Origin: Stappia taiwanensis
GTDB lineage: Bacteria > Pseudomonadota > Alphaproteobacteria > Rhizobiales > Stappiaceae
DNA length: 64,000 nucleotides
Assembly: GCF_014635285.1 (NCBI RefSeq)
Contig: NZ_BMCR01000004.1
Location: forward strand, 124,001 to 188,000
Direction: 5' to 3'
Part shown: positions 1 to 64,000 of the stretch, piece after piece
How the letters are laid out: each line of letters begins with the position of its first letter
Position numbering within the stretch: position 1 is the first letter of the stretch
Translations under genes and position numbers: made by a program
The notes under the pieces: generated by a model
What the model saw: only the letters and a program-made list of their open reading frames with translations
Database searches by the model: none
Told to the model about the DNA's origin: nothing

Positions 1-1561
1 TCGGCGGCTCGCCCCGCTCAGCGCAGGCCCGGTTGTCGGCCCGAAGCGCGGCGGCCATGCCGACACACGCCCGCACCGCCGCACGGGCATGGTCGGGCCG
101 CGCATCCGGCGCGCCCCAGAAGGCGAGCATTCCGTCGCCAATGAACTTGTCGACGGTTCCCCCTTCCCGCTCCACCGCCGCCACCAGCAGGGCGAAATGC
201 TGGTTCAGCGCCTCGGCGGTCTCCACGGCCGTCAGGTTCTCCGACAGGGACGTGAAGCCGACAATATCGGTGAACACGAGGGTGATCTCCATCTCCCGCG
301 CCACCATCGCCTGATCCATGCCAAGGCGCATCAGCTTGCGAAACAGCGACCGGGGCACATAGGTGTTCATTGCCCGCAAGCCGACCACCATGGCGTTGAA
401 GGCCTGATACACCTGATTCAGCTCGCGAATGCGGCTTTGCGGCAACGGCTTGACCCGGTCGAATTCCAACGCCCCGATGTATTGCGCGCGCTTGGCAATC
501 TCCGCCAGCGGGCGCGCGGCGCGGCGCAGCAACAGCACCGCCAGAACCAGCGCAACGACAATCGAGAGAAGCCCGACGGTCGCCGACCCGAACAGGCGCC
601 GGATCTCGCGCGAGATGGTCGAGGCCTCGTAATACTGCCCGACGATCCACACATCCGGGCCATAGCCCTCCAGCCGCTTGGTCATCGACAGGTGGTCGGG
701 GCCGTCGTCATGGGATTCGATGTCGCGCACGTCGACCCCCAGGGCGCTGGCCTTTTCGAAGGTCTCCATCAACTCGCCGGTCGCCAGGCCGCTCAAGACC
801 GAATCGCCCAACTCGGAGATGGTGGCCGGAAGTGCGATCGACTTGCCGGTCAGGGCCCGCACCAGCGCCAGGTCGGAATAGGCGATCACCTCATCGCCAT
901 TGGCCAGGATGAACACCGTGGCATCGTCGCCGCCGTCGAGCTGGCGCACCGCGTTGCCGATCTCCTCCGTCGACACCGCTGCCGTCAAATACCCGGAAAG
1001 CTTGCCCTCGTTCACCAGTGGCACGGTGACATTGGCATAGAGTTCACCGCTCGCCTGCACCAGCGGCCCCCAGGTCGCGCCGGATCGGGCTGTGACCTTC
1101 GGCAGGACGTAGCGCTCGGAAATTTCCGGCACCTGTTGCCGCTGAAACGGCCAGAGCCGGCCGGTCTCGCCGCGATAGATGCCGAATTCCTCGCCGCTGA
1201 CATCGGTGATCACAAGCACGTCGATCACCATGTTGGAGTAGACTGCGGCGAGCAGGGACGGTTTCAACTCCTCGAATTGATCCAGACCGATCTCACGGTT
1301 GTCGAAAAGGTTCTTCAGTTCCAGCACCGCGCCGGCGGCAAGATCGAGATGGTCGCTGACCTGCTGCGCCAAGGCATTGGTGGTCAACACCGCCTTGTCG
1401 TTCAAGAGCGAAAAGGTGTTGCGGATATTCGCGGTGACGGCAAGACCAAGCACCAGCAGCATCGACACGGTCAACAGCGCGCCGAAGGCCGTGCTGACCA
1501 GCGCGGTCATCGAAATGCCGCGCACACTTTTGGTGCCGAACATCGTCAGCCGTTTCAACAT
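1..1561 (-). CDS. Adenylate/guanylate cyclase (class III) with periplasmic sensor and HAMP domains, 3' end cut by window edge
   Basis: Read directly on the minus strand from an ATG at 1561; 520 codons are open to the window edge, so the C-terminus is missing. A cytoplasmic start is followed by TM1 (about residues 18-43), a long extracytoplasmic sensor region (about 45-320, Cache-like by position), TM2 (about 326-345), a HAMP-like linker, and a class III cyclase domain from about residue 424. The cyclase has the metal-binding motif FTDIVGFTSLSE (D432) and GDGMLAFWGAP (D476), the two aspartates that bind metal in this family. Likely role: making cAMP (or cGMP) in response to a periplasmic ligand; substrate preference cannot be read because the window ends first. 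It diverges from the hydrolase gene at 1756, with a 194-base gap holding both promoters. Confidence is high for the family, low for the signal. Confidence 0.88.
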   Translation of the reverse strand, partial: MLKRLTMFGTKSVRGISMTALVSTAFGALLTVSMLLVLGLAVTANIRNTFSLLNDKAVLTTNALAQQVSDHLDLAAGAVLELKNLFDNREIGLDQFEELKPSLLAAVYSNMVIDVLVITDVSGEEFGIYRGETGRLWPFQRQQVPEISERYVLPKVTARSGATWGPLVQASGELYANVTVPLVNEGKLSGYLTAAVSTEEIGNAVRQLDGGDDATVFILANGDEVIAYSDLALVRALTGKSIALPATISELGDSVLSGLATGELMETFEKASALGVDVRDIESHDDGPDHLSMTKRLEGYGPDVWIVGQYYEASTISREIRRLFGSATVGLLSIVVALVLAVLLLRRAARPLAEIAKRAQYIGALEFDRVKPLPQSRIRELNQVYQAFNAMVVGLRAMNTYVPRSLFRKLMRLGMDQAMVAREMEITLVFTDIVGFTSLSENLTAVETAEALNQHFALLVAAVEREGGTVDKFIGDGMLAFWGAPDARPDHARAAVRACVGMAAALRADNRACAERGEPP

Positions 1562-1755
1562 GCTTGACCGATTACCTTTCGCTCGCCCTCGCCACTGCCG
1601 GTAGCATACTCCGGTTTTCAGTCCAAACGTGATTCACTAGGGTCCAGCCCCATAACTGCGGCTGCCCCTGGCGCCCCCCGCCTCCTCCCGGCTGTACTCA
1701 ATCCCCGCGAGCGGTTAAGCAGCCATGACGAGCATGCCCTGCCGCCGGAGCCACA

Positions 1756-2589
1756 ATGACCGTGATCGACTACGAAGCAGAATACAACAACCGGGCTCTG
1801 GTGCCCGAGCATCCGTCACTGATCGAAGGATGGCGCCGGGATGCGGCCGCCTACCGCAGTGAAGCGAACGCGGAACTGGATATTTCCTACGAGCTCTCGC
1901 CGCGCGCCGCTTATGATCTGTTCCTGCCCACGGGCGGTTTGCCGTCACGTGGCGTCATCGCCCTGTTCCTGCATGGCGGCTACTGGCAGGCGCTCGACCG
2001 CAGCTTCTTCTCGCATATGGCGCGCGGCCCGGTGGCCCATGGCATCCCCACGGTGATTGGCAACTACGACCTGTGCCCGGAGGTGCGCATCGGCGACATC
2101 ACCGAGGAAATCCGCCGGCTGATCGCCCATTTGTGGGAGCGCTACCGCAAGCCGGTCATCGTCTATGGCCATTCGGCCGGCGGCCATCTCACCGCCGAAA
2201 TGCTGGCCACCGACTGGCGTCAGCGTGGCCTGCCGCCGCGGCTCGTGCCCGCCGGCCTTGCCATTTCCGGCCTGTTCGACCTTCAGCCGCTGGTGAGCAC
2301 ATCGCTCAACGCCAATCTCCGGCTCGACCGGCAGGAGGCAATCGCCGCGTCGCCGATCGCCCGGATCGCCCCGGCCGGCACCGCCCTGATCGCGGCGGTG
2401 GGCGGTGATGAATCCTCCGAATTCCTGCGGCAATCGCGGATCATCGCCGACATCTGGGGACGCGGCGGCGTCGACACCACCCTCGACATCCGCCCGGGGG
2501 AGAATCATTTCACCGTGATCGCCCCGCTGGCCGATCCGGACAGCGACCTGACCGCCGCGCTGGTGGCCCAGGCCCGGAAGGTTTGCTGA
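1756..2589 (+). CDS. Alpha/beta hydrolase, kynurenine formamidase (arylformamidase)-like
   Basis: 277-residue serine hydrolase of the alpha/beta fold. It has the oxyanion-hole motif HGGYW (residues 73-77) and the nucleophile elbow GHSAGG (S140). A GGDESSEF segment can supply the acid (D218), and ENHF gives the catalytic histidine (H251). HGGYW plus this spacing is typical of the eukaryotic-type arylformamidase/esterase family that hydrolyses N-formylkynurenine. No tryptophan-catabolism genes are nearby, so the substrate is uncertain. No signal peptide, so cytoplasmic. The ATG is preceded by GGAG at 1747-1750. It lies 140 bases upstream of pepN on the same strand and could be co-transcribed. 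Confidence 0.82.
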   Translation: MTVIDYEAEYNNRALVPEHPSLIEGWRRDAAAYRSEANAELDISYELSPRAAYDLFLPTGGLPSRGVIALFLHGGYWQALDRSFFSHMARGPVAHGIPTVIGNYDLCPEVRIGDITEEIRRLIAHLWERYRKPVIVYGHSAGGHLTAEMLATDWRQRGLPPRLVPAGLAISGLFDLQPLVSTSLNANLRLDRQEAIAASPIARIAPAGTALIAAVGGDESSEFLRQSRIIADIWGRGGVDTTLDIRPGENHFTVIAPLADPDSDLTAALVAQARKVC

Positions 2590-2729
2590 GCCTCCAATTC
2601 CCCGCCGCAAAATATGACACCGGTCAATGCGCCGCCCCGTCCTCGCCGACATCGTGGCGGTCAAGCCATTGCCAAGCGGGCGCCCCGAGCCTTCCGGGAG
2701 CACCCCGCCGCCGAAACAAGGAGCCCTTG

Positions 2730-5375
2730 ATGCGTCCCGACACTCCCGCACCGGTTCGCCTGGAAGACTACCGGCCGACGGATTTCGCGATCGACACCGT
2801 GTCTCTCGACATTCGCCTCGCCCCGAAGGCGACCCAGGTGCGCGCGCGTCTCGCCATCCGCCGCCGCGACACCGCCGCGAAAGGCGCCCCGCTGGTGCTC
2901 GACGGCGACGAACTCGATCTTGTCAGCCTGGCGCTCGACGGCCGTCCGCTCGCCGCTGACGCGTACACCGCCGCGCCGGACCGGCTGGAGATCCGGGCTC
3001 TGCCCGACGGCCCCTTCGTGCTGGAGATCGAGACCCGCCTTGACCCGGACGCGAACACCAAGCTGATGGGGCTTTACCGCTCAAGCGGCACCTATTGCAC
3101 CCAGTGCGAGGCGGAGGGCTTCCGCCGCATCACCTATTTCCTCGACCGGCCCGACTGCCTGTCGGTCTACACCACCCGCATCGAAGCGCGCGAAAGCGAT
3201 GCCCCGGTGCTGCTGGGCAACGGCAACCCGGTGGAGGCCGGCCGGATCGAGGGCACGGACCGCCACTATGCGGTCTGGCACGACCCGCACCCCAAGCCTG
3301 CCTATCTGTTCGCCATGGTCGCCGGCGACCTTGCCCGGGTGTCCAACCGTTTCACCACCGCCGACGGGCGCGATGTCGCGCTCAACATCTACGTGGAGCA
3401 CGGCAATGAAGGCGCCTGCGACTGGGCGATGGACAGCCTCAAGCGCTCCATGCGCTGGGATGAGGAGGTCTTCGGGCGGATCTACGATCTTGAGGTGTTC
3501 AACATCGTCGCCGTTTCCGACTTCAACATGGGCGCGATGGAGAACAAGGGGCTGAACATCTTCAACGACAAGTATGTTCTCGCCAGCCCGGACACCGCCA
3601 CCGATCAGGATTACGCCGGCATCGAGGCGGTGATCGCCCATGAGTATTTCCACAACTGGACCGGCAACCGGATCACCTGCCGCGACTGGTTCCAGCTCTG
3701 CCTGAAGGAAGGGCTGACCGTCTTCCGCGATCAGGAATTTTCCTCCGACATGCGCTCGCGCCCGGTCAAGCGCATCGCCGATGTGCGGCTTCTGAAGTCG
3801 CATCAGTTCCCCGAGGATGCCGGCCCGCTCGCCCATCCGGTGCGCCCGCGGCTCTATCACGAGATCAACAACTTCTACACCGCCACCGTCTATGAGAAGG
3901 GCGCCGAGGTGGTGCGGATGCTGAAGGCTCTTCTGGGGCCAGAGGACTTCCGCGCCGGCATGGATCTGTTCTTCGAGCGGCATGACGGCGAAGCCACCAC
4001 GGTGGAAGCGTTTCTCGCCTGCTTCCAGGAGGCGAGCGGCCGGGACCTTGCCCAGTTCTCCCTGTGGTACGAGCAGGCGGGCACGCCGACGCTGACGGTG
4101 GACAGCAAGTACGAGCCCGAGGCCCGGCGCTTCACCATGACGGTGCGCCAGAGCGTGCCGCCGACCCCGAAGCAATCGGCCAAGAAGCCGATGACGATCC
4201 CGCTCAAGGCGGCGCTGATCGGACCGGACGGGACGGAGATGACCGGACTGAGCGTCGCCGGCGCGGAAATGACCGGCGACACCCTGCACATTCGCAACCC
4301 CTCGCACATGATTGTCTTTTCCGACGTGCCGGCCCGTCCGGTGCCGTCCTTGCTGCGCGAGTTTTCCGCGCCCGTACACCTGAAGTCGGATCTGTCCGAC
4401 GCGGACCTTCTGTTCCTCGCAGCCCGGGACACCGACCCGTTCAACCGCTGGCAGGCGTTGCAGTCGGTGGCGCTCAGCGCGCTGATCAAGGCGACCCAGG
4501 CCGCCGCCGGCCAACGGCCGATCACGGTCGATCCGGAACTGGTGGACGCGATCGGCGCCAGCATCGCCGATGACAGCCTCGACCCGGCCTTCCGCGCGCT
4601 CTGCCTGCAGTTGCCCGGCGAAACGGATCTTGCCCGCGAGATCGGCAAGGATGTCGATCCGGAGGCAATCTGCCAGGCGCGGCGGCAGGTGCGGGCGACC
4701 ATCGCCGACCGACTGGCGGAGACCATGCTGGCCACCTACACGGCCATGACCAGCCCCGGGCCGTTCTCCCCCGATGCGGCGGCAAGCGGGCGCCGCGCCC
4801 TGCGCAACGTTCTGCTGGAGTATCTCAGCCACGGAACAGGTGGGCAGGATGGCACGCTGGCGCGGGCCCATTTCGATGCCGCCGACAACATGACCGACCG
4901 GGCGGCCGCGCTCGGCGTGCTCGTCCATGCCCGCCTGCCGGGACATGAGGAGGCGCTTGCCGCCTTCGCCGACCGGCATGGGCACACGCCGCTGGCGCTC
5001 GACAAGTGGTTCACCATCCAGGCCACCGCGCCCTTTGGCGATGCGCTGGACACGGTGAAGCGGCTGACGACCCACGCGGGCTTCTCGATGGGCAATCCGA
5101 ACCGGGTGCGGGCGCTGATCGGCGCCTTTGCCACCGGCAACCAGAGCCAGTTCAACCGGGCCGATGGCGCCGGCTTCGACTATCTGGCCGAGGTTGTGCT
5201 TAGCCTCGACAAAACCAATCCGCAGGTGGCCGCGCGCCTTGCGTCCGCGTTCCGCTCCTGGCGCTCGCTCGAACCGGAACGGCAGGCCCGGGCGGAGGCG
5301 GCGCTGCGCCATGTAGCCGCCATGGCCGAGTTGTCGCCGGATGTGCGCGACATCGTCGACCGTTGCTTGCAATAG
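2730..5375 (+). CDS. pepN: Aminopeptidase N (M1 family zinc metallopeptidase)
   Basis: Cytoplasmic broad-specificity aminopeptidase that removes N-terminal residues from peptides. The frame is open further upstream, but the ATG at 2730 is chosen because AAGGAG (2718-2723) sits 6 bases before it and it gives 881 residues, the normal length for bacterial PepN. The substrate-anchoring GAMEN motif is at residues 268-272. The zinc site HEYFH is at 304-308, with the third ligand E327 eighteen residues later in LKEGLTVF. The C-terminal half is the helical DUF3458/ARM-type region expected for PepN. The family is essentially certain. A long open frame antisense to it is a codon-bias shadow. Confidence 0.96.
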   Translation: MRPDTPAPVRLEDYRPTDFAIDTVSLDIRLAPKATQVRARLAIRRRDTAAKGAPLVLDGDELDLVSLALDGRPLAADAYTAAPDRLEIRALPDGPFVLEIETRLDPDANTKLMGLYRSSGTYCTQCEAEGFRRITYFLDRPDCLSVYTTRIEARESDAPVLLGNGNPVEAGRIEGTDRHYAVWHDPHPKPAYLFAMVAGDLARVSNRFTTADGRDVALNIYVEHGNEGACDWAMDSLKRSMRWDEEVFGRIYDLEVFNIVAVSDFNMGAMENKGLNIFNDKYVLASPDTATDQDYAGIEAVIAHEYFHNWTGNRITCRDWFQLCLKEGLTVFRDQEFSSDMRSRPVKRIADVRLLKSHQFPEDAGPLAHPVRPRLYHEINNFYTATVYEKGAEVVRMLKALLGPEDFRAGMDLFFERHDGEATTVEAFLACFQEASGRDLAQFSLWYEQAGTPTLTVDSKYEPEARRFTMTVRQSVPPTPKQSAKKPMTIPLKAALIGPDGTEMTGLSVAGAEMTGDTLHIRNPSHMIVFSDVPARPVPSLLREFSAPVHLKSDLSDADLLFLAARDTDPFNRWQALQSVALSALIKATQAAAGQRPITVDPELVDAIGASIADDSLDPAFRALCLQLPGETDLAREIGKDVDPEAICQARRQVRATIADRLAETMLATYTAMTSPGPFSPDAAASGRRALRNVLLEYLSHGTGGQDGTLARAHFDAADNMTDRAAALGVLVHARLPGHEEALAAFADRHGHTPLALDKWFTIQATAPFGDALDTVKRLTTHAGFSMGNPNRVRALIGAFATGNQSQFNRADGAGFDYLAEVVLSLDKTNPQVAARLASAFRSWRSLEPERQARAEAALRHVAAMAELSPDVRDIVDRCLQ

Positions 5376-5453
5376 GCCTGACGGGCTCAATTTGACGCTG
5401 CGTCCCACTGGGTTTTGCGCCGATGCGCCAGGCCTGGTGGGATTTACCTTTGA

Positions 5454-5519
5454 TTAACCATATTTTTCCGCGCAGACTCTAGACAAATCAGGCGAATACG
5501 ATTCAAATGAAAATGATTC
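5454..5519 (+). promoter_or_regulatory. Candidate cell-cycle promoter region of the PleC-like gene: CtrA-like half site and three GANTC sites
   Basis: Between pepN and the kinase gene there is TTAACCATATTTTT at 5454-5467. Its TTAACCAT part resembles the left half of the CtrA consensus TTAA-N7-TTAA; the right half is degenerate. Three GANTC (CcrM methylation) sites follow at 5475, 5500 and 5515, the last 67 bases before the start codon. The sites are seen in the sequence; the regulatory meaning is inferred from the cell-cycle role of PleC. Confidence 0.4.
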
Positions 5520-5585
5520 GAGGGCGCCCCGCGCTCACATTTGCGGCTAATTTGCGGCTTAATCGACACATCGGGAGCTACCACG

Positions 5586-7925
5586 ATGGCGCGCGCCTTT
5601 GTCGGCACTGCGTCCGCGCGTCGATTCGCGGACTTGATCCGGAAACACCGGAACAGTAAGTCGCTGACCGGCCACATCCGTCTGCTGGCCCAGCCCGCCT
5701 ATCAGCGCCTGTTGCTTGCCGAGCCGATCTTCCGCCGCACCATTCCGATCCTGTGCGTCGTCTTCGTCGCCACTCTTGCCGTCTACCGCGCGCTCATCCT
5801 GTCCTATGAGCATCAGGAGACCGACCGGCGCGCGCAGGACGACCTGACGATGATCGCCACCACCCTGGCCGCCCGTCTTAGCCTGTCCGAAACCGCGCTG
5901 CCCGAACAAGGCTTCCGCACCGCGCTGCAGGCCGAGCTTGCCGACAGCCTGCCGCCGCGCGCCACCAGTGACGCCCGCCAGATCCTCATCGCCGATCCGG
6001 ATGGCAAGGTGGTTGCCAGCGCGCCGATCCGCTCCGATCTGGAAGGCATGCTTCTTGCCGACATTCTCGGCGCCGGGCAGCCACTGACCGTCTTCGGCGC
6101 CCGCGCCGGCGTCTTGACCGTCGCCACCGACACCGACGAGGAGGCCTATGCCACCGTTCACCACCTGAACGGCCGGCTCGGCATGGTGGCACTGACCCAG
6201 CCCAAGGACATGATCTTCGCCGACTGGCGCGCCAACGTCTCGGCCAATGTCACCTTGTTCGTCGGCACCGCCTCGGTGCTGCTGGTGCTGATCTACGCCT
6301 TCTTCGCCCAGGCAACCCGGGCCGAACAGGCAGACCAGATTTACGCCGCGACCCGGGCGCGCATCGACCTGGCCTTGAGCCGGGGACGCTGCGGCCTGTT
6401 CGATTGGGACCTGTCGCGCGGCCGCATTTTCTGGTCGGCCTCGCTCTATGAAATGCTCGGCATGCCGGCGCGGGACGACATTCTCGGGTTTGCCGAGATT
6501 TCCGCCCTCACCCACCCGGATGACGTCGATCTCTACAAGCTGGCGGAGAGCCTGCTGGAGACCGGCGAGACCACCGTCGACCAGATGTTCCGCATGCGCC
6601 ATGCCAATGGAGAATGGGTCTGGCTGCGGGCCCGGGCGGAGGTGCAGAGCGAGCCGGGCATTTCCGAGCCGCATCTGATCGGTATCTGCATCGACGTGAC
6701 CGAGCAGAAGCAGCTCGCCGAGCAGAGCCGCACCGCGGACCTGCGCCTGCGCGATGCGATCGAGACGATTTCCGAGGCCTTCGTGCTGTGGGACACGGAA
6801 AACCGGCTGGTGATGTGCAACTCCAACTACCAGACCCTGCACAACCTTCCGAACGCGGCGATCCGCGCCGGAACGCCCTATGCCCAGGTCATGGCCTCCG
6901 CCCGCCAGACCGTGGTTTCGGCGAGCCCGACCATCGGCAGCGACGGCAGCGATCCCTCCTCCAGCTACGAGGCCCAGCTCGCCGACGGCCGCTGGCTGCA
7001 GATTTCCGAGCGGCGCACCAAGGATGGCGGCTTTGTCTCCGTCGGCACCGACATCACCGCCCTGAAGCGGCATGAGGAAAAGCTGATGGAGAGCGAACGC
7101 CGCCTGATGGCGACGGTCGCCGACCTGCGCCAGTCGCGGCAGAAGCTTGAGGTTCAGGCACAGCAACTGGTCGAGCTTGCCGAGAAATACTCCGAGGAGA
7201 AGACCAAGGCCGAGGAAGCCAATCAGGCGAAGTCCGAATTCCTCGCCAACATCTCACACGAACTGCGCACGCCGCTGAACGCCATCATCGGCTTTTCCGA
7301 GATCATGGATCAGGGCATGTTCGGCCCGCTCGGCTCCGACAAGTACCGGGAATACTGCACCGACATTCACGACAGCGGCCGCTACCTCCTGAATGTGATC
7401 AACGACATTCTCGACATGTCGAAGATCGAAGCCGGCCGCATGGAGCTGAAGCGTGAGGAGGTCGACCTCGTCAGCATCGCCGCCGATGCGACCCGCATCA
7501 TCTCCGCCGCTGCTGCGGAAAAGACCATCACCGTGGAGCGTCAGACCGAGGACGACCTCGCCCTTGTCGGCGACCGCCGGGCGATCAAGCAGGTGTTGTT
7601 GAACCTGCTCGCCAATGCGGTGAAATTCACTCCGGATGGCGGCTCCGTCACCCTCGACGCCCGCCGCGATGCTGACGGCAAGGCGGTCACGGTGACCATC
7701 TCCGACAATGGCATCGGCATCCGCCAGACCGATATCGCCCGGCTCGCCAAGCCGTTCGTCCAGGTCGAGAACCAGTTCACCAAGACCCACAAGGGCTCGG
7801 GTCTCGGCCTTGCCATCGCCCAGTCGCTGGTGAAGATGCACGGCGGCGACATGGTCATCCAGTCGGAAGTCGGCAAGGGCACGCGCGTGACCGTCTCCCT
7901 GCCGGTCCACCCGCAGGACGCCTGA
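5586..7925 (+). CDS. pleC: Membrane sensor histidine kinase, PleC/PdhS family
   Basis: 779-residue kinase. The ATG at 5586 is chosen for GGGAG at 5573-5577; an upstream in-frame ATG at 5541 has no better site. TM1 lies at about residues 55-75 and TM2 at about 222-245, with an extracytoplasmic domain between. Two PAS-like modules follow (about 255-375 and 380-495), then a coiled-coil linker. The HisKA domain reads ISHELRTPLNAIIGFSEIM with the phosphoacceptor at H558, and the HATPase domain has DNGIGI and GSGLGLAIAQSL. There is no receiver domain. The FGPLG...KYREYC...INDILDMSKIEAGR stretch after the H-box is characteristic of the DivJ/PleC/PdhS kinases that act on DivK/PleD. Its position next to glnE, degP and cycHJKL resembles the remembered Sinorhizobium pleC neighbourhood. 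Whether it is PleC or a paralogue is inference. Confidence 0.72.
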   Translation: MARAFVGTASARRFADLIRKHRNSKSLTGHIRLLAQPAYQRLLLAEPIFRRTIPILCVVFVATLAVYRALILSYEHQETDRRAQDDLTMIATTLAARLSLSETALPEQGFRTALQAELADSLPPRATSDARQILIADPDGKVVASAPIRSDLEGMLLADILGAGQPLTVFGARAGVLTVATDTDEEAYATVHHLNGRLGMVALTQPKDMIFADWRANVSANVTLFVGTASVLLVLIYAFFAQATRAEQADQIYAATRARIDLALSRGRCGLFDWDLSRGRIFWSASLYEMLGMPARDDILGFAEISALTHPDDVDLYKLAESLLETGETTVDQMFRMRHANGEWVWLRARAEVQSEPGISEPHLIGICIDVTEQKQLAEQSRTADLRLRDAIETISEAFVLWDTENRLVMCNSNYQTLHNLPNAAIRAGTPYAQVMASARQTVVSASPTIGSDGSDPSSSYEAQLADGRWLQISERRTKDGGFVSVGTDITALKRHEEKLMESERRLMATVADLRQSRQKLEVQAQQLVELAEKYSEEKTKAEEANQAKSEFLANISHELRTPLNAIIGFSEIMDQGMFGPLGSDKYREYCTDIHDSGRYLLNVINDILDMSKIEAGRMELKREEVDLVSIAADATRIISAAAAEKTITVERQTEDDLALVGDRRAIKQVLLNLLANAVKFTPDGGSVTLDARRDADGKAVTVTISDNGIGIRQTDIARLAKPFVQVENQFTKTHKGSGLGLAIAQSLVKMHGGDMVIQSEVGKGTRVTVSLPVHPQDA

Positions 7926-7983
7926 GGCGTCCGGCCGCGCGTCCCGCCAATCAGCCGCACTTCCAGACCAGCCAATCGCCAGT

Positions 7984-10968
7984 TCAGCCGGTCGCCTCCT
8001 TCTCCGCTTTCACCGGACCGACGATCCGCTCGAAACAGGCGCGGACATCGCCTTGCATTTCCGCCAGGCGATGTTCCTGATGGGCGAAATCCGGTGCCTC
8101 GCCGGCATGGACCAGAAGATCGCGCACGCCCTTGGGCACCTCTTCAGCCTTGAACCGGCCTTCCAGCGCCAGTCGCTGCACCTGGGTCAACGCATGATAG
8201 GTACGGCCGGCCGGCAGCAGCACCTCCGCATCCTCCGGCGCGAGGAACCCGGACCGCAGGCAGCGCTCCAGCGCGGTTTCGGTGGTCTGTGACAGGATGC
8301 CGGGATCCGCGGCGCCGTGCACCAGTTGCAGGAACTGGGCAATGAACTCAATGTCGACCAGCCCACCGGCGACCTGCTTCAGGTCCCAGATGTCCTTGCT
8401 GCCCTTCTCCGCCTCGATCCGGGCACGCATGGCCGCCACCTCGCCGGCCACCGCCGCACGGTCGCGCGGTCGGGCCAGCGTCTCGCGAATGGTGGCCTCG
8501 ATCCGGGACTGGAACGCCGGCGTGGACGCGCAGATCACCCGGGCGCGGGTCAGCGCCATGTGCTCCCATGTCCAGGCATCCTTGACCTGGTAGGCCTCGA
8601 AGGCGGAAAGGCGGGTGGCAAGCGGCCCGGCATTGCCGGAGGGGCGCAACCGGAAATCCACTTCGTAAAGCCGCCCTTCGGCGGTGGGCGCGGAGAGCGC
8701 CGCCACTAGCCGCTGGGTCAGGCGAATGAAGTATTGGCCCGGTGCCATCGGCCGCTTGCCGTCGGTCGCGGTCACCGCCTCGTCATGCTCGTAAAGCAGG
8801 ATCAGATCGAGATCGGAGGAGGCGGTCATCTCCCGCCCGCCGAGCTTGCCCATGGCCAGCACCGCCCAGTCCGCGCCGGGCAGACGTCCGTGGTTCTCCG
8901 CCACATGGTCGATCACATGCGGCAACAGGCCGGCGACGATCTGCTCGGCCAGCCGGGCCAGCGCCTCGCCCACCTGATTGGGAGTGAGGGTATCGGAGAG
9001 AAGCCGCAGGCCGATCAGGAACTGTTGTTCCTGGGCGAAGATCCGCGCCCGGTCGAGCGCATCCTCGTAGAAACGAGCCAGCGTCAGGGTCCGCTCCAGA
9101 CCGGCGGCGAATTCCGGCGAGGTCGGCATTGCCCCGAAAAACGCCGGATCCAGCACCGCGTCGAGCACATGCACCCGCCGCGACACCACTTCGGCCAGGC
9201 GCGGCGCCGCGCCCATCACCGTCGCCAGCAGCTTCAGGAGTTGCGGATTGGAGCGCAGCAGGGAGAAGAGCTGCACACCGGCTGGCAGTTTCGACAGGAA
9301 GCCATCGAAGGCAAGCAGTGCCTGATCGGCATTGTCGGTGCCTGCCAGTGCGTCAAGCAGCACCGGATGCAGCTCGGTGAGCCGTTCGCGGGCCTTGGAC
9401 GAGCGCACCGCCGGATAGCGGCCGAAATGCCAGGCGCGGATGATCCGCGCCGCCTCGCGCGGGCGCTTGTAGCCGAGCCGCGACAGGGTCTCCAGCGTGT
9501 CCGGGTCGTCGTCGTCGCCGGTGAACACCAGATTGCCGAGTTCGGAGGCCAGCTCCGGCTCGTTCTCGAACAGGGCCGAATAATGGGTCTGCACCGTCGA
9601 CAACTCAGCACGCAGCGCCGTTTCGAAACTCGCCAGATCGGTAAAGCCCATCAGCCGCGCCACCCGCATCCGCTCGGCCTCGTCGGCGGGAAGGATGTGG
9701 GTCTGCTCGTCGTTCAGCATCTGGATGCGGTGTTCCACATGGCGCAGGAACACATAGGCGGCCGTCAGCTCATCCCGGGTTTCGCCGGAAATCCACTCCA
9801 GCTCCGCCAGCGTGGCCAGTGTCTCCAGCGTGCGCTTGCCGCGCAGCTCCGTGATCCGTCCACCGGCGATCAATTGCTGGGTCTGGGCGAAGAACTCCAC
9901 CTCGCGGATACCGCCGCGCCCGAGCTTGACGTTATGGCCGGCAACCGCGATCTGGCCATGGCCCTTGTGCACATGGATCTGGCGCTTGATCGAATGCACA
10001 TCGGCAATCGAGGCATAGTCGAGATACTTGCGCCAGATGAACGGGGCAATCTCCTTCAGGAATGCCTCGCCCGCCGGCACATCGCCGGCGCAGGCCCGCG
10101 CCTTGATCAGCGCCGCCCGCTCCCAGTTCTGCCCCAGGCTCTCGTAGTAAACGAGCGCTGCCGGGATCGACATGGCCAGCGGCGTGGCACCCGGGTCCGG
10201 CCGCAGCCTGAGATCGGTGCGGAAGACGTAGCCCTCCGCCGTGCGGTCGCCCATGATCTTGACCAAGCGCTTGGTCAGCCGGACGAACTCCACCGGCGCC
10301 TCGGCACCGCCAGTGATCGGCGCATGCTCGGGGTCGTAGAGCACGATCAGGTCGATGTCGGAGGAGTAATTCAGTTCGAAGGCGCCGTATTTGCCCATGG
10401 CAAGGGCAACGAAACCGCACCCTTTTTCCGGCCGATCCGGGTCGGTCGGGGCGAAGCGGCCGCGCCGTTCAAGATCCCACAGGCAAAAGCGGATCGCGGC
10501 GGTCAGCGCCGCATCGGCGAAGCCGCTGAGCGCGGCGGTCACCGCCGTCAGGTCGAGCGCCCCGCCGATATCGGCCAGCCCAAGGGTCAGCGCCAGATCC
10601 TTCTTCAGCGCGCGCAGGCGCGCCATCAGATCCGCTTCCTCCTCGCAGCGCAGCGCGTCCGCCGCCGCGATCAGTGCCCGGACGCGCTCGGCCGGCACGC
10701 TGGTGAGGACCTCCCCGAGCCGCTGCGGATCGGAACAGGCAAGATCGCGCAGGTATGGCGCGTTCGACAGCACGCCCCCGAGGAAGGCTTCCGCTTTCCG
10801 TCGGCTTTCGTCGCCGTCCAGCATGGCCAGCGCCGGCTCCAGATCGGCAAGGGTCGCCTCGGCCACCGCCGCGTCCCGCGCCTCTGGCAGGACGGTCAGC
10901 GCCGCCATCAAGGGCGCCGTCGCACCCGCACCTTGCGTCTCATCCACCATCTCCAAGGCCACCTTCAT
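7984..10968 (-). CDS. glnE: Bifunctional glutamine synthetase adenylyltransferase/deadenylating enzyme
   Basis: 994-residue GlnE, which attaches AMP to and removes it from glutamine synthetase to match its activity to nitrogen status. Both halves carry a nucleotidyltransferase motif: YSSDIDLIVLYD near residue 200 (deadenylylase half) and SSDLDLILLYE near residue 718 (adenylylase half). Helical regulatory domains lie between and after them. Length is close to the family norm (about 950-990). Its start lies 29 bases inside the end of the upstream kinase gene, so the two are translationally linked. It converges on pleC. Confidence 0.96.
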   Translation of the reverse strand: MKVALEMVDETQGAGATAPLMAALTVLPEARDAAVAEATLADLEPALAMLDGDESRRKAEAFLGGVLSNAPYLRDLACSDPQRLGEVLTSVPAERVRALIAAADALRCEEEADLMARLRALKKDLALTLGLADIGGALDLTAVTAALSGFADAALTAAIRFCLWDLERRGRFAPTDPDRPEKGCGFVALAMGKYGAFELNYSSDIDLIVLYDPEHAPITGGAEAPVEFVRLTKRLVKIMGDRTAEGYVFRTDLRLRPDPGATPLAMSIPAALVYYESLGQNWERAALIKARACAGDVPAGEAFLKEIAPFIWRKYLDYASIADVHSIKRQIHVHKGHGQIAVAGHNVKLGRGGIREVEFFAQTQQLIAGGRITELRGKRTLETLATLAELEWISGETRDELTAAYVFLRHVEHRIQMLNDEQTHILPADEAERMRVARLMGFTDLASFETALRAELSTVQTHYSALFENEPELASELGNLVFTGDDDDPDTLETLSRLGYKRPREAARIIRAWHFGRYPAVRSSKARERLTELHPVLLDALAGTDNADQALLAFDGFLSKLPAGVQLFSLLRSNPQLLKLLATVMGAAPRLAEVVSRRVHVLDAVLDPAFFGAMPTSPEFAAGLERTLTLARFYEDALDRARIFAQEQQFLIGLRLLSDTLTPNQVGEALARLAEQIVAGLLPHVIDHVAENHGRLPGADWAVLAMGKLGGREMTASSDLDLILLYEHDEAVTATDGKRPMAPGQYFIRLTQRLVAALSAPTAEGRLYEVDFRLRPSGNAGPLATRLSAFEAYQVKDAWTWEHMALTRARVICASTPAFQSRIEATIRETLARPRDRAAVAGEVAAMRARIEAEKGSKDIWDLKQVAGGLVDIEFIAQFLQLVHGAADPGILSQTTETALERCLRSGFLAPEDAEVLLPAGRTYHALTQVQRLALEGRFKAEEVPKGVRDLLVHAGEAPDFAHQEHRLAEMQGDVRACFERIVGPVKAEKEATG

Positions 10969-12373
10969 TCCCCTGCTTTCGCGCCTTCGCCTTGCCCAGC
11001 GGCAGCTCCAGCACCGCCCTCAACCCCGGCGCGGCGTCCTCCAACACCAGCTGTCCACCGTGCAGCCGCGCCACCGCGTTGACGAGGCTGAGCCCCAGTC
11101 CGGACCCTGGCAGGTTCCGGCTGGCCTCCAGCCGGACGAACCGCTGCACCGCCCGCGCCCGATCGGCCGCGCCGATCCCCGGGCCGTGATCACGCACCGA
11201 CAGCCGCACACCGTCGCCAGACCGCGTCACCGCCAGTGTCACCTTTAGCGGATCCGCCCCCTGCGGCGTACCGTATTTCAACGCATTCTCGATCAGATTG
11301 ATCACCGCCTGAACCAGAAGCTCGCGATTTCCATGCAGAGCCAGGCCGGACGCGGCCTCCACGGTGAGGCTGCCGCCCACATCCTCCACCACGGGGGCGT
11401 AGAGTTCCGCCACCTCGGCGACAAGCGCGCCCGCATCGAGATCAACGAGCGCCGCATCGGAGGAGCCCGCCTCGATCCGTGCGATCCGCAGAAGCGCATC
11501 GAAGGTGCGGATCAGGCCATCGCAATCCTCAATGGTGCGGGACAGGGCATCATCACTTGGCGCGCCCTCCCCGCCCTGGCGCATCGCCTCCTCCAGCCTG
11601 TTGCGCATCCGCGTCAGCGGCGTCTTCAGGTCATGGGCGATGTTGTCGGAGACTTCCTTCAGCCCCTGCATCAGCGCCTCGATGCGCTCCAGCATGGCGT
11701 TGAGGCTGACCGCCAGCCGGTCGAACTCATCGCCGCTGCCATCGACCGGCAACCGCTCCGACAGATCCCCTTGCATGATCCGCTGGCCGGTGGCCGACAT
11801 GGCGTCTATGCGTTTCAGCACCCGGCGGCTGACGAACACCCAGGTCACCAGCCCAAGCGCGGCGATCACGAACAACCAGAAGCGCATGGCCTCGGACAGA
11901 AGATCGCGAAAGAACTGATGCTCGCGCAGGTCGCGGCCGACCAGCAGGCGGAAACCGCCGCTGAGCTGGAATACGCGGACGAAGGCCTCACGCTTGGCAC
12001 CGCCGCCGAACGGCGCATAGGAGACCCGCTGCAACTCACCGCTTTCGCCGGCGAAGACGCGCTCGCCAAACCCTTCCACATTGCCCGCCAGCACGTTGCC
12101 GGCGAAATCCGTGACCAGATAGAGGCTTGCACCGGGCTGACGGGCGCGCGCGTCGATGGTGGCGACGAGACCGCGAATGCCGCCGGTGCGGTAGCGCTCG
12201 GCCAGACCGGAGATTTCCGCATCGACCGTTTCCACCACCTGCTCATGCAGCAGCGAGGCGGTGTTCTGGGAGAGGTAGACGATCACCGCACCGGAGGCGA
12301 GCGTCAGCGCCGCCAGATAGATCAGCGCCAGCTTGAACGCGGTGGTGCGGAACAGCTTACCGAGAGACGTCAC
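10940..12373 (-). CDS. HAMP-domain sensor histidine kinase of the pair upstream of glnE
   Basis: 477-residue inner-membrane kinase. TM1 is near residues 13-33. A short periplasmic domain follows, then TM2 near 163-183, a HAMP domain, and the H-box NIAHDLKTPLTRMRN (H about 247). The C-terminal HATPase has RDHGPGIG and GSGLGLSLVNAVARLHGG. It overlaps the response regulator before it (17 bases) and glnE after it (29 bases), so all three form one unit. The signal is unknown. Conserved synteny with degP suggests an envelope-related role, but that is inference. Confidence 0.88.
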   Translation of the reverse strand: MTSLGKLFRTTAFKLALIYLAALTLASGAVIVYLSQNTASLLHEQVVETVDAEISGLAERYRTGGIRGLVATIDARARQPGASLYLVTDFAGNVLAGNVEGFGERVFAGESGELQRVSYAPFGGGAKREAFVRVFQLSGGFRLLVGRDLREHQFFRDLLSEAMRFWLFVIAALGLVTWVFVSRRVLKRIDAMSATGQRIMQGDLSERLPVDGSGDEFDRLAVSLNAMLERIEALMQGLKEVSDNIAHDLKTPLTRMRNRLEEAMRQGGEGAPSDDALSRTIEDCDGLIRTFDALLRIARIEAGSSDAALVDLDAGALVAEVAELYAPVVEDVGGSLTVEAASGLALHGNRELLVQAVINLIENALKYGTPQGADPLKVTLAVTRSGDGVRLSVRDHGPGIGAADRARAVQRFVRLEASRNLPGSGLGLSLVNAVARLHGGQLVLEDAAPGLRAVLELPLGKAKARKQGNEGGLGDGG

Positions 12374-13037
12374 GGATCGTGTACCCGGCGCCTCGGATGG
12401 TGTGCAGCAGCGGTTTGTCGAAGTCCTTGTCGATCTTGCCCCGCAGCCGCGAGATATGCACGTCGATTACATTGGTTTGCGGGTCGAAGTGATACTCCCA
12501 CACATGCTCCAGCAGCATGGTCCGGGTCACCACCTGGCCAGCGTTCTGCATCAGGTATTCCAGCAGCTTGAACTCACGCGGCTGCAAGGGAATGTCGCGT
12601 CCGCCGCGCGAGACGGTGTGGCCCAGCCGGTCCAGCACCAGATCGCCGACGGTGTAGCGGGTTTCCACCTCCTGCTGGCGCGGCCTGCGGCCAAGCGCCT
12701 CCACCCGGGCGAGCAGCTCGGAGAAGGCATAGGGCTTGGGCAGGTAATCGTCGCCGCCCGCGCGCAGGCCGGTCACCCGGTCATCGACCTGGGCCAGCGC
12801 CGACAGCACCAGCACCGGGGTGTGATTGCCTTCGCCGCGCAAGGTGGAGATCACCGACAGGCCATCGCGCTTGGGCAACATCCGGTCGACCACCAGAACG
12901 TCATAGGGTGCGGTCGCGGCCAGCTCGTAGCCCGCCTCGCCATCGGCGGCATGGTCGACCACATGCCCCGCTTCGCGCAGGGCCTTGGCCAGATAATTGG
13001 CCGCTTCGACATCGTCTTCGACAATCAGAATACGCAT
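12357..13037 (-). CDS. OmpR-family response regulator
   Basis: 226-residue regulator. The receiver domain starts MRILIVEDD and has the phosphoacceptor D51 and the conserved PKP(Y) lysine. The C-terminal winged helix carries the LTREFKLLEYL-type and RTMLLEHVW segments typical of OmpR/PhoB DNA-binding domains. The frame is open to 13169, but the ATG at 13037 puts the acidic pocket at the normal distance from the N-terminus. Partner of the overlapping kinase gene. The degP gene lies upstream on the same strand, with about 210 bases and a hairpin between. Confidence 0.9.
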   Translation of the reverse strand: MRILIVEDDVEAANYLAKALREAGHVVDHAADGEAGYELAATAPYDVLVVDRMLPKRDGLSVISTLRGEGNHTPVLVLSALAQVDDRVTGLRAGGDDYLPKPYAFSELLARVEALGRRPRQQEVETRYTVGDLVLDRLGHTVSRGGRDIPLQPREFKLLEYLMQNAGQVVTRTMLLEHVWEYHFDPQTNVIDVHISRLRGKIDKDFDKPLLHTIRGAGYTIRDVSR

Positions 13038-13187
13038 GATGGTCTGGCAATCACCGTCGCTGGCAGGATGGACATGAACGGCACGCAAACCGGCCCGTTG
13101 GAGGCTTGCTCCACCCGGACCGGCCAGCGCACCGGATCCTGTCCGATTTAACGCAGAAAGGTTGATCAATTTCCAGCCGGGTGAAAG

Positions 13188-13211
13188 GCCCGGCGGACCA
13201 CCCCGCCGGGC
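13188..13211 (-). terminator. Hairpin downstream of degP, probable terminator
   Basis: A perfect 9-bp GC stem, GCCCGGCGG/CCGCCGGGC, with a 6-base loop lies 38 bases past the degP stop. In the minus direction the stem is followed only by CCTTTC, so the U-tract is weak. It would separate degP from the response regulator gene. Confidence 0.45.
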
Positions 13212-13248
13212 GGCGGGATGATCCCTGTTTTCAAGTCAGGTCGCCGGA

Positions 13249-14778
13249 TCAGCCGCGGGCAACCGGCACCGCCACGAAGCGGGTGGCGGCATCGCCGCGC
13301 TGGACACGCATCAGCACCGCCTTGCGACCCTTTTCATCGGCGGCAAGCACCGCCTCGGTCACATCGCGCGGGGCATTCACCTCGCGGCCGGCGATCTCCA
13401 GGATCACGTCACCGCGACGCAGGCCCTTCTCGCTGGCGGTGCTGTCGGGCGCCACATCGGTCACCACCACACCGCGTTCCCCGGCACCGACCGCCTTGGC
13501 GGAGGCCAGTTCAACCCCGAGTTCCTCGACAAAGGCCGCCCCCTTGTCCCCGGACTTGCCAGCGCGTGCCGCCAGCTTGCCTGGCTCCTTCAATTCACCC
13601 AGGGTCACGGCGATGGTCTTCTCCTTGCCATCGCGCCAGATCGACAGGTCGACCTTGCTTTCCGGCGGATAGCTGGCGATCTTGCGCGCCAGATCGCGCG
13701 GCCCGTCGACGGTCTTGCCATCGACCTTGAGGATCGTGTCGCCGGACTGGACGCCCGCCGCCAGCGCCGGGCTGTCATCCTGGGCCTCGGCGACGATCGC
13801 GCCCTTGGCCTCGGTGAGACCAATACTCTCGGCGATATCCTCGGTCACCGGCTGGATCTGCACGCCGAGCCAGCCGCGCACCACCGTGCCATCGTCGCGC
13901 AGGTCGGCGACGATATCCGTTGCCGTGGACGCGGGAATGGCGAAGGCGATGCCGACGTTGCCGCCGGAGGGCGAGAAGATCGCCGCGTTGACGCCGATCA
14001 CCTGACCCTTGGTGTTGAAGGCCGGACCGCCCGAGTTGCCCCGGTTGACCGGTGCGTCGATCTGGATGAAGTCGTCATAGGGACCAGCGCCAATGTCGCG
14101 GCCACGGGCCGAGACGATGCCGGCGGTCACCGAACCGCCCAGACCGAACGGATTACCGACCGCGACCACCCATTCGCCGACCTCCGGCGCCTCATCGGCG
14201 AATTCGACGTAGGTGAACTTGGTGTCCGCATCCACCTTCAGCAGCGCCAGATCGGTGCGCTCGTCCGAGCCGATCAAGCGGGCGTCGTATTCCTCACCGT
14301 CATCGGTGACGACGGTGAAGGCCGTGCCGTTGGAGACCACATGCTCATTGGTCACCAGATAGCCGTCATCGGTGATGAAGAAGCCCGAACCCTGGCTCTG
14401 GCCAAAGCGCTTGGGACCGCGCTCGCCGCCCTGGCCGCGCCCGTCCTCACCGAAGCGGCGGAAGAAACGGTAGAGCGGGTGGTCGGACGGCAGGTTCTCA
14501 AAGCCCGGCATGCCGCCCGGGGCCGACATCATCCTCGGCTGAACCTCGGTGCGCACCCGCACGCTGACCACCGCTGGCTTCACACCGGCCACCACCGCGG
14601 CAAAGCTCTGCGGCGCGGCGGCATCGACGCGCACCGGATCGGCCAGGGCGAACTGGCCGGGAACGAGAGTCTGCGCGCTCAGGGCGCCAGCCAGACCCAG
14701 CGCGACCGCACCGGCCAGCACGCTGGCACCGCGCGAGCGGGAGCGGCGGGGCGCCTTGATTTCACGAATGTCACGCAT
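13249..14778 (-). CDS. degP: Periplasmic serine endoprotease, DegP/Do family
   Basis: 509-residue envelope protease/chaperone. A basic N-terminus and hydrophobic stretch (about residues 17-45) form a signal peptide. The trypsin-like domain has the triad H146 (TNEHVV), D176 (DLALLK) and S249 (GNSGGP). Two PDZ domains follow (about 285-375 and 400-495). It degrades or refolds misfolded periplasmic proteins. The length and two PDZ domains match Do-type proteases (HtrA/DegP). It lies upstream of an RR/HK pair and downstream of the cytochrome c maturation genes, a linkage remembered for Rhizobiales degP1. Confidence 0.94.
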   Translation of the reverse strand: MRDIREIKAPRRSRSRGASVLAGAVALGLAGALSAQTLVPGQFALADPVRVDAAAPQSFAAVVAGVKPAVVSVRVRTEVQPRMMSAPGGMPGFENLPSDHPLYRFFRRFGEDGRGQGGERGPKRFGQSQGSGFFITDDGYLVTNEHVVSNGTAFTVVTDDGEEYDARLIGSDERTDLALLKVDADTKFTYVEFADEAPEVGEWVVAVGNPFGLGGSVTAGIVSARGRDIGAGPYDDFIQIDAPVNRGNSGGPAFNTKGQVIGVNAAIFSPSGGNVGIAFAIPASTATDIVADLRDDGTVVRGWLGVQIQPVTEDIAESIGLTEAKGAIVAEAQDDSPALAAGVQSGDTILKVDGKTVDGPRDLARKIASYPPESKVDLSIWRDGKEKTIAVTLGELKEPGKLAARAGKSGDKGAAFVEELGVELASAKAVGAGERGVVVTDVAPDSTASEKGLRRGDVILEIAGREVNAPRDVTEAVLAADEKGRKAVLMRVQRGDAATRFVAVPVARG

Positions 14779-14877
14779 GTCGGTTCTCCACGTCTTGGAT
14801 CGAAACTCGTCAGGTCCGGAGGCCGTGTCCTTGCGCCGCCGGTCCCTGTTGTCCCGTCCTATATGGAGACCGCTGCC

Positions 14878-16164
14878 TTACCGCTGCCTGTCGGCGGGAT
14901 TAAGCTTTTGTAATGTTGCCGATACCGGATCTGCCTCTTCCAGCCGGGTGACGACGAGGGCGCCGGCCTCCAACGTCCGGTGCACCGGGCATTTGTCGGC
15001 AATTTCCTGCAGGCGCTGACGGGTGCCCGTGTCGAGGCTGCCCTCGATCCGCAACACCCGGTCGAAGCGGTCAATGCGCCCGCCCTTGCCCTTCAGATCC
15101 TCGTCGCACTCCATGCAGTCATCCGCATGAACCTTGGCGTGAAACACCCGCGTGGAGATGCGGTCGACGGCAATGCCCTTGCGTTCGGCATACATGCGCA
15201 GGGTCATCACCGTGCAGGCGCCAAGCGCGGTCGACAGGTAGTCATAGGGCGACGGGCCGCTGTCGAAACCGCCCACCGCCTCCGGCTCATCGGCCAGCAT
15301 CCGGTGCGCACCGCTCCTGACCATCGCCTGGAATTTGCCCTGTCCGGTTTCGCTGACGAGCACGCCGGCGCCGGCCTCCTCTTCCGCCTCAGGCGCTTCG
15401 CTGGCGAGATAGCGGGCGGCCCATGCGGCGATCACCCCGGCGGCATAGATCGCATCCGCCGGATTGCTGAGAAGATGATCGGCGGTGTCGAGCGAGACGA
15501 AGCTTTTCGGGTGCTTCGCCGCCACGAACAACGCGGTCGCATTGTCGATGCCGACGATCTCGTCCCGAGGCGCGTGCATGACGAGCAAGGCCTTCTTCAG
15601 ATTCTCCACCTTGCCGCGCACGCTGTGGCCGGCGATGTCATCGAGAAACTGCCGGCGGATGGTGAAGCTGCGGCCGTCAAGCGTGACGTCCGCCTCCCCT
15701 TGCGCGCGGATGGTCTCCAGATCTCCGCGGAAATTATGCACCACATGCTCGGCATCGGCCGGCGCGCCAATGGTCGCCACCGCCACCGCTTCGGGAATTT
15801 CACTCGCCACCGCTAGCATCGCCGCCCCGCCGAGCGAATGGCCGATCAGGAGCCGCGGCGCCTCGTAGTTATCGCGCAGGAAGGCCGCCGCCTTCAGCAG
15901 ATCGCCGACATTGGAGGAAAAGTTGGTGGAGGCAAAGTCGCCGCCCGAGCCGCCCAGGCCCGTGAAGTCGAACCGCAGGACACCGATCCCCTCGCGGGTC
16001 AGCGCCTCGGAAATCCGCCGTGCCGCCACCAGATCCTTGGAACAGGTGAAGCAATGGGCAAACAGCGCGTAGGCACGGACCGGGCCGGTCGGAAGGTCCA
16101 GACGGGCGGCCAGTTCCGCGCCTTGTGCGCCCGGGAAGGTCAGTCGAATGGGGGTCGCGGACAA
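14878..16164 (-). CDS. Bifunctional alpha/beta hydrolase - OsmC family fusion protein
   Basis: 428-residue two-domain protein. The N-terminal alpha/beta hydrolase (about residues 1-255) has the elbow GHSLGG (S110), D201 and H230 as a likely triad. An acidic linker (about 256-268) follows. The C-terminal OsmC/Ohr domain carries the two redox cysteines C317 (LGACTVM) and C392 (KCPVHRTL) that in this family reduce organic peroxides. The fusion suggests an ester or lipid peroxide first cleaved and then reduced, but the substrate is unknown. Such fusions are known in other Proteobacteria. Cytoplasmic; stands alone between degP and ccmH. Confidence 0.9.
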   Translation of the reverse strand: MSATPIRLTFPGAQGAELAARLDLPTGPVRAYALFAHCFTCSKDLVAARRISEALTREGIGVLRFDFTGLGGSGGDFASTNFSSNVGDLLKAAAFLRDNYEAPRLLIGHSLGGAAMLAVASEIPEAVAVATIGAPADAEHVVHNFRGDLETIRAQGEADVTLDGRSFTIRRQFLDDIAGHSVRGKVENLKKALLVMHAPRDEIVGIDNATALFVAAKHPKSFVSLDTADHLLSNPADAIYAAGVIAAWAARYLASEAPEAEEEAGAGVLVSETGQGKFQAMVRSGAHRMLADEPEAVGGFDSGPSPYDYLSTALGACTVMTLRMYAERKGIAVDRISTRVFHAKVHADDCMECDEDLKGKGGRIDRFDRVLRIEGSLDTGTRQRLQEIADKCPVHRTLEAGALVVTRLEEADPVSATLQKLNPADRQR

Positions 16165-16294
16165 TTCGGTCTCTCCCTGTTCACGCGCGCCGGAGGCTCA
16201 ACCCTCCGCCGGGCAGATTAGTATACCGCCCGCACCGGCGGCCATCGTCGATTGAAAACAGTCATGGGAGGGGGAAAGGGGGCGGGCCGGCGGC

Positions 16295-16789
16295 TCACTT
16301 GCCGTCGGCGCCCTTGTCCAGCAACCGATCCAGCGCGGCCTGCTCTTCGGCGCTCAGCCCGGTGGGCTCACCCACCGTGCCGGCTACCGTGCGCCGCCGC
16401 GCCTTCATCACCAGCACGAATGCGCCGATCAGCAGCATCACCGGCGCGATGGTCCACAAAAGCAGCGTGTGCATGGAAAAGCGCGGCTTCAGGAGCACGA
16501 ATTCGCCATAGCGCGAGACGAGGAAGTCAATCACCTCGCCATCGCTGTCACCGGCGACAAGCCGTTCACGGACGAGAACGCGCAGATCCTTGGCGAGCGG
16601 CGCGTCGCTGTCGTCGATGGACTGGTTCTGGCACACCATGCAGCGCAGGTTCGCCGACAGGTCGCGGGCCCGCTGTTCCAGCACCGGATCGGCCAGCACC
16701 TCATCGGGCGCCACCGCCCGGGCCGGGACCGGACCGAGCAGGGCAACCGACATCATCGCCAGAAGGCAGGCGGACAGAATGCGCATCAT
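16295..16789 (-). CDS. ccmH: Cytochrome c maturation protein CcmH/CycL (apocytochrome thiol oxidoreductase subunit)
   Basis: 164 residues. An N-terminal signal sequence precedes a periplasmic helical domain with LRCMVCQNQ (C50, C53), the redox pair that keeps the apocytochrome CXXCH motif reduced for haem attachment. One TM helix (about 107-127) and a short cytoplasmic tail follow. Last gene of the ccmI-E-F-H operon; its start lies just after the ccmF stop. Called cycL in rhizobia. Confidence 0.95.
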
Positions 16790-16795
16790 CGCCTC

Positions 16796-18772
16796 CTATT
16801 CTGCCGGAACCATGCGCTGGCGCGCCGGCTTCGGGGCCCCGACGCGCAGGCGCCGGTCGAACAGCGACAACGCGCCGCCAAAAGCCATCACCAGACAGCC
16901 GAGCCAGATCAGCGTCACCAGCGGCTTGTGGTAGACGCGGATATCCGCGCCGCCGTCGCCATGCACCTCGCCGATCGACACATAAACCTGCGAGAACCCG
17001 AAGGTGACGATGCCCGCCTCGGTGGTCGGCATCTTGCGGGCGGTATAGAGCCGCTTGGCCGGATCCGTTTCGGCCACCTTGACCCCGCCCTTGAGGATGT
17101 CGAAATGGCCGACGTCGTCGATGTAGTTGGGGCCCGTGCGGCGGGCGAGCCCGCCGAAGGTCAGGGTGTAGTCGGCGACCGTCACGCTCTCGCCCGGCCG
17201 GATCGTCACCACCTTTTCCACCTGGAAGGCGGTGGCGGCCACGAGGCCGAGCACGGTGACACCGATGCCGATATGCCCAAGCGCCGTTCCCCAGGCCGCG
17301 CCCGGAAGCCCGACCAGCCGGCGCAGGCCGGTCGACAGTCCCACCTGGGAGAAGCGGGCGCGGGAGAGGATTTCCGCCGCCGCCCCGGCGATCACCCAGA
17401 TGCCGAGACCGAAGCCGAGCGCGGCCAGAATGCGATCGACCCCTTGCAGCCAGGCCACCAGCAGCGTTGCCGCCAGCGCCAGCCCGAGGGCGGCATAGAG
17501 CCGCTGCGACACCGCGTAAAGATCCCCGCGTTTCCAGGCCAGCAGCGGCCCGAACGGCATGGCGATCAAGAGCGGCACCATCAGCGGGCCGAAGGTCAGG
17601 TTGAAGAACGGCGGGCCAACCGAGATCTTCTCACCGCCGACCACTTCCAGCGCGAGCGGATAGAGGGTGCCGACGAAGACGGCAACAGCAGAGACCGTCA
17701 GCAACAGGTTGTTCAGCACCAGCGCGCCCTCGCGGCTGACCGGCGCGAACAGGCCGCCCTGTTTCAGCAGCGGCGCCCGCCAGGCGTAGAGCGCCAGCGA
17801 ACCGCCGACGAAGATAGTCAGGATGCCGAGGATGAAGGTGCCGCGCATCGGATCGGTGGCAAAGGCATGAACGCTGGTCAGCACGCCGGAGCGCACCAGG
17901 AAGGTGCCCAGCAGCGACAGGGAGAAGGCCAGGATCGCCAGCAGCACGGTCCAGACCTTCAGCGCACCGCGCTTTTCCATGACGATGGCCGAATGCAGCA
18001 GCGCTGTGCCCGCCAGCCAGGGCATCAGCGAGGCGTTCTCCACCGGATCCCAGAACCAGTAACCGCCCCAGCCCAGCTCGTAATAGGCCCAGTAGGAGCC
18101 CATGGCGATGCCGAGGGTCAGGAACATCCAGGCCAGCAGCGTCCAGGGCCGGACCCAGCGTGCCCAGGCCGCATCGACCCGGCCGAGGATCAGCGCGGCG
18201 GCGGCGAAGGAGAAGGTGATGGAAAAGCCCACATAGCCGACGTAGAGCAGCGGCGGATGGATCGCGAGACCAACGTCCTGCAGGATCGGGTTGAGATCGT
18301 TGCCTTCCATCGGCGCCGGCGACAGGCGCAGGAACGGATTGGAGGTCACCAGCAGGAACAGCAGAAAGGCAAAGCTCACCATGCCCTGAACGCCCAGGGT
18401 CGCGGCCCGCAGTTCAGCAGGGATGTTGCGTCCGAAGGCGGCGACCAGGGCGCCGAACAGCACCAGGATCAACACCCACAGCAGCATGGAGCCTTCGTGG
18501 TTCCCCCAGACGCCGGTCAGCTTGTAGAGGAACGGCTTGGCCGAATGGGAGTTCTCAACGACGTTCAGAACGGAGAAATCGGAGGTCGCATAGGCCATGG
18601 TCAGTGCGGCAAAGGAGATGCCGACGAACAGGAACATCATGCCCGAGACCGGCGGAGCCACCGCCATCATCCGATCATTGCCGGTCACCGCGCCCCAGAC
18701 CGGCAGCACCGATTGAACCAGCGACAGGATCAGCGCGAGAATCAGCGCGTAGTGTCCGATTTCAACGATCAT
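16796..18772 (-). CDS. ccmF: Cytochrome c haem lyase subunit CcmF/CycK
   Basis: 658-residue polytopic membrane protein of the haem-handling family. It has the tryptophan-rich WWD-type motif GGYWFWDPVENASLMPW near residue 235 and many TM helices throughout. CcmF accepts haem from CcmE and, with CcmH and CcmI, attaches it to apocytochrome c in the periplasm. Length matches the family. Second-to-last gene of the operon, 73 bases downstream of ccmE. Confidence 0.97.
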   Translation of the reverse strand: MIVEIGHYALILALILSLVQSVLPVWGAVTGNDRMMAVAPPVSGMMFLFVGISFAALTMAYATSDFSVLNVVENSHSAKPFLYKLTGVWGNHEGSMLLWVLILVLFGALVAAFGRNIPAELRAATLGVQGMVSFAFLLFLLVTSNPFLRLSPAPMEGNDLNPILQDVGLAIHPPLLYVGYVGFSITFSFAAAALILGRVDAAWARWVRPWTLLAWMFLTLGIAMGSYWAYYELGWGGYWFWDPVENASLMPWLAGTALLHSAIVMEKRGALKVWTVLLAILAFSLSLLGTFLVRSGVLTSVHAFATDPMRGTFILGILTIFVGGSLALYAWRAPLLKQGGLFAPVSREGALVLNNLLLTVSAVAVFVGTLYPLALEVVGGEKISVGPPFFNLTFGPLMVPLLIAMPFGPLLAWKRGDLYAVSQRLYAALGLALAATLLVAWLQGVDRILAALGFGLGIWVIAGAAAEILSRARFSQVGLSTGLRRLVGLPGAAWGTALGHIGIGVTVLGLVAATAFQVEKVVTIRPGESVTVADYTLTFGGLARRTGPNYIDDVGHFDILKGGVKVAETDPAKRLYTARKMPTTEAGIVTFGFSQVYVSIGEVHGDGGADIRVYHKPLVTLIWLGCLVMAFGGALSLFDRRLRVGAPKPARQRMVPAE

Positions 18773-18845
18773 CCCGGCCGTCTCCCCAGTGGTGCGCGCA
18801 CCTTAGTCATTGGCGCCAAGGTCGTGGCGCCGTTTGCAGCGAAGA

Positions 18846-19283
18846 TCATTCCTCGCCCTGCCAGACGCCCTTGCCCTTGAGCGCCTCGGCGACTTCCTTC
18901 GGCATGTAGTTCTCGTCATGCTTGGCGAGAACGCTGTCGGCATGAAACCAGCCATCCGGCTTCATCACGCCTTCGGCAACCACCCCCTGCCCCTCGCGGA
19001 ACAGGTCCGGCAACAGGCCCACATAGACCACCTGCACCGTTTCCACCGTATCGGTCACGGAGAAGCGAACCTCCGCCCCGTCCCGGCGCTCGACGGTGCC
19101 ATCGGCGACAAGCCCGCCGAGGCGGATGCGCTGGCCGTCCGGATGCGCCTTGCCGACAATATCGCTCGGGCTCTGGAAAAACACGATCTGATCGTTGAGG
19201 GCAAACAGGATCAGCCCGACCGCCACGGCGAGCACGCCGCCGGCCGCCGCGATCATCGAAAGGCGTCTTTGCTTGCGGGTCAT
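18846..19283 (-). CDS. ccmE: Periplasmic haem chaperone CcmE/CycJ
   Basis: 145 residues. It has an N-terminal membrane anchor (about residues 8-28) and a beta-barrel periplasmic domain. The motif KHDENYMP contains H122, the residue that binds haem covalently in this family, and the tyrosine that coordinates it. It carries haem from CcmC to CcmF. Sits between ccmI and ccmF. Confidence 0.97.
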
Positions 19284-19359
19284 GGTGTTCTCGTCCCCGT
19301 CATCTCATCTGGTTGTACCGGCCGCCGGATCCCTCCGGCGAAGTCCTGGCCAATCCGGC

Positions 19360-20544
19360 TCAGGAGCCGATCCCGAGTTCCGCGGCCAGACCGCGCAGCT
19401 TCGCCTGCGCTGCCGGATCATCCTTCAGCGCAACAAGCGCCCGGTCCTTGACTTCGCGCAAGCGGGGGCCATCGCCCAGCACCGCCAACGCCCGCATCAG
19501 CCGCATCCATTCCTCGGCGGAGCCGCCCTCCTCGCTGAGACGGGTGTCAAGCCGGTCAACCATGCCCTTGATCATCTCGGCGCGGTCGCTGGCCGACATC
19601 TCGGCGGCGGCGGCCATGGTCTCGCGATCCGGTCCCGGCAGCGCCGGCGACGGCGGCACTTCGGCGCCGAGCTTCGCCATTTCCATGCGCACCGCCTCGA
19701 CCCAGGCTTCGCCGCCCTTGGCCTCGGCGAGCAGCGCCTTCCAGGCGGCAATGGCCTCGTCCTTGCGGTTTTCCTGGCCGAGCGCCAGCGCGAGGAAGAA
19801 TCTGGGTTTGACCGCCTTGGGGTCAAGCGCAACGGCCCGGTCGAACGCGGCCCGCGCCTCCGCCGTGACGATGCCTTCGGAAAGGATCACCAGCGCTTCG
19901 CCAAGATCGGTTTCCCGGCGCACGTCCGAGCCCACGAGCCGGATGGCATTGCGATAGGCAACAACCGCATCCCCGGTCCGGCCAAGGCGCATATAGACCG
20001 GCGCCAGCACGTCCCAGCCACGTCCATCATTGGGATTGTCGGCCAGATGCTGCTCCACCTTGGCGACAAGCGCCGCCATCGAGCGGTTCTGCTGCGTGTC
20101 CTCAAGCCGCGCGGACAGCGGCTGGTCGGCGAGGTCCGGCGACCCGAGCGCCAGATAGGTGAAAAGAGCGGCGGCGGGAATGGCGATGACCACCGCCACC
20201 TGCAACAGGCCGCTCGCCCCGCGCCGTGCCGGGCTGCCGGACAGGGAGGCCGCCGCGTCCGCCTTGTCTTTCGTGCCAGTCTGCGCACCTGCCCCACCGG
20301 AGGCCTCCGCCTCGCGGCTGGCGGCCAGCAGCCGCCGGGCGATCTCGGTGCGGGCGGCGGTTGCCGCCTCCTCCGACACCAGCCCCCGGTCGAGGTCGCG
20401 CTCGATCTCATCGAGCTGGGCGCGGTAGACTTCCGCGTCATGGGCTGCGGCGGGCGCATGCCCGCGTCGTCCGCGGGCCAGCGGGACCAGCACCGCAAGC
20501 GCAGCGGCGACGGTCAATAGCGCAAAGGCGATCCATAGGGTCAT
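19360..20544 (-). CDS. ccmI: Cytochrome c biogenesis protein CcmI/CycH
   Basis: About 394 residues. The N-terminus has a hydrophobic helix (TLWIAFALLTVAAALAVLVPL) and a RAQLDEIERDLDRGL segment typical of CcmI. A second helix lies near residue 115, and a periplasmic TPR-rich domain follows that binds apocytochrome c. The ATG at 20544 is chosen to start directly before the first TM; ATGs at 20553 and 20574 are in frame and possible. First gene of ccmIEFH. Note that the ccmABC/D export genes are not in this window. Confidence 0.92.
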   Translation of the reverse strand: MTLWIAFALLTVAAALAVLVPLARGRRGHAPAAAHDAEVYRAQLDEIERDLDRGLVSEEAATAARTEIARRLLAASREAEASGGAGAQTGTKDKADAAASLSGSPARRGASGLLQVAVVIAIPAAALFTYLALGSPDLADQPLSARLEDTQQNRSMAALVAKVEQHLADNPNDGRGWDVLAPVYMRLGRTGDAVVAYRNAIRLVGSDVRRETDLGEALVILSEGIVTAEARAAFDRAVALDPKAVKPRFFLALALGQENRKDEAIAAWKALLAEAKGGEAWVEAVRMEMAKLGAEVPPSPALPGPDRETMAAAAEMSASDRAEMIKGMVDRLDTRLSEEGGSAEEWMRLMRALAVLGDGPRLREVKDRALVALKDDPAAQAKLRGLAAELGIGS

Positions 20545-20654
20545 ACCCGGCATATAGACCGCGCATTTGCGCATTTCGCAAGAGCCGGCACCCTGTGACA
20601 GGCGGTCGCGGGGAAAGAAGTTGACCGCCAGATGGTCTTACCCGGGCGAACCGG

Positions 20655-22064
20655 TCAGCCGGTGGCCCGTGTCTCTTGTTTCCGCGAAGACAGGGCGGCC
20701 TTGCGGCTGCGACGCAAAAGGTCGGCGTAATCCTTGCCGAAATGGGTTTCGCACAGGCAAATCGCCGTATCCACGGCGGCAAGATGAGCCGAAAGCCGGG
20801 CCTCAGGCGAATCGGACAAGGCGCCGAGCAAGGCCCGGGTCTTGATCTCCAGTGTCTGGTCCAGTGCCTGCCGGGTGCGGGCGGTGATCTCGTTGGCCGC
20901 CAGGCTTTCCGCCGCATCGCGCATCCGGCTAAGCAGCAACACGCCGCGCTTGGCCTCCTCGATGGTTGGCGTGTCGAGCTGCGGCTGGCCATCGCCATCG
21001 AGCGGCGGCACCGCCAGCGCACGGCGAATGTTGCTGGCCGCCGCCTCCAATTCGCCGGTGATGAAACGGGACAGCGCGCGGCGGGTCGCCGCGATCCGCC
21101 GGTGCCACGCCGGTGCGTCCTCCAGCTCGAATTGCCGATCGAGGGTTTTGACCAGCGCGTGATAACCACCGAGCGCTTCGAACAACACCGCGTTGGAACA
21201 GCCGCCGCACACAATCGCCGCGAACCGTTCCGCCTCGGAAAACGCCATCTCCGCGAAGGCCGCATAGGGCGAGGCCGCGATTTTCCGCAGGTTCGGCGTC
21301 TCCGCCAGATTGCTTGCCAGCAGCAACAGGGCTTCGGGCGCCTCCGCCCGGCGTAGTACCACCGCCGCGATGATGATCGCGTGATCGCGCTTGCGGTCGG
21401 TTACCGCCTTGATCCGCCGGAGCGACGGGCTGCCCGGCTTGAAGTCCCAGACGGTGAGCCGTTCCGGCAGGCTTTCACGCAGCGGGTCGAGCCAGGAGAG
21501 ACCGTGAAACGCCTCCATCATGTCCACGAGATCGCGCAGCGCCCGCTCGCCACCCACCTGCATGGCCAGCCGCTGGCGCGCCCGGTCATCGCCCCGCGCG
21601 ACTGCAAGTTCCTCGTCGATCCGCGGCATCACCAGATCGCGCAGGTCCTCGGCAAGCGTCGCCACCTCTTCCGGCTCCACTTCCAGCCGCAACGCCCGCT
21701 CGCCGGCCGAGGCAAAGGCCTCCGGCGCCACATCGCGTTGCAGCCAGGTCCATATCAGCGGCAGGCTCGCCCGGGTGATCCGGCCGCGCTCCTTGTGCTG
21801 CAAATTCTCATCGACCAGCAGATCGGCGACAGGCGCAAAAAACATCCTCTGCAGCCAGTCGCAGCGCGGCTGACGCGGCAGCCGGTCCACTTCCCCGCGC
21901 CGGGAGGCCTCCATACAGGCATCAAGGATGAGATCGATATGCGGATCGTCCGTGCCCCGCGCTCGTTCATTCTCCAACCCGCGCATCAGCGTGCGCAGCG
22001 CCTGCACCGACAGCGCGTCGAGATAGGATCGGATTTTCACACTCAATTGGTGCCGGTCCGGCAT
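20655..22064 (-). CDS. Conserved hypothetical protein, 469 aa
   Basis: A clearly coding minus-strand frame of 469 residues. I do not recognise the family. It is predicted soluble and mostly helical, rich in Ala, Leu, Arg and Glu, with no signal peptide or TM. The middle has an AFAEMAFSEAERFAAIVCGGCSNAVLFEAL segment (two close cysteines) and the tail ends RSRKAALSSRKQETRATG. Helical repeat content loosely recalls DUF2336-type proteins, but no defining motif was seen. It lies upstream of ccmI on the same strand with a 110-base gap. Confidence 0.75.
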   Translation of the reverse strand: MPDRHQLSVKIRSYLDALSVQALRTLMRGLENERARGTDDPHIDLILDACMEASRRGEVDRLPRQPRCDWLQRMFFAPVADLLVDENLQHKERGRITRASLPLIWTWLQRDVAPEAFASAGERALRLEVEPEEVATLAEDLRDLVMPRIDEELAVARGDDRARQRLAMQVGGERALRDLVDMMEAFHGLSWLDPLRESLPERLTVWDFKPGSPSLRRIKAVTDRKRDHAIIIAAVVLRRAEAPEALLLLASNLAETPNLRKIAASPYAAFAEMAFSEAERFAAIVCGGCSNAVLFEALGGYHALVKTLDRQFELEDAPAWHRRIAATRRALSRFITGELEAAASNIRRALAVPPLDGDGQPQLDTPTIEEAKRGVLLLSRMRDAAESLAANEITARTRQALDQTLEIKTRALLGALSDSPEARLSAHLAAVDTAICLCETHFGKDYADLLRRSRKAALSSRKQETRATG

Positions 22065-22130
22065 CGGCTTCCGCTCGACGACAACAGGGTTTGGAAATGA
22101 GGTATGACCTTCGCAGAAAAGGATTAATCA

Positions 22131-22223
22131 ATGCTTGGCAGCGCGCCGGCGCGCACGCCGACCAACGCCGGCAACGCCTGCACGCGCCCGTCCAGCGACA
22201 AAAAATTACGTAACGTCAGATAG
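22131..22223 (+). CDS. Candidate small ORF, 30 aa
   Basis: A short frame beginning MLGSAPARTPTNAGNA in the gap between two minus-strand genes. Its support is a good ribosome site, AAAAGGA, 8 bases before the ATG and a defined TAG stop. Composition is Ala/Thr/Pro/Arg-rich, typical of any GC-rich frame. It could be translated or chance. Confidence 0.2.
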   Translation: MLGSAPARTPTNAGNACTRPSSDKKLRNVR

Positions 22224-22228
22224 TAAGC

Positions 22229-22681
22229 TCAGGTGATCGGCTGCCAACCGCCGCCCTGACCGCGACAGGCGGAGCCGCGCATGGAGCGTTCTCCGTCCTT
22301 CAGAAGCAGCACATGGGTGTAATCCCGGCACAGGATATTGTTGACCTGATAGTTCGGACCGGCAATCACCCGGCCGCGCACGCCGCTCGACCTGTTGCTC
22401 CAGTCGACGGTCTCGCCGGTGCGATTGGCAACAAGCGCATTGCGCAGAGCGGTGGCCGCCGCCCGGCGGTCCGCGTCCGACAGCGCCTGCCCCGCATCGG
22501 TCTTCAAGAGATCGGCGAGCGCCAGATCGGCCTCGCTCTGGCGCAAGGGCTGTTCACGAAAGGCGCTGCCGAGGAAGCCCCCGCCGACGACAATCGAGCC
22601 ATCCGACGGATCACCCGTTCCCGTGCATCCCGCCATCAGTCCCCCCGCGACGACCACCGCGCCGAGCCTGCCCCAGATCAT
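22229..22681 (-). CDS. Outer-membrane lipoprotein, RT0821/Lpp0805-type surface antigen family
   Basis: 150 residues. A signal peptide ends in the lipobox LMAGC (lipidated C19). The mature part has a glycine stretch, then VDWSNRSSGVRGRVIAGP, and CRDYTHVLLL...GSACRGQGGGWQPIT, the C-terminal pattern of the small 17-kDa/RT0821-like surface antigens of alphaproteobacteria. Exact role unknown; probably a surface or cell-envelope lipoprotein. It stands alone between the feuQ unit and the 469-residue gene. Confidence 0.78.
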   Translation of the reverse strand: MIWGRLGAVVVAGGLMAGCTGTGDPSDGSIVVGGGFLGSAFREQPLRQSEADLALADLLKTDAGQALSDADRRAAATALRNALVANRTGETVDWSNRSSGVRGRVIAGPNYQVNNILCRDYTHVLLLKDGERSMRGSACRGQGGGWQPIT

Positions 22682-22864
22682 GTCGCTTTTCCTGTCCAGC
22701 TCACGTCAATTCCGTTCCTGACCCGCGCGATCCGCGCGGCACCCCACGCAAGGCCTACCCTAAAGCAATGGGCCCGGTGGCTCCATCCACCAAATTTCGG
22801 GATCGGCGCCCAGCGCCGGCCTGCGGCGGGAGAATGGCCGCATCGGCCATCCCGTAGCGCAAGG

Positions 22865-24295
22865 TTACCCATGCCTTTGTGGCCGAACTGCGTCATCGAG
22901 GGCGGGCAATACCAGCCGCGCGCACAAGCCGCCGGACGGCGCCGGCTCCAGGGTGAAGCTCCCCCCATAGAGCCGCGCCAGATCGACGACGATCGACAGA
23001 CCTAGCCCGGTTCCCGGCACCGTTTCATCGAGCCGCCGTCCCCGCTGCAGCGCCTCGGCGCACTCTTCGGGGGAAAGGCCGGGGCCATCGTCGATGACCT
23101 GGATGACGAGCGTTTGACGTGCGTTGCCATCCGGCTCCAGCCCGGCCTCGACCCGCACCCGGCCACGCGCCCATTTGCAGGCGTTGTCGATCAGATTGCC
23201 CGCCAGCTCCTCCAGATCATGCTCCTCGCCGCGAAAGCGCGGGGCGCCGGTCACCTCAAGCGCGAAGTCGAGATCCCGGTCGCGGTAGATCTTCGACATG
23301 GCCCGAATGAGCCGGGCCAGCACCGGTTCCACCTCGGTGGCCGCACCGATCACCCGGCGCTGCGCCGCCATGCGCGCCCGCTCCAGGTGATGATCAACCT
23401 GGGTGCGCATCAGCACCGCCTGTTCGGACACCTTGTCGGCGAAGGGGCCGGGATGGCCGCGCGCCTCATTGACGATCACGCTGAGCGGTGTCTTCAGTGC
23501 ATGAGCCAGATTGCCCACATGGGTGCGCGAGCGTTCCACCACCTCCCGGTTGGAGCGCACCAGCGCGTTCAGCTCCACCGCCAGCGGCGCCAGCTCGGGC
23601 GGCAAATCCTCATCGACGGCCTCCGCATCGCCCTGGCGGACGGCAGCGAGCGAGGCGCTGAGCGCGGCCAGCGGTCTGAGGCCGATCCGCACCTGCAGGA
23701 AGATGGCCGCGACCAGCCCGAGGCCCAGCACGAACAGCGTCAGCGCCACCCGCCCGGCGAAGGTCGCCACCCGGGCCTGCAATTCAGCCGCGTCTCCGGC
23801 GACGGCAATCAGGTAGGCGACCCCTTCGCCGAAGATGATCTTGCGCTGCAACAGGCGCAGTTCACCCCCACGCGGACCGGAAATGGTGGAGCGCAGGTCC
23901 CCGGGACCGGACAGGGGCGGCAGGTCCAGCCGGTCGCCGAACAGCGACTGCGAGGCATAGATCATCTCGCCGCTGCGGGCGTTGGTGACGCTCCAGTACC
24001 AGCCCGAGGCCGGCAGGTCGAAGCGCGGCTCGCCAAGATTGCCCGGCTCCACCGGCTCTTGCGGCGTACCGGCGGCCATCTCACCGACGATCGCCTTCAC
24101 ATAGACATCCAGCCGGGCATCGAAGGACCGTTCGCTGTCCTCCCGGTAGAGCGCGACGAGCACGACCCCGGCCACCGCCAAGGCCAGCACCGACCAGATC
24201 GCCGCGACGGTGATCAGCCGGGTCGACAGGGCGCGCTTGCCGGATCGGCGCCGCTTGGTGGCCTGCGCCTCAGGCATCGGCGGCGGCATCCCCAT
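22865..24295 (-). CDS. feuQ: Sensor histidine kinase FeuQ-like
   Basis: 476-residue inner-membrane kinase. TM1 is at about residues 30-50, the periplasmic sensor at about 51-180 and TM2 at about 181-203. A HAMP-like linker, the H-box NLAHALKTPLSVIVNEARG (H265) and a HATPase with DDGPGLS and GTGLGLSIVVDLARLYGG follow. The NLAHALKTPL H-box is that of PhoQ/FeuQ kinases. In Sinorhizobium meliloti FeuQ acts with FeuP and is needed for osmoadaptation through cyclic glucan export. Its start overlaps the feuP stop by 26 bases. Symbol assigned from the partner and the feuN-like gene upstream. Confidence 0.83.
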   Translation of the reverse strand: MGMPPPMPEAQATKRRRSGKRALSTRLITVAAIWSVLALAVAGVVLVALYREDSERSFDARLDVYVKAIVGEMAAGTPQEPVEPGNLGEPRFDLPASGWYWSVTNARSGEMIYASQSLFGDRLDLPPLSGPGDLRSTISGPRGGELRLLQRKIIFGEGVAYLIAVAGDAAELQARVATFAGRVALTLFVLGLGLVAAIFLQVRIGLRPLAALSASLAAVRQGDAEAVDEDLPPELAPLAVELNALVRSNREVVERSRTHVGNLAHALKTPLSVIVNEARGHPGPFADKVSEQAVLMRTQVDHHLERARMAAQRRVIGAATEVEPVLARLIRAMSKIYRDRDLDFALEVTGAPRFRGEEHDLEELAGNLIDNACKWARGRVRVEAGLEPDGNARQTLVIQVIDDGPGLSPEECAEALQRGRRLDETVPGTGLGLSIVVDLARLYGGSFTLEPAPSGGLCARLVLPALDDAVRPQRHG

Positions 24296-24947
24296 CGGCG
24301 ATCCGGTAGCCGAGCCCGCGTACGGTCTCGATCAGATCGGCGTCGACCTTCTTGCGCAGCCGGCCGATGAAAACCTCGATGGTGTTGGAATCCCGGTCGA
24401 AGTCCTGATCGTACAGATGTTCGATCAACTCGGTGCGCGAGACGATCCGGCCCTTGTGGTGCATCAGGTAGGAGAGCAGACGGAACTCGTGCGAGGTGAG
24501 CTTGATCGTCATGCCGTCGCGGGTGACCTTGCCGGCGCGAATGTCGAGGCGGATCGCGCCGACGCTGATTTCGTTGCTGGCGTGGCCGGCGGCCCGGCGC
24601 AACAGGGCGCGCAGACGGGCAACCACCTCCTCCATGTGGAACGGCTTGGCGACATAATCATCGGCGCCGGCGTCGATGCCAGCGACCTTGTCGCTCCAGC
24701 GGTCGCGGGCGGTGAGAATCAGCACCGGCATGGCGCGGCCGTCCCGGCGCCAGCGCTCCAGCACACTCAGCCCGTCCAGCACCGGCAGGCCGAGATCGAG
24801 AACCACCGCGTCATAGGGCTCGGTATCGCCGAGGAAATGCCCTTCCTCGCCATCATGTGCGGTATCGACCACATATCCGGCTTCCGTCAGAGCCTCGACC
24901 AGTTGCCGGTTCAGGTCCCGGTCGTCTTCCACCACCAGCAAACGCAT
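24270..24947 (-). CDS. feuP: Response regulator FeuP-like (OmpR/PhoP family)
   Basis: 225 residues. The receiver begins MRLLVVEDDRDLNRQL, with D51 as phosphoacceptor and the KPFHMEEV lysine. The DGEEGHFLGDTEPYDAVVLDLGLP run is the part I recognise as FeuP-like. The C-terminal winged helix has LTSHEFRLLSYLMHHKGR and ends in the GLGYRI motif. Expected targets by analogy include cyclic beta-glucan export (ndvA) and osmotic-response genes, none of which is in this window. Middle gene of the feuN-feuP-feuQ order. Confidence 0.86.
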   Translation of the reverse strand: MRLLVVEDDRDLNRQLVEALTEAGYVVDTAHDGEEGHFLGDTEPYDAVVLDLGLPVLDGLSVLERWRRDGRAMPVLILTARDRWSDKVAGIDAGADDYVAKPFHMEEVVARLRALLRRAAGHASNEISVGAIRLDIRAGKVTRDGMTIKLTSHEFRLLSYLMHHKGRIVSRTELIEHLYDQDFDRDSNTIEVFIGRLRKKVDADLIETVRGLGYRIADGDAAADA

Positions 24948-25009
24948 TGTTGACGCAATCCTTCATTTGGGAAACTGCCACTGTGGCGGCCGCAAGACGT
25001 GGCCGCCGC

Positions 25010-25345
25010 TCAGTTCAGCACCTGGCCGGTGCGGGCATCGACCACCCGTGTGACCAGCCGTTCGCCGCTCAAGACCGACAGACGGTACACCAGCCGCCCC
25101 CCTTCCTCGCACAGTTCGGCGCGAACGATCTCCCCCCGCACGGCCCCGGCGATGGCGCCAAGGGGTTGGGCCTGACCGTTGGCGACGGCCGCACGGGCCT
25201 GGGACGGACTGAGGCAAGCGGCCATGGCGGCCTGCGGCACGGCCAGAACGGCAAGGGCGGCCAGCGCAAACGCGACAGCCTGCCGGCGAAGGGCCGGGGC
25301 AAAGCTGCTGGCGCAGCGGCGAAGGGGGCGGGCGATCCAGAACAT
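25010..25345 (-). CDS. feuN: Periplasmic PepSY-type small protein, FeuN-like modulator of FeuPQ
   Basis: 111 residues. A long basic N-region and hydrophobic core (about residues 22-43) form a signal peptide ending AAMAA. The mature part, about 68 residues, is a single PepSY-like module ending VVDARTGQVLN. It has two cysteines (C44, C79) that could pair. It lies 62 bases upstream of feuP on the same strand, the position of S. meliloti feuN, whose small periplasmic product modulates FeuPQ signalling. TAAGG lies 8 bases before the ATG. Orthology is inferred from position and export, not from recognised sequence identity. Confidence 0.6.
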   Translation of the reverse strand: MFWIARPLRRCASSFAPALRRQAVAFALAALAVLAVPQAAMAACLSPSQARAAVANGQAQPLGAIAGAVRGEIVRAELCEEGGRLVYRLSVLSGERLVTRVVDARTGQVLN

Positions 25346-25439
25346 GAGGGCGACCTTAGCGTTTCCTGCCTGAATAGCATATGAACGGAATGCTCATCTC
25401 GAGCCGCAACTGGACATTCTCAGGCAGCCTCCCCCTGGT

Positions 25440-25859
25440 CTACCGGCCACCGCCGCCCGGTCCTTTGCCCGCCCGTGTCGCCCGCACCGCCCCTTGCAGT
25501 CCATCGACCAAAAACAGGCTGACGAGGATGCCGCCGGCCCAGTCATCGAGCGGCGCCGGCAAGGCGGCGACGTCCCAGGCAAAACCGAAGATGCTGTCGG
25601 CGATCACCGCCGCCCACCACAGCCCAAGCGGCAGCACGAACAGCAGCCGGCCGAGCCGGGCGGCGGTGAAGAAATGCCCCTGTTCGGCCAAGAGCACCGC
25701 GCGCGCCTCCGCCCGCGCGGCCAACTCGCCGCGTATTGCCTCCGCCGCCAGACCGACCGACAGACGCTTCGCCTCGCTTTGCGCCGCCACCCGGCGATCC
25801 AGATGGGCAAGCAGCAGCCGCGCCAGCGGTCCGGCGACGAGCCGGAGCAGTCCGATCAT
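25440..25859 (-). CDS. Putative holin (GTA/phage 3-TM holin-like membrane protein)
   Basis: 139 residues from the ATG at 25859, chosen because it overlaps the lysozyme stop by 4 bases (ATGA coupling). The N-terminal part has a hydrophobic or amphipathic start (MIGLLRLVAGPLARLLL) and a charged helix. It is followed by LGRLLFVLPLGLWWAAVIADSIFGF and WAGGILVSLFLVDGLQGAV as two clear TM segments. The layout resembles the small holins linked to GTA release. Last gene of the GTA-oriented run. Function inferred from topology and neighbour. Confidence 0.6.
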   Translation of the reverse strand: MIGLLRLVAGPLARLLLAHLDRRVAAQSEAKRLSVGLAAEAIRGELAARAEARAVLLAEQGHFFTAARLGRLLFVLPLGLWWAAVIADSIFGFAWDVAALPAPLDDWAGGILVSLFLVDGLQGAVRATRAGKGPGGGGR

Positions 25860-26863
25860 CGCCCCTCCCCCTGCCGGCGCCAACCCGCCGGGCCATCGGT
25901 CACATGCCGCAGGAGGATGTTGCCAAGATTAAAGGCGATGACCACCCAGAGCGCCGCTTGCGGCCCCAGATGGCTGGTCCAGTCCACGCCCGCAAGATAG
26001 TGCAGGCATTCCAGAAGCAGCGCCGCACCGGCGGCAAGGCCATTGAGCACAAGGGTTTTCCAGCCACGCATGAGGGGTCCTTTCCGGAACGAGAGAGAGA
26101 AGAGACCAGACAGCCATCCACGCAGACGCCCACGCGCGCGCCAGACCAGCCAACCGGCAAGGAGCGCCGCGAGGAGCCCCGCACCGGCCAGCCAGAGGGA
26201 GCGATTGCCGCCCGCAGCCAGCAGTGCGGCGGCGCCGGCCGGCAGCAGCGCGACAAGGCCCTTGCGACGAAAAAGGGGGCGACGGACCGGGCGGCGGGGC
26301 GCGGCGGTTTTTGTGCGCTCTCCCGCATCCGCCGCCGGACGGGCGGTGTTTTGGGTTTCGGACGTGGCAGCATCCTTGCCATCGCTGTAGTCGCCCGTGA
26401 GCAGGAGCCTTGCCTCCTCCCGGCGGCGCCGGACCAGTCCGGCCAGGCGGCGACCGCCGGCGGTGGCGTAGTTGTCCGCAAGGATCCGCGCGGCGCCGGT
26501 CACATCGCCCGCCGCCAGCGCGCGCGCCCAGCGCCACTTGAGAGCGCCGGGCCCGAGATTGTAGGCAACAGAGCAACAGGCATCGAAGCGATGCTGCGGC
26601 AAGGCGCCGAAACGGGCAAGAACCGCCGCGCCGTACTCTTTCTCCACGAGGCGGGCCAGCAACACTTCGCAGTCCTTGCGCGCGATGCGGTCGCCGATGG
26701 CGAGCGGGCGGCGATGCCGTTCGCGCCACCACGCGCGGAACACGGCGGAGCGTTCGGTGAAGCCGTAGCCGATGGTCACCACCCCTGCCGGATCCCGGTA
26801 GGCGCGGGTGACGAGCCCTTCATGCCGCGCGATGAACGCGGCGCCCCTGTCGCTGAGACGCAT
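25856..26863 (-). CDS. Lysozyme/endolysin (GH24, T4-lysozyme-like) with C-terminal membrane region
   Basis: 335 residues. The N-terminal GH24 domain starts MRLSDRGAAFIARHEG and has the E-x8-D-x5-T catalytic pattern (E15, D24, T30), with Y-G-F following. The domain ends near residue 155. A basic, low-complexity linker leads to a C-terminal region with hydrophobic segments near 200-245 and 268-320. Classical endolysins lack this membrane region. It directly follows g15 (51 bases) on the same strand and overlaps a holin-like gene, so it most likely frees GTA particles by cell lysis. GGGAG lies upstream of the ATG. Confidence 0.82.
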   Translation of the reverse strand: MRLSDRGAAFIARHEGLVTRAYRDPAGVVTIGYGFTERSAVFRAWWRERHRRPLAIGDRIARKDCEVLLARLVEKEYGAAVLARFGALPQHRFDACCSVAYNLGPGALKWRWARALAAGDVTGAARILADNYATAGGRRLAGLVRRRREEARLLLTGDYSDGKDAATSETQNTARPAADAGERTKTAAPRRPVRRPLFRRKGLVALLPAGAAALLAAGGNRSLWLAGAGLLAALLAGWLVWRARGRLRGWLSGLFSLSFRKGPLMRGWKTLVLNGLAAGAALLLECLHYLAGVDWTSHLGPQAALWVVIAFNLGNILLRHVTDGPAGWRRQGEGR

Positions 26864-26914
26864 CGTATTGGTTCTCCCTGTGACGTGACCGGAGTTTTTC
26901 CGTGAGATCGACGG

Positions 26915-29900
26915 CTAGAGCTGCAAGGTTGCCGTTGCCGGCAGCCCGTTGCCCATCACGGCGGAGAGCTGGCGCAGCCGCAGGGTGAAGCTGCTCTGCA
27001 CCGCGCCGAAGAGCGCCAGTTCCTCCGCCGGATCGAGGCGCAGGCTGGTGGTCTCCACCTCCCGGCTCACCAGCGGCACGGCGCCGGAGCCCAGCAATTC
27101 GACCCGGTAGGCCTCGCGCTCCTCGCCCAGCGGCACATCCGTGCCGATCCAGCCATCGCCAGCGGTCCGGGTGCGGCGGATCCAGGAAAAGCTCACCGCG
27201 CCATCGGCCTGACGACGCGCCTTGAGATGCACCGGCGAAAACGGCATCAGCCCCAACCCGGAAGCGGTGTGGCTGAGGTCCGCCCGCGCCGGACTGTCGA
27301 GCGGCGCCCCCGACGGCACGGCGGTGTAGTCGAACGGCAGCCCCAGTTCATCGCGCGACAGTGGCAGGGTCACCAGCGCTTCGTTCAGCAGCAGCACACC
27401 GGCACCTTCGGGCGCACCCGCCGCCGCCCCCGCATCGGTGCCGAGCAACCCGCGCAACAGACCCTTCAACAGGTACCGGCGCGGCCCGATCAACTCGGCG
27501 GTCTGAAACTGGATGATTTCGATGCCGCCGCCGGGGGCATGCACCGCCAGCGAATTGACCCCGCCCAGCACATCCAGCCGTGCCCGACTGGAAAGCGTAC
27601 CGCCATGCAGTTCGACCTCCAGACGGGCGGCCCGATCCCACACGCCGAGCGGCCCGGGAGCCAGCGCGGCCTTGGTGGTGCCGAGGATCGCCGGTGCGTC
27701 GATGCGCGCATGCAAGGACGGCGGCGCGCCAGCCTGCGCCCGGTAGACATCGAGCGCGCCGGGCCAGGGCACGGCAAAGGCGGCCATGCGCGGGGCGTGC
27801 GGAGCCGGATCGTCCGGCAGTGGCGGCAGGTCGAGGATCAGGAGTTCCGCCGCGCCGATGGCGCCGCGCACGGCGCGCGGCCGCGCCTCCCCGCCCCGGG
27901 CCTTGCCGTCGGCGCGCGGCGGCGGCATCACCCGGCGGGCGCGCAAACGTCGAAGCAGCCCCTCCTCCACCGCCTCGATGCGCATGTCGACCGGCGCCGT
28001 GCTGCCCAGCACCGGATCGGCGGCAAGGGTGACCACGTCGCCCGGCTCGATATCGAGCCGCCCCGGCGGCAGGGCAAGGGTCACCTCCTCCCGCTCGCTC
28101 CAACGCCGGGCCAGCAGCCGGTCGGCCAGCGCCCGGGCGCGACCCGGATCGACCGACCCGCCCAAATCGAGGTCTTCCACCCGGCGGCTGTGGCCTTCGC
28201 GGCGGCGCGAGGACACCAGAAAGCGGCGGTGATCGCGGCCGCTGTCGCGGGCGGCAACGCGGATTTCCGCCGGCAGGTCCGCATCCTGCGCCCGGCGGAT
28301 GGAAACGAGCGCCGCGCCGGCCTCCGGCTCGGCGATCCCGTCCGCTGAAAGGGTTGCCACCGGCGGCGACCAAGCCGGGCGAAAGGCGATCACCGCGCCC
28401 TGATCGACAGCCACCGCGCCCAGCGCATCGAGCAGCGGCATCAGCACCGAGCGCAAAGCGACCGGGCCGGCCACCGTCATGCCATCGAGGGTGCCGGAGA
28501 GCCCGGCGCAGCGGAACACATCCGCCGGCACGCCGAAATCCTCCGCCAGCAAGCGGATCATCCCCTCCAGCGTCGCCCCGCCGAGTCGGCCGGTGAGCCA
28601 GTGGCCGGTGCGCCAGTTGTCGCCATCGCTCCAAAGGTCGGTCTTCACCGGAAAGGCCGGATAGGGCCGCGCGTCCCAGCTCCACAGATAGATCCGGTCC
28701 GCATCGACCATCGGCCCGCCATAGACCGGCGAGAGCGGATTGTCGCCGATGCCCAGGCGCGGATGATCGCCGCTCCACCAGGACAGCACCGCCTCCAGCG
28801 CCCGGCGCTGGATCAGGTCATCGCGTCCGCCGTTGGAAAAATGCGGCAGGGCCGATTCAGAGGATTTGGCGTCGTGAAACACATTCGGCTGGTTGGCTCC
28901 GGCATCGACCGCCGGTACGCCGAGTTCCGACAGCCAGATCGGCTTGGACATGGGCACCCAGTCGGTCGGCGCGCCCAGCTCCACCCCGCCGACCCGCTCC
29001 ACATGCGGGTTCGACCACCAGCCCTTCAGGTCCTTGGCGCGGAACACCCAGGGCTTGGCATGGGCCCCGTCGGTGATCGGTGTGCGCAGGCCCGCCGCGC
29101 GGTCCTCGGGGCTGGCGTAGTACCAGTCGTGATCCTCGCCGCCGGCCACATGGGCGCGCAAGGCGTCGAGATCGTACGGGTCCGTTCGCCCGTCCGGGTC
29201 GCCGCCGTGACGCTGGTCGGCGAGCGGAAAATAGGCGTCGATCGCCACCGCGTCGATGGCCGGATCGGCCCAGAGCGGATCGAGCGGAAAGCGCAGTTCG
29301 CCCGCCTCCGGCACGTCGCCGCCATATTCGGTCCAGTCGGCGGCGTAGGTCACCTTGGCCGTGCCGAGCAACCCCTTCACATCGCCGGCCAGCGCCTTCA
29401 GCGCGGTGACGAAGGGATAGACACCCGGGCCGGAGCGCAGACGGGTCAGGCCGCGCATTTCCGAGCCGATGAGGAAGGCATCGACCCCGCCGGCGGCGAG
29501 CGCCAGATGGGCATAGTGGAGAATGAAGCGCCGGTAGGACCATTCCGCCGGGCCGACATAGCGGATGGTGCCCGCCGGCCAGTTGGAAAACTGCCCCGGC
29601 GCCGCGCTGCCGGCGAACGCGGCCACCTCGGCGGCGGCCACCGCGCTGCCGTCCGGCGATCCGGGCTCTCCCGGCGCCAGCGACGCGGTCATTCGCCCGC
29701 GCCAGGGGTGAGGCGCCTGCTCCGCCCCGCCATAGGGGTCGGGCAGCCCGTTGCCGGCCGGCACGTCCATCATCAGGAACGGATAGAGCGAGACCTTCAG
29801 CCCGCGCGCCTTGAGATCGCGGATCGCGGCGATCACGCTGGCATCGCTTGGGGTGCCGCCATAGGCCGGACGGCCGCCGGTCTGGCTGACCTCGCGCGCC

Positions 29901-30826
29901 TGATAGCGCGACAGACCGCCCACGCCCCAGGTGGCGCCGGTGGTGGTGCCGCCCTTGGCCTCCACCCGCGGCGTCACCGTGCAACTGCCGCAGCGCAGAT
30001 CGTCGCCGAACCAGGCGACCACCAGCGCCACCCGCTCCAGATTGGGGCACAGCGCCTGCAACTCATCGAGCGAGGCGGTCCAGTTGCTGGCCGCATGCAG
30101 CACCACCCGGTTGACCTCCTCGCTGACCCCCGGGCGCGGCGAGTGGGTCACCACCGCCGGATCGTAGACGAACTCGCCGGCGCCGGGGATCAGGGTCACC
30201 GCCCGCACCATCTGCTCCAGCGGCTCCACGGTGCGGATGACCTCGAAGGTGAGCTGCGGCAGGCGGTCGCCGAATGGCTCCAGCGGCAGGCGCTCGAACA
30301 CCACATAGGCGGTGTTGCGATAGGCCGGAGTGTCACCCTGCCGAGCGGCGATCAGCGGGTCGGGCAGTTGATCGGCATCGCCGTGGTAAAAGCGGCAGGT
30401 GATGCCGGTGAGATCGAGCGGCTTGCCATCGGCCCAGACCGCGCCGATCCGCGCCACCGGTCCGGCGCACAGGGCCACGGCGAAATTGGCGAAATAGCGA
30501 TAGCTGCGCACGGTGGCACTCGGACCGCCACCTTTGCCGCCGCTGCTTTCCTCTTGCACCACCTCCTCGAACCGGGTCGCCCAGATGATCTGTCCGGCCA
30601 GCCGTGCCCGACCATAGACCATCGGCAGCGGCGCCCCTTCGGTGGAGGACTGCACCGACAGATCGTCGAGCCGCCGTCCCTCGATGGTGCGGCTGCCGCC
30701 GAACAGCGCCTGATCGAACGCATAGCCGGCGACCGCGCCGGCGGCCTGGCCGAGCAGCGCGCCAAAACCGCCCAGAAGGGCACCGCCCAGCGCCTTGCCG
30801 GCGGCAGCGAGGATCAAGGTTGCCAT
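26915..30826 (-). CDS. GTA host-specificity/tail-tip megatron protein (g15), GTA TIM-barrel-like
   Basis: 1303 residues. It begins with a glycine/alanine-rich membrane-active helix (AAAGKALGGALLGGFGALLG). It then has the tail-hub part (EGRRLDDLSVQSSTEGAPLPMVYGRARL), a GTA TIM-barrel-like domain in the middle (segments such as DAFLIGSEMRGLTRLRS and WLSELGVPAVDAGANQPN), and a C-terminal beta-rich receptor-binding region. This is the distal tail protein that contacts the recipient. Length agrees with RcGTA g15 (about 1300). Start overlaps g14 by 13 bases. Confidence 0.95.
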   Translation of the reverse strand: MATLILAAAGKALGGALLGGFGALLGQAAGAVAGYAFDQALFGGSRTIEGRRLDDLSVQSSTEGAPLPMVYGRARLAGQIIWATRFEEVVQEESSGGKGGGPSATVRSYRYFANFAVALCAGPVARIGAVWADGKPLDLTGITCRFYHGDADQLPDPLIAARQGDTPAYRNTAYVVFERLPLEPFGDRLPQLTFEVIRTVEPLEQMVRAVTLIPGAGEFVYDPAVVTHSPRPGVSEEVNRVVLHAASNWTASLDELQALCPNLERVALVVAWFGDDLRCGSCTVTPRVEAKGGTTTGATWGVGGLSRYQAREVSQTGGRPAYGGTPSDASVIAAIRDLKARGLKVSLYPFLMMDVPAGNGLPDPYGGAEQAPHPWRGRMTASLAPGEPGSPDGSAVAAAEVAAFAGSAAPGQFSNWPAGTIRYVGPAEWSYRRFILHYAHLALAAGGVDAFLIGSEMRGLTRLRSGPGVYPFVTALKALAGDVKGLLGTAKVTYAADWTEYGGDVPEAGELRFPLDPLWADPAIDAVAIDAYFPLADQRHGGDPDGRTDPYDLDALRAHVAGGEDHDWYYASPEDRAAGLRTPITDGAHAKPWVFRAKDLKGWWSNPHVERVGGVELGAPTDWVPMSKPIWLSELGVPAVDAGANQPNVFHDAKSSESALPHFSNGGRDDLIQRRALEAVLSWWSGDHPRLGIGDNPLSPVYGGPMVDADRIYLWSWDARPYPAFPVKTDLWSDGDNWRTGHWLTGRLGGATLEGMIRLLAEDFGVPADVFRCAGLSGTLDGMTVAGPVALRSVLMPLLDALGAVAVDQGAVIAFRPAWSPPVATLSADGIAEPEAGAALVSIRRAQDADLPAEIRVAARDSGRDHRRFLVSSRRREGHSRRVEDLDLGGSVDPGRARALADRLLARRWSEREEVTLALPPGRLDIEPGDVVTLAADPVLGSTAPVDMRIEAVEEGLLRRLRARRVMPPPRADGKARGGEARPRAVRGAIGAAELLILDLPPLPDDPAPHAPRMAAFAVPWPGALDVYRAQAGAPPSLHARIDAPAILGTTKAALAPGPLGVWDRAARLEVELHGGTLSSRARLDVLGGVNSLAVHAPGGGIEIIQFQTAELIGPRRYLLKGLLRGLLGTDAGAAAGAPEGAGVLLLNEALVTLPLSRDELGLPFDYTAVPSGAPLDSPARADLSHTASGLGLMPFSPVHLKARRQADGAVSFSWIRRTRTAGDGWIGTDVPLGEEREAYRVELLGSGAVPLVSREVETTSLRLDPAEELALFGAVQSSFTLRLRQLSAVMGNGLPATATLQL

Positions 30827-31257
30827 GGCAGAACTCCCGGAAAGGCAAAGACAGCGACAAGACGCCGGCGCCAGGCCGGCACCAACGCGCTTTCGGCAAC
30901 GGCCACGCCCTCGTAGGCGTGGATCATGGTGTCGGCGGAGGCGAGAATGCCGACATGCTTGGCCGGGGCGCCGTCGCGCCAGCGAAACAGCAGGACATCG
31001 CCCGGCTCGGCCTCTGCCAGATCACGCTCGGTGAAGTGGCGGCGGGCGGCGGCCAGCAAGGTCTCGCGTCCGCCGGTCTCGGCCCAGTCGCGGCTGTAGG
31101 GCGGCAGAGGTTCAGGCTCCGACCCCAGCACCGCGCGCCAGACGCCGCGCACCAGACCGAGGCAATCGGCCCCTGCCCCCTTGCAGCTTGCCTGATGACG
31201 ATAGGGCGTGCCGATCCATTGGCGCGCCTCATGGAGGATGCGCTCGCGTTCGATCAT
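30814..31257 (-). CDS. GTA NlpC/P60 family cell-wall peptidase (g14)
   Basis: 147 residues from the ATG at 31257, preceded by AAGGA at 7 bases. An upstream GTG at 31326 overlapping the g13 stop (GTGA) is an alternative that adds 23 residues. The catalytic cysteine is C32 in GAGADCLGLVRG and the histidine lies in KHVGIL; GTPYRHQASCKG is the usual entry motif. The enzyme sits in the tail tip and cuts recipient peptidoglycan. Spacing to g13 and g15 shows one transcription unit. Confidence 0.92.
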   Translation of the reverse strand: MIERERILHEARQWIGTPYRHQASCKGAGADCLGLVRGVWRAVLGSEPEPLPPYSRDWAETGGRETLLAAARRHFTERDLAEAEPGDVLLFRWRDGAPAKHVGILASADTMIHAYEGVAVAESALVPAWRRRLVAVFAFPGVLPWQP

Positions 31258-31322
31258 CCGCTTGTCCTTCGCAGCTTTGTCCGGTGGAGCCAGAAAGGAG
31301 CGTGCCAGCCTGCTCCCGGCGC

Positions 31323-32213
31323 TCACTCCATCAACGCGCCGCCGTCGTTTTCCGGCGCGCCGCGACTTGGATAGGTCAGCGCGAAATCGGCCCCCGGCAT
31401 GTGGGGAAACCCCTGAAAGGCGGCGCTGTTGGCGAATTTCGCGCCGCAGGTGGAAAAATGCTTGTCACAGCCGGCAGTCAGCCGCACCGCCGTACCGGGA
31501 TCGAGTGGCAGCGGCAGAGGCACCAGCAACGCGATGTCCCGCACGGTGCCGGCGCCGGGCATATCGGAGACGATTTCGCCGACATGACCGGCGGACGCGC
31601 CGTCGATCACCTCCAGCCGGCCGCCGGCGAACCAGCCATCGGCGGCGGCAACGCCGTCCACCCGCACCTCCGCCTCCCCGCCCCCGCTCACCGTGCCGGC
31701 CCTGCGGAAGGCCGGCAGGTCCAGATCGACACCGCAGCGCCCATCGCCCAGATCCGCATCGCACAGGTGGGAGAACACCCGCCCTTGCGGCTGGTCGAAC
31801 AGATGGGGCAAGGCCCGCAGCTCGGCACGGAACACGCCGCCGGCCCGCGACACCTCGCCGACGATGGCCCGGCGCAACAGCAGCCGAACCGAAGGGTCCT
31901 GCCAATCGACGGCGAAGATCTCCACCTGCGCCCCGTCCCACAGGCCACCGGCCAGTTCCGCCTCGCCGATGGTCCGCGACGACAGGATGCCGGCCACCTC
32001 GGCGGTGCCGGCGGCCAGATCCGGCTCCAGCGTCGCCGCCGAGCTGTCAAACCCAAGGCGCGGCTCGAAAGTCACCCCGTCGAAGCGCAAGGTCCGGTCA
32101 TGATCGGTGAAGCCAAGCACGGTGCCATCCTGCCGGGTCACCCGCCAGCAGGTGGCCCGGGTCGTCACGCTACCGGCGAATCGGGCCAACACGTTTGGGT
32201 CCAGCTCCCGCAT
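31323..32213 (-). CDS. GTA baseplate hub protein, DUF2163 (g13)
   Basis: 296 residues, DUF2163 family. Opening segment RATCWRVTRQDGTVLGFTDHDRTL and the cysteine motifs CDADLGDGRC and CDKHFSTCGAKFAN are characteristic. From memory, the RcGTA structure places an iron-sulfur cluster in this hub protein; the four clustered cysteines seen here fit that. It joins the tail tube to the tail tip. Overlaps g12 by one base and g14 (alternative start) by 4. Confidence 0.93.
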   Translation of the reverse strand: MRELDPNVLARFAGSVTTRATCWRVTRQDGTVLGFTDHDRTLRFDGVTFEPRLGFDSSAATLEPDLAAGTAEVAGILSSRTIGEAELAGGLWDGAQVEIFAVDWQDPSVRLLLRRAIVGEVSRAGGVFRAELRALPHLFDQPQGRVFSHLCDADLGDGRCGVDLDLPAFRRAGTVSGGGEAEVRVDGVAAADGWFAGGRLEVIDGASAGHVGEIVSDMPGAGTVRDIALLVPLPLPLDPGTAVRLTAGCDKHFSTCGAKFANSAAFQGFPHMPGADFALTYPSRGAPENDGGALME

Positions 32214-32875
32214 CAGCCTGCCTCCTCTGCTGTCAGGTCGATCTCAACCAACGGAATGGTCGGCACCCGGCCGGCCTCCACATGGGTCAGGCTCATGTCC
32301 AGCCGGTCGGTGTCGAACCGCACCGGCACATCGAAGCGAAACCCGGCGGTGACCACCGCCCCGGGCGGCGGCAGATGCGCCGGCAAAATGGTGACGAGAC
32401 CGGTGGCGGTGTCGCAGGTGAACTCAGCGCCCTCGGTCAGTTCGCTGCCGTCGATCGCCACCCGCACGGTGCCCGCCACCGGCTTCAGGATCGGCCGCCT
32501 GTAGGGTTCGGGGCCGGCGCCATAGGTCTTCACCAGCGGAAAACTGCCGGCCACACCGTCGCCGGTGCCGATCACGCAGTCGGTGGGCGCGAGAGCCGGT
32601 CCGGTTGCCGCCGACAGATGATCGAACGGGTCGCGAAAACGAAACCCACACAGCCGCCCGCGCACCCGCTCGAAAAACGCGGCGACGGCCTGAAGATCGG
32701 CGAGCGAGCGCACGCCCGTTCCCGCATCGTAGCGCCGCCGGGAATGCGCCCAGCGGGCGTTGCGCGTTTCCGCGCCCGAGCCCAGGGTCACCACATCCGT
32801 GCGCCGCTCCGGCCCGCCGCTGGCGCCGAAGGCAACGGACAGCGGAAAGCGCTCGTCGATGAACTCAACCGTCAT
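32213..32875 (-). CDS. GTA distal tail protein, DUF2460 (g12)
   Basis: 220 residues, DUF2460/TIGR02217 type. FIDERFPLSVAFGASGG and RWAHSRRRYDAGTGVRSLADLQAVAAFFE at the N-terminus and LTHVEAGRVPTIPLVEI at the C-terminus are the recognisable parts. Forms the end of the tail tube. AAGGGGG lies about 9 bases before the ATG. It is the first gene of the GTA segment downstream of the inserted plus-strand ydcH gene. If it is not read through from g11, it needs a promoter in 32876-32995. Confidence 0.93.
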   Translation of the reverse strand: MTVEFIDERFPLSVAFGASGGPERRTDVVTLGSGAETRNARWAHSRRRYDAGTGVRSLADLQAVAAFFERVRGRLCGFRFRDPFDHLSAATGPALAPTDCVIGTGDGVAGSFPLVKTYGAGPEPYRRPILKPVAGTVRVAIDGSELTEGAEFTCDTATGLVTILPAHLPPPGAVVTAGFRFDVPVRFDTDRLDMSLTHVEAGRVPTIPLVEIDLTAEEAG

Positions 32876-32925
32876 TTGCAGAAAGCCCCCTTATGCACAG
32901 GCCGGGCGCCGGAATTTCACGGCAT

Positions 32926-32939
32926 TTGATCTTGCTCAA
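32926..32939. promoter_or_regulatory. FNR/FixK-type box (TTGAT-N4-CTCAA)
   Basis: TTGATCTTGCTCAA differs from the consensus TTGAT-N4-ATCAA at one position. It lies 57 bases upstream of the ydcH start and 51 bases upstream of the divergent g12 start. That is a suitable place for an oxygen-responsive CRP/FNR-family regulator to act on either gene. Confidence 0.45.
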
Positions 32940-32995
32940 GGAAACGGGTAGCGGGAACGCGCAATGTCGCATCACCAACGGAGGTCATTACCCGA

Positions 32996-33235
32996 ATGAG
33001 TCACGTTCCCCACGATTTGCACGAAGAGTTTCCCGAGAGCGCCGAGGCGTTGCACGCGCTGAAGGTTTCCAACGCGCATTTCGCAAAGCTCGCGGAGGAA
33101 TATCACGCCGTGAACCGCGAGATTCACCGCATCGAGAGCGAGGTCGCTCCTGCTTCCGATGAGGCGCTGGAGGAACTCAAGAAGAAGCGTCTTCACTTGA
33201 AGGATCAGATTGCGGAATTGCTCTCCGCAGCCTGA
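32996..33235 (+). CDS. YdcH family protein (DUF465)
   Basis: 79-residue coiled-coil protein: ALHALKVSNAHFAKLAEEYHAVNREIHRIE...LKKKRLHLKDQIAELL. The H-F-x-x-L-x-x-x-Y-H...I-H-R-I-E pattern is that of DUF465/YdcH. GGAGG lies 11 bases before the ATG. Function of the family is unknown. It is the only plus-strand gene inside the GTA region, divergent from g12 and convergent with g11. A weak 6-bp hairpin follows at 33245-33267 and a strong 13-bp hairpin at 33278-33310. Codon use looks chromosomal. Confidence 0.9.
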   Translation: MSHVPHDLHEEFPESAEALHALKVSNAHFAKLAEEYHAVNREIHRIESEVAPASDEALEELKKKRLHLKDQIAELLSAA

Positions 33236-33273
33236 AACGCCGGTGCCTGAGCCCCTCCTGTTCAGGCCCGACG

Positions 33274-33864
33274 TCAAAGCCCGCGCCGTCCCCGTCCGAC
33301 GGCGCGGGCTACCATTGTCGAGATCTGCGCCTCCGAGCGGGCAAAACTGTCCGCGTCCCGCGCTTCCACATTGAACACGATCTGCGGCATTGCCGGCCCG
33401 CCTGCGCCCGCCGCCACGCCGAGCCGTCCGCTCGCATCGCGCGCCAGCGGCAGGATCGCCTCCGCGCCCGCCTCCCCCATCAGCCCGGTCGATTGGCCCG
33501 ACATCGGGAAATAGGTCGGCGTGCCGACGACCCCACCCTTGGCAAACGGGGTCACCGTGGGTGTTGCCGTGCCCAGAAGGCCGCCCCCCAGCACGTTGCC
33601 AAAGCCCCCCAGCAGGCCGCCAATCGCGCCCGACAGCCCCTTTTCCAGTGGCGCCAGCGCAGCAGACAGAGCCTTTTCCGAGAGGGAGAGCGCCAGCGCG
33701 CGAAACACCGTCTCAAGCCGCTTGCCGTCGACCAGCGCCTGTTTCAGCGCTCCGCGCAGGTTGACCGAAACCTCCATCGAGCTGTCGCGCACCTTGTCCA
33801 TGGCCCGCGCCAGCTCGTCGGCACCGCGCAGCGGCAGTTCGACCTTGTCTCCATCTTCGTTCAT
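33274..33864 (-). CDS. GTA tail tape-measure protein (g11)
   Basis: 196 residues, the short tape-measure protein of GTAs. It has an N-terminal helical part (ELARAMDKVRDSSMEVSVNLRGALKQ), a glycine-rich hydrophobic stretch (LSGAIGGLLGGFGNVLGGGLLG), then PFAKGGVVGTPTYFPM, GLMGEAGAEAILPL and the conserved basic C-terminus. The last 11 codons plus stop overlap a 13-bp perfect hairpin. Overlaps g10.1 by 4 bases. Confidence 0.92.
   Translation of the reverse strand: MNEDGDKVELPLRGADELARAMDKVRDSSMEVSVNLRGALKQALVDGKRLETVFRALALSLSEKALSAALAPLEKGLSGAIGGLLGGFGNVLGGGLLGTATPTVTPFAKGGVVGTPTYFPMSGQSTGLMGEAGAEAILPLARDASGRLGVAAGAGGPAMPQIVFNVEARDADSFARSEAQISTMVARAVGRGRRGL
33278..33310 (-). terminator. 13-bp hairpin at the end of g11, terminator-like
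   Basis: Perfect arms AGCCCGCGCCGTC/GACGGCGCGGGCT with a 7-base loop. In the minus direction the stem is followed by TTTGACG, a short T-run containing the stop codon. It could end transcription from the g1-g11 segment, or from ydcH on the other strand. Part of the dyad may simply reflect Arg/Gly/Ala codons of the g11 tail. Confidence 0.4.
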
Positions 33865-34118
33865 TGCCCATCCTCCTCTTTCCGCGCCCGCTCATCGGGA
33901 TAGTGCCGCATCAGGCGTTCGAAACTCGCCCGGTTGGGCGCGCCCGTCCGTATCGCCGCCGAGGCGCCAGCCCCCAGCGCCAGCGCCACCTCGCGCGGGG
34001 TGGCCCGCCAGAACGCCTCCGGTGGCCAGTTGAGCCCGCCGAGACAGAGCCGCATCACATCGTTCCAGGGAAAGGCCGCGACCGGTGTCCCGCCCGCGGC
34101 CCGGAAGGGTTTTCGCAA
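33861..34118 (-). CDS. GTA tail assembly chaperone, rcc01693-like (g10.1)
   Basis: 85 residues from a TTG at 34118 (GGAG four bases upstream), or a shorter product. FPWNDVMRLCLGGLNWPPEAFWRATPREVALAL is the hallmark of the small rcc01693/TIGR02216 GTA protein. It overlaps g10 by 64 bases in the -1 frame and g11 by 4 bases. In tailed phages the equivalent pair is often made by frameshifting; no canonical slippery heptamer was found, only GAAAAC in the overlap. The TTG start therefore remains the simpler reading. Confidence 0.82.
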   Translation of the reverse strand: MRKPFRAAGGTPVAAFPWNDVMRLCLGGLNWPPEAFWRATPREVALALGAGASAAIRTGAPNRASFERLMRHYPDERARKEEDGQ

Positions 34119-34489
34119 GGCTCCGGGTCCGCCGCCTCCTGCTGCCCTGCGGCCTCAGTGGGCGCGCCGGTTTCCGCATCCGGTCCAGCGAAGGTCACCT
34201 GAAGCAGGGTCGAGACAAGGCCGGCCAGCGCCTGCACGCCGCCCTCCGCTCGCATTTGCCCCACCTCATCGTCGGTGACGTCATGCCCCGCGCCGCGCAG
34301 GCCCGCGCCGATGATCCGGCTGAGATCGCGCGCCGACAGCCGGCCGGAGCCGAACCGGTCGGCGAGCGCGGCAAGGTCCTCCACCCCGAAGGCGTCCTCC
34401 AGCTCGGCCAGCGCGCCGAGGGTGAGAACCAGGGTCCAGCGGCGTCCGTCGAGCGTTGCGCTCACTTCGCCGCGATGACGGTTGGCCAT
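34055..34489 (-). CDS. GTA tail chaperone family protein gp10 (g10)
   Basis: 144 residues. MANRHRGEVSATLDGRRWTLVLTLGALAELEDAFGVEDLAALADRF is the GTA_gp10 signature. The C-terminal tail (GAPTEAAGQQEAADPEP...) is disordered and is where the reading frame overlaps g10.1 for 64 bases. Helps assemble the tail around the tape-measure protein. Four bases downstream of g9. Confidence 0.92.
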   Translation of the reverse strand: MANRHRGEVSATLDGRRWTLVLTLGALAELEDAFGVEDLAALADRFGSGRLSARDLSRIIGAGLRGAGHDVTDDEVGQMRAEGGVQALAGLVSTLLQVTFAGPDAETGAPTEAAGQQEAADPEPCENPSGPRAGHRSRPFPGTM

Positions 34490-34492
34490 GGC

Positions 34493-34906
34493 TCAGCTCC
34501 CGGTGAAGGTCAGGGCGCCGGCGGATTCCAGCGCGATGTCATAGGTCACTTCGCCATCGTGATCGCCGGCGTAGTCCAGCGTGACGATCTGGAACGGCCC
34601 GGCGATGGTGCCGAAGTCGGGGATCACCACCTGCCAGTCACGGATCAGCCCGTCGAAGAAGAGGCCCCGCACGCTGGCGTCCGCCGCGCTGTCGCGAAAG
34701 ATCCCCGCGCCGGAGATGCTGGCGCTGCGGGTGCCGGCACCGGCCAGCAGCTCGCGCCAGCGCCCGGCGCTGTCCGCATCGGTGATATCGACGCTCGCCG
34801 CGTTGAGGGCGATGCGCCGGGCGCGCAAACCCGCGACGGTGACGAACCCGCCGATCCCGTCGCTGTCGCATTTCAACAACAAGTCCTTGCCTGCCTGGGC
34901 AGCCAT
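34493..34906 (-). CDS. GTA major tail tube protein (g9, TP901-1 type)
   Basis: 137 residues of beta-rich tail-tube protein. It opens MAAQAGKDLLLKCD and contains TVAGLRARRIALNAASVDITDADSAGRWRELL and VTYDIALESAGALTF. These are the conserved parts of the TP901-1 type phage/GTA major tail protein. It polymerises into the tail tube. Separated from g8 by 49 bases. Confidence 0.94.
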   Translation of the reverse strand: MAAQAGKDLLLKCDSDGIGGFVTVAGLRARRIALNAASVDITDADSAGRWRELLAGAGTRSASISGAGIFRDSAADASVRGLFFDGLIRDWQVVIPDFGTIAGPFQIVTLDYAGDHDGEVTYDIALESAGALTFTGS

Positions 34907-34955
34907 GAGACACTCCCTCGGTTTGTGATGGTGAGGTTGGGTGCCGCCGCGCCGG

Positions 34956-35363
34956 TCAGGCGAGCGGTTCGGTGACGATCCGCACGCTCAGCCGGCCGCG
35001 CCAGGTACGCCCGTTGCGCAGCCGCTCGCTGCGCGACACCGGATCGGCGATATGGATCAGCCGGTGACCGACAAGATGCGCCGCCAGCGTCGGCAGGGCG
35101 GCCTCAATCGCATCGAGGATCGCCGCCACCTCGCCGCGCGCCGGCCGGCGCGACAGCACGTGAATGTCGACCGCATGGCGCTCGCCCTCGCCGCGCTCCG
35201 CCGTCAGCAGCCGGGTTTCCACCGCTCCCAGTTCGACGAAGGGATGGGGACAGCCGCGCGGCGCGCCGTCATGGATGCGCGGCCCGCCAATGAGGGCCAG
35301 CAGCGCCGGATCGGCGGCCAGACCTGCAACGATGGCCCCGCGCAGGGCCGCTTGTCCGCTCAT
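34956..35363 (-). CDS. GTA tail terminator/completion protein, DUF3168 (g8)
   Basis: 135 residues, DUF3168. The ATG at 35363 overlaps the g7 stop by 4 bases, which fixes the start; the open frame runs further upstream but is not coding there. Segments LRGAIVAGLAADPALLALIGGPRIHDGAP, HPFVELGAVETR and HAVDIHVLSRR are typical. It caps the tail at the head-tail joint. Confidence 0.93.
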   Translation of the reverse strand: MSGQAALRGAIVAGLAADPALLALIGGPRIHDGAPRGCPHPFVELGAVETRLLTAERGEGERHAVDIHVLSRRPARGEVAAILDAIEAALPTLAAHLVGHRLIHIADPVSRSERLRNGRTWRGRLSVRIVTEPLA

Positions 35364-35686
35364 CGGCCGTCCTCCTCGACAAGGCAGGTGATGTAGCCTG
35401 CGCGCCGGTCGCTGTCGTCGACTGCCAGGATGCGGAACACCCGCGCGTCCTCCACCAGCCGCCAACCGCCGGTGATGCGCCCATCGGCACGCAGCCGCGC
35501 CCGGTGGGTGGCGATGCCGTCGAGCCGCTCCGCCTGCCAGCGCTCGGCAAGGCTGGCCGGCGCCAGCGCAACGAACACAGGTCCCATGTCGGCGAAGACG
35601 AGTTCCGCCTCGCCATCCGCCGCCTCGATCCGGTCCGGCCGCTCCAACCGCATTGCCCGGTCGAGCGCCCCGATCCGCCCGCTCAC
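35360..35686 (-). CDS. GTA head-tail adaptor (g7)
   Basis: 108 residues. The GTG at 35686 is chosen because it overlaps the g6 stop (GTGA) and has GGAG 8 bases upstream; the longer open frame is non-coding at its start. IGALDRAMRLERPDRI at the N-terminus and VFRILAVDDSDRRAGYITCLVEE at the C-terminus match phage head-tail joining/adaptor proteins. Confidence 0.9.
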   Translation of the reverse strand: MSGRIGALDRAMRLERPDRIEAADGEAELVFADMGPVFVALAPASLAERWQAERLDGIATHRARLRADGRITGGWRLVEDARVFRILAVDDSDRRAGYITCLVEEDGR

Positions 35687-36252
35687 AGTCGCAAGCTCCG
35701 GTAGCGGCCCAGCAGCGCGTCGAGCCCGGCGGGAACGGCGGCCATCGCCGTTTCCACCCCAAGCGCGCGATGCTCGAACCAATGGGCGGTCAGAAGCAGC
35801 ACCGCCTGCACCAGCACCGGCGGAACCGCGCTGGCATCCGCGCCATAGCCGGCGGTAAAATCCACCTCGATGCCGTTGAACCCGTCGAGCGGGCCCGGCG
35901 CACCGGCGGCCACCTTGAGACGCGGCGCGCCCGAGGCGCCGTCAAGGCGCAAGGACGCGGGCGCCACCGCGACCGGGGCCCCGTCGCCGGCGAACACCAA
36001 AACGCTTTCCACCGAGGCGACCGGCGCCACCGGCAGGTAAATGACCCGGCCCGGCGGCCAGTCGTCCAGATAGTAGCGCCAGCCCTGGGTGATCAGCGCC
36101 CGGCGGGTCACGCTTTCCACATGCGCCCTTGCCGTGCGGATCAGCCGGGCGATCAGCCCGTCTTCCGCCGTCGAGGTCAGCCGCAGGTGCTGGCGCGCCT
36201 CCTCCACGCTCACCGGCTCGGCGGCCGGCTGCGTCGTCACGATCGCGGTCAT
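35683..36252 (-). CDS. GTA head-tail connector, phage gp6/phiE125 gp8-like (g6)
   Basis: 189 residues. The ATG at 36252 follows AAAGGA by 6 bases. PVSVEEARQHLRLTSTAEDGLIARLIRTARAHVESVTRRALITQ is the conserved helical N-terminal part of the head-tail connector family; a beta-rich middle (VDFTAGYGADASAVPPVL) follows. Sits between capsid (g5) and adaptor (g7). Confidence 0.93.
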   Translation of the reverse strand: MTAIVTTQPAAEPVSVEEARQHLRLTSTAEDGLIARLIRTARAHVESVTRRALITQGWRYYLDDWPPGRVIYLPVAPVASVESVLVFAGDGAPVAVAPASLRLDGASGAPRLKVAAGAPGPLDGFNGIEVDFTAGYGADASAVPPVLVQAVLLLTAHWFEHRALGVETAMAAVPAGLDALLGRYRSLRL

Positions 36253-36339
36253 GTCGGTCCTTTCCCCGCAAGGATCTGGGATCCGCCGCACGCGGGGGCG
36301 CGCACGGCGGATCGACCTCGTTCCGGTTCGGCTGAGCGA

Positions 36340-37632
36340 TCAGGCGGAGAAGGTCAGCAGCTTGATGGCGTCGAAATCCTGAACGCCGCCGCCGACCCGC
36401 TTGGTGGTGTAGAACAGCACGTAGGGCTTGGCCGAATAGGGATCGCGCAGGATGCGCACCCCCGTGCGGTCGACCACCAGATAGCCGCGCCGGAAGTCGC
36501 CGAAGGCGATGGCCGGGCTGTCGGCGGCAATGTCCGGCATGTCCTCCGCCTCGATCAGCGGGAAGCTCATCAGCGTCGCCGGGGCGCCGACGCTTGCCGG
36601 CGGCTGCCAGAGGTAGTTGCCATCCGCATCCTTCATCTTGCGCACCGCCGCTTGGGTGCGCCGGTTCATGACGAAATGGCCGTTCTGGCGGTAGCCGCTC
36701 TTCAGCGCATAGACGAGGTCGATCAGCACATCGCCGGCATCGCTCGCCGGGAACGCACCGGCGGTACCGGTCGAAACGGTGCCCAGATTGCCCCAGCTCC
36801 AGGCGGCTTCAGCGACGCGCGGATAGTCGAGCAGCCCGCGCGGCTTGTTGACCCCATCGCCGGTGACGAAGGCGGTGCCTTCCTGCGCGGCGAAGGCGGC
36901 CTCCACCTCCTCGGCGATCCAGGCATCCACATCCACCGCCGCATCCTCCAGCAGCGACGGGGTCGCCGCCGGCATGGCGTAGAGCTCCATGGTCGGGAAC
37001 GAGAGCTCGGCGAGCACCGGGGCGTCGGTCTGCGGCCGGGCCGCCGTTTCCGCCACCCAGCCCGACTGCGGCCCGTTGGTGGAGAACGGCTTGCGGAAGA
37101 CGCTGGAGGACACCTGGCGAATGCCGGCAATGGCGCGGATCGGCGAAATCGCGGTCAGCGCCCGCAGGATGCCGCTTTCCGTCTCCTCCGGCACCAGATA
37201 GCCGCCATCGGGATCGGAGCCGGTGGACATCGCCTTGCGCTCCAGATCGCGCAGCCGCTCGTCCTGCCCCTTGCGCATATAGGCGTCGAAGGCCTCCTTG
37301 TGTTCCCGGCCGGCGGCATTGCCGACGCTGCCACGGCCCGTCTCACCGGCGCTGCGGCCCGGACGCGCCGCCTTCAGCGCCAGATCGTCGAGCCGGCGCT
37401 GCTGCCGGTCGAGCTGGCGGTCGATGCGCTCCAGTTTCTCCGCCGTCAGCACATCGGTGCTGCCGCGCGCCTCGATCTCCGACAGGCGCTCGTCGTTGAC
37501 CTCGCGAAAGGCGGTGAAGGCGGTGCGCATCTCGTCGAGCTCGTCGCGCGGCGACAGCCCGGTCTCGCGGCCGGTCGCCGCCTTGGTTTCGGTCAGCGGC
37601 AGGGCATGAGACATGTGCGAAGGATGGGTCAT
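36340..37632 (-). CDS. GTA major capsid protein, HK97 fold (g5)
   Basis: 430 residues. The ATG at 37632 overlaps the protease stop by 4 bases (ATGA). The N-terminal about 120 residues form a charged coiled-coil delta/scaffold domain (DERLSEIEARGSTDVLTAEKLERIDRQLDRQQRRLDDL), normally removed by g4. The capsid domain follows, with GGYLVPEETESGILRAL, FRKPFSTNG and GVNKPRGLLDYPRV. Length is normal. Confidence 0.96.
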   Translation of the reverse strand: MTHPSHMSHALPLTETKAATGRETGLSPRDELDEMRTAFTAFREVNDERLSEIEARGSTDVLTAEKLERIDRQLDRQQRRLDDLALKAARPGRSAGETGRGSVGNAAGREHKEAFDAYMRKGQDERLRDLERKAMSTGSDPDGGYLVPEETESGILRALTAISPIRAIAGIRQVSSSVFRKPFSTNGPQSGWVAETAARPQTDAPVLAELSFPTMELYAMPAATPSLLEDAAVDVDAWIAEEVEAAFAAQEGTAFVTGDGVNKPRGLLDYPRVAEAAWSWGNLGTVSTGTAGAFPASDAGDVLIDLVYALKSGYRQNGHFVMNRRTQAAVRKMKDADGNYLWQPPASVGAPATLMSFPLIEAEDMPDIAADSPAIAFGDFRRGYLVVDRTGVRILRDPYSAKPYVLFYTTKRVGGGVQDFDAIKLLTFSA

Positions 37633-38144
37633 GAGGGGCGAAGGCTCCTGTGCTTGAGGGTCGGCTGGGCAAGGGGCCCGGGCGCGGCGAGACGGGCGCC
37701 CGGGTGTAGCGGGAAGGTGACGAGCGACACCTCCCAAAGGTCGATGTCATGCAGGCGGCGGATGCCGGTATGGGGATCGCGCCGGGCGCTTCTGGCGCGA
37801 AAGCCGATGGACAGCCCGTCGAGCGCACCAGCGGCAATCAGCACCGCCGCCTCCCGGCCAGTGGCGGTTCCGGTCAGAAGCCGCCCCTTGACGAACAGGC
37901 CGGTGCGGTCCTCGCGCATCTCCTCGAAGACGCCGATCGGCCGGGCCGGATCGTGCTGCCAGAGAAAGCGGATACCGGCCGGGCCGCGCTCGCGCAGGCT
38001 GCGGTGGAAGGCGCCGCGCATCACCAGATCGCCGGCATCGTCGAGGCTGCCGAACAGGCTGGCATAGCCGCTGACGACCGCGGTCGGCGGATGCACCGTC
38101 GGTGGGTGTGCCGGGTCCGGTCCAGCCAGGGGCGCGCCGCTCAC
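37629..38144 (-). CDS. GTA prohead protease, HK97 family (g4)
   Basis: 171 residues from a GTG at 38144 that overlaps the stop of the small ORF upstream (GTGA). SGYASLFGSLDDAGDLVMRGAF, FLWQHDPARPIGVF (His-containing), GALDGLSIGFRA (Ser) and DLWEVSLVTFPLHPGARL are the conserved segments of U35-type prohead proteases. It trims the capsid N-terminal domain during assembly. Confidence 0.94.
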   Translation of the reverse strand: MSGAPLAGPDPAHPPTVHPPTAVVSGYASLFGSLDDAGDLVMRGAFHRSLRERGPAGIRFLWQHDPARPIGVFEEMREDRTGLFVKGRLLTGTATGREAAVLIAAGALDGLSIGFRARSARRDPHTGIRRLHDIDLWEVSLVTFPLHPGARLAAPGPLAQPTLKHRSLRPS

Positions 38145-38272
38145 GCGCCCTGCCCGGCCTGCCGCGCCCGCCGCTGCAAGAGCCGGGTGAGCGCGACGGC
38201 GAAACGGGCAAAGACGGCGCGATGGCCGCGCGGGCGCGCGAGTCCGGTCGCAGCCGGTCGGTGATCGGCCAT
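38141..38272 (-). CDS. Small GTA-cluster ORF between g3.5 and g4, 43 aa
   Basis: A 43-residue basic peptide starting MADHRPAATGLARPRGHRAVFARF and ending LLQRRARQAGQGA. Translation is supported by GGGAG 7 bases before the ATG at 38272 and by a GTGA overlap of its stop with the g4 start. Without it, g4 would lack an obvious ribosome site. Not recognised; it may be a translational-coupling leader or a head-assembly peptide. Confidence 0.5.
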   Translation of the reverse strand: MADHRPAATGLARPRGHRAVFARFAVALTRLLQRRARQAGQGA

Positions 38273-38420
38273 GGTGGGTCTCCCTTCATGGTGGTCAGGT
38301 GGTGGGGGCGATCCTCGGGGCGGCAAAAGTTCAGGCCCGTCCGGGTTCGCAAACTGATTCAATTGCGGGGCAAACACGCTTGATCGTCAGGGGTTTGCAG
38401 CGTGTTCCCGATAAAGGGAT

Positions 38421-38621
38421 TCAGTCGTCGAAATCGCTGAACAGGCGGTTCAGCCGGGCAATCGCCTGGACGAAATCGTCAAAGCGGCGGTTGGAGCGGA
38501 TCATCTCCCGCACGGTCCAGACCAGAAGGCTGCTCACCGTGCCGGCCCAGAGGAACAGCACCAGATGGGCCAGATCCCCCCGGGCGCCGATCATCTGCGC
38601 CAGCGGCGTCAGCGTCTCCAT
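38421..38621 (-). CDS. GTA small membrane protein between portal and protease (g3.5-like)
   Basis: 66 residues from the ATG at 38621, which overlaps the portal stop (ATGA). One TM helix (HLVLFLWAGTVSSLLVWTV) is followed by a charged helix (IRSNRRFDDFVQAIARLNRLFSDFDD). Its place between g3 and g4 matches the RcGTA g3.5 head-formation gene; sequence identity was not checked. Confidence 0.72.
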   Translation of the reverse strand: METLTPLAQMIGARGDLAHLVLFLWAGTVSSLLVWTVREMIRSNRRFDDFVQAIARLNRLFSDFDD

Positions 38622-39856
38622 CACCCCGCCCCCGGGGTTGAGGTGTCGCCGCCGCCCTCGACGCTCCCCTCGGGAGGCAGATCGGGCGGCAGGTCGGCGC
38701 CATAGCCGACCGCCACCCGCTTTTCCGAAGCGCTGAGGAAATCCGCCGCGCCGACCCGGCGCCACAGCGCCTCGCGCTCGCTCGACAGGGCCTCGACCCG
38801 GTCCGCATCCGGCCTCAGCCGCAAACCCGTCCCCTCCGCCGGGCCGAGCCAGCGCGCCAGCGCCTCGGCCACCCGGCCGGCAAGCGGCAGCACGGTCTGG
38901 CGCCAGAAGGCGCGGTTGGCCTCCTGGAAATTGGCGTACGTGTTGTCGCCGGGGATGCCGAGCAGCATCGGCGGCACGCCAAAGGCGAGCGCGATCTCCC
39001 GCGCCGCCTGGTTCTTGGCGGCGATGAAATCCATGTCCCTCGGGGTAAAGCCCATCGGCTTCCAGTCGAGCCCGCCTTCCAAAAGCAGCGGCCGGCCGGC
39101 ATTGCGCGGCCCCTGATAGCCCTCCTCCAGCTCCTTCTTCAGCCGGTCGAACTGCTCGTCGGAGAGATTGCCCCCCTCCGCCCCGCCATAGACCAGCGCG
39201 CCGGAGGGCCTTGCCGCATTGTCGAGCAGCGCCTTGTTCCAGGCGCCGGCGGCGTTGTGCAGGTCAAGACTCACCTGCGCCGCCTCGATGGGGGCGAAGC
39301 CGTAGTGATCGTTGAGCGGATGAAACACCTTGAGATGCAGGACGGTGGGCCGGCCATCGGCCTCGCTGGGGCCAAGCCGCACCGTGCGCCCGGCCACCGA
39401 ATAGTCGAACGCCTCCGGCCAACCATCGCTGCCCAGCACCACCTTCACCCGGTCGGGCCGCAGGGTGTGGAGTTCGCGCGCCGCCCCGTCGATCAGCACC
39501 CGCTCCAGATAGGCGTTGCCGGCCACCAGCAGGTGGCCATACACCTCCTCCAGCAGCGCGGTGCCGGAGGCCATCGGGCTTGGCCGCGCCAGAAGGTCGA
39601 GCAGCGGATGCCGGTCGAGCTCCCGGTCCTCCTCATAGAGCACCAGCGGCACGCTGGCGGCGGCCTCGGAGATCATCCGCACCGCCCGGTGCACCACCGG
39701 ATTGCGCGCATAGCCCTCGCGGGCGAGCGCTGCATAATCGCGCGGCGTCCACACCGGCCGGCCGGCGGCATGGAAGGCCAGCAACGCCCCGGCGCGCGAG
39801 GCCTTGACCTCGCCGGGCGTATGCAAAAGTGATTCAAGCATGGATTTCAAGCCCAT
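38621..39856 (-). CDS. GTA portal protein, HK97 family (g3)
   Basis: 411 residues. RNPVVHRAVRMISEAAASVPLVLYEE, HPLLDLLARPSPMASGTALLEEVYGHLLVAGNAYLE and AFGVPPMLLGIPGDNTYANFQEANRAFWRQTVLPL are the classical portal segments. It forms the ring through which DNA enters and leaves the head. AAGGA lies 5 bases before the ATG. An 81-base gap separates it from the terminase stop. Confidence 0.96.
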   Translation of the reverse strand: MGLKSMLESLLHTPGEVKASRAGALLAFHAAGRPVWTPRDYAALAREGYARNPVVHRAVRMISEAAASVPLVLYEEDRELDRHPLLDLLARPSPMASGTALLEEVYGHLLVAGNAYLERVLIDGAARELHTLRPDRVKVVLGSDGWPEAFDYSVAGRTVRLGPSEADGRPTVLHLKVFHPLNDHYGFAPIEAAQVSLDLHNAAGAWNKALLDNAARPSGALVYGGAEGGNLSDEQFDRLKKELEEGYQGPRNAGRPLLLEGGLDWKPMGFTPRDMDFIAAKNQAAREIALAFGVPPMLLGIPGDNTYANFQEANRAFWRQTVLPLAGRVAEALARWLGPAEGTGLRLRPDADRVEALSSEREALWRRVGAADFLSASEKRVAVGYGADLPPDLPPEGSVEGGGDTSTPGAG

Positions 39857-39937
39857 GATATCCTTGGCCTTTCCCTTGAAATCTGAGAAACGGATTCAGT
39901 CGCTTGAGCGGCTGATTCAACGCCTTGCAAGAGTGGA

Positions 39938-41269
39938 TCAGATCCGACGCAGGCGGGGCATCGGCGTGTCCTTCAGCGCCAGTTCGCTGATGGCGTAGAC
40001 CAGCGCGTCGAGCCGGTCCGGCGAGCGGCCGCTGGACAGGCCGTCGCTGGTGAAATCGGTCATTTCGTCTTCCAGCGCCGGCAGGGCGCCCACGTGGCGC
40101 ACCCGCCCCTGTTCGTAGAGCAGCGCCACCGGTTCGGCCCTGAGCCACTTGCCGCGCCGGGCGCGCACCGCCCGCACCGGCACGGAAGGATCGACCCCGG
40201 CGATCATGCCGGTGACCATCTCGCCGCCCTGGTTGACCTCGGCGACGAGGCAATCGGCCTCCGCCTCGTGCCAGGCGCGCACCGCCGCCCGGGCCCAGGC
40301 GCCGGGGGTGGCGCGGGCAAGGCTGCGGTCGGCCAGCACATAGACGATGCCGGTGGCGGCGATGCCGGCGACGATCAGCCCGCAGGCATCGGAGTTGCGG
40401 CCCGAGGTCGCCGGCGGGTCGAGCGCGACCACCACCCGCACCAGCTCCGGCGCCTCCTCCACCCGGCAGGCTTCCAGCCCGTCGCGGCTCCACATGGCCC
40501 CTTCGCGCTGTTCCACCAGTTCGCCGTCGAGTTCCTGCCGCGCCAGCCGGGTGCCGGCGTAGCGCTTGCGGATGGCGGCGACGAAACCGGCGGCCAGATG
40601 AGCGGCATTGGCTTCCGTCGCCGCGCCCACCACCCGGGTGGCCGGGTCGGCGATGATCCGTTTCAGCAACGGTATCGGGCGCGGTGTGGTGGTGACGAGC
40701 TGGCGCGGGGATGCGCCAAGCCTCAGGCTGAATTGCAGCATGTCCCAGGTCTCCTGCGGGTGGCGCCACTTGGCGAGTTCATCGCACCAGGCAAGCGCGA
40801 ATTGGGGCCCGCGCAGCGCATCCGGGTCCTCGGAGGAGAACACCTGCGCCACCGCCCCGTTGGGCCATTCCAGACGCCGCCGCGAGGGTTGCCAGGTGGG
40901 CCGCTCGCCGGTCGGGTGCACCGCCAGCAGGCCGGACACCCCCTCGATCATCACCTCGCGCACATCGGCATGGGTTTCGCCGACAAGGGCGATGCGGCCG
41001 CCGTCCGGGTTCGCCCCGCGCCGGGCGCTGCCGACGGTCGCCCGCAGCCACTCGGCGCCGGCCCGGGTCTTGCCGGCACCGCGCCCGCCCATCAGCAGCC
41101 AGCAGCGCCAATCGCCCTGCGGCGGCAACTGATGGGGGTGGGCCCACAGCGCCCAGTCATGGCGCAGGAAGGTCAGCGCCTCCCGGTCAAGCCCGGCCAG
41201 AAACTCCGGCAGCGCGCCCCTGGCGGCACAGGCGATCAAGCCGGTCCGCAAGCTCCTGTCTGAGCGCAT
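39938..41269 (-). CDS. GTA terminase large subunit (g2)
   Basis: 443 residues. The ATPase domain has Walker A GGRGAGKT (61-68) and Walker B ending WCDE (D163, E164). The RNase-H-like nuclease has VVVALDPPATSG, VAEVNQGGEM and DRLDALVYAI, which supply the acidic residues. It packages host DNA into GTA heads. Overlaps g1 by 83 bases. No sign of inactivation. Confidence 0.96.
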   Translation of the reverse strand: MRSDRSLRTGLIACAARGALPEFLAGLDREALTFLRHDWALWAHPHQLPPQGDWRCWLLMGGRGAGKTRAGAEWLRATVGSARRGANPDGGRIALVGETHADVREVMIEGVSGLLAVHPTGERPTWQPSRRRLEWPNGAVAQVFSSEDPDALRGPQFALAWCDELAKWRHPQETWDMLQFSLRLGASPRQLVTTTPRPIPLLKRIIADPATRVVGAATEANAAHLAAGFVAAIRKRYAGTRLARQELDGELVEQREGAMWSRDGLEACRVEEAPELVRVVVALDPPATSGRNSDACGLIVAGIAATGIVYVLADRSLARATPGAWARAAVRAWHEAEADCLVAEVNQGGEMVTGMIAGVDPSVPVRAVRARRGKWLRAEPVALLYEQGRVRHVGALPALEDEMTDFTSDGLSSGRSPDRLDALVYAISELALKDTPMPRLRRI

Positions 41270-41861
41270 CCTCGTCCTTTCCGGATGGTTCCAGGTCCTT
41301 GATGCCGGCCCGCAGCTCGATCAGGATGTCGAGGGTCTTGGCGAGACTGCCGAGGGTGCGGGCATTGCGTTCCACATGACCGGCGGCCTCACCGCCCTTC
41401 AGCGCGGCACCGGCCGCCGCCTCGCCGCGAAGCTGGCTTTCCACCGCCGCGATCTGGATTTCGAACGCCCGGGTCAGCCGGGCAACCATGCGGGCAACAC
41501 CCCGGGTGTCCCCGGCCTCGATCAGGTCCCGCACCGCGCCGTGTCGCACCCAGCCATCGGCCCGGGCGCGGCGTGCCACCGTCGCCTGTGTCACCTCCAT
41601 CATCTCGGCGATGACCGCGACGTGGAGCTGGTCCTGTTCGAACAAGCGGCGGGCCGCCGCCCAGCCCTCGGCGGTCAGATGCACCGGCCGCTTGCGCCCC
41701 GGCGGCTTTCCTTTTGCCTGCGGGGTGGGCGGCGGCGGGTCAGACGGCTGCAGCCTCGATGCCGCTCCGGTCTTCGCTTCCGCTTCCCTGCCCCTGTCAG
41801 TCCTGCCCTCTCCGCCCCCGGGCTTCCGGCAAGGGCGGCCAGCGGCCTCTTCCTCAGCCAT
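41187..41861 (-). CDS. GTA small terminase-like protein (g1)
   Basis: 224 residues from the ATG at 41861, chosen for AGGGAG 5 bases upstream; in-frame ATGs at 41888 and 41936 have weaker sites. The N-terminus is disordered and charged. A helix-turn-helix segment (AVIAEMMEVTQATVARRARADGWVR) and a long helical oligomerisation region follow, as in phage TerS. First structural gene of the cluster. GTA TerS proteins are thought to have lost sequence-specific packaging, which cannot be tested here. Confidence 0.85.
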   Translation of the reverse strand: MAEEEAAGRPCRKPGGGEGRTDRGREAEAKTGAASRLQPSDPPPPTPQAKGKPPGRKRPVHLTAEGWAAARRLFEQDQLHVAVIAEMMEVTQATVARRARADGWVRHGAVRDLIEAGDTRGVARMVARLTRAFEIQIAAVESQLRGEAAAGAALKGGEAAGHVERNARTLGSLAKTLDILIELRAGIKDLEPSGKDEDALRQELADRLDRLCRQGRAAGVSGRA

Positions 41862-41936
41862 GCGCGCTCCCTCCGTTTCGGATTTCATGTCAGCATGCGC
41901 CCTGCCCGACCCGCCGTGCCGCTGGCGAACGGGCAC

Positions 41937-41964
41937 AAAAAAACGCGCCGGGCTGCGGCGCGTT
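41937..41964 (-). terminator. Intrinsic terminator T2 in the GTA leader
   Basis: Perfect 9-bp stem AACGCGCCG/CGGCGCGTT with a 5-base loop. In the minus direction it runs into seven consecutive T residues. It lies 76 bases upstream of the g1 start codon and in the direction of GTA transcription. Confidence 0.85.
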
Positions 41965-42026
41965 CGGGCAGGTCTCTGTCAGTGTCCTTGTCGGGCCTTT
42001 GCCCCTTTGCTCGCCGGATCGACATG

Positions 42027-42054
42027 AAAAAACCCGGGGTGCAACGCCCGGGTT
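42027..42054 (-). terminator. Intrinsic terminator T1 in the GTA leader
   Basis: 8-bp perfect stem AACCCGGG/CCCGGGTT with an 8-base loop, followed in the minus direction by six T residues. First of two tandem terminators between the GTA promoter and g1. The plus-strand side resembles a tRNA T-loop by chance only. Confidence 0.82.
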
Positions 42055-42156
42055 CGAAAAATCTGCTCTGAATGATCCGTTCCAGGCCGCGTCCACCGCG
42101 ACCAGCATCGGCGCCCTTAACACCGGCGCCGGACGCAATTCTTCGACCATGACCAA

Positions 42157-42185
42157 ACCCTAGCCGATCACCGTCACGCTGTCAA
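42157..42185 (-). promoter_or_regulatory. Sigma70-type promoter of the GTA cluster
   Basis: On the minus strand TTGACA (42185-42180) and TAGGGT (42162-42157) are separated by 17 bases, with AT-rich sequence (GAAAATATTC) directly upstream. Predicted start of transcription near 42150. It is the only strong promoter seen between ycgN and g1. Confidence 0.72.
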
Positions 42186-42189
42186 GAAT

Positions 42190-42211
42190 ATTTTCCTAGG
42201 ATTTTTATCCT
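42190..42211. repeat. 22-bp direct repeat, left copy
   Basis: Identical to 42882-42903; central part CCTAGGATTTTTATCC. This copy sits 5 bases upstream of the GTA -35 box and contains a TAGG-N8-CCTA palindrome. Confidence 0.9.
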
Positions 42212-42212
42212 A
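42197..42212. promoter_or_regulatory. Palindrome TAGG-(A/T)8-CCTA upstream of the GTA promoter, candidate GafY-type operator
   Basis: Half sites TAGG (42197-42200) and CCTA (42209-42212) flank eight A/T bases. Its centre is about 54 bases before the predicted start of transcription, a usual activator position. The same arrangement occurs upstream of the DnaA-like/DUF6456 gene pair at 57162-57177. Confidence 0.55.
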
Positions 42213-42457
42213 TAATATTTCAGTCATCAGCCATGATGGTTGGCCTCATCACTAATAGTGCTCCCCTCTCAACTTCCAGAACTCTTATCCACTCCGCCGC
42301 CCTCTCAAAAACAATAAATATTTTATCACAATAAACACATCTACGAGACTTGGGTTTTGGAGCTGATTAAACTCCTCCTACAGCCACCGTAACAGATTAC
42401 CCCCCCAAAAACCTGATCCTATATTTCAGGTATAAATCTATATTTAGATAGCCAACC

Positions 42458-42739
42458 TTATTCAGACGGACTTTCCGTATGACGGTTCTGATCGCGTTCA
42501 GCATCAGCTGGAACTGAGAACGATGCAATGACAGAAAAAAACACTGCAATTACAGAAAATACAATGCCAGCGCACACATAAGCCACACCCCGCCCCGCGT
42601 AAATGATAAAATTATACGCACCTCCTCTCACAACCCTATTCGAATAGGAGTCGTCATACATCAAATTTATGCCATAGAACGTAAAACCCAGCGCAACAAT
42701 TGCCGAGACAAAACCTATCGAGATCCAAAATCCCCTCAT
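42458..42739 (-). CDS. Hypothetical small membrane protein inside the AT-rich island
   Basis: 93 residues with two TM helices (FWISIGFVSAIVALGFTFYGI and YVCAGIVFSVIAVFFSVIASF) and a short charged tail ending HTESPSE. AAAGGA lies 7 bases before the ATG. Codon use is far more AT-rich than that of its neighbours, which indicates recent acquisition. I do not recognise the family. It may be cargo of the island. Confidence 0.7.
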   Translation of the reverse strand: MRGFWISIGFVSAIVALGFTFYGINLMYDDSYSNRVVRGGAYNFIIYAGRGVAYVCAGIVFSVIAVFFSVIASFSVPADAERDQNRHTESPSE

Positions 42740-42881
42740 ACAAAAATCCTTTACCTGAATATTAAATCTCGCCTCAACTTACATCGCTTGGACGATGATG
42801 TAGATACCACAATCGCTATCAGTAGACCTAGTTTTGGCGGAAACTGCAACTCAGAGCAGTCAACCGCATCACCCACCAGAG

Positions 42882-42903
42882 ATTTTCCTAGGATTTTTAT
42901 CCT
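42882..42903. repeat. 22-bp direct repeat, right copy, at the 3' end of the ycgN-type gene
   Basis: Identical to 42190-42211. It covers the last codon and TAA stop of the gene at 42897-43433, so that stop lies in the repeat. The left half of the palindrome is CAGG here instead of TAGG. Confidence 0.9.
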
Positions 42904-43433
42904 GACGCCTCGGAGGTGTCCTCCATCGGGTTCTCGCCCGGCCAGTCGGCGAGGAAATTCTCGTAGTCTTCCAGCGGGATCCCGTCTTCGGGGAACACCC
43001 GGCCGCGCACGGAAATGCCGGCGGCGTGGACGCTCTGCGGATCGCCCGAGACCAGCGGGTGCCACCAGTAGAGATCGCGCCCTTCGGCCATCAGCCGGTA
43101 GCCACAGGTCGGCGGCAGCCAGCTCAGGCCCGGCACGGTTTCCGGCGTCAGCGGCAGGCAGTCCGGCACCTTTTCCAGCCGGTTGTCGTAGTCGCGGCAG
43201 CGGCAGCTGCCCTCGTCGAACAGGGTGCAGCTCAGCGAGGTCCAGACGATTTCGCCGGTGTCCCAGTCCTCCAGCTTGTTGAGGCAGCAGCGGCCGCAGC
43301 CGTCGCACAGGGATTCCCATTCGCTGCCCGTGAGTTCGGCCAGGGTCTTGCGGCGCCAGAACGGCAGCGCCTCGGCGGACGGCTCCGCCGTCTTGCCGCC
43401 GGGAAGGGTCGTGCTGTCGTCGCTGGCGGTCAT
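42897..43433 (-). CDS. YcgN family cysteine-cluster protein (UPF0260)
   Basis: 178 residues from the ATG at 43433 (GAGAGGA 7 bases upstream). Cysteine motifs CDGCGRCC near the N-terminus, then [22 protein letters not shown] and PPTCGYRL, are characteristic of the CxxCxxCC zinc/iron-cluster family. [18 protein letters not shown] is the family signature. Function unknown. Its stop codon is inside the right direct repeat, so the element has not disrupted it. Diverges from the PBP gene. Confidence 0.92.
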
Positions 43434-43606
43434 GGTCTCGTCCTCTCCCGCCCTTGGTCCGTCGTCGGGCCTGTCGCTGGCGGGATTTCTTGAATCATGT
43501 GGTCGATCGGGATTAAAACAAGTCTTGTGATCGGTGCGGGGGAAGGTTGGCGCCGGCCCGCTCCTCATGCGCTTGCCTGAGCGCCATAGCAGAACGGACG
43601 GTCAAG

Positions 43607-45799
43607 GTGAACCAGAGATCCTTCGATCCCGAAGGAACCCCGCCAGAAGACAAGGGCACGCCGGAGGGCTCCGGCCGCCGGGGCTTGCGTGCGCGGCTCC
43701 TGTCGGTCGATGCCTTTGTCGACACCTTGCTGTGGCGCAGCTTCTCCGGCCTGCGGCTTGCCGGCGAGCGCTATTCCGCCTGGCTGCGCCGGTTCCGGGT
43801 GCGCGGTCCGGGGCGGATCGCCGCCGAGCTGGCGTCCGATGCGGTAACCTTCGGCGTGCTTGGGCTGATTCTCATGCTGGCCCTTGCCCAGGACGCCTTT
43901 CAGCAGACCGACCGGGCCGACTGGCGCACCACCGACGATTTCTCCGTGACCTTCCTCGACCGGTTCGGCAACGAGATCGGCCACCGGGGCATTCTGCTCA
44001 ACGACACGGTACCGCTGGCCGAGATTCCGGATCACCTGATCAAGGCGGCGCTGGCGACCGAGGACCGGCGCTTCTTCCATCATTTCGGCATCGATGTGGT
44101 CGGCACCTTCCGCGCCATGGTGGAAAACGTGCGGGCGCGCACCGTGGTTCAGGGTGGCTCCTCGCTGACCCAGCAGCTTGCCAAGAACCTGTTCCTGTCG
44201 AACGAGCGCACCTTGAAGCGCAAGATCAACGAGGCCTTCCTGGCGCTGTGGCTGGAAATGAACCTGACCAAGCGCGAGATCCTCAAGCTCTATCTCGACC
44301 GGGCCTACATGGGCGGGGGCACCTTTGGCGTGGCGGCGGCCTCGGAGTTCTATTTCGGCAAGAACGTGCGCGAGCTGAGCCTCGCCGAAGCGGCGATGCT
44401 GGCCGGCCTGTTCAAGGCGCCGAGCAAATACGCGCCCCATGTGGACCTGCCTGCCGCCCGCGCCCGCGCCAACGAGGTGCTGACCAACATGGTGCAGGCC
44501 GGCTTCATGACCGAGGGCCAGGTGATCGGCGCCCGGCGCAATCCGGCGGTGGCGATCGACCGCAGCGACCACCGCTCGCCCGACCATTTCCTCGACTACG
44601 CCTTCGAACAGCTCAAGGAGCTGGCCCGGACCCGGCCGGACCTGACCCGCGACCGCATCCTGACCGTGCGCACCTCGCTCGACCCGGGCCTGCAGCGGCA
44701 GGCGGAACGGGCGATCCTGTCCAGCCTGCGCCAGCATGGCCAGCGCTACCGGGTAGAGGAAGCTGCGGTGGCCGTGGTGGTGCCGGAGACCGGCGCGGTG
44801 CGGGCGATGGTCGGCGGCAAGGACTATGGCGCCAGCCAGTTCAACCGCGCCGCCGACGCGCTGCGCCAGCCCGGCTCCGCGTTCAAACCCTTCGTCTATA
44901 TTGCCGCCTTCCTGAACGGCTATTCGCCGAAATCGGTGGTGCCGGACGCGCCGATCTCCATCGGCGGCTGGAGCCCGCGCAACTATTCGCGCGGTTATGC
45001 CGGTGCGGTGACCTTGAAGACCGCGCTGACCAAGTCGATCAACACCATTCCGGTGCGGCTGGCCCAGGCCATCGGCCGCGACAAGATCGTCGAGGCGGCC
45101 CATGCCATGGGCATTACCAGCGAACTCAAGATCACCCGCGCCCTGCCCCTTGGCGTCGCCGAGGTGCGGATCATCGATATGAGCGCGGCCTATGCCTCCT
45201 TCGCCACTGGCGGCTACAAGGTGACGCCGACGGCGATCCTGGAAATCAAGAACTCCTCCGGCGCGACCATTTACGAGACCGCCGCCGGACGCGGTCCGCG
45301 CCAGCGGGTGATGCCGGAGGAAAAGGCGGCGGAGATGAACGAGGTGCTGGTCAATGTGGTGGAGCGCGGCACCGGCCGGCGCGCCCGCATCGACGGGGTC
45401 ACCGCCGCCGGCAAGACCGGCACCACCCAGGCCTATCGCGACGGTTGGTTCGTCGGCTACACCGGCAATTATGCTGCCGCCGTCTGGTTCGGCAACGACG
45501 ATTTCAGCTCCACCGGCCGGATGACCGGCGGCAGCCTGCCAGCGATGACCTGGCAGTCGATCATGGAATACGCCCATCAGGGCGTCGAGCTGAAGCCGCT
45601 GCCCGGCGTCGACCGGCCGCCGCACTCGGCTGAGGAACAGCTGCTCGCCGGCGACGGCACCCAGGGCGCCGGCCGCCCCCGGCTCCTGCGCGAACAGTCG
45701 ATCTCGGTGCTGAAGGACATCGGCGCCCGGCTCGATGCCATCGGCAAACGCGCCGAGGCCCCGACGGCGACGGCTGGCGAAGGACCGGTATCCCAGTGA
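43607..45799 (+). CDS. Penicillin-binding protein 1A (bifunctional transglycosylase/transpeptidase)
   Basis: About 730 residues. A cytoplasmic N-terminus and one TM (FGVLGLILMLALAQ) precede the GT51 transglycosylase, with catalytic E152 in EDRRFFHHFG and GGSSLTQQLAKNL. The transpeptidase domain has S424 in PGSAFKPF, TKSINT and KTGTT (K603). It polymerises and cross-links peptidoglycan in the periplasm. The start is uncertain: GTG 43607 is preferred, TTG 43547 is open but its ribosome site is too close. Its stop overlaps the next gene (GTGA). Confidence 0.93.
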   Translation: MNQRSFDPEGTPPEDKGTPEGSGRRGLRARLLSVDAFVDTLLWRSFSGLRLAGERYSAWLRRFRVRGPGRIAAELASDAVTFGVLGLILMLALAQDAFQQTDRADWRTTDDFSVTFLDRFGNEIGHRGILLNDTVPLAEIPDHLIKAALATEDRRFFHHFGIDVVGTFRAMVENVRARTVVQGGSSLTQQLAKNLFLSNERTLKRKINEAFLALWLEMNLTKREILKLYLDRAYMGGGTFGVAAASEFYFGKNVRELSLAEAAMLAGLFKAPSKYAPHVDLPAARARANEVLTNMVQAGFMTEGQVIGARRNPAVAIDRSDHRSPDHFLDYAFEQLKELARTRPDLTRDRILTVRTSLDPGLQRQAERAILSSLRQHGQRYRVEEAAVAVVVPETGAVRAMVGGKDYGASQFNRAADALRQPGSAFKPFVYIAAFLNGYSPKSVVPDAPISIGGWSPRNYSRGYAGAVTLKTALTKSINTIPVRLAQAIGRDKIVEAAHAMGITSELKITRALPLGVAEVRIIDMSAAYASFATGGYKVTPTAILEIKNSSGATIYETAAGRGPRQRVMPEEKAAEMNEVLVNVVERGTGRRARIDGVTAAGKTGTTQAYRDGWFVGYTGNYAAAVWFGNDDFSSTGRMTGGSLPAMTWQSIMEYAHQGVELKPLPGVDRPPHSAEEQLLAGDGTQGAGRPRLLREQSISVLKDIGARLDAIGKRAEAPTATAGEGPVSQ

Positions 45800-46455
45800 C
45801 CCTGACGCTGCCCAGCAATCCGGAGACCGACGGTCTGCGCGCCGATCCGCTGCCCCCGCTGCTGCGGCCACGCCGGCGGCGGATGGCCGCCCGGCTTGCC
45901 GTCCTCTGCGCCATCGCCCTTGTCTCCGGGCTCGGCAGCGCCTTCCTCGCCATCGACAAGGGCGGGCGGTTCGACGCGCTGACGCTGGGCGTGTGGGAAG
46001 CCCGGCCGACCGAGGGCACCCGCGAGGCCGATCCCTATTCCGCCGCCATGCATGCCCGCACCGGCCGGGTGCCGCTGGCCAATGGCGAGGGGCTGATCTT
46101 CCTCGCCAGAACGGACAGCACTGGCGCGGATCTGAGCCCGCGCTGCGAATACGTGATCGAGGGGCAGGCCGCCCCGGCCCGGCTGTGGACGCTGACCGCC
46201 CTCGATGACGACCTTAAACTGGTGGAAACGGTGACGCCGCGCCCCGGCCTCAACAGCCGGCAGATGCTGCGCCGGCCGGACGGCAGCTTCCGCATCACCG
46301 CCGCCGCCGAGGCGCGCGCCGGCAACTGGCTGGCGACCACGCGCGATGCCGGCGGGCTGGTGTTCGCGCTGCGGCTTTACGATACGCCGCTGACCACCGG
46401 CACAGGCGTTGCCAACGTACCGATGCCGGAGATCCGCCGGGAGGGCTGCCGATGA
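45796..46455 (+). CDS. DUF1214 domain membrane-anchored protein
   Basis: 219 residues from a GTG overlapping the PBP stop. One N-terminal TM (LAVLCAIALVSGLGSAFLAI) precedes a beta-rich DUF1214 domain (DPYSAAMHARTGRVPLANGEGLIFLART, GNWLATTRDAGGLVFALRLYDTPL). Function unknown. Its stop overlaps the start of the DUF1254 gene, so the pair is made together and probably forms a complex in the periplasm. Confidence 0.85.
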   Translation: MTLTLPSNPETDGLRADPLPPLLRPRRRRMAARLAVLCAIALVSGLGSAFLAIDKGGRFDALTLGVWEARPTEGTREADPYSAAMHARTGRVPLANGEGLIFLARTDSTGADLSPRCEYVIEGQAAPARLWTLTALDDDLKLVETVTPRPGLNSRQMLRRPDGSFRITAAAEARAGNWLATTRDAGGLVFALRLYDTPLTTGTGVANVPMPEIRREGCR

Positions 46456-47195
46456 GGCTTCCAGCCCTGACACAGCGCCTGCGCCTGTCGCTCCCCCTTC
46501 TGTCTTTCCCTCGCGTTTCGCTCGGGCGGTTTTCTCCCAGTCGCCGGCCGTTGCGCCTGCCGCGCCTTGTCCGCCCCGATGGGCTGACCCTCGCGCGCTG
46601 GGGCCTCGTTCTCCTCGCCGGCCTGTTTCTCGGCGGCATCATTCACATCCTGGTGGTGATGCGGGTGCCGTCGATGGTCCACCAGACCGCCTATGCGCGC
46701 GTCGCCGAGTTCGGTCCCGATGGCAGCTTCAACCGCCTGCCCGACAGCCTGCCAGGCGCTGAGCCGCTGCCGCTGCTCGATCCGCAGATGCTGCATGCCG
46801 CCTGCCGGTTCGATCTCGACACCGGGCCGGTGCGAATCATGGCCGCCCTGCCCCCGCCATTCTGGTCCTTCGCCCTCTTCAACGCCCAGGGCGAGGCGAT
46901 CTACAGTCTCAACGACCGCACCTCCGGCAATGGCGGCACGCTCGACGTTCTGGTGCTGACCAGCGCCCAGCTTAGCCAGGTGCGGGAGAACCCGCCCATC
47001 GGCCTTGAAGACATGATCGTCATCGAAACCGCGGAAGACCGGGGCTATGCGCTGCTCCGGGCCTTCGGCGGCGATCCGGTGCGCCGGTCGATCACCGAGG
47101 AAGCCCTTTCGGCGGCCCGCTGCACCGGCCTTGAGGAAAGCGGCGTGATCGTCACCCTTCCGGCCACGACCGACACGGCACCCGCCGGACAGTAG
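46452..47195 (+). CDS. DUF1254 domain membrane-anchored protein
   Basis: 247 residues. A very basic, Leu/Pro/Arg-rich N-terminus (about residues 1-45) is followed by a TM (WGLVLLAGLFLGGIIHILVVM). The extracytoplasmic domain contains TAYARVAEFGPDGSFNRLP and FWSFALFNAQGEAIYSLNDRTS, as in DUF1254 proteins. Partner of the preceding DUF1214 gene. In many proteins these two domains are fused; here they are two genes. Confidence 0.83.
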   Translation: MRLPALTQRLRLSLPLLSFPRVSLGRFSPSRRPLRLPRLVRPDGLTLARWGLVLLAGLFLGGIIHILVVMRVPSMVHQTAYARVAEFGPDGSFNRLPDSLPGAEPLPLLDPQMLHAACRFDLDTGPVRIMAALPPPFWSFALFNAQGEAIYSLNDRTSGNGGTLDVLVLTSAQLSQVRENPPIGLEDMIVIETAEDRGYALLRAFGGDPVRRSITEEALSAARCTGLEESGVIVTLPATTDTAPAGQ

Positions 47196-47298
47196 ACTAC
47201 CCACGGTTGCCGGACGGCGCCCGGCGGTGCAAATTGCCGCCAGACTCGCCCCGGTTACTGCTGCCGAAAGCCGGCACCCGCGGGCGCAACGCGACAGC

Positions 47299-48639
47299 AT
47301 GAGGTATGGCGTGACCCAAGCGATCAAGACGGACCCGCGCGAGGCGCGCCTTGCCGAAACGGTGCGCCGGGCCATTGCCCTCATGCGTCCGCAGCTCGAT
47401 GCGCATTTCTCGGTGCGCCTGTGGGATGGCACGGTGGAGCCGCTCGGCAATGCGGTCAAACCCGGGCTGACCGTCGCCCTCAACGAGCCCGGCGTGCTGC
47501 CCTCGCTGCTTCGCCGCCCCTCGCTGGACCGGCTGATCCGTCACTATGCCCATGGGCATATCGACATTGAGGGCGGCACCATCATCGACATCGGCGCGCC
47601 CTATGCCATCGACAAGGCCGCCCGCCGCCGCTTGCGCCGGATCGGCAAGATGGAGCTGCTGAAGACGATCTGGCCGCTTCTGACCGCGCGCGGCATCTCA
47701 CCGGACGAAACCCGGGGCTTTTCTGGTGGCAAGGCCGATGGCCACAAGCGGGTGAAGAGCGACAACAAGCGCTTCATCGGCTTTCACTATGATGTCGGCA
47801 ACGACTTCTACCAGCTCTTCCTCGACCCGCAGATGCAGTATTCCTGCGCCTATTTCCCGACCGAGGACACCACGCTCAACGCAGCTCAGGCGGCGAAGCT
47901 GGAAATGATCTGCCGCAAGCTGCGGCTGCGCCCCGGCGAAAGGCTGCTCGACATCGGCTGTGGCTGGGGCGGGCTGTTGTGCCATGCGGTGCAGAACCAT
48001 GGCGTCATTGGCCATGGCGTCACCCTGTCGGAGGAGCAGCTTGCCTTCGCCCAGGCGAAGGCGGAGCGCCTTGGCATCGCCGACCGGGTCACCTTCGAGC
48101 TGCGCGATTACCGGGACCTTTCCGGCCAGTTCGACAAGATCGTCTCGGTGGGCATGTACGAGCACATCGGCCTTGCCAACATTCCCACCTATTTCGGCAC
48201 CGTGCGCGGGTTGCTCGCCGAGGACGGGCTGTTTCTGAACCACGCCATTTCCCGGCGGGCCAAGGGCAAGAAACGGCGGCTGATCAAGCGGCCGGAACAG
48301 CGCGCCTTGCAGAAATACATCTTTCCCGGCGGCGAGCTCGACGACATCGGCCACACGGTGGCGCAGATGGAACGGGTCGGGTTCGAGGTGCATGACGTGG
48401 AGAACTGGCGGCCGCACTACGAGAAGACCACGCAGATCTGGTGCGACCGGCTGACCGCCCGGCGCCAGGAGGCGGAGGAGATGGTCGGGCCGGAGCTTTA
48501 CCGGCTGTGGGTCGCCTATCTGGGCGGCTGCGCCCTCACCTTCCACCGGGGCTCGGCGCGGATCTACCAGACGCTGGCCGGCAAATCGGCCAAGGGCCAT
48601 CCGCCGGTGCCGCTCAGCCGCGCCGATCTCTACCGCTGA
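47299..48639 (+). CDS. cfa: Cyclopropane-fatty-acyl-phospholipid synthase
   Basis: About 446 residues from ATG 47299; GTG 47311 with GAGG upstream is equally possible. The N-terminal domain is followed by FHYDVGNDFYQLFLDPQMQYSCAYF. The SAM-binding motif LDIGCGWGGL lies near residue 217, and SVGMYEHIG is the active-site region. It methylenates unsaturated membrane lipids with SAM, protecting cells in stationary phase or acid. A dual-function or related fatty-acid methyltransferase cannot be excluded. Confidence 0.9.
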   Translation: MRYGVTQAIKTDPREARLAETVRRAIALMRPQLDAHFSVRLWDGTVEPLGNAVKPGLTVALNEPGVLPSLLRRPSLDRLIRHYAHGHIDIEGGTIIDIGAPYAIDKAARRRLRRIGKMELLKTIWPLLTARGISPDETRGFSGGKADGHKRVKSDNKRFIGFHYDVGNDFYQLFLDPQMQYSCAYFPTEDTTLNAAQAAKLEMICRKLRLRPGERLLDIGCGWGGLLCHAVQNHGVIGHGVTLSEEQLAFAQAKAERLGIADRVTFELRDYRDLSGQFDKIVSVGMYEHIGLANIPTYFGTVRGLLAEDGLFLNHAISRRAKGKKRRLIKRPEQRALQKYIFPGGELDDIGHTVAQMERVGFEVHDVENWRPHYEKTTQIWCDRLTARRQEAEEMVGPELYRLWVAYLGGCALTFHRGSARIYQTLAGKSAKGHPPVPLSRADLYR

Positions 48640-48671
48640 CAGCCAAGCCCGAAGCAAGGCATCGGCAGCCC

Positions 48672-49514
48672 TTACTTTTGCAGCGGCGGGCGCTCGGTGC
48701 CCCAGTTGGAGTAGATCCGAGACCGGCGCAGCGGCGTGTCCTGGCCATAGCGGTTGCTGACGTCGCAGCCCTTTTCCAGGCGCACCACCTCCGCCGCGAG
48801 CCGCTTCCAGGCCACATTGGCATCCCAGACCTTGTCGCTGGACGGGGTCTCGATCTCCAGCGCGTCAATCGCCTTTCGGTAGGAGACGAGACGGAAGCGC
48901 AGGGCATGACCGGCCCATTCGGTCATGCGCTTGTTCTCCCAGACCCGGGCCTGGGCACCGGCCAGCTCCTCCCGGGTGGAAATATCGCGCCGGCCAAGCG
49001 CGCGCAGGCGCTCCTGATCGGCCTTGGCCACCCTGAGCGCCACCTTGCAGAAGGGATCGACCAGCGCCGCGTCGCCGGTGGCATCGGCGGCCACCCGGTC
49101 GTAGCGAACCTCGCTGGAGGCATAGCGGTCGGAGCGCAGGAAGTCGTAATAGCGCATCGGGTCGATCCGTCCGGAAGTTTCCGGCAGGATGCGCGTGCGC
49201 ATCAATTCGGTGCGGCTCCCCTCGATCCAGTCCTTCGTCGCCGGCGGGCGGATCAAGGTCCAGGCCCGGTCGCGCAGCTCCTGCTCGTCATCGGTCAGGT
49301 TGAAGCGCGAGACCGGCTCGCCGCGATTGGCGGCCATTTCCGCTCCGACGGCCGGCATCAGCGTGTCATGCACCACCGACGGCGCCGCCCGGTCGAAATC
49401 GCCCGTGGGCCGGCTGCATCCGGCCAGCAACGCGGAAACCAGCGCCAGGATCACCAGCGATCCGCGCCGGCCGTGCGATGCCGGCGCCCGATGTCGAAGT
49501 CCCTCGATGGTCAA
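48672..49514 (-). CDS. Conserved hypothetical lipoprotein
   Basis: 280 residues. The signal peptide ends VSALLAGC (lipidated C33). The mature part is helical and charged (LTDDEQELRDRAWTLIRPPATKDWIEG, SRTELMRTRILPETSGRIDPMRYYDFLRSDRY). Four-helix-type architecture is likely; the family is not recognised. Position (opposite to the CFA gene) gives no clue. Envelope location is the only supported statement. Confidence 0.8.
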   Translation of the reverse strand: MTIEGLRHRAPASHGRRGSLVILALVSALLAGCSRPTGDFDRAAPSVVHDTLMPAVGAEMAANRGEPVSRFNLTDDEQELRDRAWTLIRPPATKDWIEGSRTELMRTRILPETSGRIDPMRYYDFLRSDRYASSEVRYDRVAADATGDAALVDPFCKVALRVAKADQERLRALGRRDISTREELAGAQARVWENKRMTEWAGHALRFRLVSYRKAIDALEIETPSSDKVWDANVAWKRLAAEVVRLEKGCDVSNRYGQDTPLRRSRIYSNWGTERPPLQK

Positions 49515-49612
49515 TCCGCGTCTTTCCCGTTTCCGGCCCGAACCCGGCCTGTTCCCGGAACCTTGCCAGTGCCAAAGGCCTTCCGGCCACCAGCCGGAAC
49601 GGGTCCCTGCCG

Positions 49613-49828
49613 TCAGATCGAACGGCCCGGGTGATCACGGTCGGCGGCCCCGATCAGGCCACCATCGACTTTGCGCCCGATTCGCGCGCCAAGATCAAGG
49701 GAATGACGCTCCATCCGGATCCCCGGAAAGATAATCACCTCCCCCCGCGCGGTGCGGGTGTAGGCCGCCTGCCGGCACGTCCGGCGCTTCGACCGGGGAG
49801 CGGTAGAAAAACTCAGCACGGTACCCAT
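49613..49828 (-). CDS. Small conserved hypothetical protein, 71 aa
   Basis: The ATG at 49828 has a perfect GGAGG 6 bases upstream. The product begins MGTVLSFSTAPRSKRRTCR and contains GEVIIFPGIRMERHSLDLGAR, a pattern I associate with short basic proteins in Rhizobiales. No domain recognised; too short to assign a function. Confidence 0.5.
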   Translation of the reverse strand: MGTVLSFSTAPRSKRRTCRQAAYTRTARGEVIIFPGIRMERHSLDLGARIGRKVDGGLIGAADRDHPGRSI

Positions 49829-49929
49829 TGCATCCTCCATGAGCCCCGAGGAGCGGCCCCTTGCCGTTCCTGACCCCTGGCAGGTCACGCGAAACCATCT
49901 GCCGTAAGGTTAGTAGGCCAGTGCCTGGG

Positions 49930-49944
49930 TTAACAAGTTGCTAA
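49930..49944 (+). promoter_or_regulatory. CtrA-like site TTAA-N7-CTAA upstream of the DUF2336 gene
   Basis: TTAACAAGTTGCTAA differs from the CtrA consensus TTAA-N7-TTAA at one base. It lies about 107 bases upstream of the DUF2336 start and directly before the run GTTTTTTG. Could place the gene under cell-cycle control. Confidence 0.4.
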
Positions 49945-50050
49945 CGGTTTTTTGCCAATTTGATGGAACGGGCCGCATCGTTCAGAGCGGCTGCGGTCAG
50001 AAGAGTCCCTGGGCGCTGTTCTCGCCCTTGCGTAGCGTACAAGTCGGGCC

Positions 50051-51208
50051 GTGTCGAAATCCTCTTACAAGTCATTGGACGGTGTCGTGGATCTGTCCCT
50101 GGAAACGGACCGAAATCGCAAGGATCGCGTGTTGCTGGCGGCCAGCGAGCTGTTCGCCACCACCGCCAGCCATGACGGATCCGAGGCCCACATCTTCGCC
50201 GAGCTGTTTCGCCAGCTTCTGCCGGCGACGCCCGATGCGGACCGGCTGCGCATCGCCGAAACGCTCGCGCCCTATCCGCACACGCCGCCGGCCTGTCTGG
50301 CCCAGCTCATGGCCGACGCCAATGAGGATGTCGCCGCCATCGCACTGAACGCGGCCGCGCCGTTTTCCGGTCCGGATCTGGTGCGGCGCATCGCCCGCGG
50401 TCCGGAGCGTCTGCGCGCGATCATCGCTGCCCGGCCGGACCTTCCCCGGGACGCGGTGACCGCGCTGTTTCATTTCGCCGACGCGGACACCTTGCGCGCG
50501 CTGCTCACCCGCGAGCCCGAGGCCCTGGACGATGACGCGCTGGCCGCCCTGTCCGAGCGCAAGGAGGTCTTGCGCGCGCTGGCGGATCTGCTCGCCCGCC
50601 GCAAGGCGTTGCCCTCGACGCAACTGTTCGCGCTGTTTCTCGATCTCGACCATGCCGGGCGGCTGGAGGCGATTGCCGCCGCCGAGGCCCGCACCCTGTC
50701 GGAACTGGTCAAGCGCCAGGATCCCCGGGTGCTCAATGCCGCGTTCAAGCCGGAGGTGCTGAAGCATCTGGTGGAGGCGGCGCTCAATGGCGGGGCGGCG
50801 GTGTTCGCGGCCCATCTGGCCTACACGCTGGACATTCCGGCGGAGACGGCGGCGCGGATCGTCGACGATCCGGGCGGCGAGCCGCTGGTGATCTGCCTGC
50901 GCGCGCTCGGCACCAGCGATGCCGATGGCGGGCGTATTCTGGTGCGGCTGCTCGGTCAGCGCCGGCCGCTTGCCGAGCTGCGCGATCTGCTGGCGCTGCT
51001 GAACTCGATCACCCCGCGCGCCGCCATGTTCCTGATCCACGAATGGCAGTCGGGCCGCGAGAGCGCTGCCCAGCCGGCGCAACAGGGCGTGCATGCCCCG
51101 GTCTATGACGGGCTGGCTCAGGCGGAACGGCCGACGGTTGCCAAGAGCGGCACCCGCCGTTCGTCGCAGGACCGCGCGCTCGCCCCCTCCCGCCGCGAAG
51201 CCAGCTGA
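50051..51208 (+). CDS. DUF2336 domain protein
   Basis: 385 residues from a GTG. It is helical and repeat-rich: RKDRVLLAASELFATTASHDGSEAHIFAELFRQLL, AQLMADANEDVAAIALNAAAPFSGPDLVRRIA and LDIPAETAARIVDD are typical of DUF2336 proteins found in Rhizobiales. Cytoplasmic; function unknown. Downstream genes are on the other strand. Confidence 0.82.
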   Translation: MSKSSYKSLDGVVDLSLETDRNRKDRVLLAASELFATTASHDGSEAHIFAELFRQLLPATPDADRLRIAETLAPYPHTPPACLAQLMADANEDVAAIALNAAAPFSGPDLVRRIARGPERLRAIIAARPDLPRDAVTALFHFADADTLRALLTREPEALDDDALAALSERKEVLRALADLLARRKALPSTQLFALFLDLDHAGRLEAIAAAEARTLSELVKRQDPRVLNAAFKPEVLKHLVEAALNGGAAVFAAHLAYTLDIPAETAARIVDDPGGEPLVICLRALGTSDADGGRILVRLLGQRRPLAELRDLLALLNSITPRAAMFLIHEWQSGRESAAQPAQQGVHAPVYDGLAQAERPTVAKSGTRRSSQDRALAPSRREAS

Positions 51209-51235
51209 CGCTCGGCGATCCCGGTCAGCGCGGGA

Positions 51236-51583
51236 TCAGTCCCCGCTGTCGGCCACGTTCCAGAACACCCGGCCCTCGCGATCCTCGACCTCGACGATCC
51301 ACACATCCGGATCCATGCGCCGGTCGCTGGCAAGCCGCGCGTCCACCGCCTCGCGATCGGCCAGCGACAGCAGCGGCTCGAACAGCCGTTCGCCGCCGTT
51401 TCCCTCGCCGAAAAACGACTGCGGCGCCGGGCCGTAAAGGTCGTAGCGCCCATCGAGCCGGTCGACGACGATATAGATCGCACCGGCTTCCGTCGCGCCC
51501 CGGGCGGTCAGACCGGCAAAGGCGTTTTCGGCAAAGCAGCGGCGGATCAGCGCGGAAACCCAGAATTCGGAGGTCAGACGCAT
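51236..51583 (-). CDS. DUF1491 family protein
   Basis: 115 residues. MRLTSEFWVSALIRRCFAENAFAGLTARGATEAGAIYIVVDRLDGRYDLYGPAPQ is the hallmark of DUF1491, a small alphaproteobacterial family of unknown function. Follows the peptidoglycan-binding protein gene on the same strand after 62 bases. Confidence 0.9.
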   Translation of the reverse strand: MRLTSEFWVSALIRRCFAENAFAGLTARGATEAGAIYIVVDRLDGRYDLYGPAPQSFFGEGNGGERLFEPLLSLADREAVDARLASDRRMDPDVWIVEVEDREGRVFWNVADSGD

Positions 51584-51645
51584 GGGCGCTCCTGCGGCGG
51601 TTCGTCAGAGGGAATGTGGCGGGGCTTCAAGCAAGGCCGCCCGGG

Positions 51646-52401
51646 TCATCCGCCGAGCGGACGTCCGGTCACCTTTTCGATTTCCGTAACCAGCGCGGGC
51701 GAGAGCGCACCGGTGATCGGCTTGCCGCGGTCGAGTTCGAAGCGGCGAATGGCATTGGCGGTCTGCTCGCCCGAATACCCATCGACATTCAGCGGACCAT
51801 AGCCCAGCCGGACCAACGCCGCCTGGATGCGCGCCACCCGGGCCCGTTCGCCCGACAGGGTCGTCTCGCTTTGAGAGCCCGTCTGCTGGTGCGCTGCGGG
51901 CGGCTCGGGCGGGGGCACCGGCAGAGGTGGCAGGCCGGCCTCCGGCGCGCCGCTGCCGGTATCCATCGCCAGCCGCGCCAGCAGTCCCTCATCGATCTGG
52001 CCGGTATCTCTCAGGCCGCGACTGCGCTGATAGGCGCGCACGGCCCGGTCCGTCGCCGGTCCCTTGAGCCCGTCGAGGGAACCTTCATAGACGCCGAGGC
52101 GGCGCAGCTCGACCTGAACATCGCGGACCAGCACCCGCTGCGCCGACCTTGCCCGCTCCTCCGCCGGGGTCAGTGCCGGTGCGGGCGGCGGCGCCGCCTT
52201 GCGGGTGGCGAACAGCGGCGCCGGATGCGGCCCCGACTGAAACGCGGTCGCATTGGCGATGATCAGGCAGCCGGTCAGCACCATCACCAGCCAGCCGCCG
52301 GCGGCCACCGGATTGTCGAGCGCCATCGCGCCCAGTCCGGAGGGCTCGGGCTTGGCTGCTGGCGTCTTTCGCCGTGGCGCCTTTCGCTGCGCGCGGCTCA
52401 T
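51646..52401 (-). CDS. Peptidoglycan-binding protein, two PG_binding_1-type repeats
   Basis: 251 residues. One TM helix (GGWLVMVLTGCLIIANATAF, about 35-54) follows a basic cytoplasmic start. Two peptidoglycan-binding repeats are present: VRDVQVELRRLGVYEGSLDGLKGPATDRAVRAYQRSRGL and VARIQAALVRLGYGPLNVDGYSGEQTANAIRRFELDRG, joined by a Pro/Glu-rich linker. It lies 16 bases downstream of the DivJ-like kinase and is probably co-transcribed, linking cell-wall contact to the kinase locus. Confidence 0.86.
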   Translation of the reverse strand: MSRAQRKAPRRKTPAAKPEPSGLGAMALDNPVAAGGWLVMVLTGCLIIANATAFQSGPHPAPLFATRKAAPPPAPALTPAEERARSAQRVLVRDVQVELRRLGVYEGSLDGLKGPATDRAVRAYQRSRGLRDTGQIDEGLLARLAMDTGSGAPEAGLPPLPVPPPEPPAAHQQTGSQSETTLSGERARVARIQAALVRLGYGPLNVDGYSGEQTANAIRRFELDRGKPITGALSPALVTEIEKVTGRPLGG

Positions 52402-52417
52402 GGCTGGTTCTCCCGGC

Positions 52418-54352
52418 TCATGCGATCTTCTGCAAGGCGGTGTGATTGGCGTTGGTGCCGGTTTCCCTCGCTACGTCCTTGCCCGTTTTCCTGTCGCCGG
52501 GCAAGTCCTCGGACCTCTCCCCGCGCGGCACGTGCGAGACGGCCGCGTCGGTGTCTGCCCTTGACGGAACAGCGGCGGCCTGTTCGCCCGTGGCGGCACG
52601 GCGCGGCAAATACACGGTGACCGTCGTCCCCTCGCCCAGCCGGCTTTCCAGGGTCATGCGCCCACCCTGAAGCTCCGCCAGCCCCTTCACCACCGCCAGG
52701 CCGAGGCCCGACCCTTCATGGGTGCGGGCCGTGCCGCTGCTTGCCTGAACGAACGGCAATTGCACCCGCTGGGTGTCTTCCGGGGCAATGCCCGATCCGG
52801 TATCGCGCAAACCGAAGGCCAGCCCTTCACCTTCGAGCCGGGCGAAGATCACCGCCCGCCCGCCAGAGGGCGTGAATTTCAGGGCGTTGGAAATCAGGTT
52901 GAGGGCGATCTGCCGGCAGGCCCTTGCATCGGCGGTGAAGCTACCGATTGCCAGCGGCACATCGCAGCTCAGCCGCACGCCCGCCTTCTGCGCCTGCGGT
53001 TCCATCATCCGGCGGCAGCCATCGAGGCAGGAGCGAATGTCAAACGGTTCGGCAATCGTCTGCGCCTGCCCGGTCTCGATCCGCGTCATGTCGAGCATGT
53101 CGTTGACCACCTGAAGCAGGTGATCTCCGGACTGGTGGATCAACCCGGCATATTCCCGCACCCGCTCCGGATCCGCCGCCGTTTCCGGCAGTTTGCGCAT
53201 CAGGTCGGAGAAGCCGATGATCGCATTGAGCGGCGTGCGCAATTCGTGGCTGACCGTCGCCAGAAAGCGCGACTTCGCCTGATTGGCGCTTTCCGCCTCG
53301 GCCCGAGCGGCGGTCAGTTCTTCCTCCGCCTGCTTGCGCCGGGAGATATCGCGCAAAACACAGACGATCCGCCCGCCCTCGGGTCCCTCCTCCGCCGCCT
53401 TCTTTCTGCGGCAGACCAGTTCCAGCCAGCCGTATTCCGCCATGCCGGTTTCGCCGGGACGGGCCTCGCCGCGACGCACCCGCAGTTCCAAAACGCGCGT
53501 TTCGCCATCGGAAAGGGTGTCGGACAGGGCCTTCAGATAGGCCGGCCGGTCGGCCACATGGATGCGCTGAAACAGGCCATCGCCGAGGATGTCCGCCCGC
53601 GCGGCACCGATGATGCCGCGCGCCGGCGGGGTCGCGAACAGCACCTTGCCGGCGCTGTCATGCACCGAGATCGCATCGGCGACACTGGCGGCGACCAGTC
53701 CGTATTTCTCTTCCTCGCGGCGCAAGAGCGTCGCCTGATGGCGGGCATCGGCCTGGAAACGGACAGCCAGCATCGCCGCGTACAGCAGCGCCAGCCCGCC
53801 GCCGACGGTTTCGACCGGCAGCCAGCCGGCAATCGGAGCAGCCGAGAGCGGCCCGACCAACCCCTGGCCGCCAAGACCGGCCAGCAGCGCCACCAGACCG
53901 CCGACCAGACCGGTGGTCGCGGCGATTGCCTTGCGCGATCCGGCGAAGGCCGCCTCCACGGGCGCGAGAATCACGAAGGGCAGCAGCGGCGAGGCGAGCC
54001 CGCCGGTGAGCCCGGCCAGCGCGGTGAACAGCCCCGCAAACAGGGTCGCCGACATCACCTGGGCGCGGTCATGAGCGCCGGTGCGCGAGACATACATGGC
54101 CAGCGGCAGATGCGTGATCAGCCAGGCGAGAATCAGCGTGAAGAACAGCGTCACCGCCCCGCCTAAGGCCAGCATCAGCGGCAGCAGCGCAAGCGCCAGC
54201 ATGCCGCAGGCAAGATGATCGCGAATGAAGGTGCGATGACGATGGAATGCCCGCGCGTCCGCCGCCGAGGGATGCACCAAGGCATCCACATATCGGCTCA
54301 CCGGCCCGAGGGCTTCCCGCAATTCTGGCATCATTTTCTTATGTCCCGGCAC
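52418..54352 (-). CDS. PAS-domain sensor histidine kinase, DivJ-like
   Basis: 644 residues. The N-terminus has about six TM helices (residues about 48-205) and no large periplasmic domain, as in DivJ. A PAS-like module follows. The H-box is FLATVSHELRTPLNAIIGFSDLM and the HATPase contains LRDTGSGIAPEDTQRVQLPF and GSGLGLAVVKGLAELQGG. It groups with the DivJ/PleC/PdhS kinases by H-box and linker (VVNDMLDMTRIETGQ). Its likely substrate is DivK-type receivers. The match to DivJ rather than another family member is inferred from topology. Confidence 0.68.
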   Translation of the reverse strand: MPGHKKMMPELREALGPVSRYVDALVHPSAADARAFHRHRTFIRDHLACGMLALALLPLMLALGGAVTLFFTLILAWLITHLPLAMYVSRTGAHDRAQVMSATLFAGLFTALAGLTGGLASPLLPFVILAPVEAAFAGSRKAIAATTGLVGGLVALLAGLGGQGLVGPLSAAPIAGWLPVETVGGGLALLYAAMLAVRFQADARHQATLLRREEEKYGLVAASVADAISVHDSAGKVLFATPPARGIIGAARADILGDGLFQRIHVADRPAYLKALSDTLSDGETRVLELRVRRGEARPGETGMAEYGWLELVCRRKKAAEEGPEGGRIVCVLRDISRRKQAEEELTAARAEAESANQAKSRFLATVSHELRTPLNAIIGFSDLMRKLPETAADPERVREYAGLIHQSGDHLLQVVNDMLDMTRIETGQAQTIAEPFDIRSCLDGCRRMMEPQAQKAGVRLSCDVPLAIGSFTADARACRQIALNLISNALKFTPSGGRAVIFARLEGEGLAFGLRDTGSGIAPEDTQRVQLPFVQASSGTARTHEGSGLGLAVVKGLAELQGGRMTLESRLGEGTTVTVYLPRRAATGEQAAAVPSRADTDAAVSHVPRGERSEDLPGDRKTGKDVARETGTNANHTALQKIA

Positions 54353-54639
54353 GCCTGCCGCTTGTTGGCCAAACTGTTCCTCATCGTCACAGGAACGGTT
54401 TAAGGAACCATGAAACGGCGGCGCCGGGCCGTTTTCCCTGAGGCATCCCGGGACCTTTCCGATTTGATTAAAATTTGACGCAAGTTTTCATCAAATTCGC
54501 CTCGAACTTGATGAAAATGCCCTTCGTCCTCGCAACCGGGCGTTCGAACCTCCTTGCTAGGTTTGTCCCATAACGCGCTCCGGCGACCGCATGGCCGGCG
54601 ACCGGAGCCGACCGAACGATATCTACAAGGGCGGCTGTC

Positions 54640-55149
54640 ATGTTCTTTCTTCTCAGAACGGCATTCTGGATCGGGCTGGTGCTCCTGCTCCTGCCGATCG
54701 ACACCGGAAGCGACGAATCGCAGGTCAGTGGCGTCTCGCCGGTTCAGGCGTTCTTCGCCGCGCAATCGACGATCAGCGATCTCTCCGGTTTCTGCGAGCG
54801 CAACCCGGAGACCTGCGAGACCGGCGGTCAGGCGATTGCCCGGATTGGCGCCAAGGCCAAGGTCAGCGCGCAGATGCTCTACGAGTATCTGGAAGAAGAC
54901 GAGACGGCGGCGCGCACCGGTACGCTGACGGCGGCGGACCGCACCCCGGCCTGGACCGGCGATGCGCGGACGGCGGCCTCGCAAGGCCTCGCGCCCCACG
55001 ACAACACCGATGCGACCGACACCGGTGCGGCCGATACTGGTGCGGCCGATACTGGCGCGCAGCTCACCACCCGGCTCAGTGCCCGCAGCGGCGGCGCACC
55101 GGCGGCCCTGCCCCAGCCGAAGCCGATCCGGGGCAACGGCCCGGCCTGA
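54640..55149 (+). CDS. DUF5330 domain protein
   Basis: 169 residues. One N-terminal TM (MFFLLRTAFWIGLVLLLLPI) precedes a short conserved domain (VSPVQAFFAAQSTISDLSGFCERNPETCETGGQAIARIGAKAKVSAQMLYEYLEE) typical of DUF5330. The low-complexity tail contains three 15-bp tandem repeats (55011-55055) encoding a (A/T)DTG unit. Unknown function. A strong terminator follows. Confidence 0.82.
   Translation: MFFLLRTAFWIGLVLLLLPIDTGSDESQVSGVSPVQAFFAAQSTISDLSGFCERNPETCETGGQAIARIGAKAKVSAQMLYEYLEEDETAARTGTLTAADRTPAWTGDARTAASQGLAPHDNTDATDTGAADTGAADTGAQLTTRLSARSGGAPAALPQPKPIRGNGPA
55011..55055. repeat. Three tandem 15-bp repeats in the DUF5330 gene
   Basis: TGCGGCCGATACTGG occurs twice in a row at 55026-55055, preceded by a variant TGCGACCGACACCGG. 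It encodes a five-residue unit (AADTG/ATDTG). In-frame copy-number change would be tolerated. Confidence 0.8.
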
Positions 55150-55282
55150 TCTTTTTCGCCAGGCCGGATGATGTCGCCCCGCAGCGACCCCGACCCGGCA
55201 TCCGAACACCGACGGTTTGGCGGTTCCTTTCCAGACCACGCGATTGTCTTTCGCGCCAACACCTTGGCGGGCCCGTCCCGCC

Positions 55283-55332
55283 AGCCGCAGGCGGGCTGCT
55301 GCCCAATACCGCCTGCGGCTTTTTCTTTTTTC
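55283..55332 (+). terminator. Strong intrinsic terminator after the DUF5330 gene
   Basis: 12-bp perfect stem AGCCGCAGGCGG/CCGCCTGCGGCT with a 14-base loop, followed by TTTTTCTTTTTT. Lies between DUF5330 and sufE on the plus strand. Confidence 0.9.
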
Positions 55333-55445
55333 GCGACACCACGCCGCAGCGCCATCGCCCCCGGTCTGCCCACGCCGACGCACGCAAGGTTTCCCCCGCC
55401 GCCTCGCCGGTCTATATGTCACGGGTAATACCCCTAGAGCAGCAT

Positions 55446-55886
55446 ATGGCGGCCATGACCACGACCCTCGACAGCATTCTCGACGATTTCGCCTTTCTCG
55501 ATGACTGGGAAGACCGCTACAAATACGTCATCGAACTGGGGCGGATGCTGCCGCCCTTCCCGGACGACGAACGCACCGAGGCCAACAAGATCCGCGGCTG
55601 CGTCTCCCAGGTGTGGCTGACCAAATCCGTGGAACGCGACCCGAGCGGCGCGCCGGTGCTGGTCTATGCCGGCGACAGCGATGCGCATATCGTCAAGGGA
55701 CTGGTGGCCATCGTGCTTGCCATGTTCTCCGGCCGCACGGCGCAGGAAATCGCCGAGACCGATGTCGACGCGATCTTCGCGCAGATCGGCCTCAAGGAAC
55801 ACCTGACGCCGCAGCGCTCGAACGGCCTGAAATCCATGGTCGAATCGATCAAGGCGGACGCCCGGTCGGTGCTCGCCCAGGCCTGA
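55446..55886 (+). CDS. sufE: Cysteine desulfuration protein SufE
   Basis: 146 residues from ATG 55446 (ATG 55455 is possible). WEDRYKYVIELGRMLPPFPDDERTEANKIRGCVSQVWL contains the sulfur-accepting cysteine C52. SufE receives sulfur from SufS and passes it to the SUF scaffold for iron-sulfur cluster assembly. The other suf genes are not here. The longer open frame extending upstream is not coding. Confidence 0.94.
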   Translation: MAAMTTTLDSILDDFAFLDDWEDRYKYVIELGRMLPPFPDDERTEANKIRGCVSQVWLTKSVERDPSGAPVLVYAGDSDAHIVKGLVAIVLAMFSGRTAQEIAETDVDAIFAQIGLKEHLTPQRSNGLKSMVESIKADARSVLAQA

Positions 55887-55904
55887 TCCTCCCACCGGTC
55901 GCCG

Positions 55905-56723
55905 CTACCGGCGACTGCCGAGCCCATAGTGCCGGGCCAGCCGGTCGAGGCCGAGGGCCAGAATGACCTTGGCCGAGCGCGCCGGCCAGCCGCGCTCCCG
56001 TTCGACCGCCTCCAGCCCCTTCAGCAGGCAACAGACGTCGACCAGCACGCCGGAGAGCTCCGGTCCGACAGCGTCAAGCGCCCGCTCCATCCGCTGCCGC
56101 GCCGCCATCACCGCGTCGGTCAATTCACCGATGCCGCCGCGCCGGGAGCCGCCGCCGGTCGCCCCCGTCGCCAGCGTTTGCCAGGCCGGGGCGGCCAGAC
56201 CCGGGGCAATCTGACCGAAGGTATGATCGGCCCGCAGCCGCTCGCCCGCCTCGAACTGCTCCTGGCTCAGAAAGGCCTTGCCGTTGCGGGTCCGCCGGGT
56301 GCGCAGCCAGGCAAGCGGGCTTTCCGCGTGATTGACGGTCATCACCTCCACCGTGCCGTCCCGCGCGCGATCCCGGCGCAGCCCACGCGCCTGATGCTGG
56401 GCGCGAAAGCCATCCTCCCCGGCAAGCGCCCGGCGCAGGCGCGCCCGGCCAAGATCCGTGAGCTCGATGGTGCCCGCTTCCGTCATCCGCAGCAACTGCC
56501 GCCGCAGCCCCTGCCCCAGGCTCGCGGCCGGCACGGTCAGCACCGGCGGCGCGCCGGTGCGCGCATCCGCCCGCCCGGCCGCGGCGCGCAGCCGCCAATC
56601 GCCATCGCCGGCACCGCTGCGGTCCACCACCACCCAGACGGAGGCCCGTGACAGGCGTTTCAGCAGGCGCATTAGTGCCCCGCCCTCCTCACTGAGACGC
56701 GCCGATACGGCCCGCCCGCTCAT
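55905..56723 (-). CDS. DUF6456 domain protein, GafZ-like
   Basis: 272 residues from ATG 56723, which overlaps the stop of the DnaA-like gene (ATGA). A winged-helix-like N-terminal part (LLRMTEAGTIELTDLGRARLRR) is followed by the DUF6456 core (NHAESPLAWLRTRR, GKAFLSQEQFEAGERLRADHTFGQ). From memory, this domain is that of GafZ in Caulobacter, described as a transcription anti-terminator needed for GTA expression, and of the C-terminal part of GafA in Rhodobacter. The pairing with a DnaA-domain-IV-like gene supports the same role here, but DUF6456 proteins are also widespread in Rhizobiales. Confidence 0.75.
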   Translation of the reverse strand: MSGRAVSARLSEEGGALMRLLKRLSRASVWVVVDRSGAGDGDWRLRAAAGRADARTGAPPVLTVPAASLGQGLRRQLLRMTEAGTIELTDLGRARLRRALAGEDGFRAQHQARGLRRDRARDGTVEVMTVNHAESPLAWLRTRRTRNGKAFLSQEQFEAGERLRADHTFGQIAPGLAAPAWQTLATGATGGGSRRGGIGELTDAVMAARQRMERALDAVGPELSGVLVDVCCLLKGLEAVERERGWPARSAKVILALGLDRLARHYGLGSRR

Positions 56724-57136
56724 CGCTGCCCCCCGGCCCGAACCGGACACAGCCGCACCAGCCGAAGCCCCGAAGCGATCGCCTCCTCCAGCGCGGAGAG
56801 CGTTGCCTCGAACTCCGGGTCGTCCCGCCGGTCCTCGATCACCCGGCACGCATGAGCGACCGTTGTCCGGTCGCGCCCGAACGTCTGCGCCACCGATGTC
56901 AACGTCCGCTCAAGAACCACATGATGGAGATACATCGACACCTGCCGTGCCAGCGCGGTGCGGGCCGGCCCCCGGCTGCGACGGTCGATGTCCTCCTGCG
57001 TCACCCCAAAGGCCGACATCACACAGGCGGTGACGATCAGCTCAGCCCCCCTGTGTTCCGCGCCCGCGCCCGAAAACGCCCGCTCTTCCTTGTGAAATTT
57101 CGCTGGCCCCTGCATCGGCTGCCCGTGAACAAGCAT
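56720..57136 (-). CDS. DnaA domain IV-like helix-turn-helix protein, GafY-like
   Basis: 138 residues. The start at ATG 57136 is preceded by GGACGGAG at 7-8 bases. The core, ARTALARQVSMYLHHVVLERTLTSVAQTFGRDRTTVAHACRVIEDRRDD, is the DnaA domain IV signature (FGRDRTTVAHA at 87-97), without the ATPase domains. It should bind DNA but not act as an initiator. With the overlapping DUF6456 gene it matches the GafY-GafZ arrangement that activates GTA genes in Caulobacter. The palindrome 26-41 bases upstream may allow self-regulation. Confidence 0.78.
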   Translation of the reverse strand: MLVHGQPMQGPAKFHKEERAFSGAGAEHRGAELIVTACVMSAFGVTQEDIDRRSRGPARTALARQVSMYLHHVVLERTLTSVAQTFGRDRTTVAHACRVIEDRRDDPEFEATLSALEEAIASGLRLVRLCPVRAGGQR

Positions 57137-57161
57137 GGCAATCTCCGTCCAAAAACAATCA

Positions 57162-57177
57162 TAGGTTTATATTCCTA
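57162..57177. promoter_or_regulatory. Palindrome TAGG-(A/T)8-CCTA upstream of the DnaA-like/DUF6456 pair
   Basis: Half sites TAGG (57162-57165) and CCTA (57174-57177) flank TTTATATT. Half sites, spacing and A/T-only spacer are the same as at the GTA promoter (42197-42212), and both continue as CCTATA on the right. It lies 26 bases from the start codon and may overlap the promoter. Confidence 0.55.
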
Positions 57178-57381
57178 TAGATTTACGAGATTTTTCCCGC
57201 GAGGGGATAAATCTTTCACGCCATGCACCAACTCCGCGCATCGCGCGGCGGGTTGTCCGCCCCTCCCCGGCGCCATGTCACACTGGCGACAGCCCGCCCC
57301 AGTCCCCCGCCGCAATCAGCGATGGGCCCGGACGGGCGGCAAGGGCCGGCGTCGCCCGCCCGGCGGCGTTGGAGGGAAACA

Positions 57382-57777
57382 ATGAACGGTATCGGGGACA
57401 AGTCACCGCAAGCGCCGGACGCGGCATCCGCATTGCCCTGTCGTCAGCGCTATCTGATGATGATGGACCGGCTGTTTCCCGACCGCGCGGCACCGCGCCC
57501 CGGCACACGCGATGGCTGCGAGCGCATCAGCCGTGAAGGGCTCCAGGCGCAGCGCGCGCGACTCGCCGCCGCATTGGCTGCGGAAGCGGGGCGCGGCATC
57601 GCCGGCCACTGGAGTTTCGACGCGAACCGTCTGCTGGCCCTGCGTCAGGCCTCGGACCAGTGCCATGCGCTGCTCGACGCCATCGGCCCCGGCACGGCCG
57701 AAAAACCATCGGAGACGCCCGGCAAACGCAAAAACGCCACCGTGGAGACCCACGGCGGCGTTCCGAATTCCATCTGA
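57382..57777 (+). CDS. Hypothetical protein, 131 aa
   Basis: ATG 57382 has GGAGGG 5 bases upstream; the longer frame lacks such support. Segments SALPCRQRYLMMMDRLFPDR and LQAQRARLAAALAAEAGRG suggest a small helical cytoplasmic protein. Not recognised. It faces the mucR gene and ends 13 bases before it. Confidence 0.55.
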   Translation: MNGIGDKSPQAPDAASALPCRQRYLMMMDRLFPDRAAPRPGTRDGCERISREGLQAQRARLAAALAAEAGRGIAGHWSFDANRLLALRQASDQCHALLDAIGPGTAEKPSETPGKRKNATVETHGGVPNSI

Positions 57778-57790
57778 GCCGAAGCTGCGC

Positions 57791-58207
57791 TTACTTGGTG
57801 CGCTTGCGCTGCTGGCCGAGGCCCATCTTCTTGGCGAGCTCCGAACGCGCTGCCGCATAGTTCGGCGCGACCATCGGGTAGTCGCTGGCAAGGCCCCACT
57901 TCTCGCGGTACTCTTCCGGCGACATGTCGTAATGGGTCCGCAGGTGGCGCTTCAGCGACTTGAACTTCTTGCCGTCTTCCAGGCAGATGATGTAGTCGGG
58001 CGTCACCGATTTCTTGAGCGGCACAGCCGGCTTCAGCGGCTCCGGCTCAGGCTCGGCCACTGCATTGCTGGTGCGATGCAGGGCATTGTAAACTTCACTG
58101 ATCAGGCCTGCCAGATCGGTCGATGCCACCGTGTTGTTGGCGACATAGGCCGACACGATGTCGGCAGTCAAGTCAATGAGATTGGCGTCGACAGCCGTTT
58201 CCGTCAT
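57791..58207 (-). CDS. mucR: MucR/Ros family zinc-finger transcriptional regulator
   Basis: 138 residues. Ros/MucR regulator with the zinc-binding set C75, D78, H88, H92 ([19 protein letters not shown]); an aspartate replaces the second cysteine of Ros, as in many MucR proteins. [37 protein letters not shown] is the family C-terminus. It regulates exopolysaccharide, motility and cell-cycle genes in Rhizobiales by binding AT-rich DNA. The N-terminal part carries the oligomerisation region ([27 protein letters not shown]). Confidence 0.95.
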
Positions 58208-58554
58208 AATCCACCCGCTAGTTTTGTCGGTACGTTCGGTAACAGATCAGCAATTTCATGTTCGGCAAACTATGACCGATAGGCGTTACTACCAGTAACC
58301 ACCAGCCGAACTACGATTCAGCCAATCAAATTCAGTGCCTGTTCTATATCGCGCAATTTTTTCAATCACAAGCAAAAAACATAAGATTGATACCGCAAAT
58401 CATCCGGTTTTTTATGAACCGGAGCAGTTTGCCCTAGTCTTCGCAACACTGAACCAAAGCAGACGATCAATAAATTTCCTCAATCCGCCAAGTAGCCCCT
58501 GACCATACAAACCGGCAAGGCGCTGCGCCGGGCCAATCCCCCGACGGCAACGGC
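58208..58554. other. 347-base intergenic region upstream of mucR
   Basis: No gene seen. It is clearly AT-rich, as MucR target and promoter regions usually are. A 7-bp inverted repeat, TCCGGTT/AACCGGA, lies at 58401-58421. Probable mucR promoter with self-regulation; no clear -10/-35 pair was chosen. Confidence 0.5.
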
Positions 58555-58890
58555 TCACTCCTCCGGCTTCGGCATCTCGTCGACCTTGGTCGCCGCACAG
58601 GGGCGATACCCCACTTCCAACGCGGCCTTGGCCAGAAGATGCGCCGACACCGGCGCCGTCAGCAGGAAAAACACCACCCCGGCCAGCGCACGGGTGATCA
58701 CGTCGATCTGATGGGCATGTATGGCCAGGGCAATCAGCATCAGTCCCGAGCCCAGGGTTCCGGCCTTGGAGCCGGCATGCATCCGCATGTAGACGTCCTG
58801 CAGCCGCAGCAACCCGATGGCGGCGATCAAGGCGAAAATCGATCCGACCACCAGAACAACACCAACGGCCACTTCATAAATCGGGGTCAT
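58555..58890 (-). CDS. mnhG: Mrp-type Na+(K+)/H+ antiporter subunit G
   Basis: 111 residues with three TM helices. [54 protein letters not shown] is the MnhG/PhaG/MrpG pattern. Last gene of the A-G operon; overlaps mnhF by 4 bases. A short hydrophilic tail ends DEMPKPEE. Confidence 0.95.
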
Positions 58891-59237
58891 TGTCCGCTCT
58901 CCCGCCGGGCGATGCTGTCCTGAACCTCATCGACAATGGTGGCATCCTTGGCCAGCCCCCGGTTCAGCACGAAACGGGCGAAGGCCACGGTCGCCAGGAA
59001 GCCGACAAGCCCCAGGGCGATGGCGATATCGAGATAAAGGAAATAGTCGGTCTGAACGCCGATGGCGGCGATGAAGCCGATGCCGACCGCGACGAGCATG
59101 TCGAGCGCCACCACCCGGTCCGGAAGGGTCGGCCCGCGCACGATCCGCACAACGATCAGGAAGAACGCCACGGTCAGGATCGCCAGCGAAATATTGACGC
59201 AGACGTCGAGGAACCAGGACGAGAACTCCGGGGTCAT
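58887..59237 (-). CDS. mnhF: Mrp-type cation/H+ antiporter subunit F
   Basis: 116 residues from ATG 59237, which overlaps the mnhE stop (ATGA). [35 protein letters not shown] is the MnhF/MrpF signature. Three TM helices. Overlaps mnhG by 4 bases. Confidence 0.95.
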
Positions 59238-59710
59238 CGGAAGGCCTCCAGGATCTTGCGTTCGAACCCGTTCTTGATGTCGTCGATCGTCGCCTGGGGA
59301 TCGGGCACATCCAGGCAATGCACGTAAAGCACCTTGCGATCCTCCGACACATCGACCGAGAGGGTTCCCGGCGTCAGGGTGATCAGATTGGCCAGCATGG
59401 TGATCTCGAAATCCCGGTCCACCGTCAGCGGATAGGCGATGATGCCCGGCGACAGCTCGATCTTCGGCATCAGCACGATCCGGGCGACCCGCAGGGCCGA
59501 CAGCACCAGCTCATAGACGAACAAAACCGCCAGGCTGACGATCTGCCAGGCCCGATTGAGGTAGCCGGCGGTGCCGACCTGCTCGCGAATGAGGTACAGC
59601 GCACCGGCACCGAGCAGGAAGCCGAAGGCCAGGTTCACCGCTTCGAAACTGCCGGTCACCGCCCCCCAGGACAGGGCCAGCAGAATGTTGATCAGAAACA
59701 GGCCGGTCAT
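59234..59710 (-). CDS. mnhE: Mrp-type cation/H+ antiporter subunit E
   Basis: 158 residues. Two N-terminal TM helices are followed by [59 protein letters not shown], the conserved MnhE block. Overlaps mnhD and mnhF by 4 bases each. Confidence 0.95.
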
Positions 59711-61296
59711 TGGATCGCGTCTCCGAATACGGACCGAAGGTAGCCGAGCGGTTCACCGAGGGACGCAGCACCGCGCCCGGCGACCTGCATCATGAACTCG
59801 GGCTGGATGCCCAGAAGGACGATAAGCCCGAGCAACAGGCCGATCGGCAGCCAGATGCCCGCACCAGTGATCTTTGGATCGGGGACCGCCAGCGCCTTCT
59901 CATAGCCATCGGGGGTTCCTTCCGCCCCGCCGCGCCAGAAGGCGAAGACCCAAACGCGGCCAATGGCGATCGTCGTCAAAAGGCCGGTGATCAGGATCGC
60001 GGCGGCGATCCAGCCATGGCCACCGACCAGCGCGGCATCCACCAGGAGCACCTTCGGCCAGAAACCGGAAAACGGCGGCAGGCCTGCGACTGCGAAGCCG
60101 AGCATCAGGAACACGGCGGCAAAGGCCGGATTGGCCCCGTAGAGCCCTCCCAGCTCCCGCAGGGAGAACGAGCCGCCAAGCGCCCGCATGACGCCCGCCG
60201 CCATGTAGAGCGCGGTCATCACCAGGATCGAATGGACCGCGTAGAAGATCGCGCCGGCCAGCGCCGGCGTGGTGCCGATGGCAAGGCCAGCCAGCATCGA
60301 GCCGATGCCGGAGATCACCAGATAGCCGAGCAGGCGGCGAATGTCGGTCTGTGCCAGCGCGCCGAACACACCGGTCAGCATGGTGAGAATGGCCACCAGC
60401 GCGATCAGGTCGGCCAGGGCCGCGCGGGCATCGGGCATCAGGAGCACGAAGATGCGCAGCAAGGCATAGACGCCCACCTTGGTCAGCAGACCGGCGAAGA
60501 CCGCCGACACGACGATGCGCGGCGTGTGATAGGAGGCGGGCAGCCAGAAATTGACAGGGAAGGCCGCCGCCTTCATGGCGAAGGCGAGGAAATAGAGCAC
60601 CGCCACCGTCGTCAGTGGGCCGTCCATGCCGATCCCCCGCGCCTTGATGGCGATGTCGGCCATGTTGAGCGTGCCGACGATGCCATAAAGCAGGCCGGTG
60701 GCGATCAGGAACAGGGTCGTGGCGATGATGTTGAGGATCGCGTATTTGACCGCGCCATCGAGCTGCGCGCGCTCGTTGCCGAGCACCAGCAGGCCGAAGG
60801 AGGAAATCAGCAATACCTCGAACCAGACATAGAGGTTGAAGATATCCCCGGTCAGGAAGGCGCCGCAGACGCCGGTCATCAACAGCAGCAGGAAGGGATA
60901 AAAGCCATAGCGCCGGCCGGACCGGTCAACATCGCTTGCCCCATAGACCGCCACCGCCAGCGCCACCAGCGACGAGGTCAAGGCCAGGGTCGCCCCGAGC
61001 GCATCCGCGGTGAAGGCGATGCCGAAGGGCGGCAACCAGGAGCCGGCGACCATGGTCACCACGCCCTTGTCCAGCACCCGGGCAAGCAACCCGGCGCAGC
61101 TGAGCACCAGCAGGGTCAGGAAGATGATCGCGACCTTCGGCTGCGCCTCGGTGTTCTTGCGCGTGATCAGGCAGAGCGCGCCGCCCAGAATGGTCAGGAG
61201 CAGCGGTGCCACCACCAGCCAGTCGCCGGGCAACACCGGCTCAAGGCGCATGGCCTGCGACAGATCCACGGCTGTATCGGCAGCGGCCATGCTCAA
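59707..61296 (-). CDS. mnhD: Mrp-type cation/H+ antiporter subunit D
   Basis: 529 residues, about 14 TM helices, proton-channel homologue of complex I NuoN/L. GDIFNLYVWFEVLLISSFGLLVLGNERAQLDGAVKYAILNIIATTLFL and FGALAQTDIRRLLGYLVISGIGSMLAGL are conserved. FEVLLISSF contains the conserved glutamate used in ion movement. Overlaps mnhC by 4 bases. Confidence 0.95.
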   Translation of the reverse strand: MSMAAADTAVDLSQAMRLEPVLPGDWLVVAPLLLTILGGALCLITRKNTEAQPKVAIIFLTLLVLSCAGLLARVLDKGVVTMVAGSWLPPFGIAFTADALGATLALTSSLVALAVAVYGASDVDRSGRRYGFYPFLLLLMTGVCGAFLTGDIFNLYVWFEVLLISSFGLLVLGNERAQLDGAVKYAILNIIATTLFLIATGLLYGIVGTLNMADIAIKARGIGMDGPLTTVAVLYFLAFAMKAAAFPVNFWLPASYHTPRIVVSAVFAGLLTKVGVYALLRIFVLLMPDARAALADLIALVAILTMLTGVFGALAQTDIRRLLGYLVISGIGSMLAGLAIGTTPALAGAIFYAVHSILVMTALYMAAGVMRALGGSFSLRELGGLYGANPAFAAVFLMLGFAVAGLPPFSGFWPKVLLVDAALVGGHGWIAAAILITGLLTTIAIGRVWVFAFWRGGAEGTPDGYEKALAVPDPKITGAGIWLPIGLLLGLIVLLGIQPEFMMQVAGRGAASLGEPLGYLRSVFGDAIQ

Positions 61297-61670
61297 TATC
61301 CCTGCGGCGGCCGCACGTCGCCGGTCGGCTCGGCCACGCGCATTTCGTTGGTGTCATCGGTGCCCAGCTCCTGATAGGCGCGGAAGGCCAGCACCAGAAG
61401 GAAGGCAAGGAAGGAGAAGGAAATCACGATCGCCGTCAGGATCAGCGCCTGCGGCAGCGGATTGGCAATCGTCTCGGCGGGAACCTGCAAGGCCTCCGGA
61501 ATGATCGGAGGCACCTCGCGCAACAGCCGACCGGAGGTGAAGATCAACAGGTTGACCGCATTGCCGAGAATGGCGATGCCCAAGAGGATGCGCACCAGCT
61601 GGCGCGACATCAGCAGATAGATCGCAACCGCGAAGAACAGTCCGATCAGTACGGAAACGGTGGCTTCCAT
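61293..61670 (-). CDS. mnhC: Mrp-type cation/H+ antiporter subunit C
   Basis: 125 residues from ATG 61670, whose first base is shared with the mnhB stop (TGATG). IYLLMSRQLVRILLGIAILGNAVNLLIFTSGRL and PLPQALILTAIVISFSFLAFLLVLAFRAYQ show the NuoK-like MnhC fold with three TM helices. Confidence 0.95.
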   Translation of the reverse strand: MEATVSVLIGLFFAVAIYLLMSRQLVRILLGIAILGNAVNLLIFTSGRLLREVPPIIPEALQVPAETIANPLPQALILTAIVISFSFLAFLLVLAFRAYQELGTDDTNEMRVAEPTGDVRPPQGY

Positions 61671-62089
61671 CAATCGCTCTCCCGCTCTTCGAGGGCCAGG
61701 GCAATCGAGCCGATCGACCCGACCACCACCAGATACACGCCGATATCGAAGATCATCGGCGTCGACAGCGGCACCTCCACCCCGAACAGGCGCACATACC
61801 ACCACTGGCTGGTCATGAACGGCTGGCCGGTGAACAGCGACACCAGCCCGGACAGCGCAGCCATCAGGAGACCGGCGGCGGACAGGCTCATCGGATGCAG
61901 GGTGATCGCCCGGCGCACCGCCGCGACCCCGCAGGCAATACCGTAGATCGCCAGCGCGGATGCCGCGATCAGCCCGCCGATGAAACCGCCGCCCGGCTCA
62001 TTGTGGCCGCGCAACAGCACAAAGACCGAAAACAGCACCATCAGCGCCGCCAGGTAGGGGGCGATGGTCCGGAAAATGACCGTTCTCAT
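61670..62089 (-). CDS. mnhB: Mrp-type cation/H+ antiporter subunit B
   Basis: 139 residues, four TM helices. [51 protein letters not shown] is the MnhB signature ([11 protein letters not shown]). B is a separate gene here, so the operon has group 1 organisation (A, B, C, D, E, F, G). Overlaps mnhA by 4 bases. Confidence 0.95.
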
Positions 62090-64000
62090 ACCCGCGCCTC
62101 CTCGCGCTTTCGCAGCGCATCGCCACCGGCGGCAAGATCAAGCGCTTCCTCCGCCGACCGCTTCGGCCGCACCCGGATCAGCGCCAGCACACATAGCCCT
62201 GTCACCATCACCACCGCAATCTCGCCAAGCGTATCGAACCCGCGGAAATCGACGAGGATGACGTTCACGATGTTGCGCCCATGGGCAATGGTGCGGCTGT
62301 AGGCCTCGAAGAAATCCGACAGCCGCCGGTCGAAGGGCGCCGAGGTGATCTGGATCAGCAATCCGGCGAAGCCGGCACCGATCGCCAGCGCGATCACGCT
62401 GTGGCACAGGCGCGCGGCCATTGGCCGATGATCGCGCGGCTGCAGATTGAGCCGGGTCATGACCAGGGCCAGGATCACCACCGACAGGGTCTCGACCATG
62501 AACTGGGTGAAGGACAGGTCCGGCGCGCCGAACAGCATGAAGATCAGCGCCACGGCAAAACCCTGGATGCCCAGCGAGACGATGGCGGTGAGCCGCGTCC
62601 TGGCAATCAGCACCGCTACGAGACCGGCGGCGGCAATCGCCAGGACGCCCCATTCGTAGAACCGGAAATCGGGCATGGCAAAGCCCGTCGGCCAGGTGCC
62701 GGCCACGGTCATCGGCACCAGGATGGCGGCGGCGGTGATCAGGAAGGTCATGGTCATGTAGACCTCCATCCGCCCGCCCTGCACCGTGCGGGTCACCCAG
62801 GCGGAGAAGCTGACAATGCCGGCGATCACCTGGTCAAAGCCCTTGTCCGGGCCCCAGCCGATGGCCGTCAGCAACCGCGCCGTGCCGGCCCGCAGCGCAT
62901 CGAGGCGCAAGAACAGCACCACGCCAAGGGCAATGGTGCCGAGCGACAGATAGAGCGCCGCGCCGATATGGGTCGGCACCAGATGCACATCCACCGCGCT
63001 CGGCACCCCGAGGATCGACGACACCACCGGACCGATCACCAATACGCCGGTGTCATGCGCCAGCAGCGCGCTTGCCAGACCGACGAGCGACAGCACCACC
63101 GGACCGGCATAAAGCAGCACCGGCCCCTCGTGGGCGTGCTTGGGCGTTTCCACCTTCGGCCCGAGGAACGGCTTCAGGGCTACGGCAGCCGCAATCACCA
63201 GCATCAAGGCATTGCCCAGAACCGCGGTTGCCGTCAGCGCGTAGTTGGCGCCCGCACCGCCCCAGATGCCGGTGTAGAGATATTCCTTGGCGATAAAGCC
63301 GACAAAGGGCGGCAGGCCGGACATGGACAGCGCCGCAAGACAGGCGGCGGCAAAGGTGATCGGCATCGCCTTGCGCAAGCCGCCAAGCCGGGTGATGTCG
63401 CGGGTGCCGGCTTCGTGGTCGATGGTGCCGGCGACCATGAACAGCGCGCCCTTGAACAGGGAGTGAGCCAGGAGATAGAGCGCCGCCCCCTCGATGGCCT
63501 TTTCCCAGCTGGTGCCGGTGAGCATCACCAAAAGCCCGAGCGAGGCGACGGTGGTATAGGCCAGCATCAGTTTCAGATCGGTCTGACGCACCGCCAGAAT
63601 GGTGCCGACCAGCAGCGTAGCGCCGCCGAAGACCGGCAGGATCGTCGTCCACAGCGCGGTATCGCCCAGCACCGGATGCATCCGCATCAACAGATAGACG
63701 CCAGCCTTGACCATGGTCGCCGAATGCAGGAACGCCGACACCGGCGTCGGCGCTTCCATGGCGTTCGGCAGCCAGAAATGGAACGGGAACTGCGCCGACT
63801 TGGTGAAGGCACCGCCCAGCACCAGCGCCAGTACCAGCGCATAAAGGCCGCTGTCGCGCAGCGTGTCGCCGCTGGCGAGCACCGCCGACATATTCGCCTC
63901 GCCCGTCACCGCCATGATCACCAGGAAGCCGGCCAGCAGCGACAAGCCGCCGCCGCCTGTGACCACCAGCGCCTGGATCGCCGCGCGCCGGGAGGCGGCG
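62086..64000 (-). CDS. mnhA: Mrp-type cation/H+ antiporter subunit A, 5' end cut by window edge
   Basis: Open from the stop at 62086 to the right edge, with at least 637 residues read; the N-terminus lies outside. [47 protein letters not shown] is the NuoL-like proton-antiporter core. The C-terminal part contains the MnhA-specific extra TM region ([25 protein letters not shown] and [20 protein letters not shown]). First and largest subunit of the antiporter that expels Na+ (or K+) in exchange for protons. Confidence 0.95.

Follow-up and report, generated by a model that had tools for sequence, protein, structure and literature searches.

GTA control is known in molecular detail, in the open-licence papers covered here, from two species; what follows about published work refers to the covered parts of the cited papers. 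In Rhodobacter capsulatus, the GTA activator GafA is one fused protein with an omega-binding middle, and its gene is under the control of CtrA and GtaR (PMC6363796, PMC9638019). In Caulobacter crescentus, the homologous domains are found in GafY and the DUF6456 protein GafZ, likewise GTA activators, which are encoded by adjacent genes (PMC9632790, PMC11150451). GafZ homologues have been counted at 759, of which 494 have an adjacent GafY (PMC9632790), and gafA homologues occur in 196 of 208 GTA-bearing genomes (PMC9765227). The C. crescentus gafYZ core promoter is bound at two GGAA-N4-TTCC repeats by RogA, described as a helix-turn-helix (HTH) protein with an S24-like domain without catalytic residues; in the parts of that report covered, RogA was found only at gafYZ and CCNA_02002 (PMC9632790). 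A palindrome between the -35 and -10 elements of the GTA promoter is needed for GafZ binding, the GTA terminator sits after the first gene (gtaT) and anti-termination by GafZ has been shown, while GafZ is reported to have no sequence or structural similarity to known antiterminators (PMC11150451).

Two further bodies of work bear on the locus described here. In Hyphomicrobiales a split gafA has been published, in which a DnaA-like gene is followed by a DUF6456 gene, with sufE downstream and mucR upstream; the parts of that paper covered do not describe the promoters or the GTA linkage presented below (PMC9638019). In phages lambda and 21, Q needs a binding element in the promoter spacer and a -10-like sequence (PMC6606751). 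Sigma70 pauses at 16-20 nt in Escherichia coli depend on a -10-like element placed 11 bp below the -10, and the same study names a 6-nt spacer and a YR+1Y start for sigma70-pause promoters; the elemental pause motif was not found at the sigma pauses in its covered parts (PMC7876045).

The window, that is the whole stretch of 64,000 nucleotides of Stappia taiwanensis DNA that was analysed, carries such a pair (Table 1). The initial annotation had claimed a gene for a DnaA-domain-IV-like HTH protein overlapping a DUF6456 gene by four bases, and a GafY/GafZ-like identity for the two. The first claim was confirmed and the second supported: Pfam recognised each family, and the ATGA at 56720-56723, read from the sequence, is common to the gafY stop and the gafZ start. 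Domains, gene order, overlap and the sufE and mucR neighbours fit the split GafA of Hyphomicrobiales as well as C. crescentus GafY/GafZ. The pair is thus very likely GafYZ, the tie to the Caulobacter and Rhodobacter proteins being drawn from Pfam family membership and the literature (PMC9638019, PMC9632790, PMC11150451, as covered).

DUF6456 occurs a single time in the 4.42-Mb genome and, among 14 control genomes, only in C. vibrioides. Residues 48-272 of GafZ are 94% identical to the protein of Stappia indica SN13-18. The AlphaFold model of GafZ (mean pLDDT 84) gave no significant match in a Foldseek comparison with the PDB, so that no solved relative was found at significance; the sigma -35-binding domain of 3hug reached a target TM of 0.58-0.65 at an E value of only about 2. 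Among phages, GafY matches near the start and GafZ near the end of phrog_31864 (316 positions), a fused GafA-like layout. Phage records matching GafZ numbered 27, of which 26 were Rhodobacter or Roseobacter phages, with weak matches in 19 such rows among those listed; the best match was a 103-kb unclassified record. Since split gafA has been described for Hyphomicrobiales, with the same sufE and mucR neighbours, and a separate pair for C. crescentus, the gafYZ pair itself is already known as a kind.

Table 1. Features of the gafYZ-GTA region of the window and the RogA-like gene of the same genome
Feature	Position	Strand	Remarks
sufE	55452-55886	+	conserved gafZ neighbour; Pfam SufE E 1.3e-46
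gafZ	55905-56723	-	272 aa; Pfam DUF6456 162.1 bits, E 1e-47
gafY	56720-57136	-	138 aa, DnaA-domain-IV-like HTH; Pfam Bac_DnaA_C 57.3 bits (above cut-off), E 1.7e-15
Inferred gafY -10, TATGAT	57158-57163	-	by reading
RogA-type operator candidate, gafY promoter	57162-57177	-	TAGGAATATAAACCTA
DnaA-box-like element	57203-57210	-	TTATCCCC; 34 nt upstream of the gafY operator candidate
mucR-type regulator gene	57791-58207	-	conserved gafY neighbour; Pfam ROS_MUCR E 6e-53
Two adjoining RogA-type operator candidates	42185-42212	-	abut the GTA -35; TAGGATAAAAATCCTA 42197-42212, TAGGAAAATATTCT 42185-42198
GTA promoter -35, TTGACA	42180-42185	-	
Imperfect palindrome CAGCG-TGA-CGGTG (4 of 5)	42169-42181	-	in and next to the -35/-10 spacer; candidate GafZ-binding element
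GTA promoter -10, TAGGGT	42157-42162	-	
-10-like hexamer CATGGT	42146-42151	-	11 bp downstream of the -10; candidate pause element; layout as in PMC7876045 (parts covered)
Conserved initially transcribed region	42131-42150	-	from the inferred start (A at 42150); 1.06 bits per column
Predicted leader terminator 1	42027-42055	-	hairpin and T run
Predicted leader terminator 2	41937-41965	-	hairpin and T run
GTA small terminase gene	41187-41861	-	first gene of the cluster; weak match to PHROG terminase small subunit, E 1.8e-4; precedes large terminase
RcGTA-type structural cluster	26915-41861	-	complete by domain content, including GTA_TIM
RogA-like gene (P0003)	G000:C3:652117-652815		elsewhere in the same genome

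An intact GTA cluster had also been placed about 14 kb from the pair. This held: the gafZ stop (55905) and the GTA -35 (42185) are 13.7 kb apart, and the head-tail cluster has small terminase, large terminase, portal, S78 prohead protease, capsid, gp6-like connector, gp17-like completion protein, tail tube, GTA gp10, TAC, tape-measure-like protein, DUF2460, gp84-like hub, NlpC/P60 and the GTA_TIM megatron, after which comes a phage lysozyme. The further claim that structural genes and a dedicated control pair are linked stood as to linkage, but linkage alone falls short of showing dedicated coupling, since many relatives share it and the GTA has ccmF as a linked gene as well.

We surveyed 61 genomes, S. 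taiwanensis included. DUF6456 was present in 52 and GTA_TIM in 51. Both occurred in 50, with the two families on the same contig in 32 (S. taiwanensis included), always 20-57 kb apart; they lay on different contigs, at an undecided distance, in 15. The linkage showed through the GTA promoter in two genomes (G007, G049), and in G053 at least 183 kb separate the two families. Of 142 genomes drawn from across the class, S. taiwanensis again included, 12 contained both families; S. taiwanensis aside, they shared a contig in 6 of 11, at 14-71 kb. On the other side of the GTA, ccmF was on the same contig as GTA_TIM in 44 of 51 genomes, within 22 kb in 43 of those. The ccm-GTA-gafYZ neighbourhood as a whole is conserved and old.

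It is quite likely that the gafYZ-GTA linkage is ordinary conserved synteny of no functional meaning. The linkage of ccmF is as tight, the genes are far apart in G053, and in Caulobacter, where the loci are CCNA_01111-01112 and CCNA_02861-02880 (PMC9632790, as covered), they are distant by locus numbers. Against this stand the 32 of 32 single-contig genomes with a separation of no more than 57 kb, the six further genomes of the class-wide draw, and a genome of another order (G186) in which the gafZ stop codon directly precedes the GTA promoter. Linkage as the main special point of the locus was rejected, given that ccmF is equally linked and relatives share the arrangement. In G186 the promoter, with its RogA-type box, begins directly after the gafZ stop codon (L141, 4016-4900), and no gafY was detectable by tblastn beside this gafZ. 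More than one GTA_TIM locus was seen in ten genomes (G008, G015, G016, G018, G020, G023, G025, G026, G028 and G035); the extra loci are probably further prophages or GTA-like elements.

The DNA upstream of the GTA genes in relatives contains an ungapped block, TAGGAAAAAAATCC-TTGACA-SCGTNACGSTG-N6-TAGGGT-N6-A, continuing as ATGGTCGNANAGNTGCGG. A strict pattern for this promoter had one match each in 24 of the 61 genomes (S. taiwanensis included), all of them with GTA_TIM, and the reversed pattern had none. In 21 of the 24 the match shares contig and strand with GTA_TIM and sits 12.0-16.5 kb upstream of it; the other three are on another contig. The strict pattern was absent from 27 of the 51 GTA_TIM-bearing genomes. 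A matrix built from 19 loci found the promoter at scores of 17.6-102 in nine more fetched genomes, of which three also belong to the 24, and never scored above 8 in the gafY loci scanned. All searches joined, the promoter was found in 32 of the 51 GTA_TIM-bearing genomes (G051 and G057 included); among the other 19, four were fetched, with the promoter not found, and for 15 the strict pattern was the sole search. No search found it in 12 fetched GTA loci from the order and the class, some of whose stretches may not reach the promoter. Within the order these were G055, G047, G042 and G058, the G047 stretch having only 510 nt before the large terminase and the G055 stretch no large-terminase match. 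Outside the order, where G186 alone yielded a promoter (by a box-plus-TTGAC search), none was found in G069, G117, G114, G123, G064, G102, G199 and G063.

In 21 dereplicated loci, the segments between -50 and +20, counted from the inferred start, held 0.9-1.9 bits per column; outside the conserved promoter the values were 0.10 upstream and 0.27, 0.11 and 0.05 downstream. For counts of boxes and leader features a set of 27 promoters was used, which leaves out G056 (17.6 bits), G057 and G186 (both located by other means), as well as G003, G007 and G032, whose promoter stretch was not fetched. Eight of the 27 were found by the matrix, which includes box, palindrome and first transcribed bases, and their features are therefore partly selected. 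DnaA boxes as a part of the GTA promoter were rejected, TTATCC-type sites being present in just 2 of 19.

No inverted repeat in the 220-nt alignment is stronger than the palindrome in the promoter spacer (consensus in relatives CASCG-N3-CGSTG), which has a mean of 4.38 of 5, although covariation between its arms was not significant (1032 of 5000 re-dealings reached the observed value). Its place between -35 and -10 is that of the C. crescentus GafZ element, from which it differs in sequence; the -35 itself is the consensus TTGACA in Stappia and degenerate in C. crescentus (PMC11150451, as covered). Downstream, the -10-like hexamer lies exactly 11 bp below the -10, its A and T being conserved at 1.9 bits, and CAT stands at the inferred transcription start. 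The promoter also fits the 6-nt spacer and, at the inferred start, the YR+1Y motif of sigma70-pause promoters, and three conserved bases (G, C and G) agree with the elemental pause signal G-10 Y-1 G+1 at +16. With its candidate spacer element, candidate pause sequence early in the transcript and predicted terminators downstream, the promoter resembles in layout pR' under lambda or 21 Q (PMC6606751, PMC7876045, as covered). Two differences are that the 21Q site is a direct repeat whereas the candidate site in Stappia is a palindrome, and that the Stappia pause element is a candidate named from sequence.

The box next to the GTA -35 recurs in the gafY promoter. It resembles the RogA repeat, exactly in some species (GGAA-AAAA-TTCC) and partially in the window, where the gafY box is half-perfect (GGAA-TATA-AACC). 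AGG-N8-CC was found at 21 of the 27 GTA promoters (25 with relaxed criteria) and in 33 of 40 gafY upstream stretches, compared with 87 of 1460 controls; GG-N8-CC with an AT-rich centre precedes 30 of 30 rogA loci (S. taiwanensis included), compared with 95 of 1460 controls. The gafY and rogA criteria are loose, and in L085 and L089 the gafY match overlaps TTATCCCC and not the aligned box; the controls include a few true sites, and the comparison is therefore conservative. The 40 gafY stretches were taken at the loci matched by tblastn, the window included, and the 30 rogA upstreams are those returned from 51 genomes with a match; that of G048 had a matrix score of only 5.2. In the S. taiwanensis genome, the pattern TAGGAWWAWAWWCCT, built from the two promoters that it matches perfectly (GTA and gafY), had six further matches with a single mismatch, and the reversed control had one match. 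Three of the six are additional readings on or close to the GTA and gafY sites, and a fourth is placed 78 nt ahead of a rogA-like gene. The remaining two, one next to a DnaJ-like gene and the other within a chemotaxis-like gene (by reading), look like chance and were rejected as targets.

The genome has two S24-domain genes, of which the higher-scoring is presumably lexA and the other is this rogA-like gene. The product of the latter, P0003, has a Peptidase_S24 match of 53 bits, a Cro/C1-type HTH below its cut-off and a match to the phage repressor family phrog_4 (E 9e-19). It carries GDGM at the S24 catalytic place, where we would expect GDSM, and we take it to be without catalytic residues, the state described for RogA. 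Relatives of rogA occur in 51 of the 61 genomes and in 47 of the 50 with both DUF6456 and GTA_TIM (G022 having a weak match only); among the eight genomes without DUF6456 and GTA_TIM, five are without rogA and three keep it.

A second element of the gafY upstream region, TTATCC[CA], was present in 28 of the 40 stretches compared with 38 of 1460 controls. It lies 31-41 nt upstream of the gafY box in 23 loci, at exactly 35 nt in 13 of these, and may serve GafY (autoregulation) or DnaA (a tie to replication). At the GTA promoter of the window, exact 22-nt direct repeats (42190-42211 and 42882-42903), both of which contain a RogA-type box, enclose an AT-rich segment of about 670 bp that includes a 93-aa ORF with no Pfam match. 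This segment looks like an insertion that duplicated the operator.

Could the AGGAA-N4-TTCCT box instead be a GafY site, where GafY would sit just upstream of the GTA -35 in the manner of a class II activator, touching sigma region 4, and would also autoregulate gafYZ? Half-sites such as TTATCCTA resemble, to our eye, a DnaA box, and the box centre near -43 from the inferred start is a usual position for an activator. GafY of C. crescentus binds the gafYZ and GTA promoters and contacts RpoD domains 3-4 (PMC11150451, as covered). We nevertheless regard a GafY site as unlikely. The box fits the Caulobacter RogA repeat (PMC9632790, as covered), is palindromic like cI-type operators, precedes every rogA locus tested and seems to lie within the core promoter of gafY, a position in which a bound activator would obstruct polymerase; moreover, about 20 binding regions are reported for Caulobacter GafY (PMC11150451, as covered), compared with two perfect boxes in the S. 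taiwanensis genome. Reading the box as a RogA operator, Stappia would differ from C. crescentus in having it on the GTA and rogA promoters also (PMC9632790, as covered).

The small terminase gene starts 289 nt downstream of the inferred GTA start, and both predicted terminators lie in between. Terminators were predicted from sequence in 21 of 27 leaders, compared with 2 of the 27 leaders in reverse complement and 12 of 108 stretches drawn at random from the same strand (Fisher, 2e-7 and 3e-11 for the two controls, values that overstate independence because the leader sequences are related). Six of the 27 leaders had no terminator by the criteria used. In Stappia the predicted terminators lie in the leader before the first gene, whereas that of C. 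crescentus comes after gtaT (PMC11150451, as covered). Measured in 25 loci, the distance from the -35 to the large terminase ranged from 0.6 to 5.0 kb, with a value of about 4.9 kb in G005, G008, G011 and G012. Four long opposite-strand ORFs separate the GTA promoter from the GTA genes at L070 7404-11810 (G008) and L074 7413-11890 (G011), the two loci in which ORFs were read, G005 and G012 being known from the same spacing; GTA transcription from the promoter would therefore cross about 4 kb of antisense DNA. Read by eye, these ORFs resemble ArsR, an ABC transporter and two phospholipid enzymes.

That GafZ might rather recruit polymerase through an omega contact, as R. capsulatus GafA, which binds omega (PMC9638019, as covered), may do, with the leader terminators serving an insulation or attenuation unrelated to GafZ, seems improbable to us: terminators can insulate against upstream transcription, but these lie downstream of the inferred GTA start and GTA transcripts themselves would therefore be cut, and anti-termination has been shown for Caulobacter GafZ (PMC11150451, as covered). 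A riboswitch is disfavoured, since leader conservation is low past +20 and no match there attains an Rfam gathering score (two sub-threshold matches fell in 41000-43700).

We consider it reasonably probable that gafYZ encodes the GTA's own activator and antiterminator, that RogA locks rogA, gafYZ and the GTA, and that GafZ defeats the leader terminators in the manner of lambda Q. From the observed genes, conserved DNA elements, their positions and statistics we infer the following circuit, down to each of its binding and regulatory steps. The RogA orthologue would bind AGGAA-N4-TTCCT-type operators and repress its own gene and gafYZ. It would also repress the GTA promoter directly, its operator abutting the -35, unlike the case reported for C. 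crescentus. Upon release of RogA, the GTA promoter with its consensus -35 would fire; polymerase would pause near +16 on the -10-like element and, by default, end at the intrinsic terminators of the leader. GafZ, loaded from the -35/-10 palindrome, would render polymerase terminator-resistant, allowing the 15-kb cluster to be transcribed, as Q does at pR'; the anti-termination logic is that of C. crescentus, proposed here by analogy (PMC11150451, as covered). GafY would boost gafYZ transcription and probably GTA transcription too.

The open-licence papers and passages covered contained no report of this GTA promoter or of the gafYZ-GTA linkage, nor did they describe leader terminators in Hyphomicrobiales or place RogA boxes on the GTA or rogA promoter. 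With the pair alone already known, the new part would be the control DNA, namely the cis-elements and a changed RogA wiring. The arrangement suggests a double lock on the GTA cluster: a repressor site that the switch genes have in common with it, and stop signals directly behind the promoter. More tentatively, and with somewhat less than even confidence, the Hyphomicrobiales GTA may be a true phage late operon with a strong promoter, a pause and a default short leader RNA, in which RogA would act on three promoters and a Q-like GafZ would carry polymerase across about 4 kb of antisense genes in some Stappia relatives. A defined promoter, present at most once per genome, allows base-level predictions of GafZ loading, sigma pausing, terminators and RogA operators across a GTA-rich order. 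It also opens the question whether domesticated phages have retained the late-promoter machinery of their ancestor.
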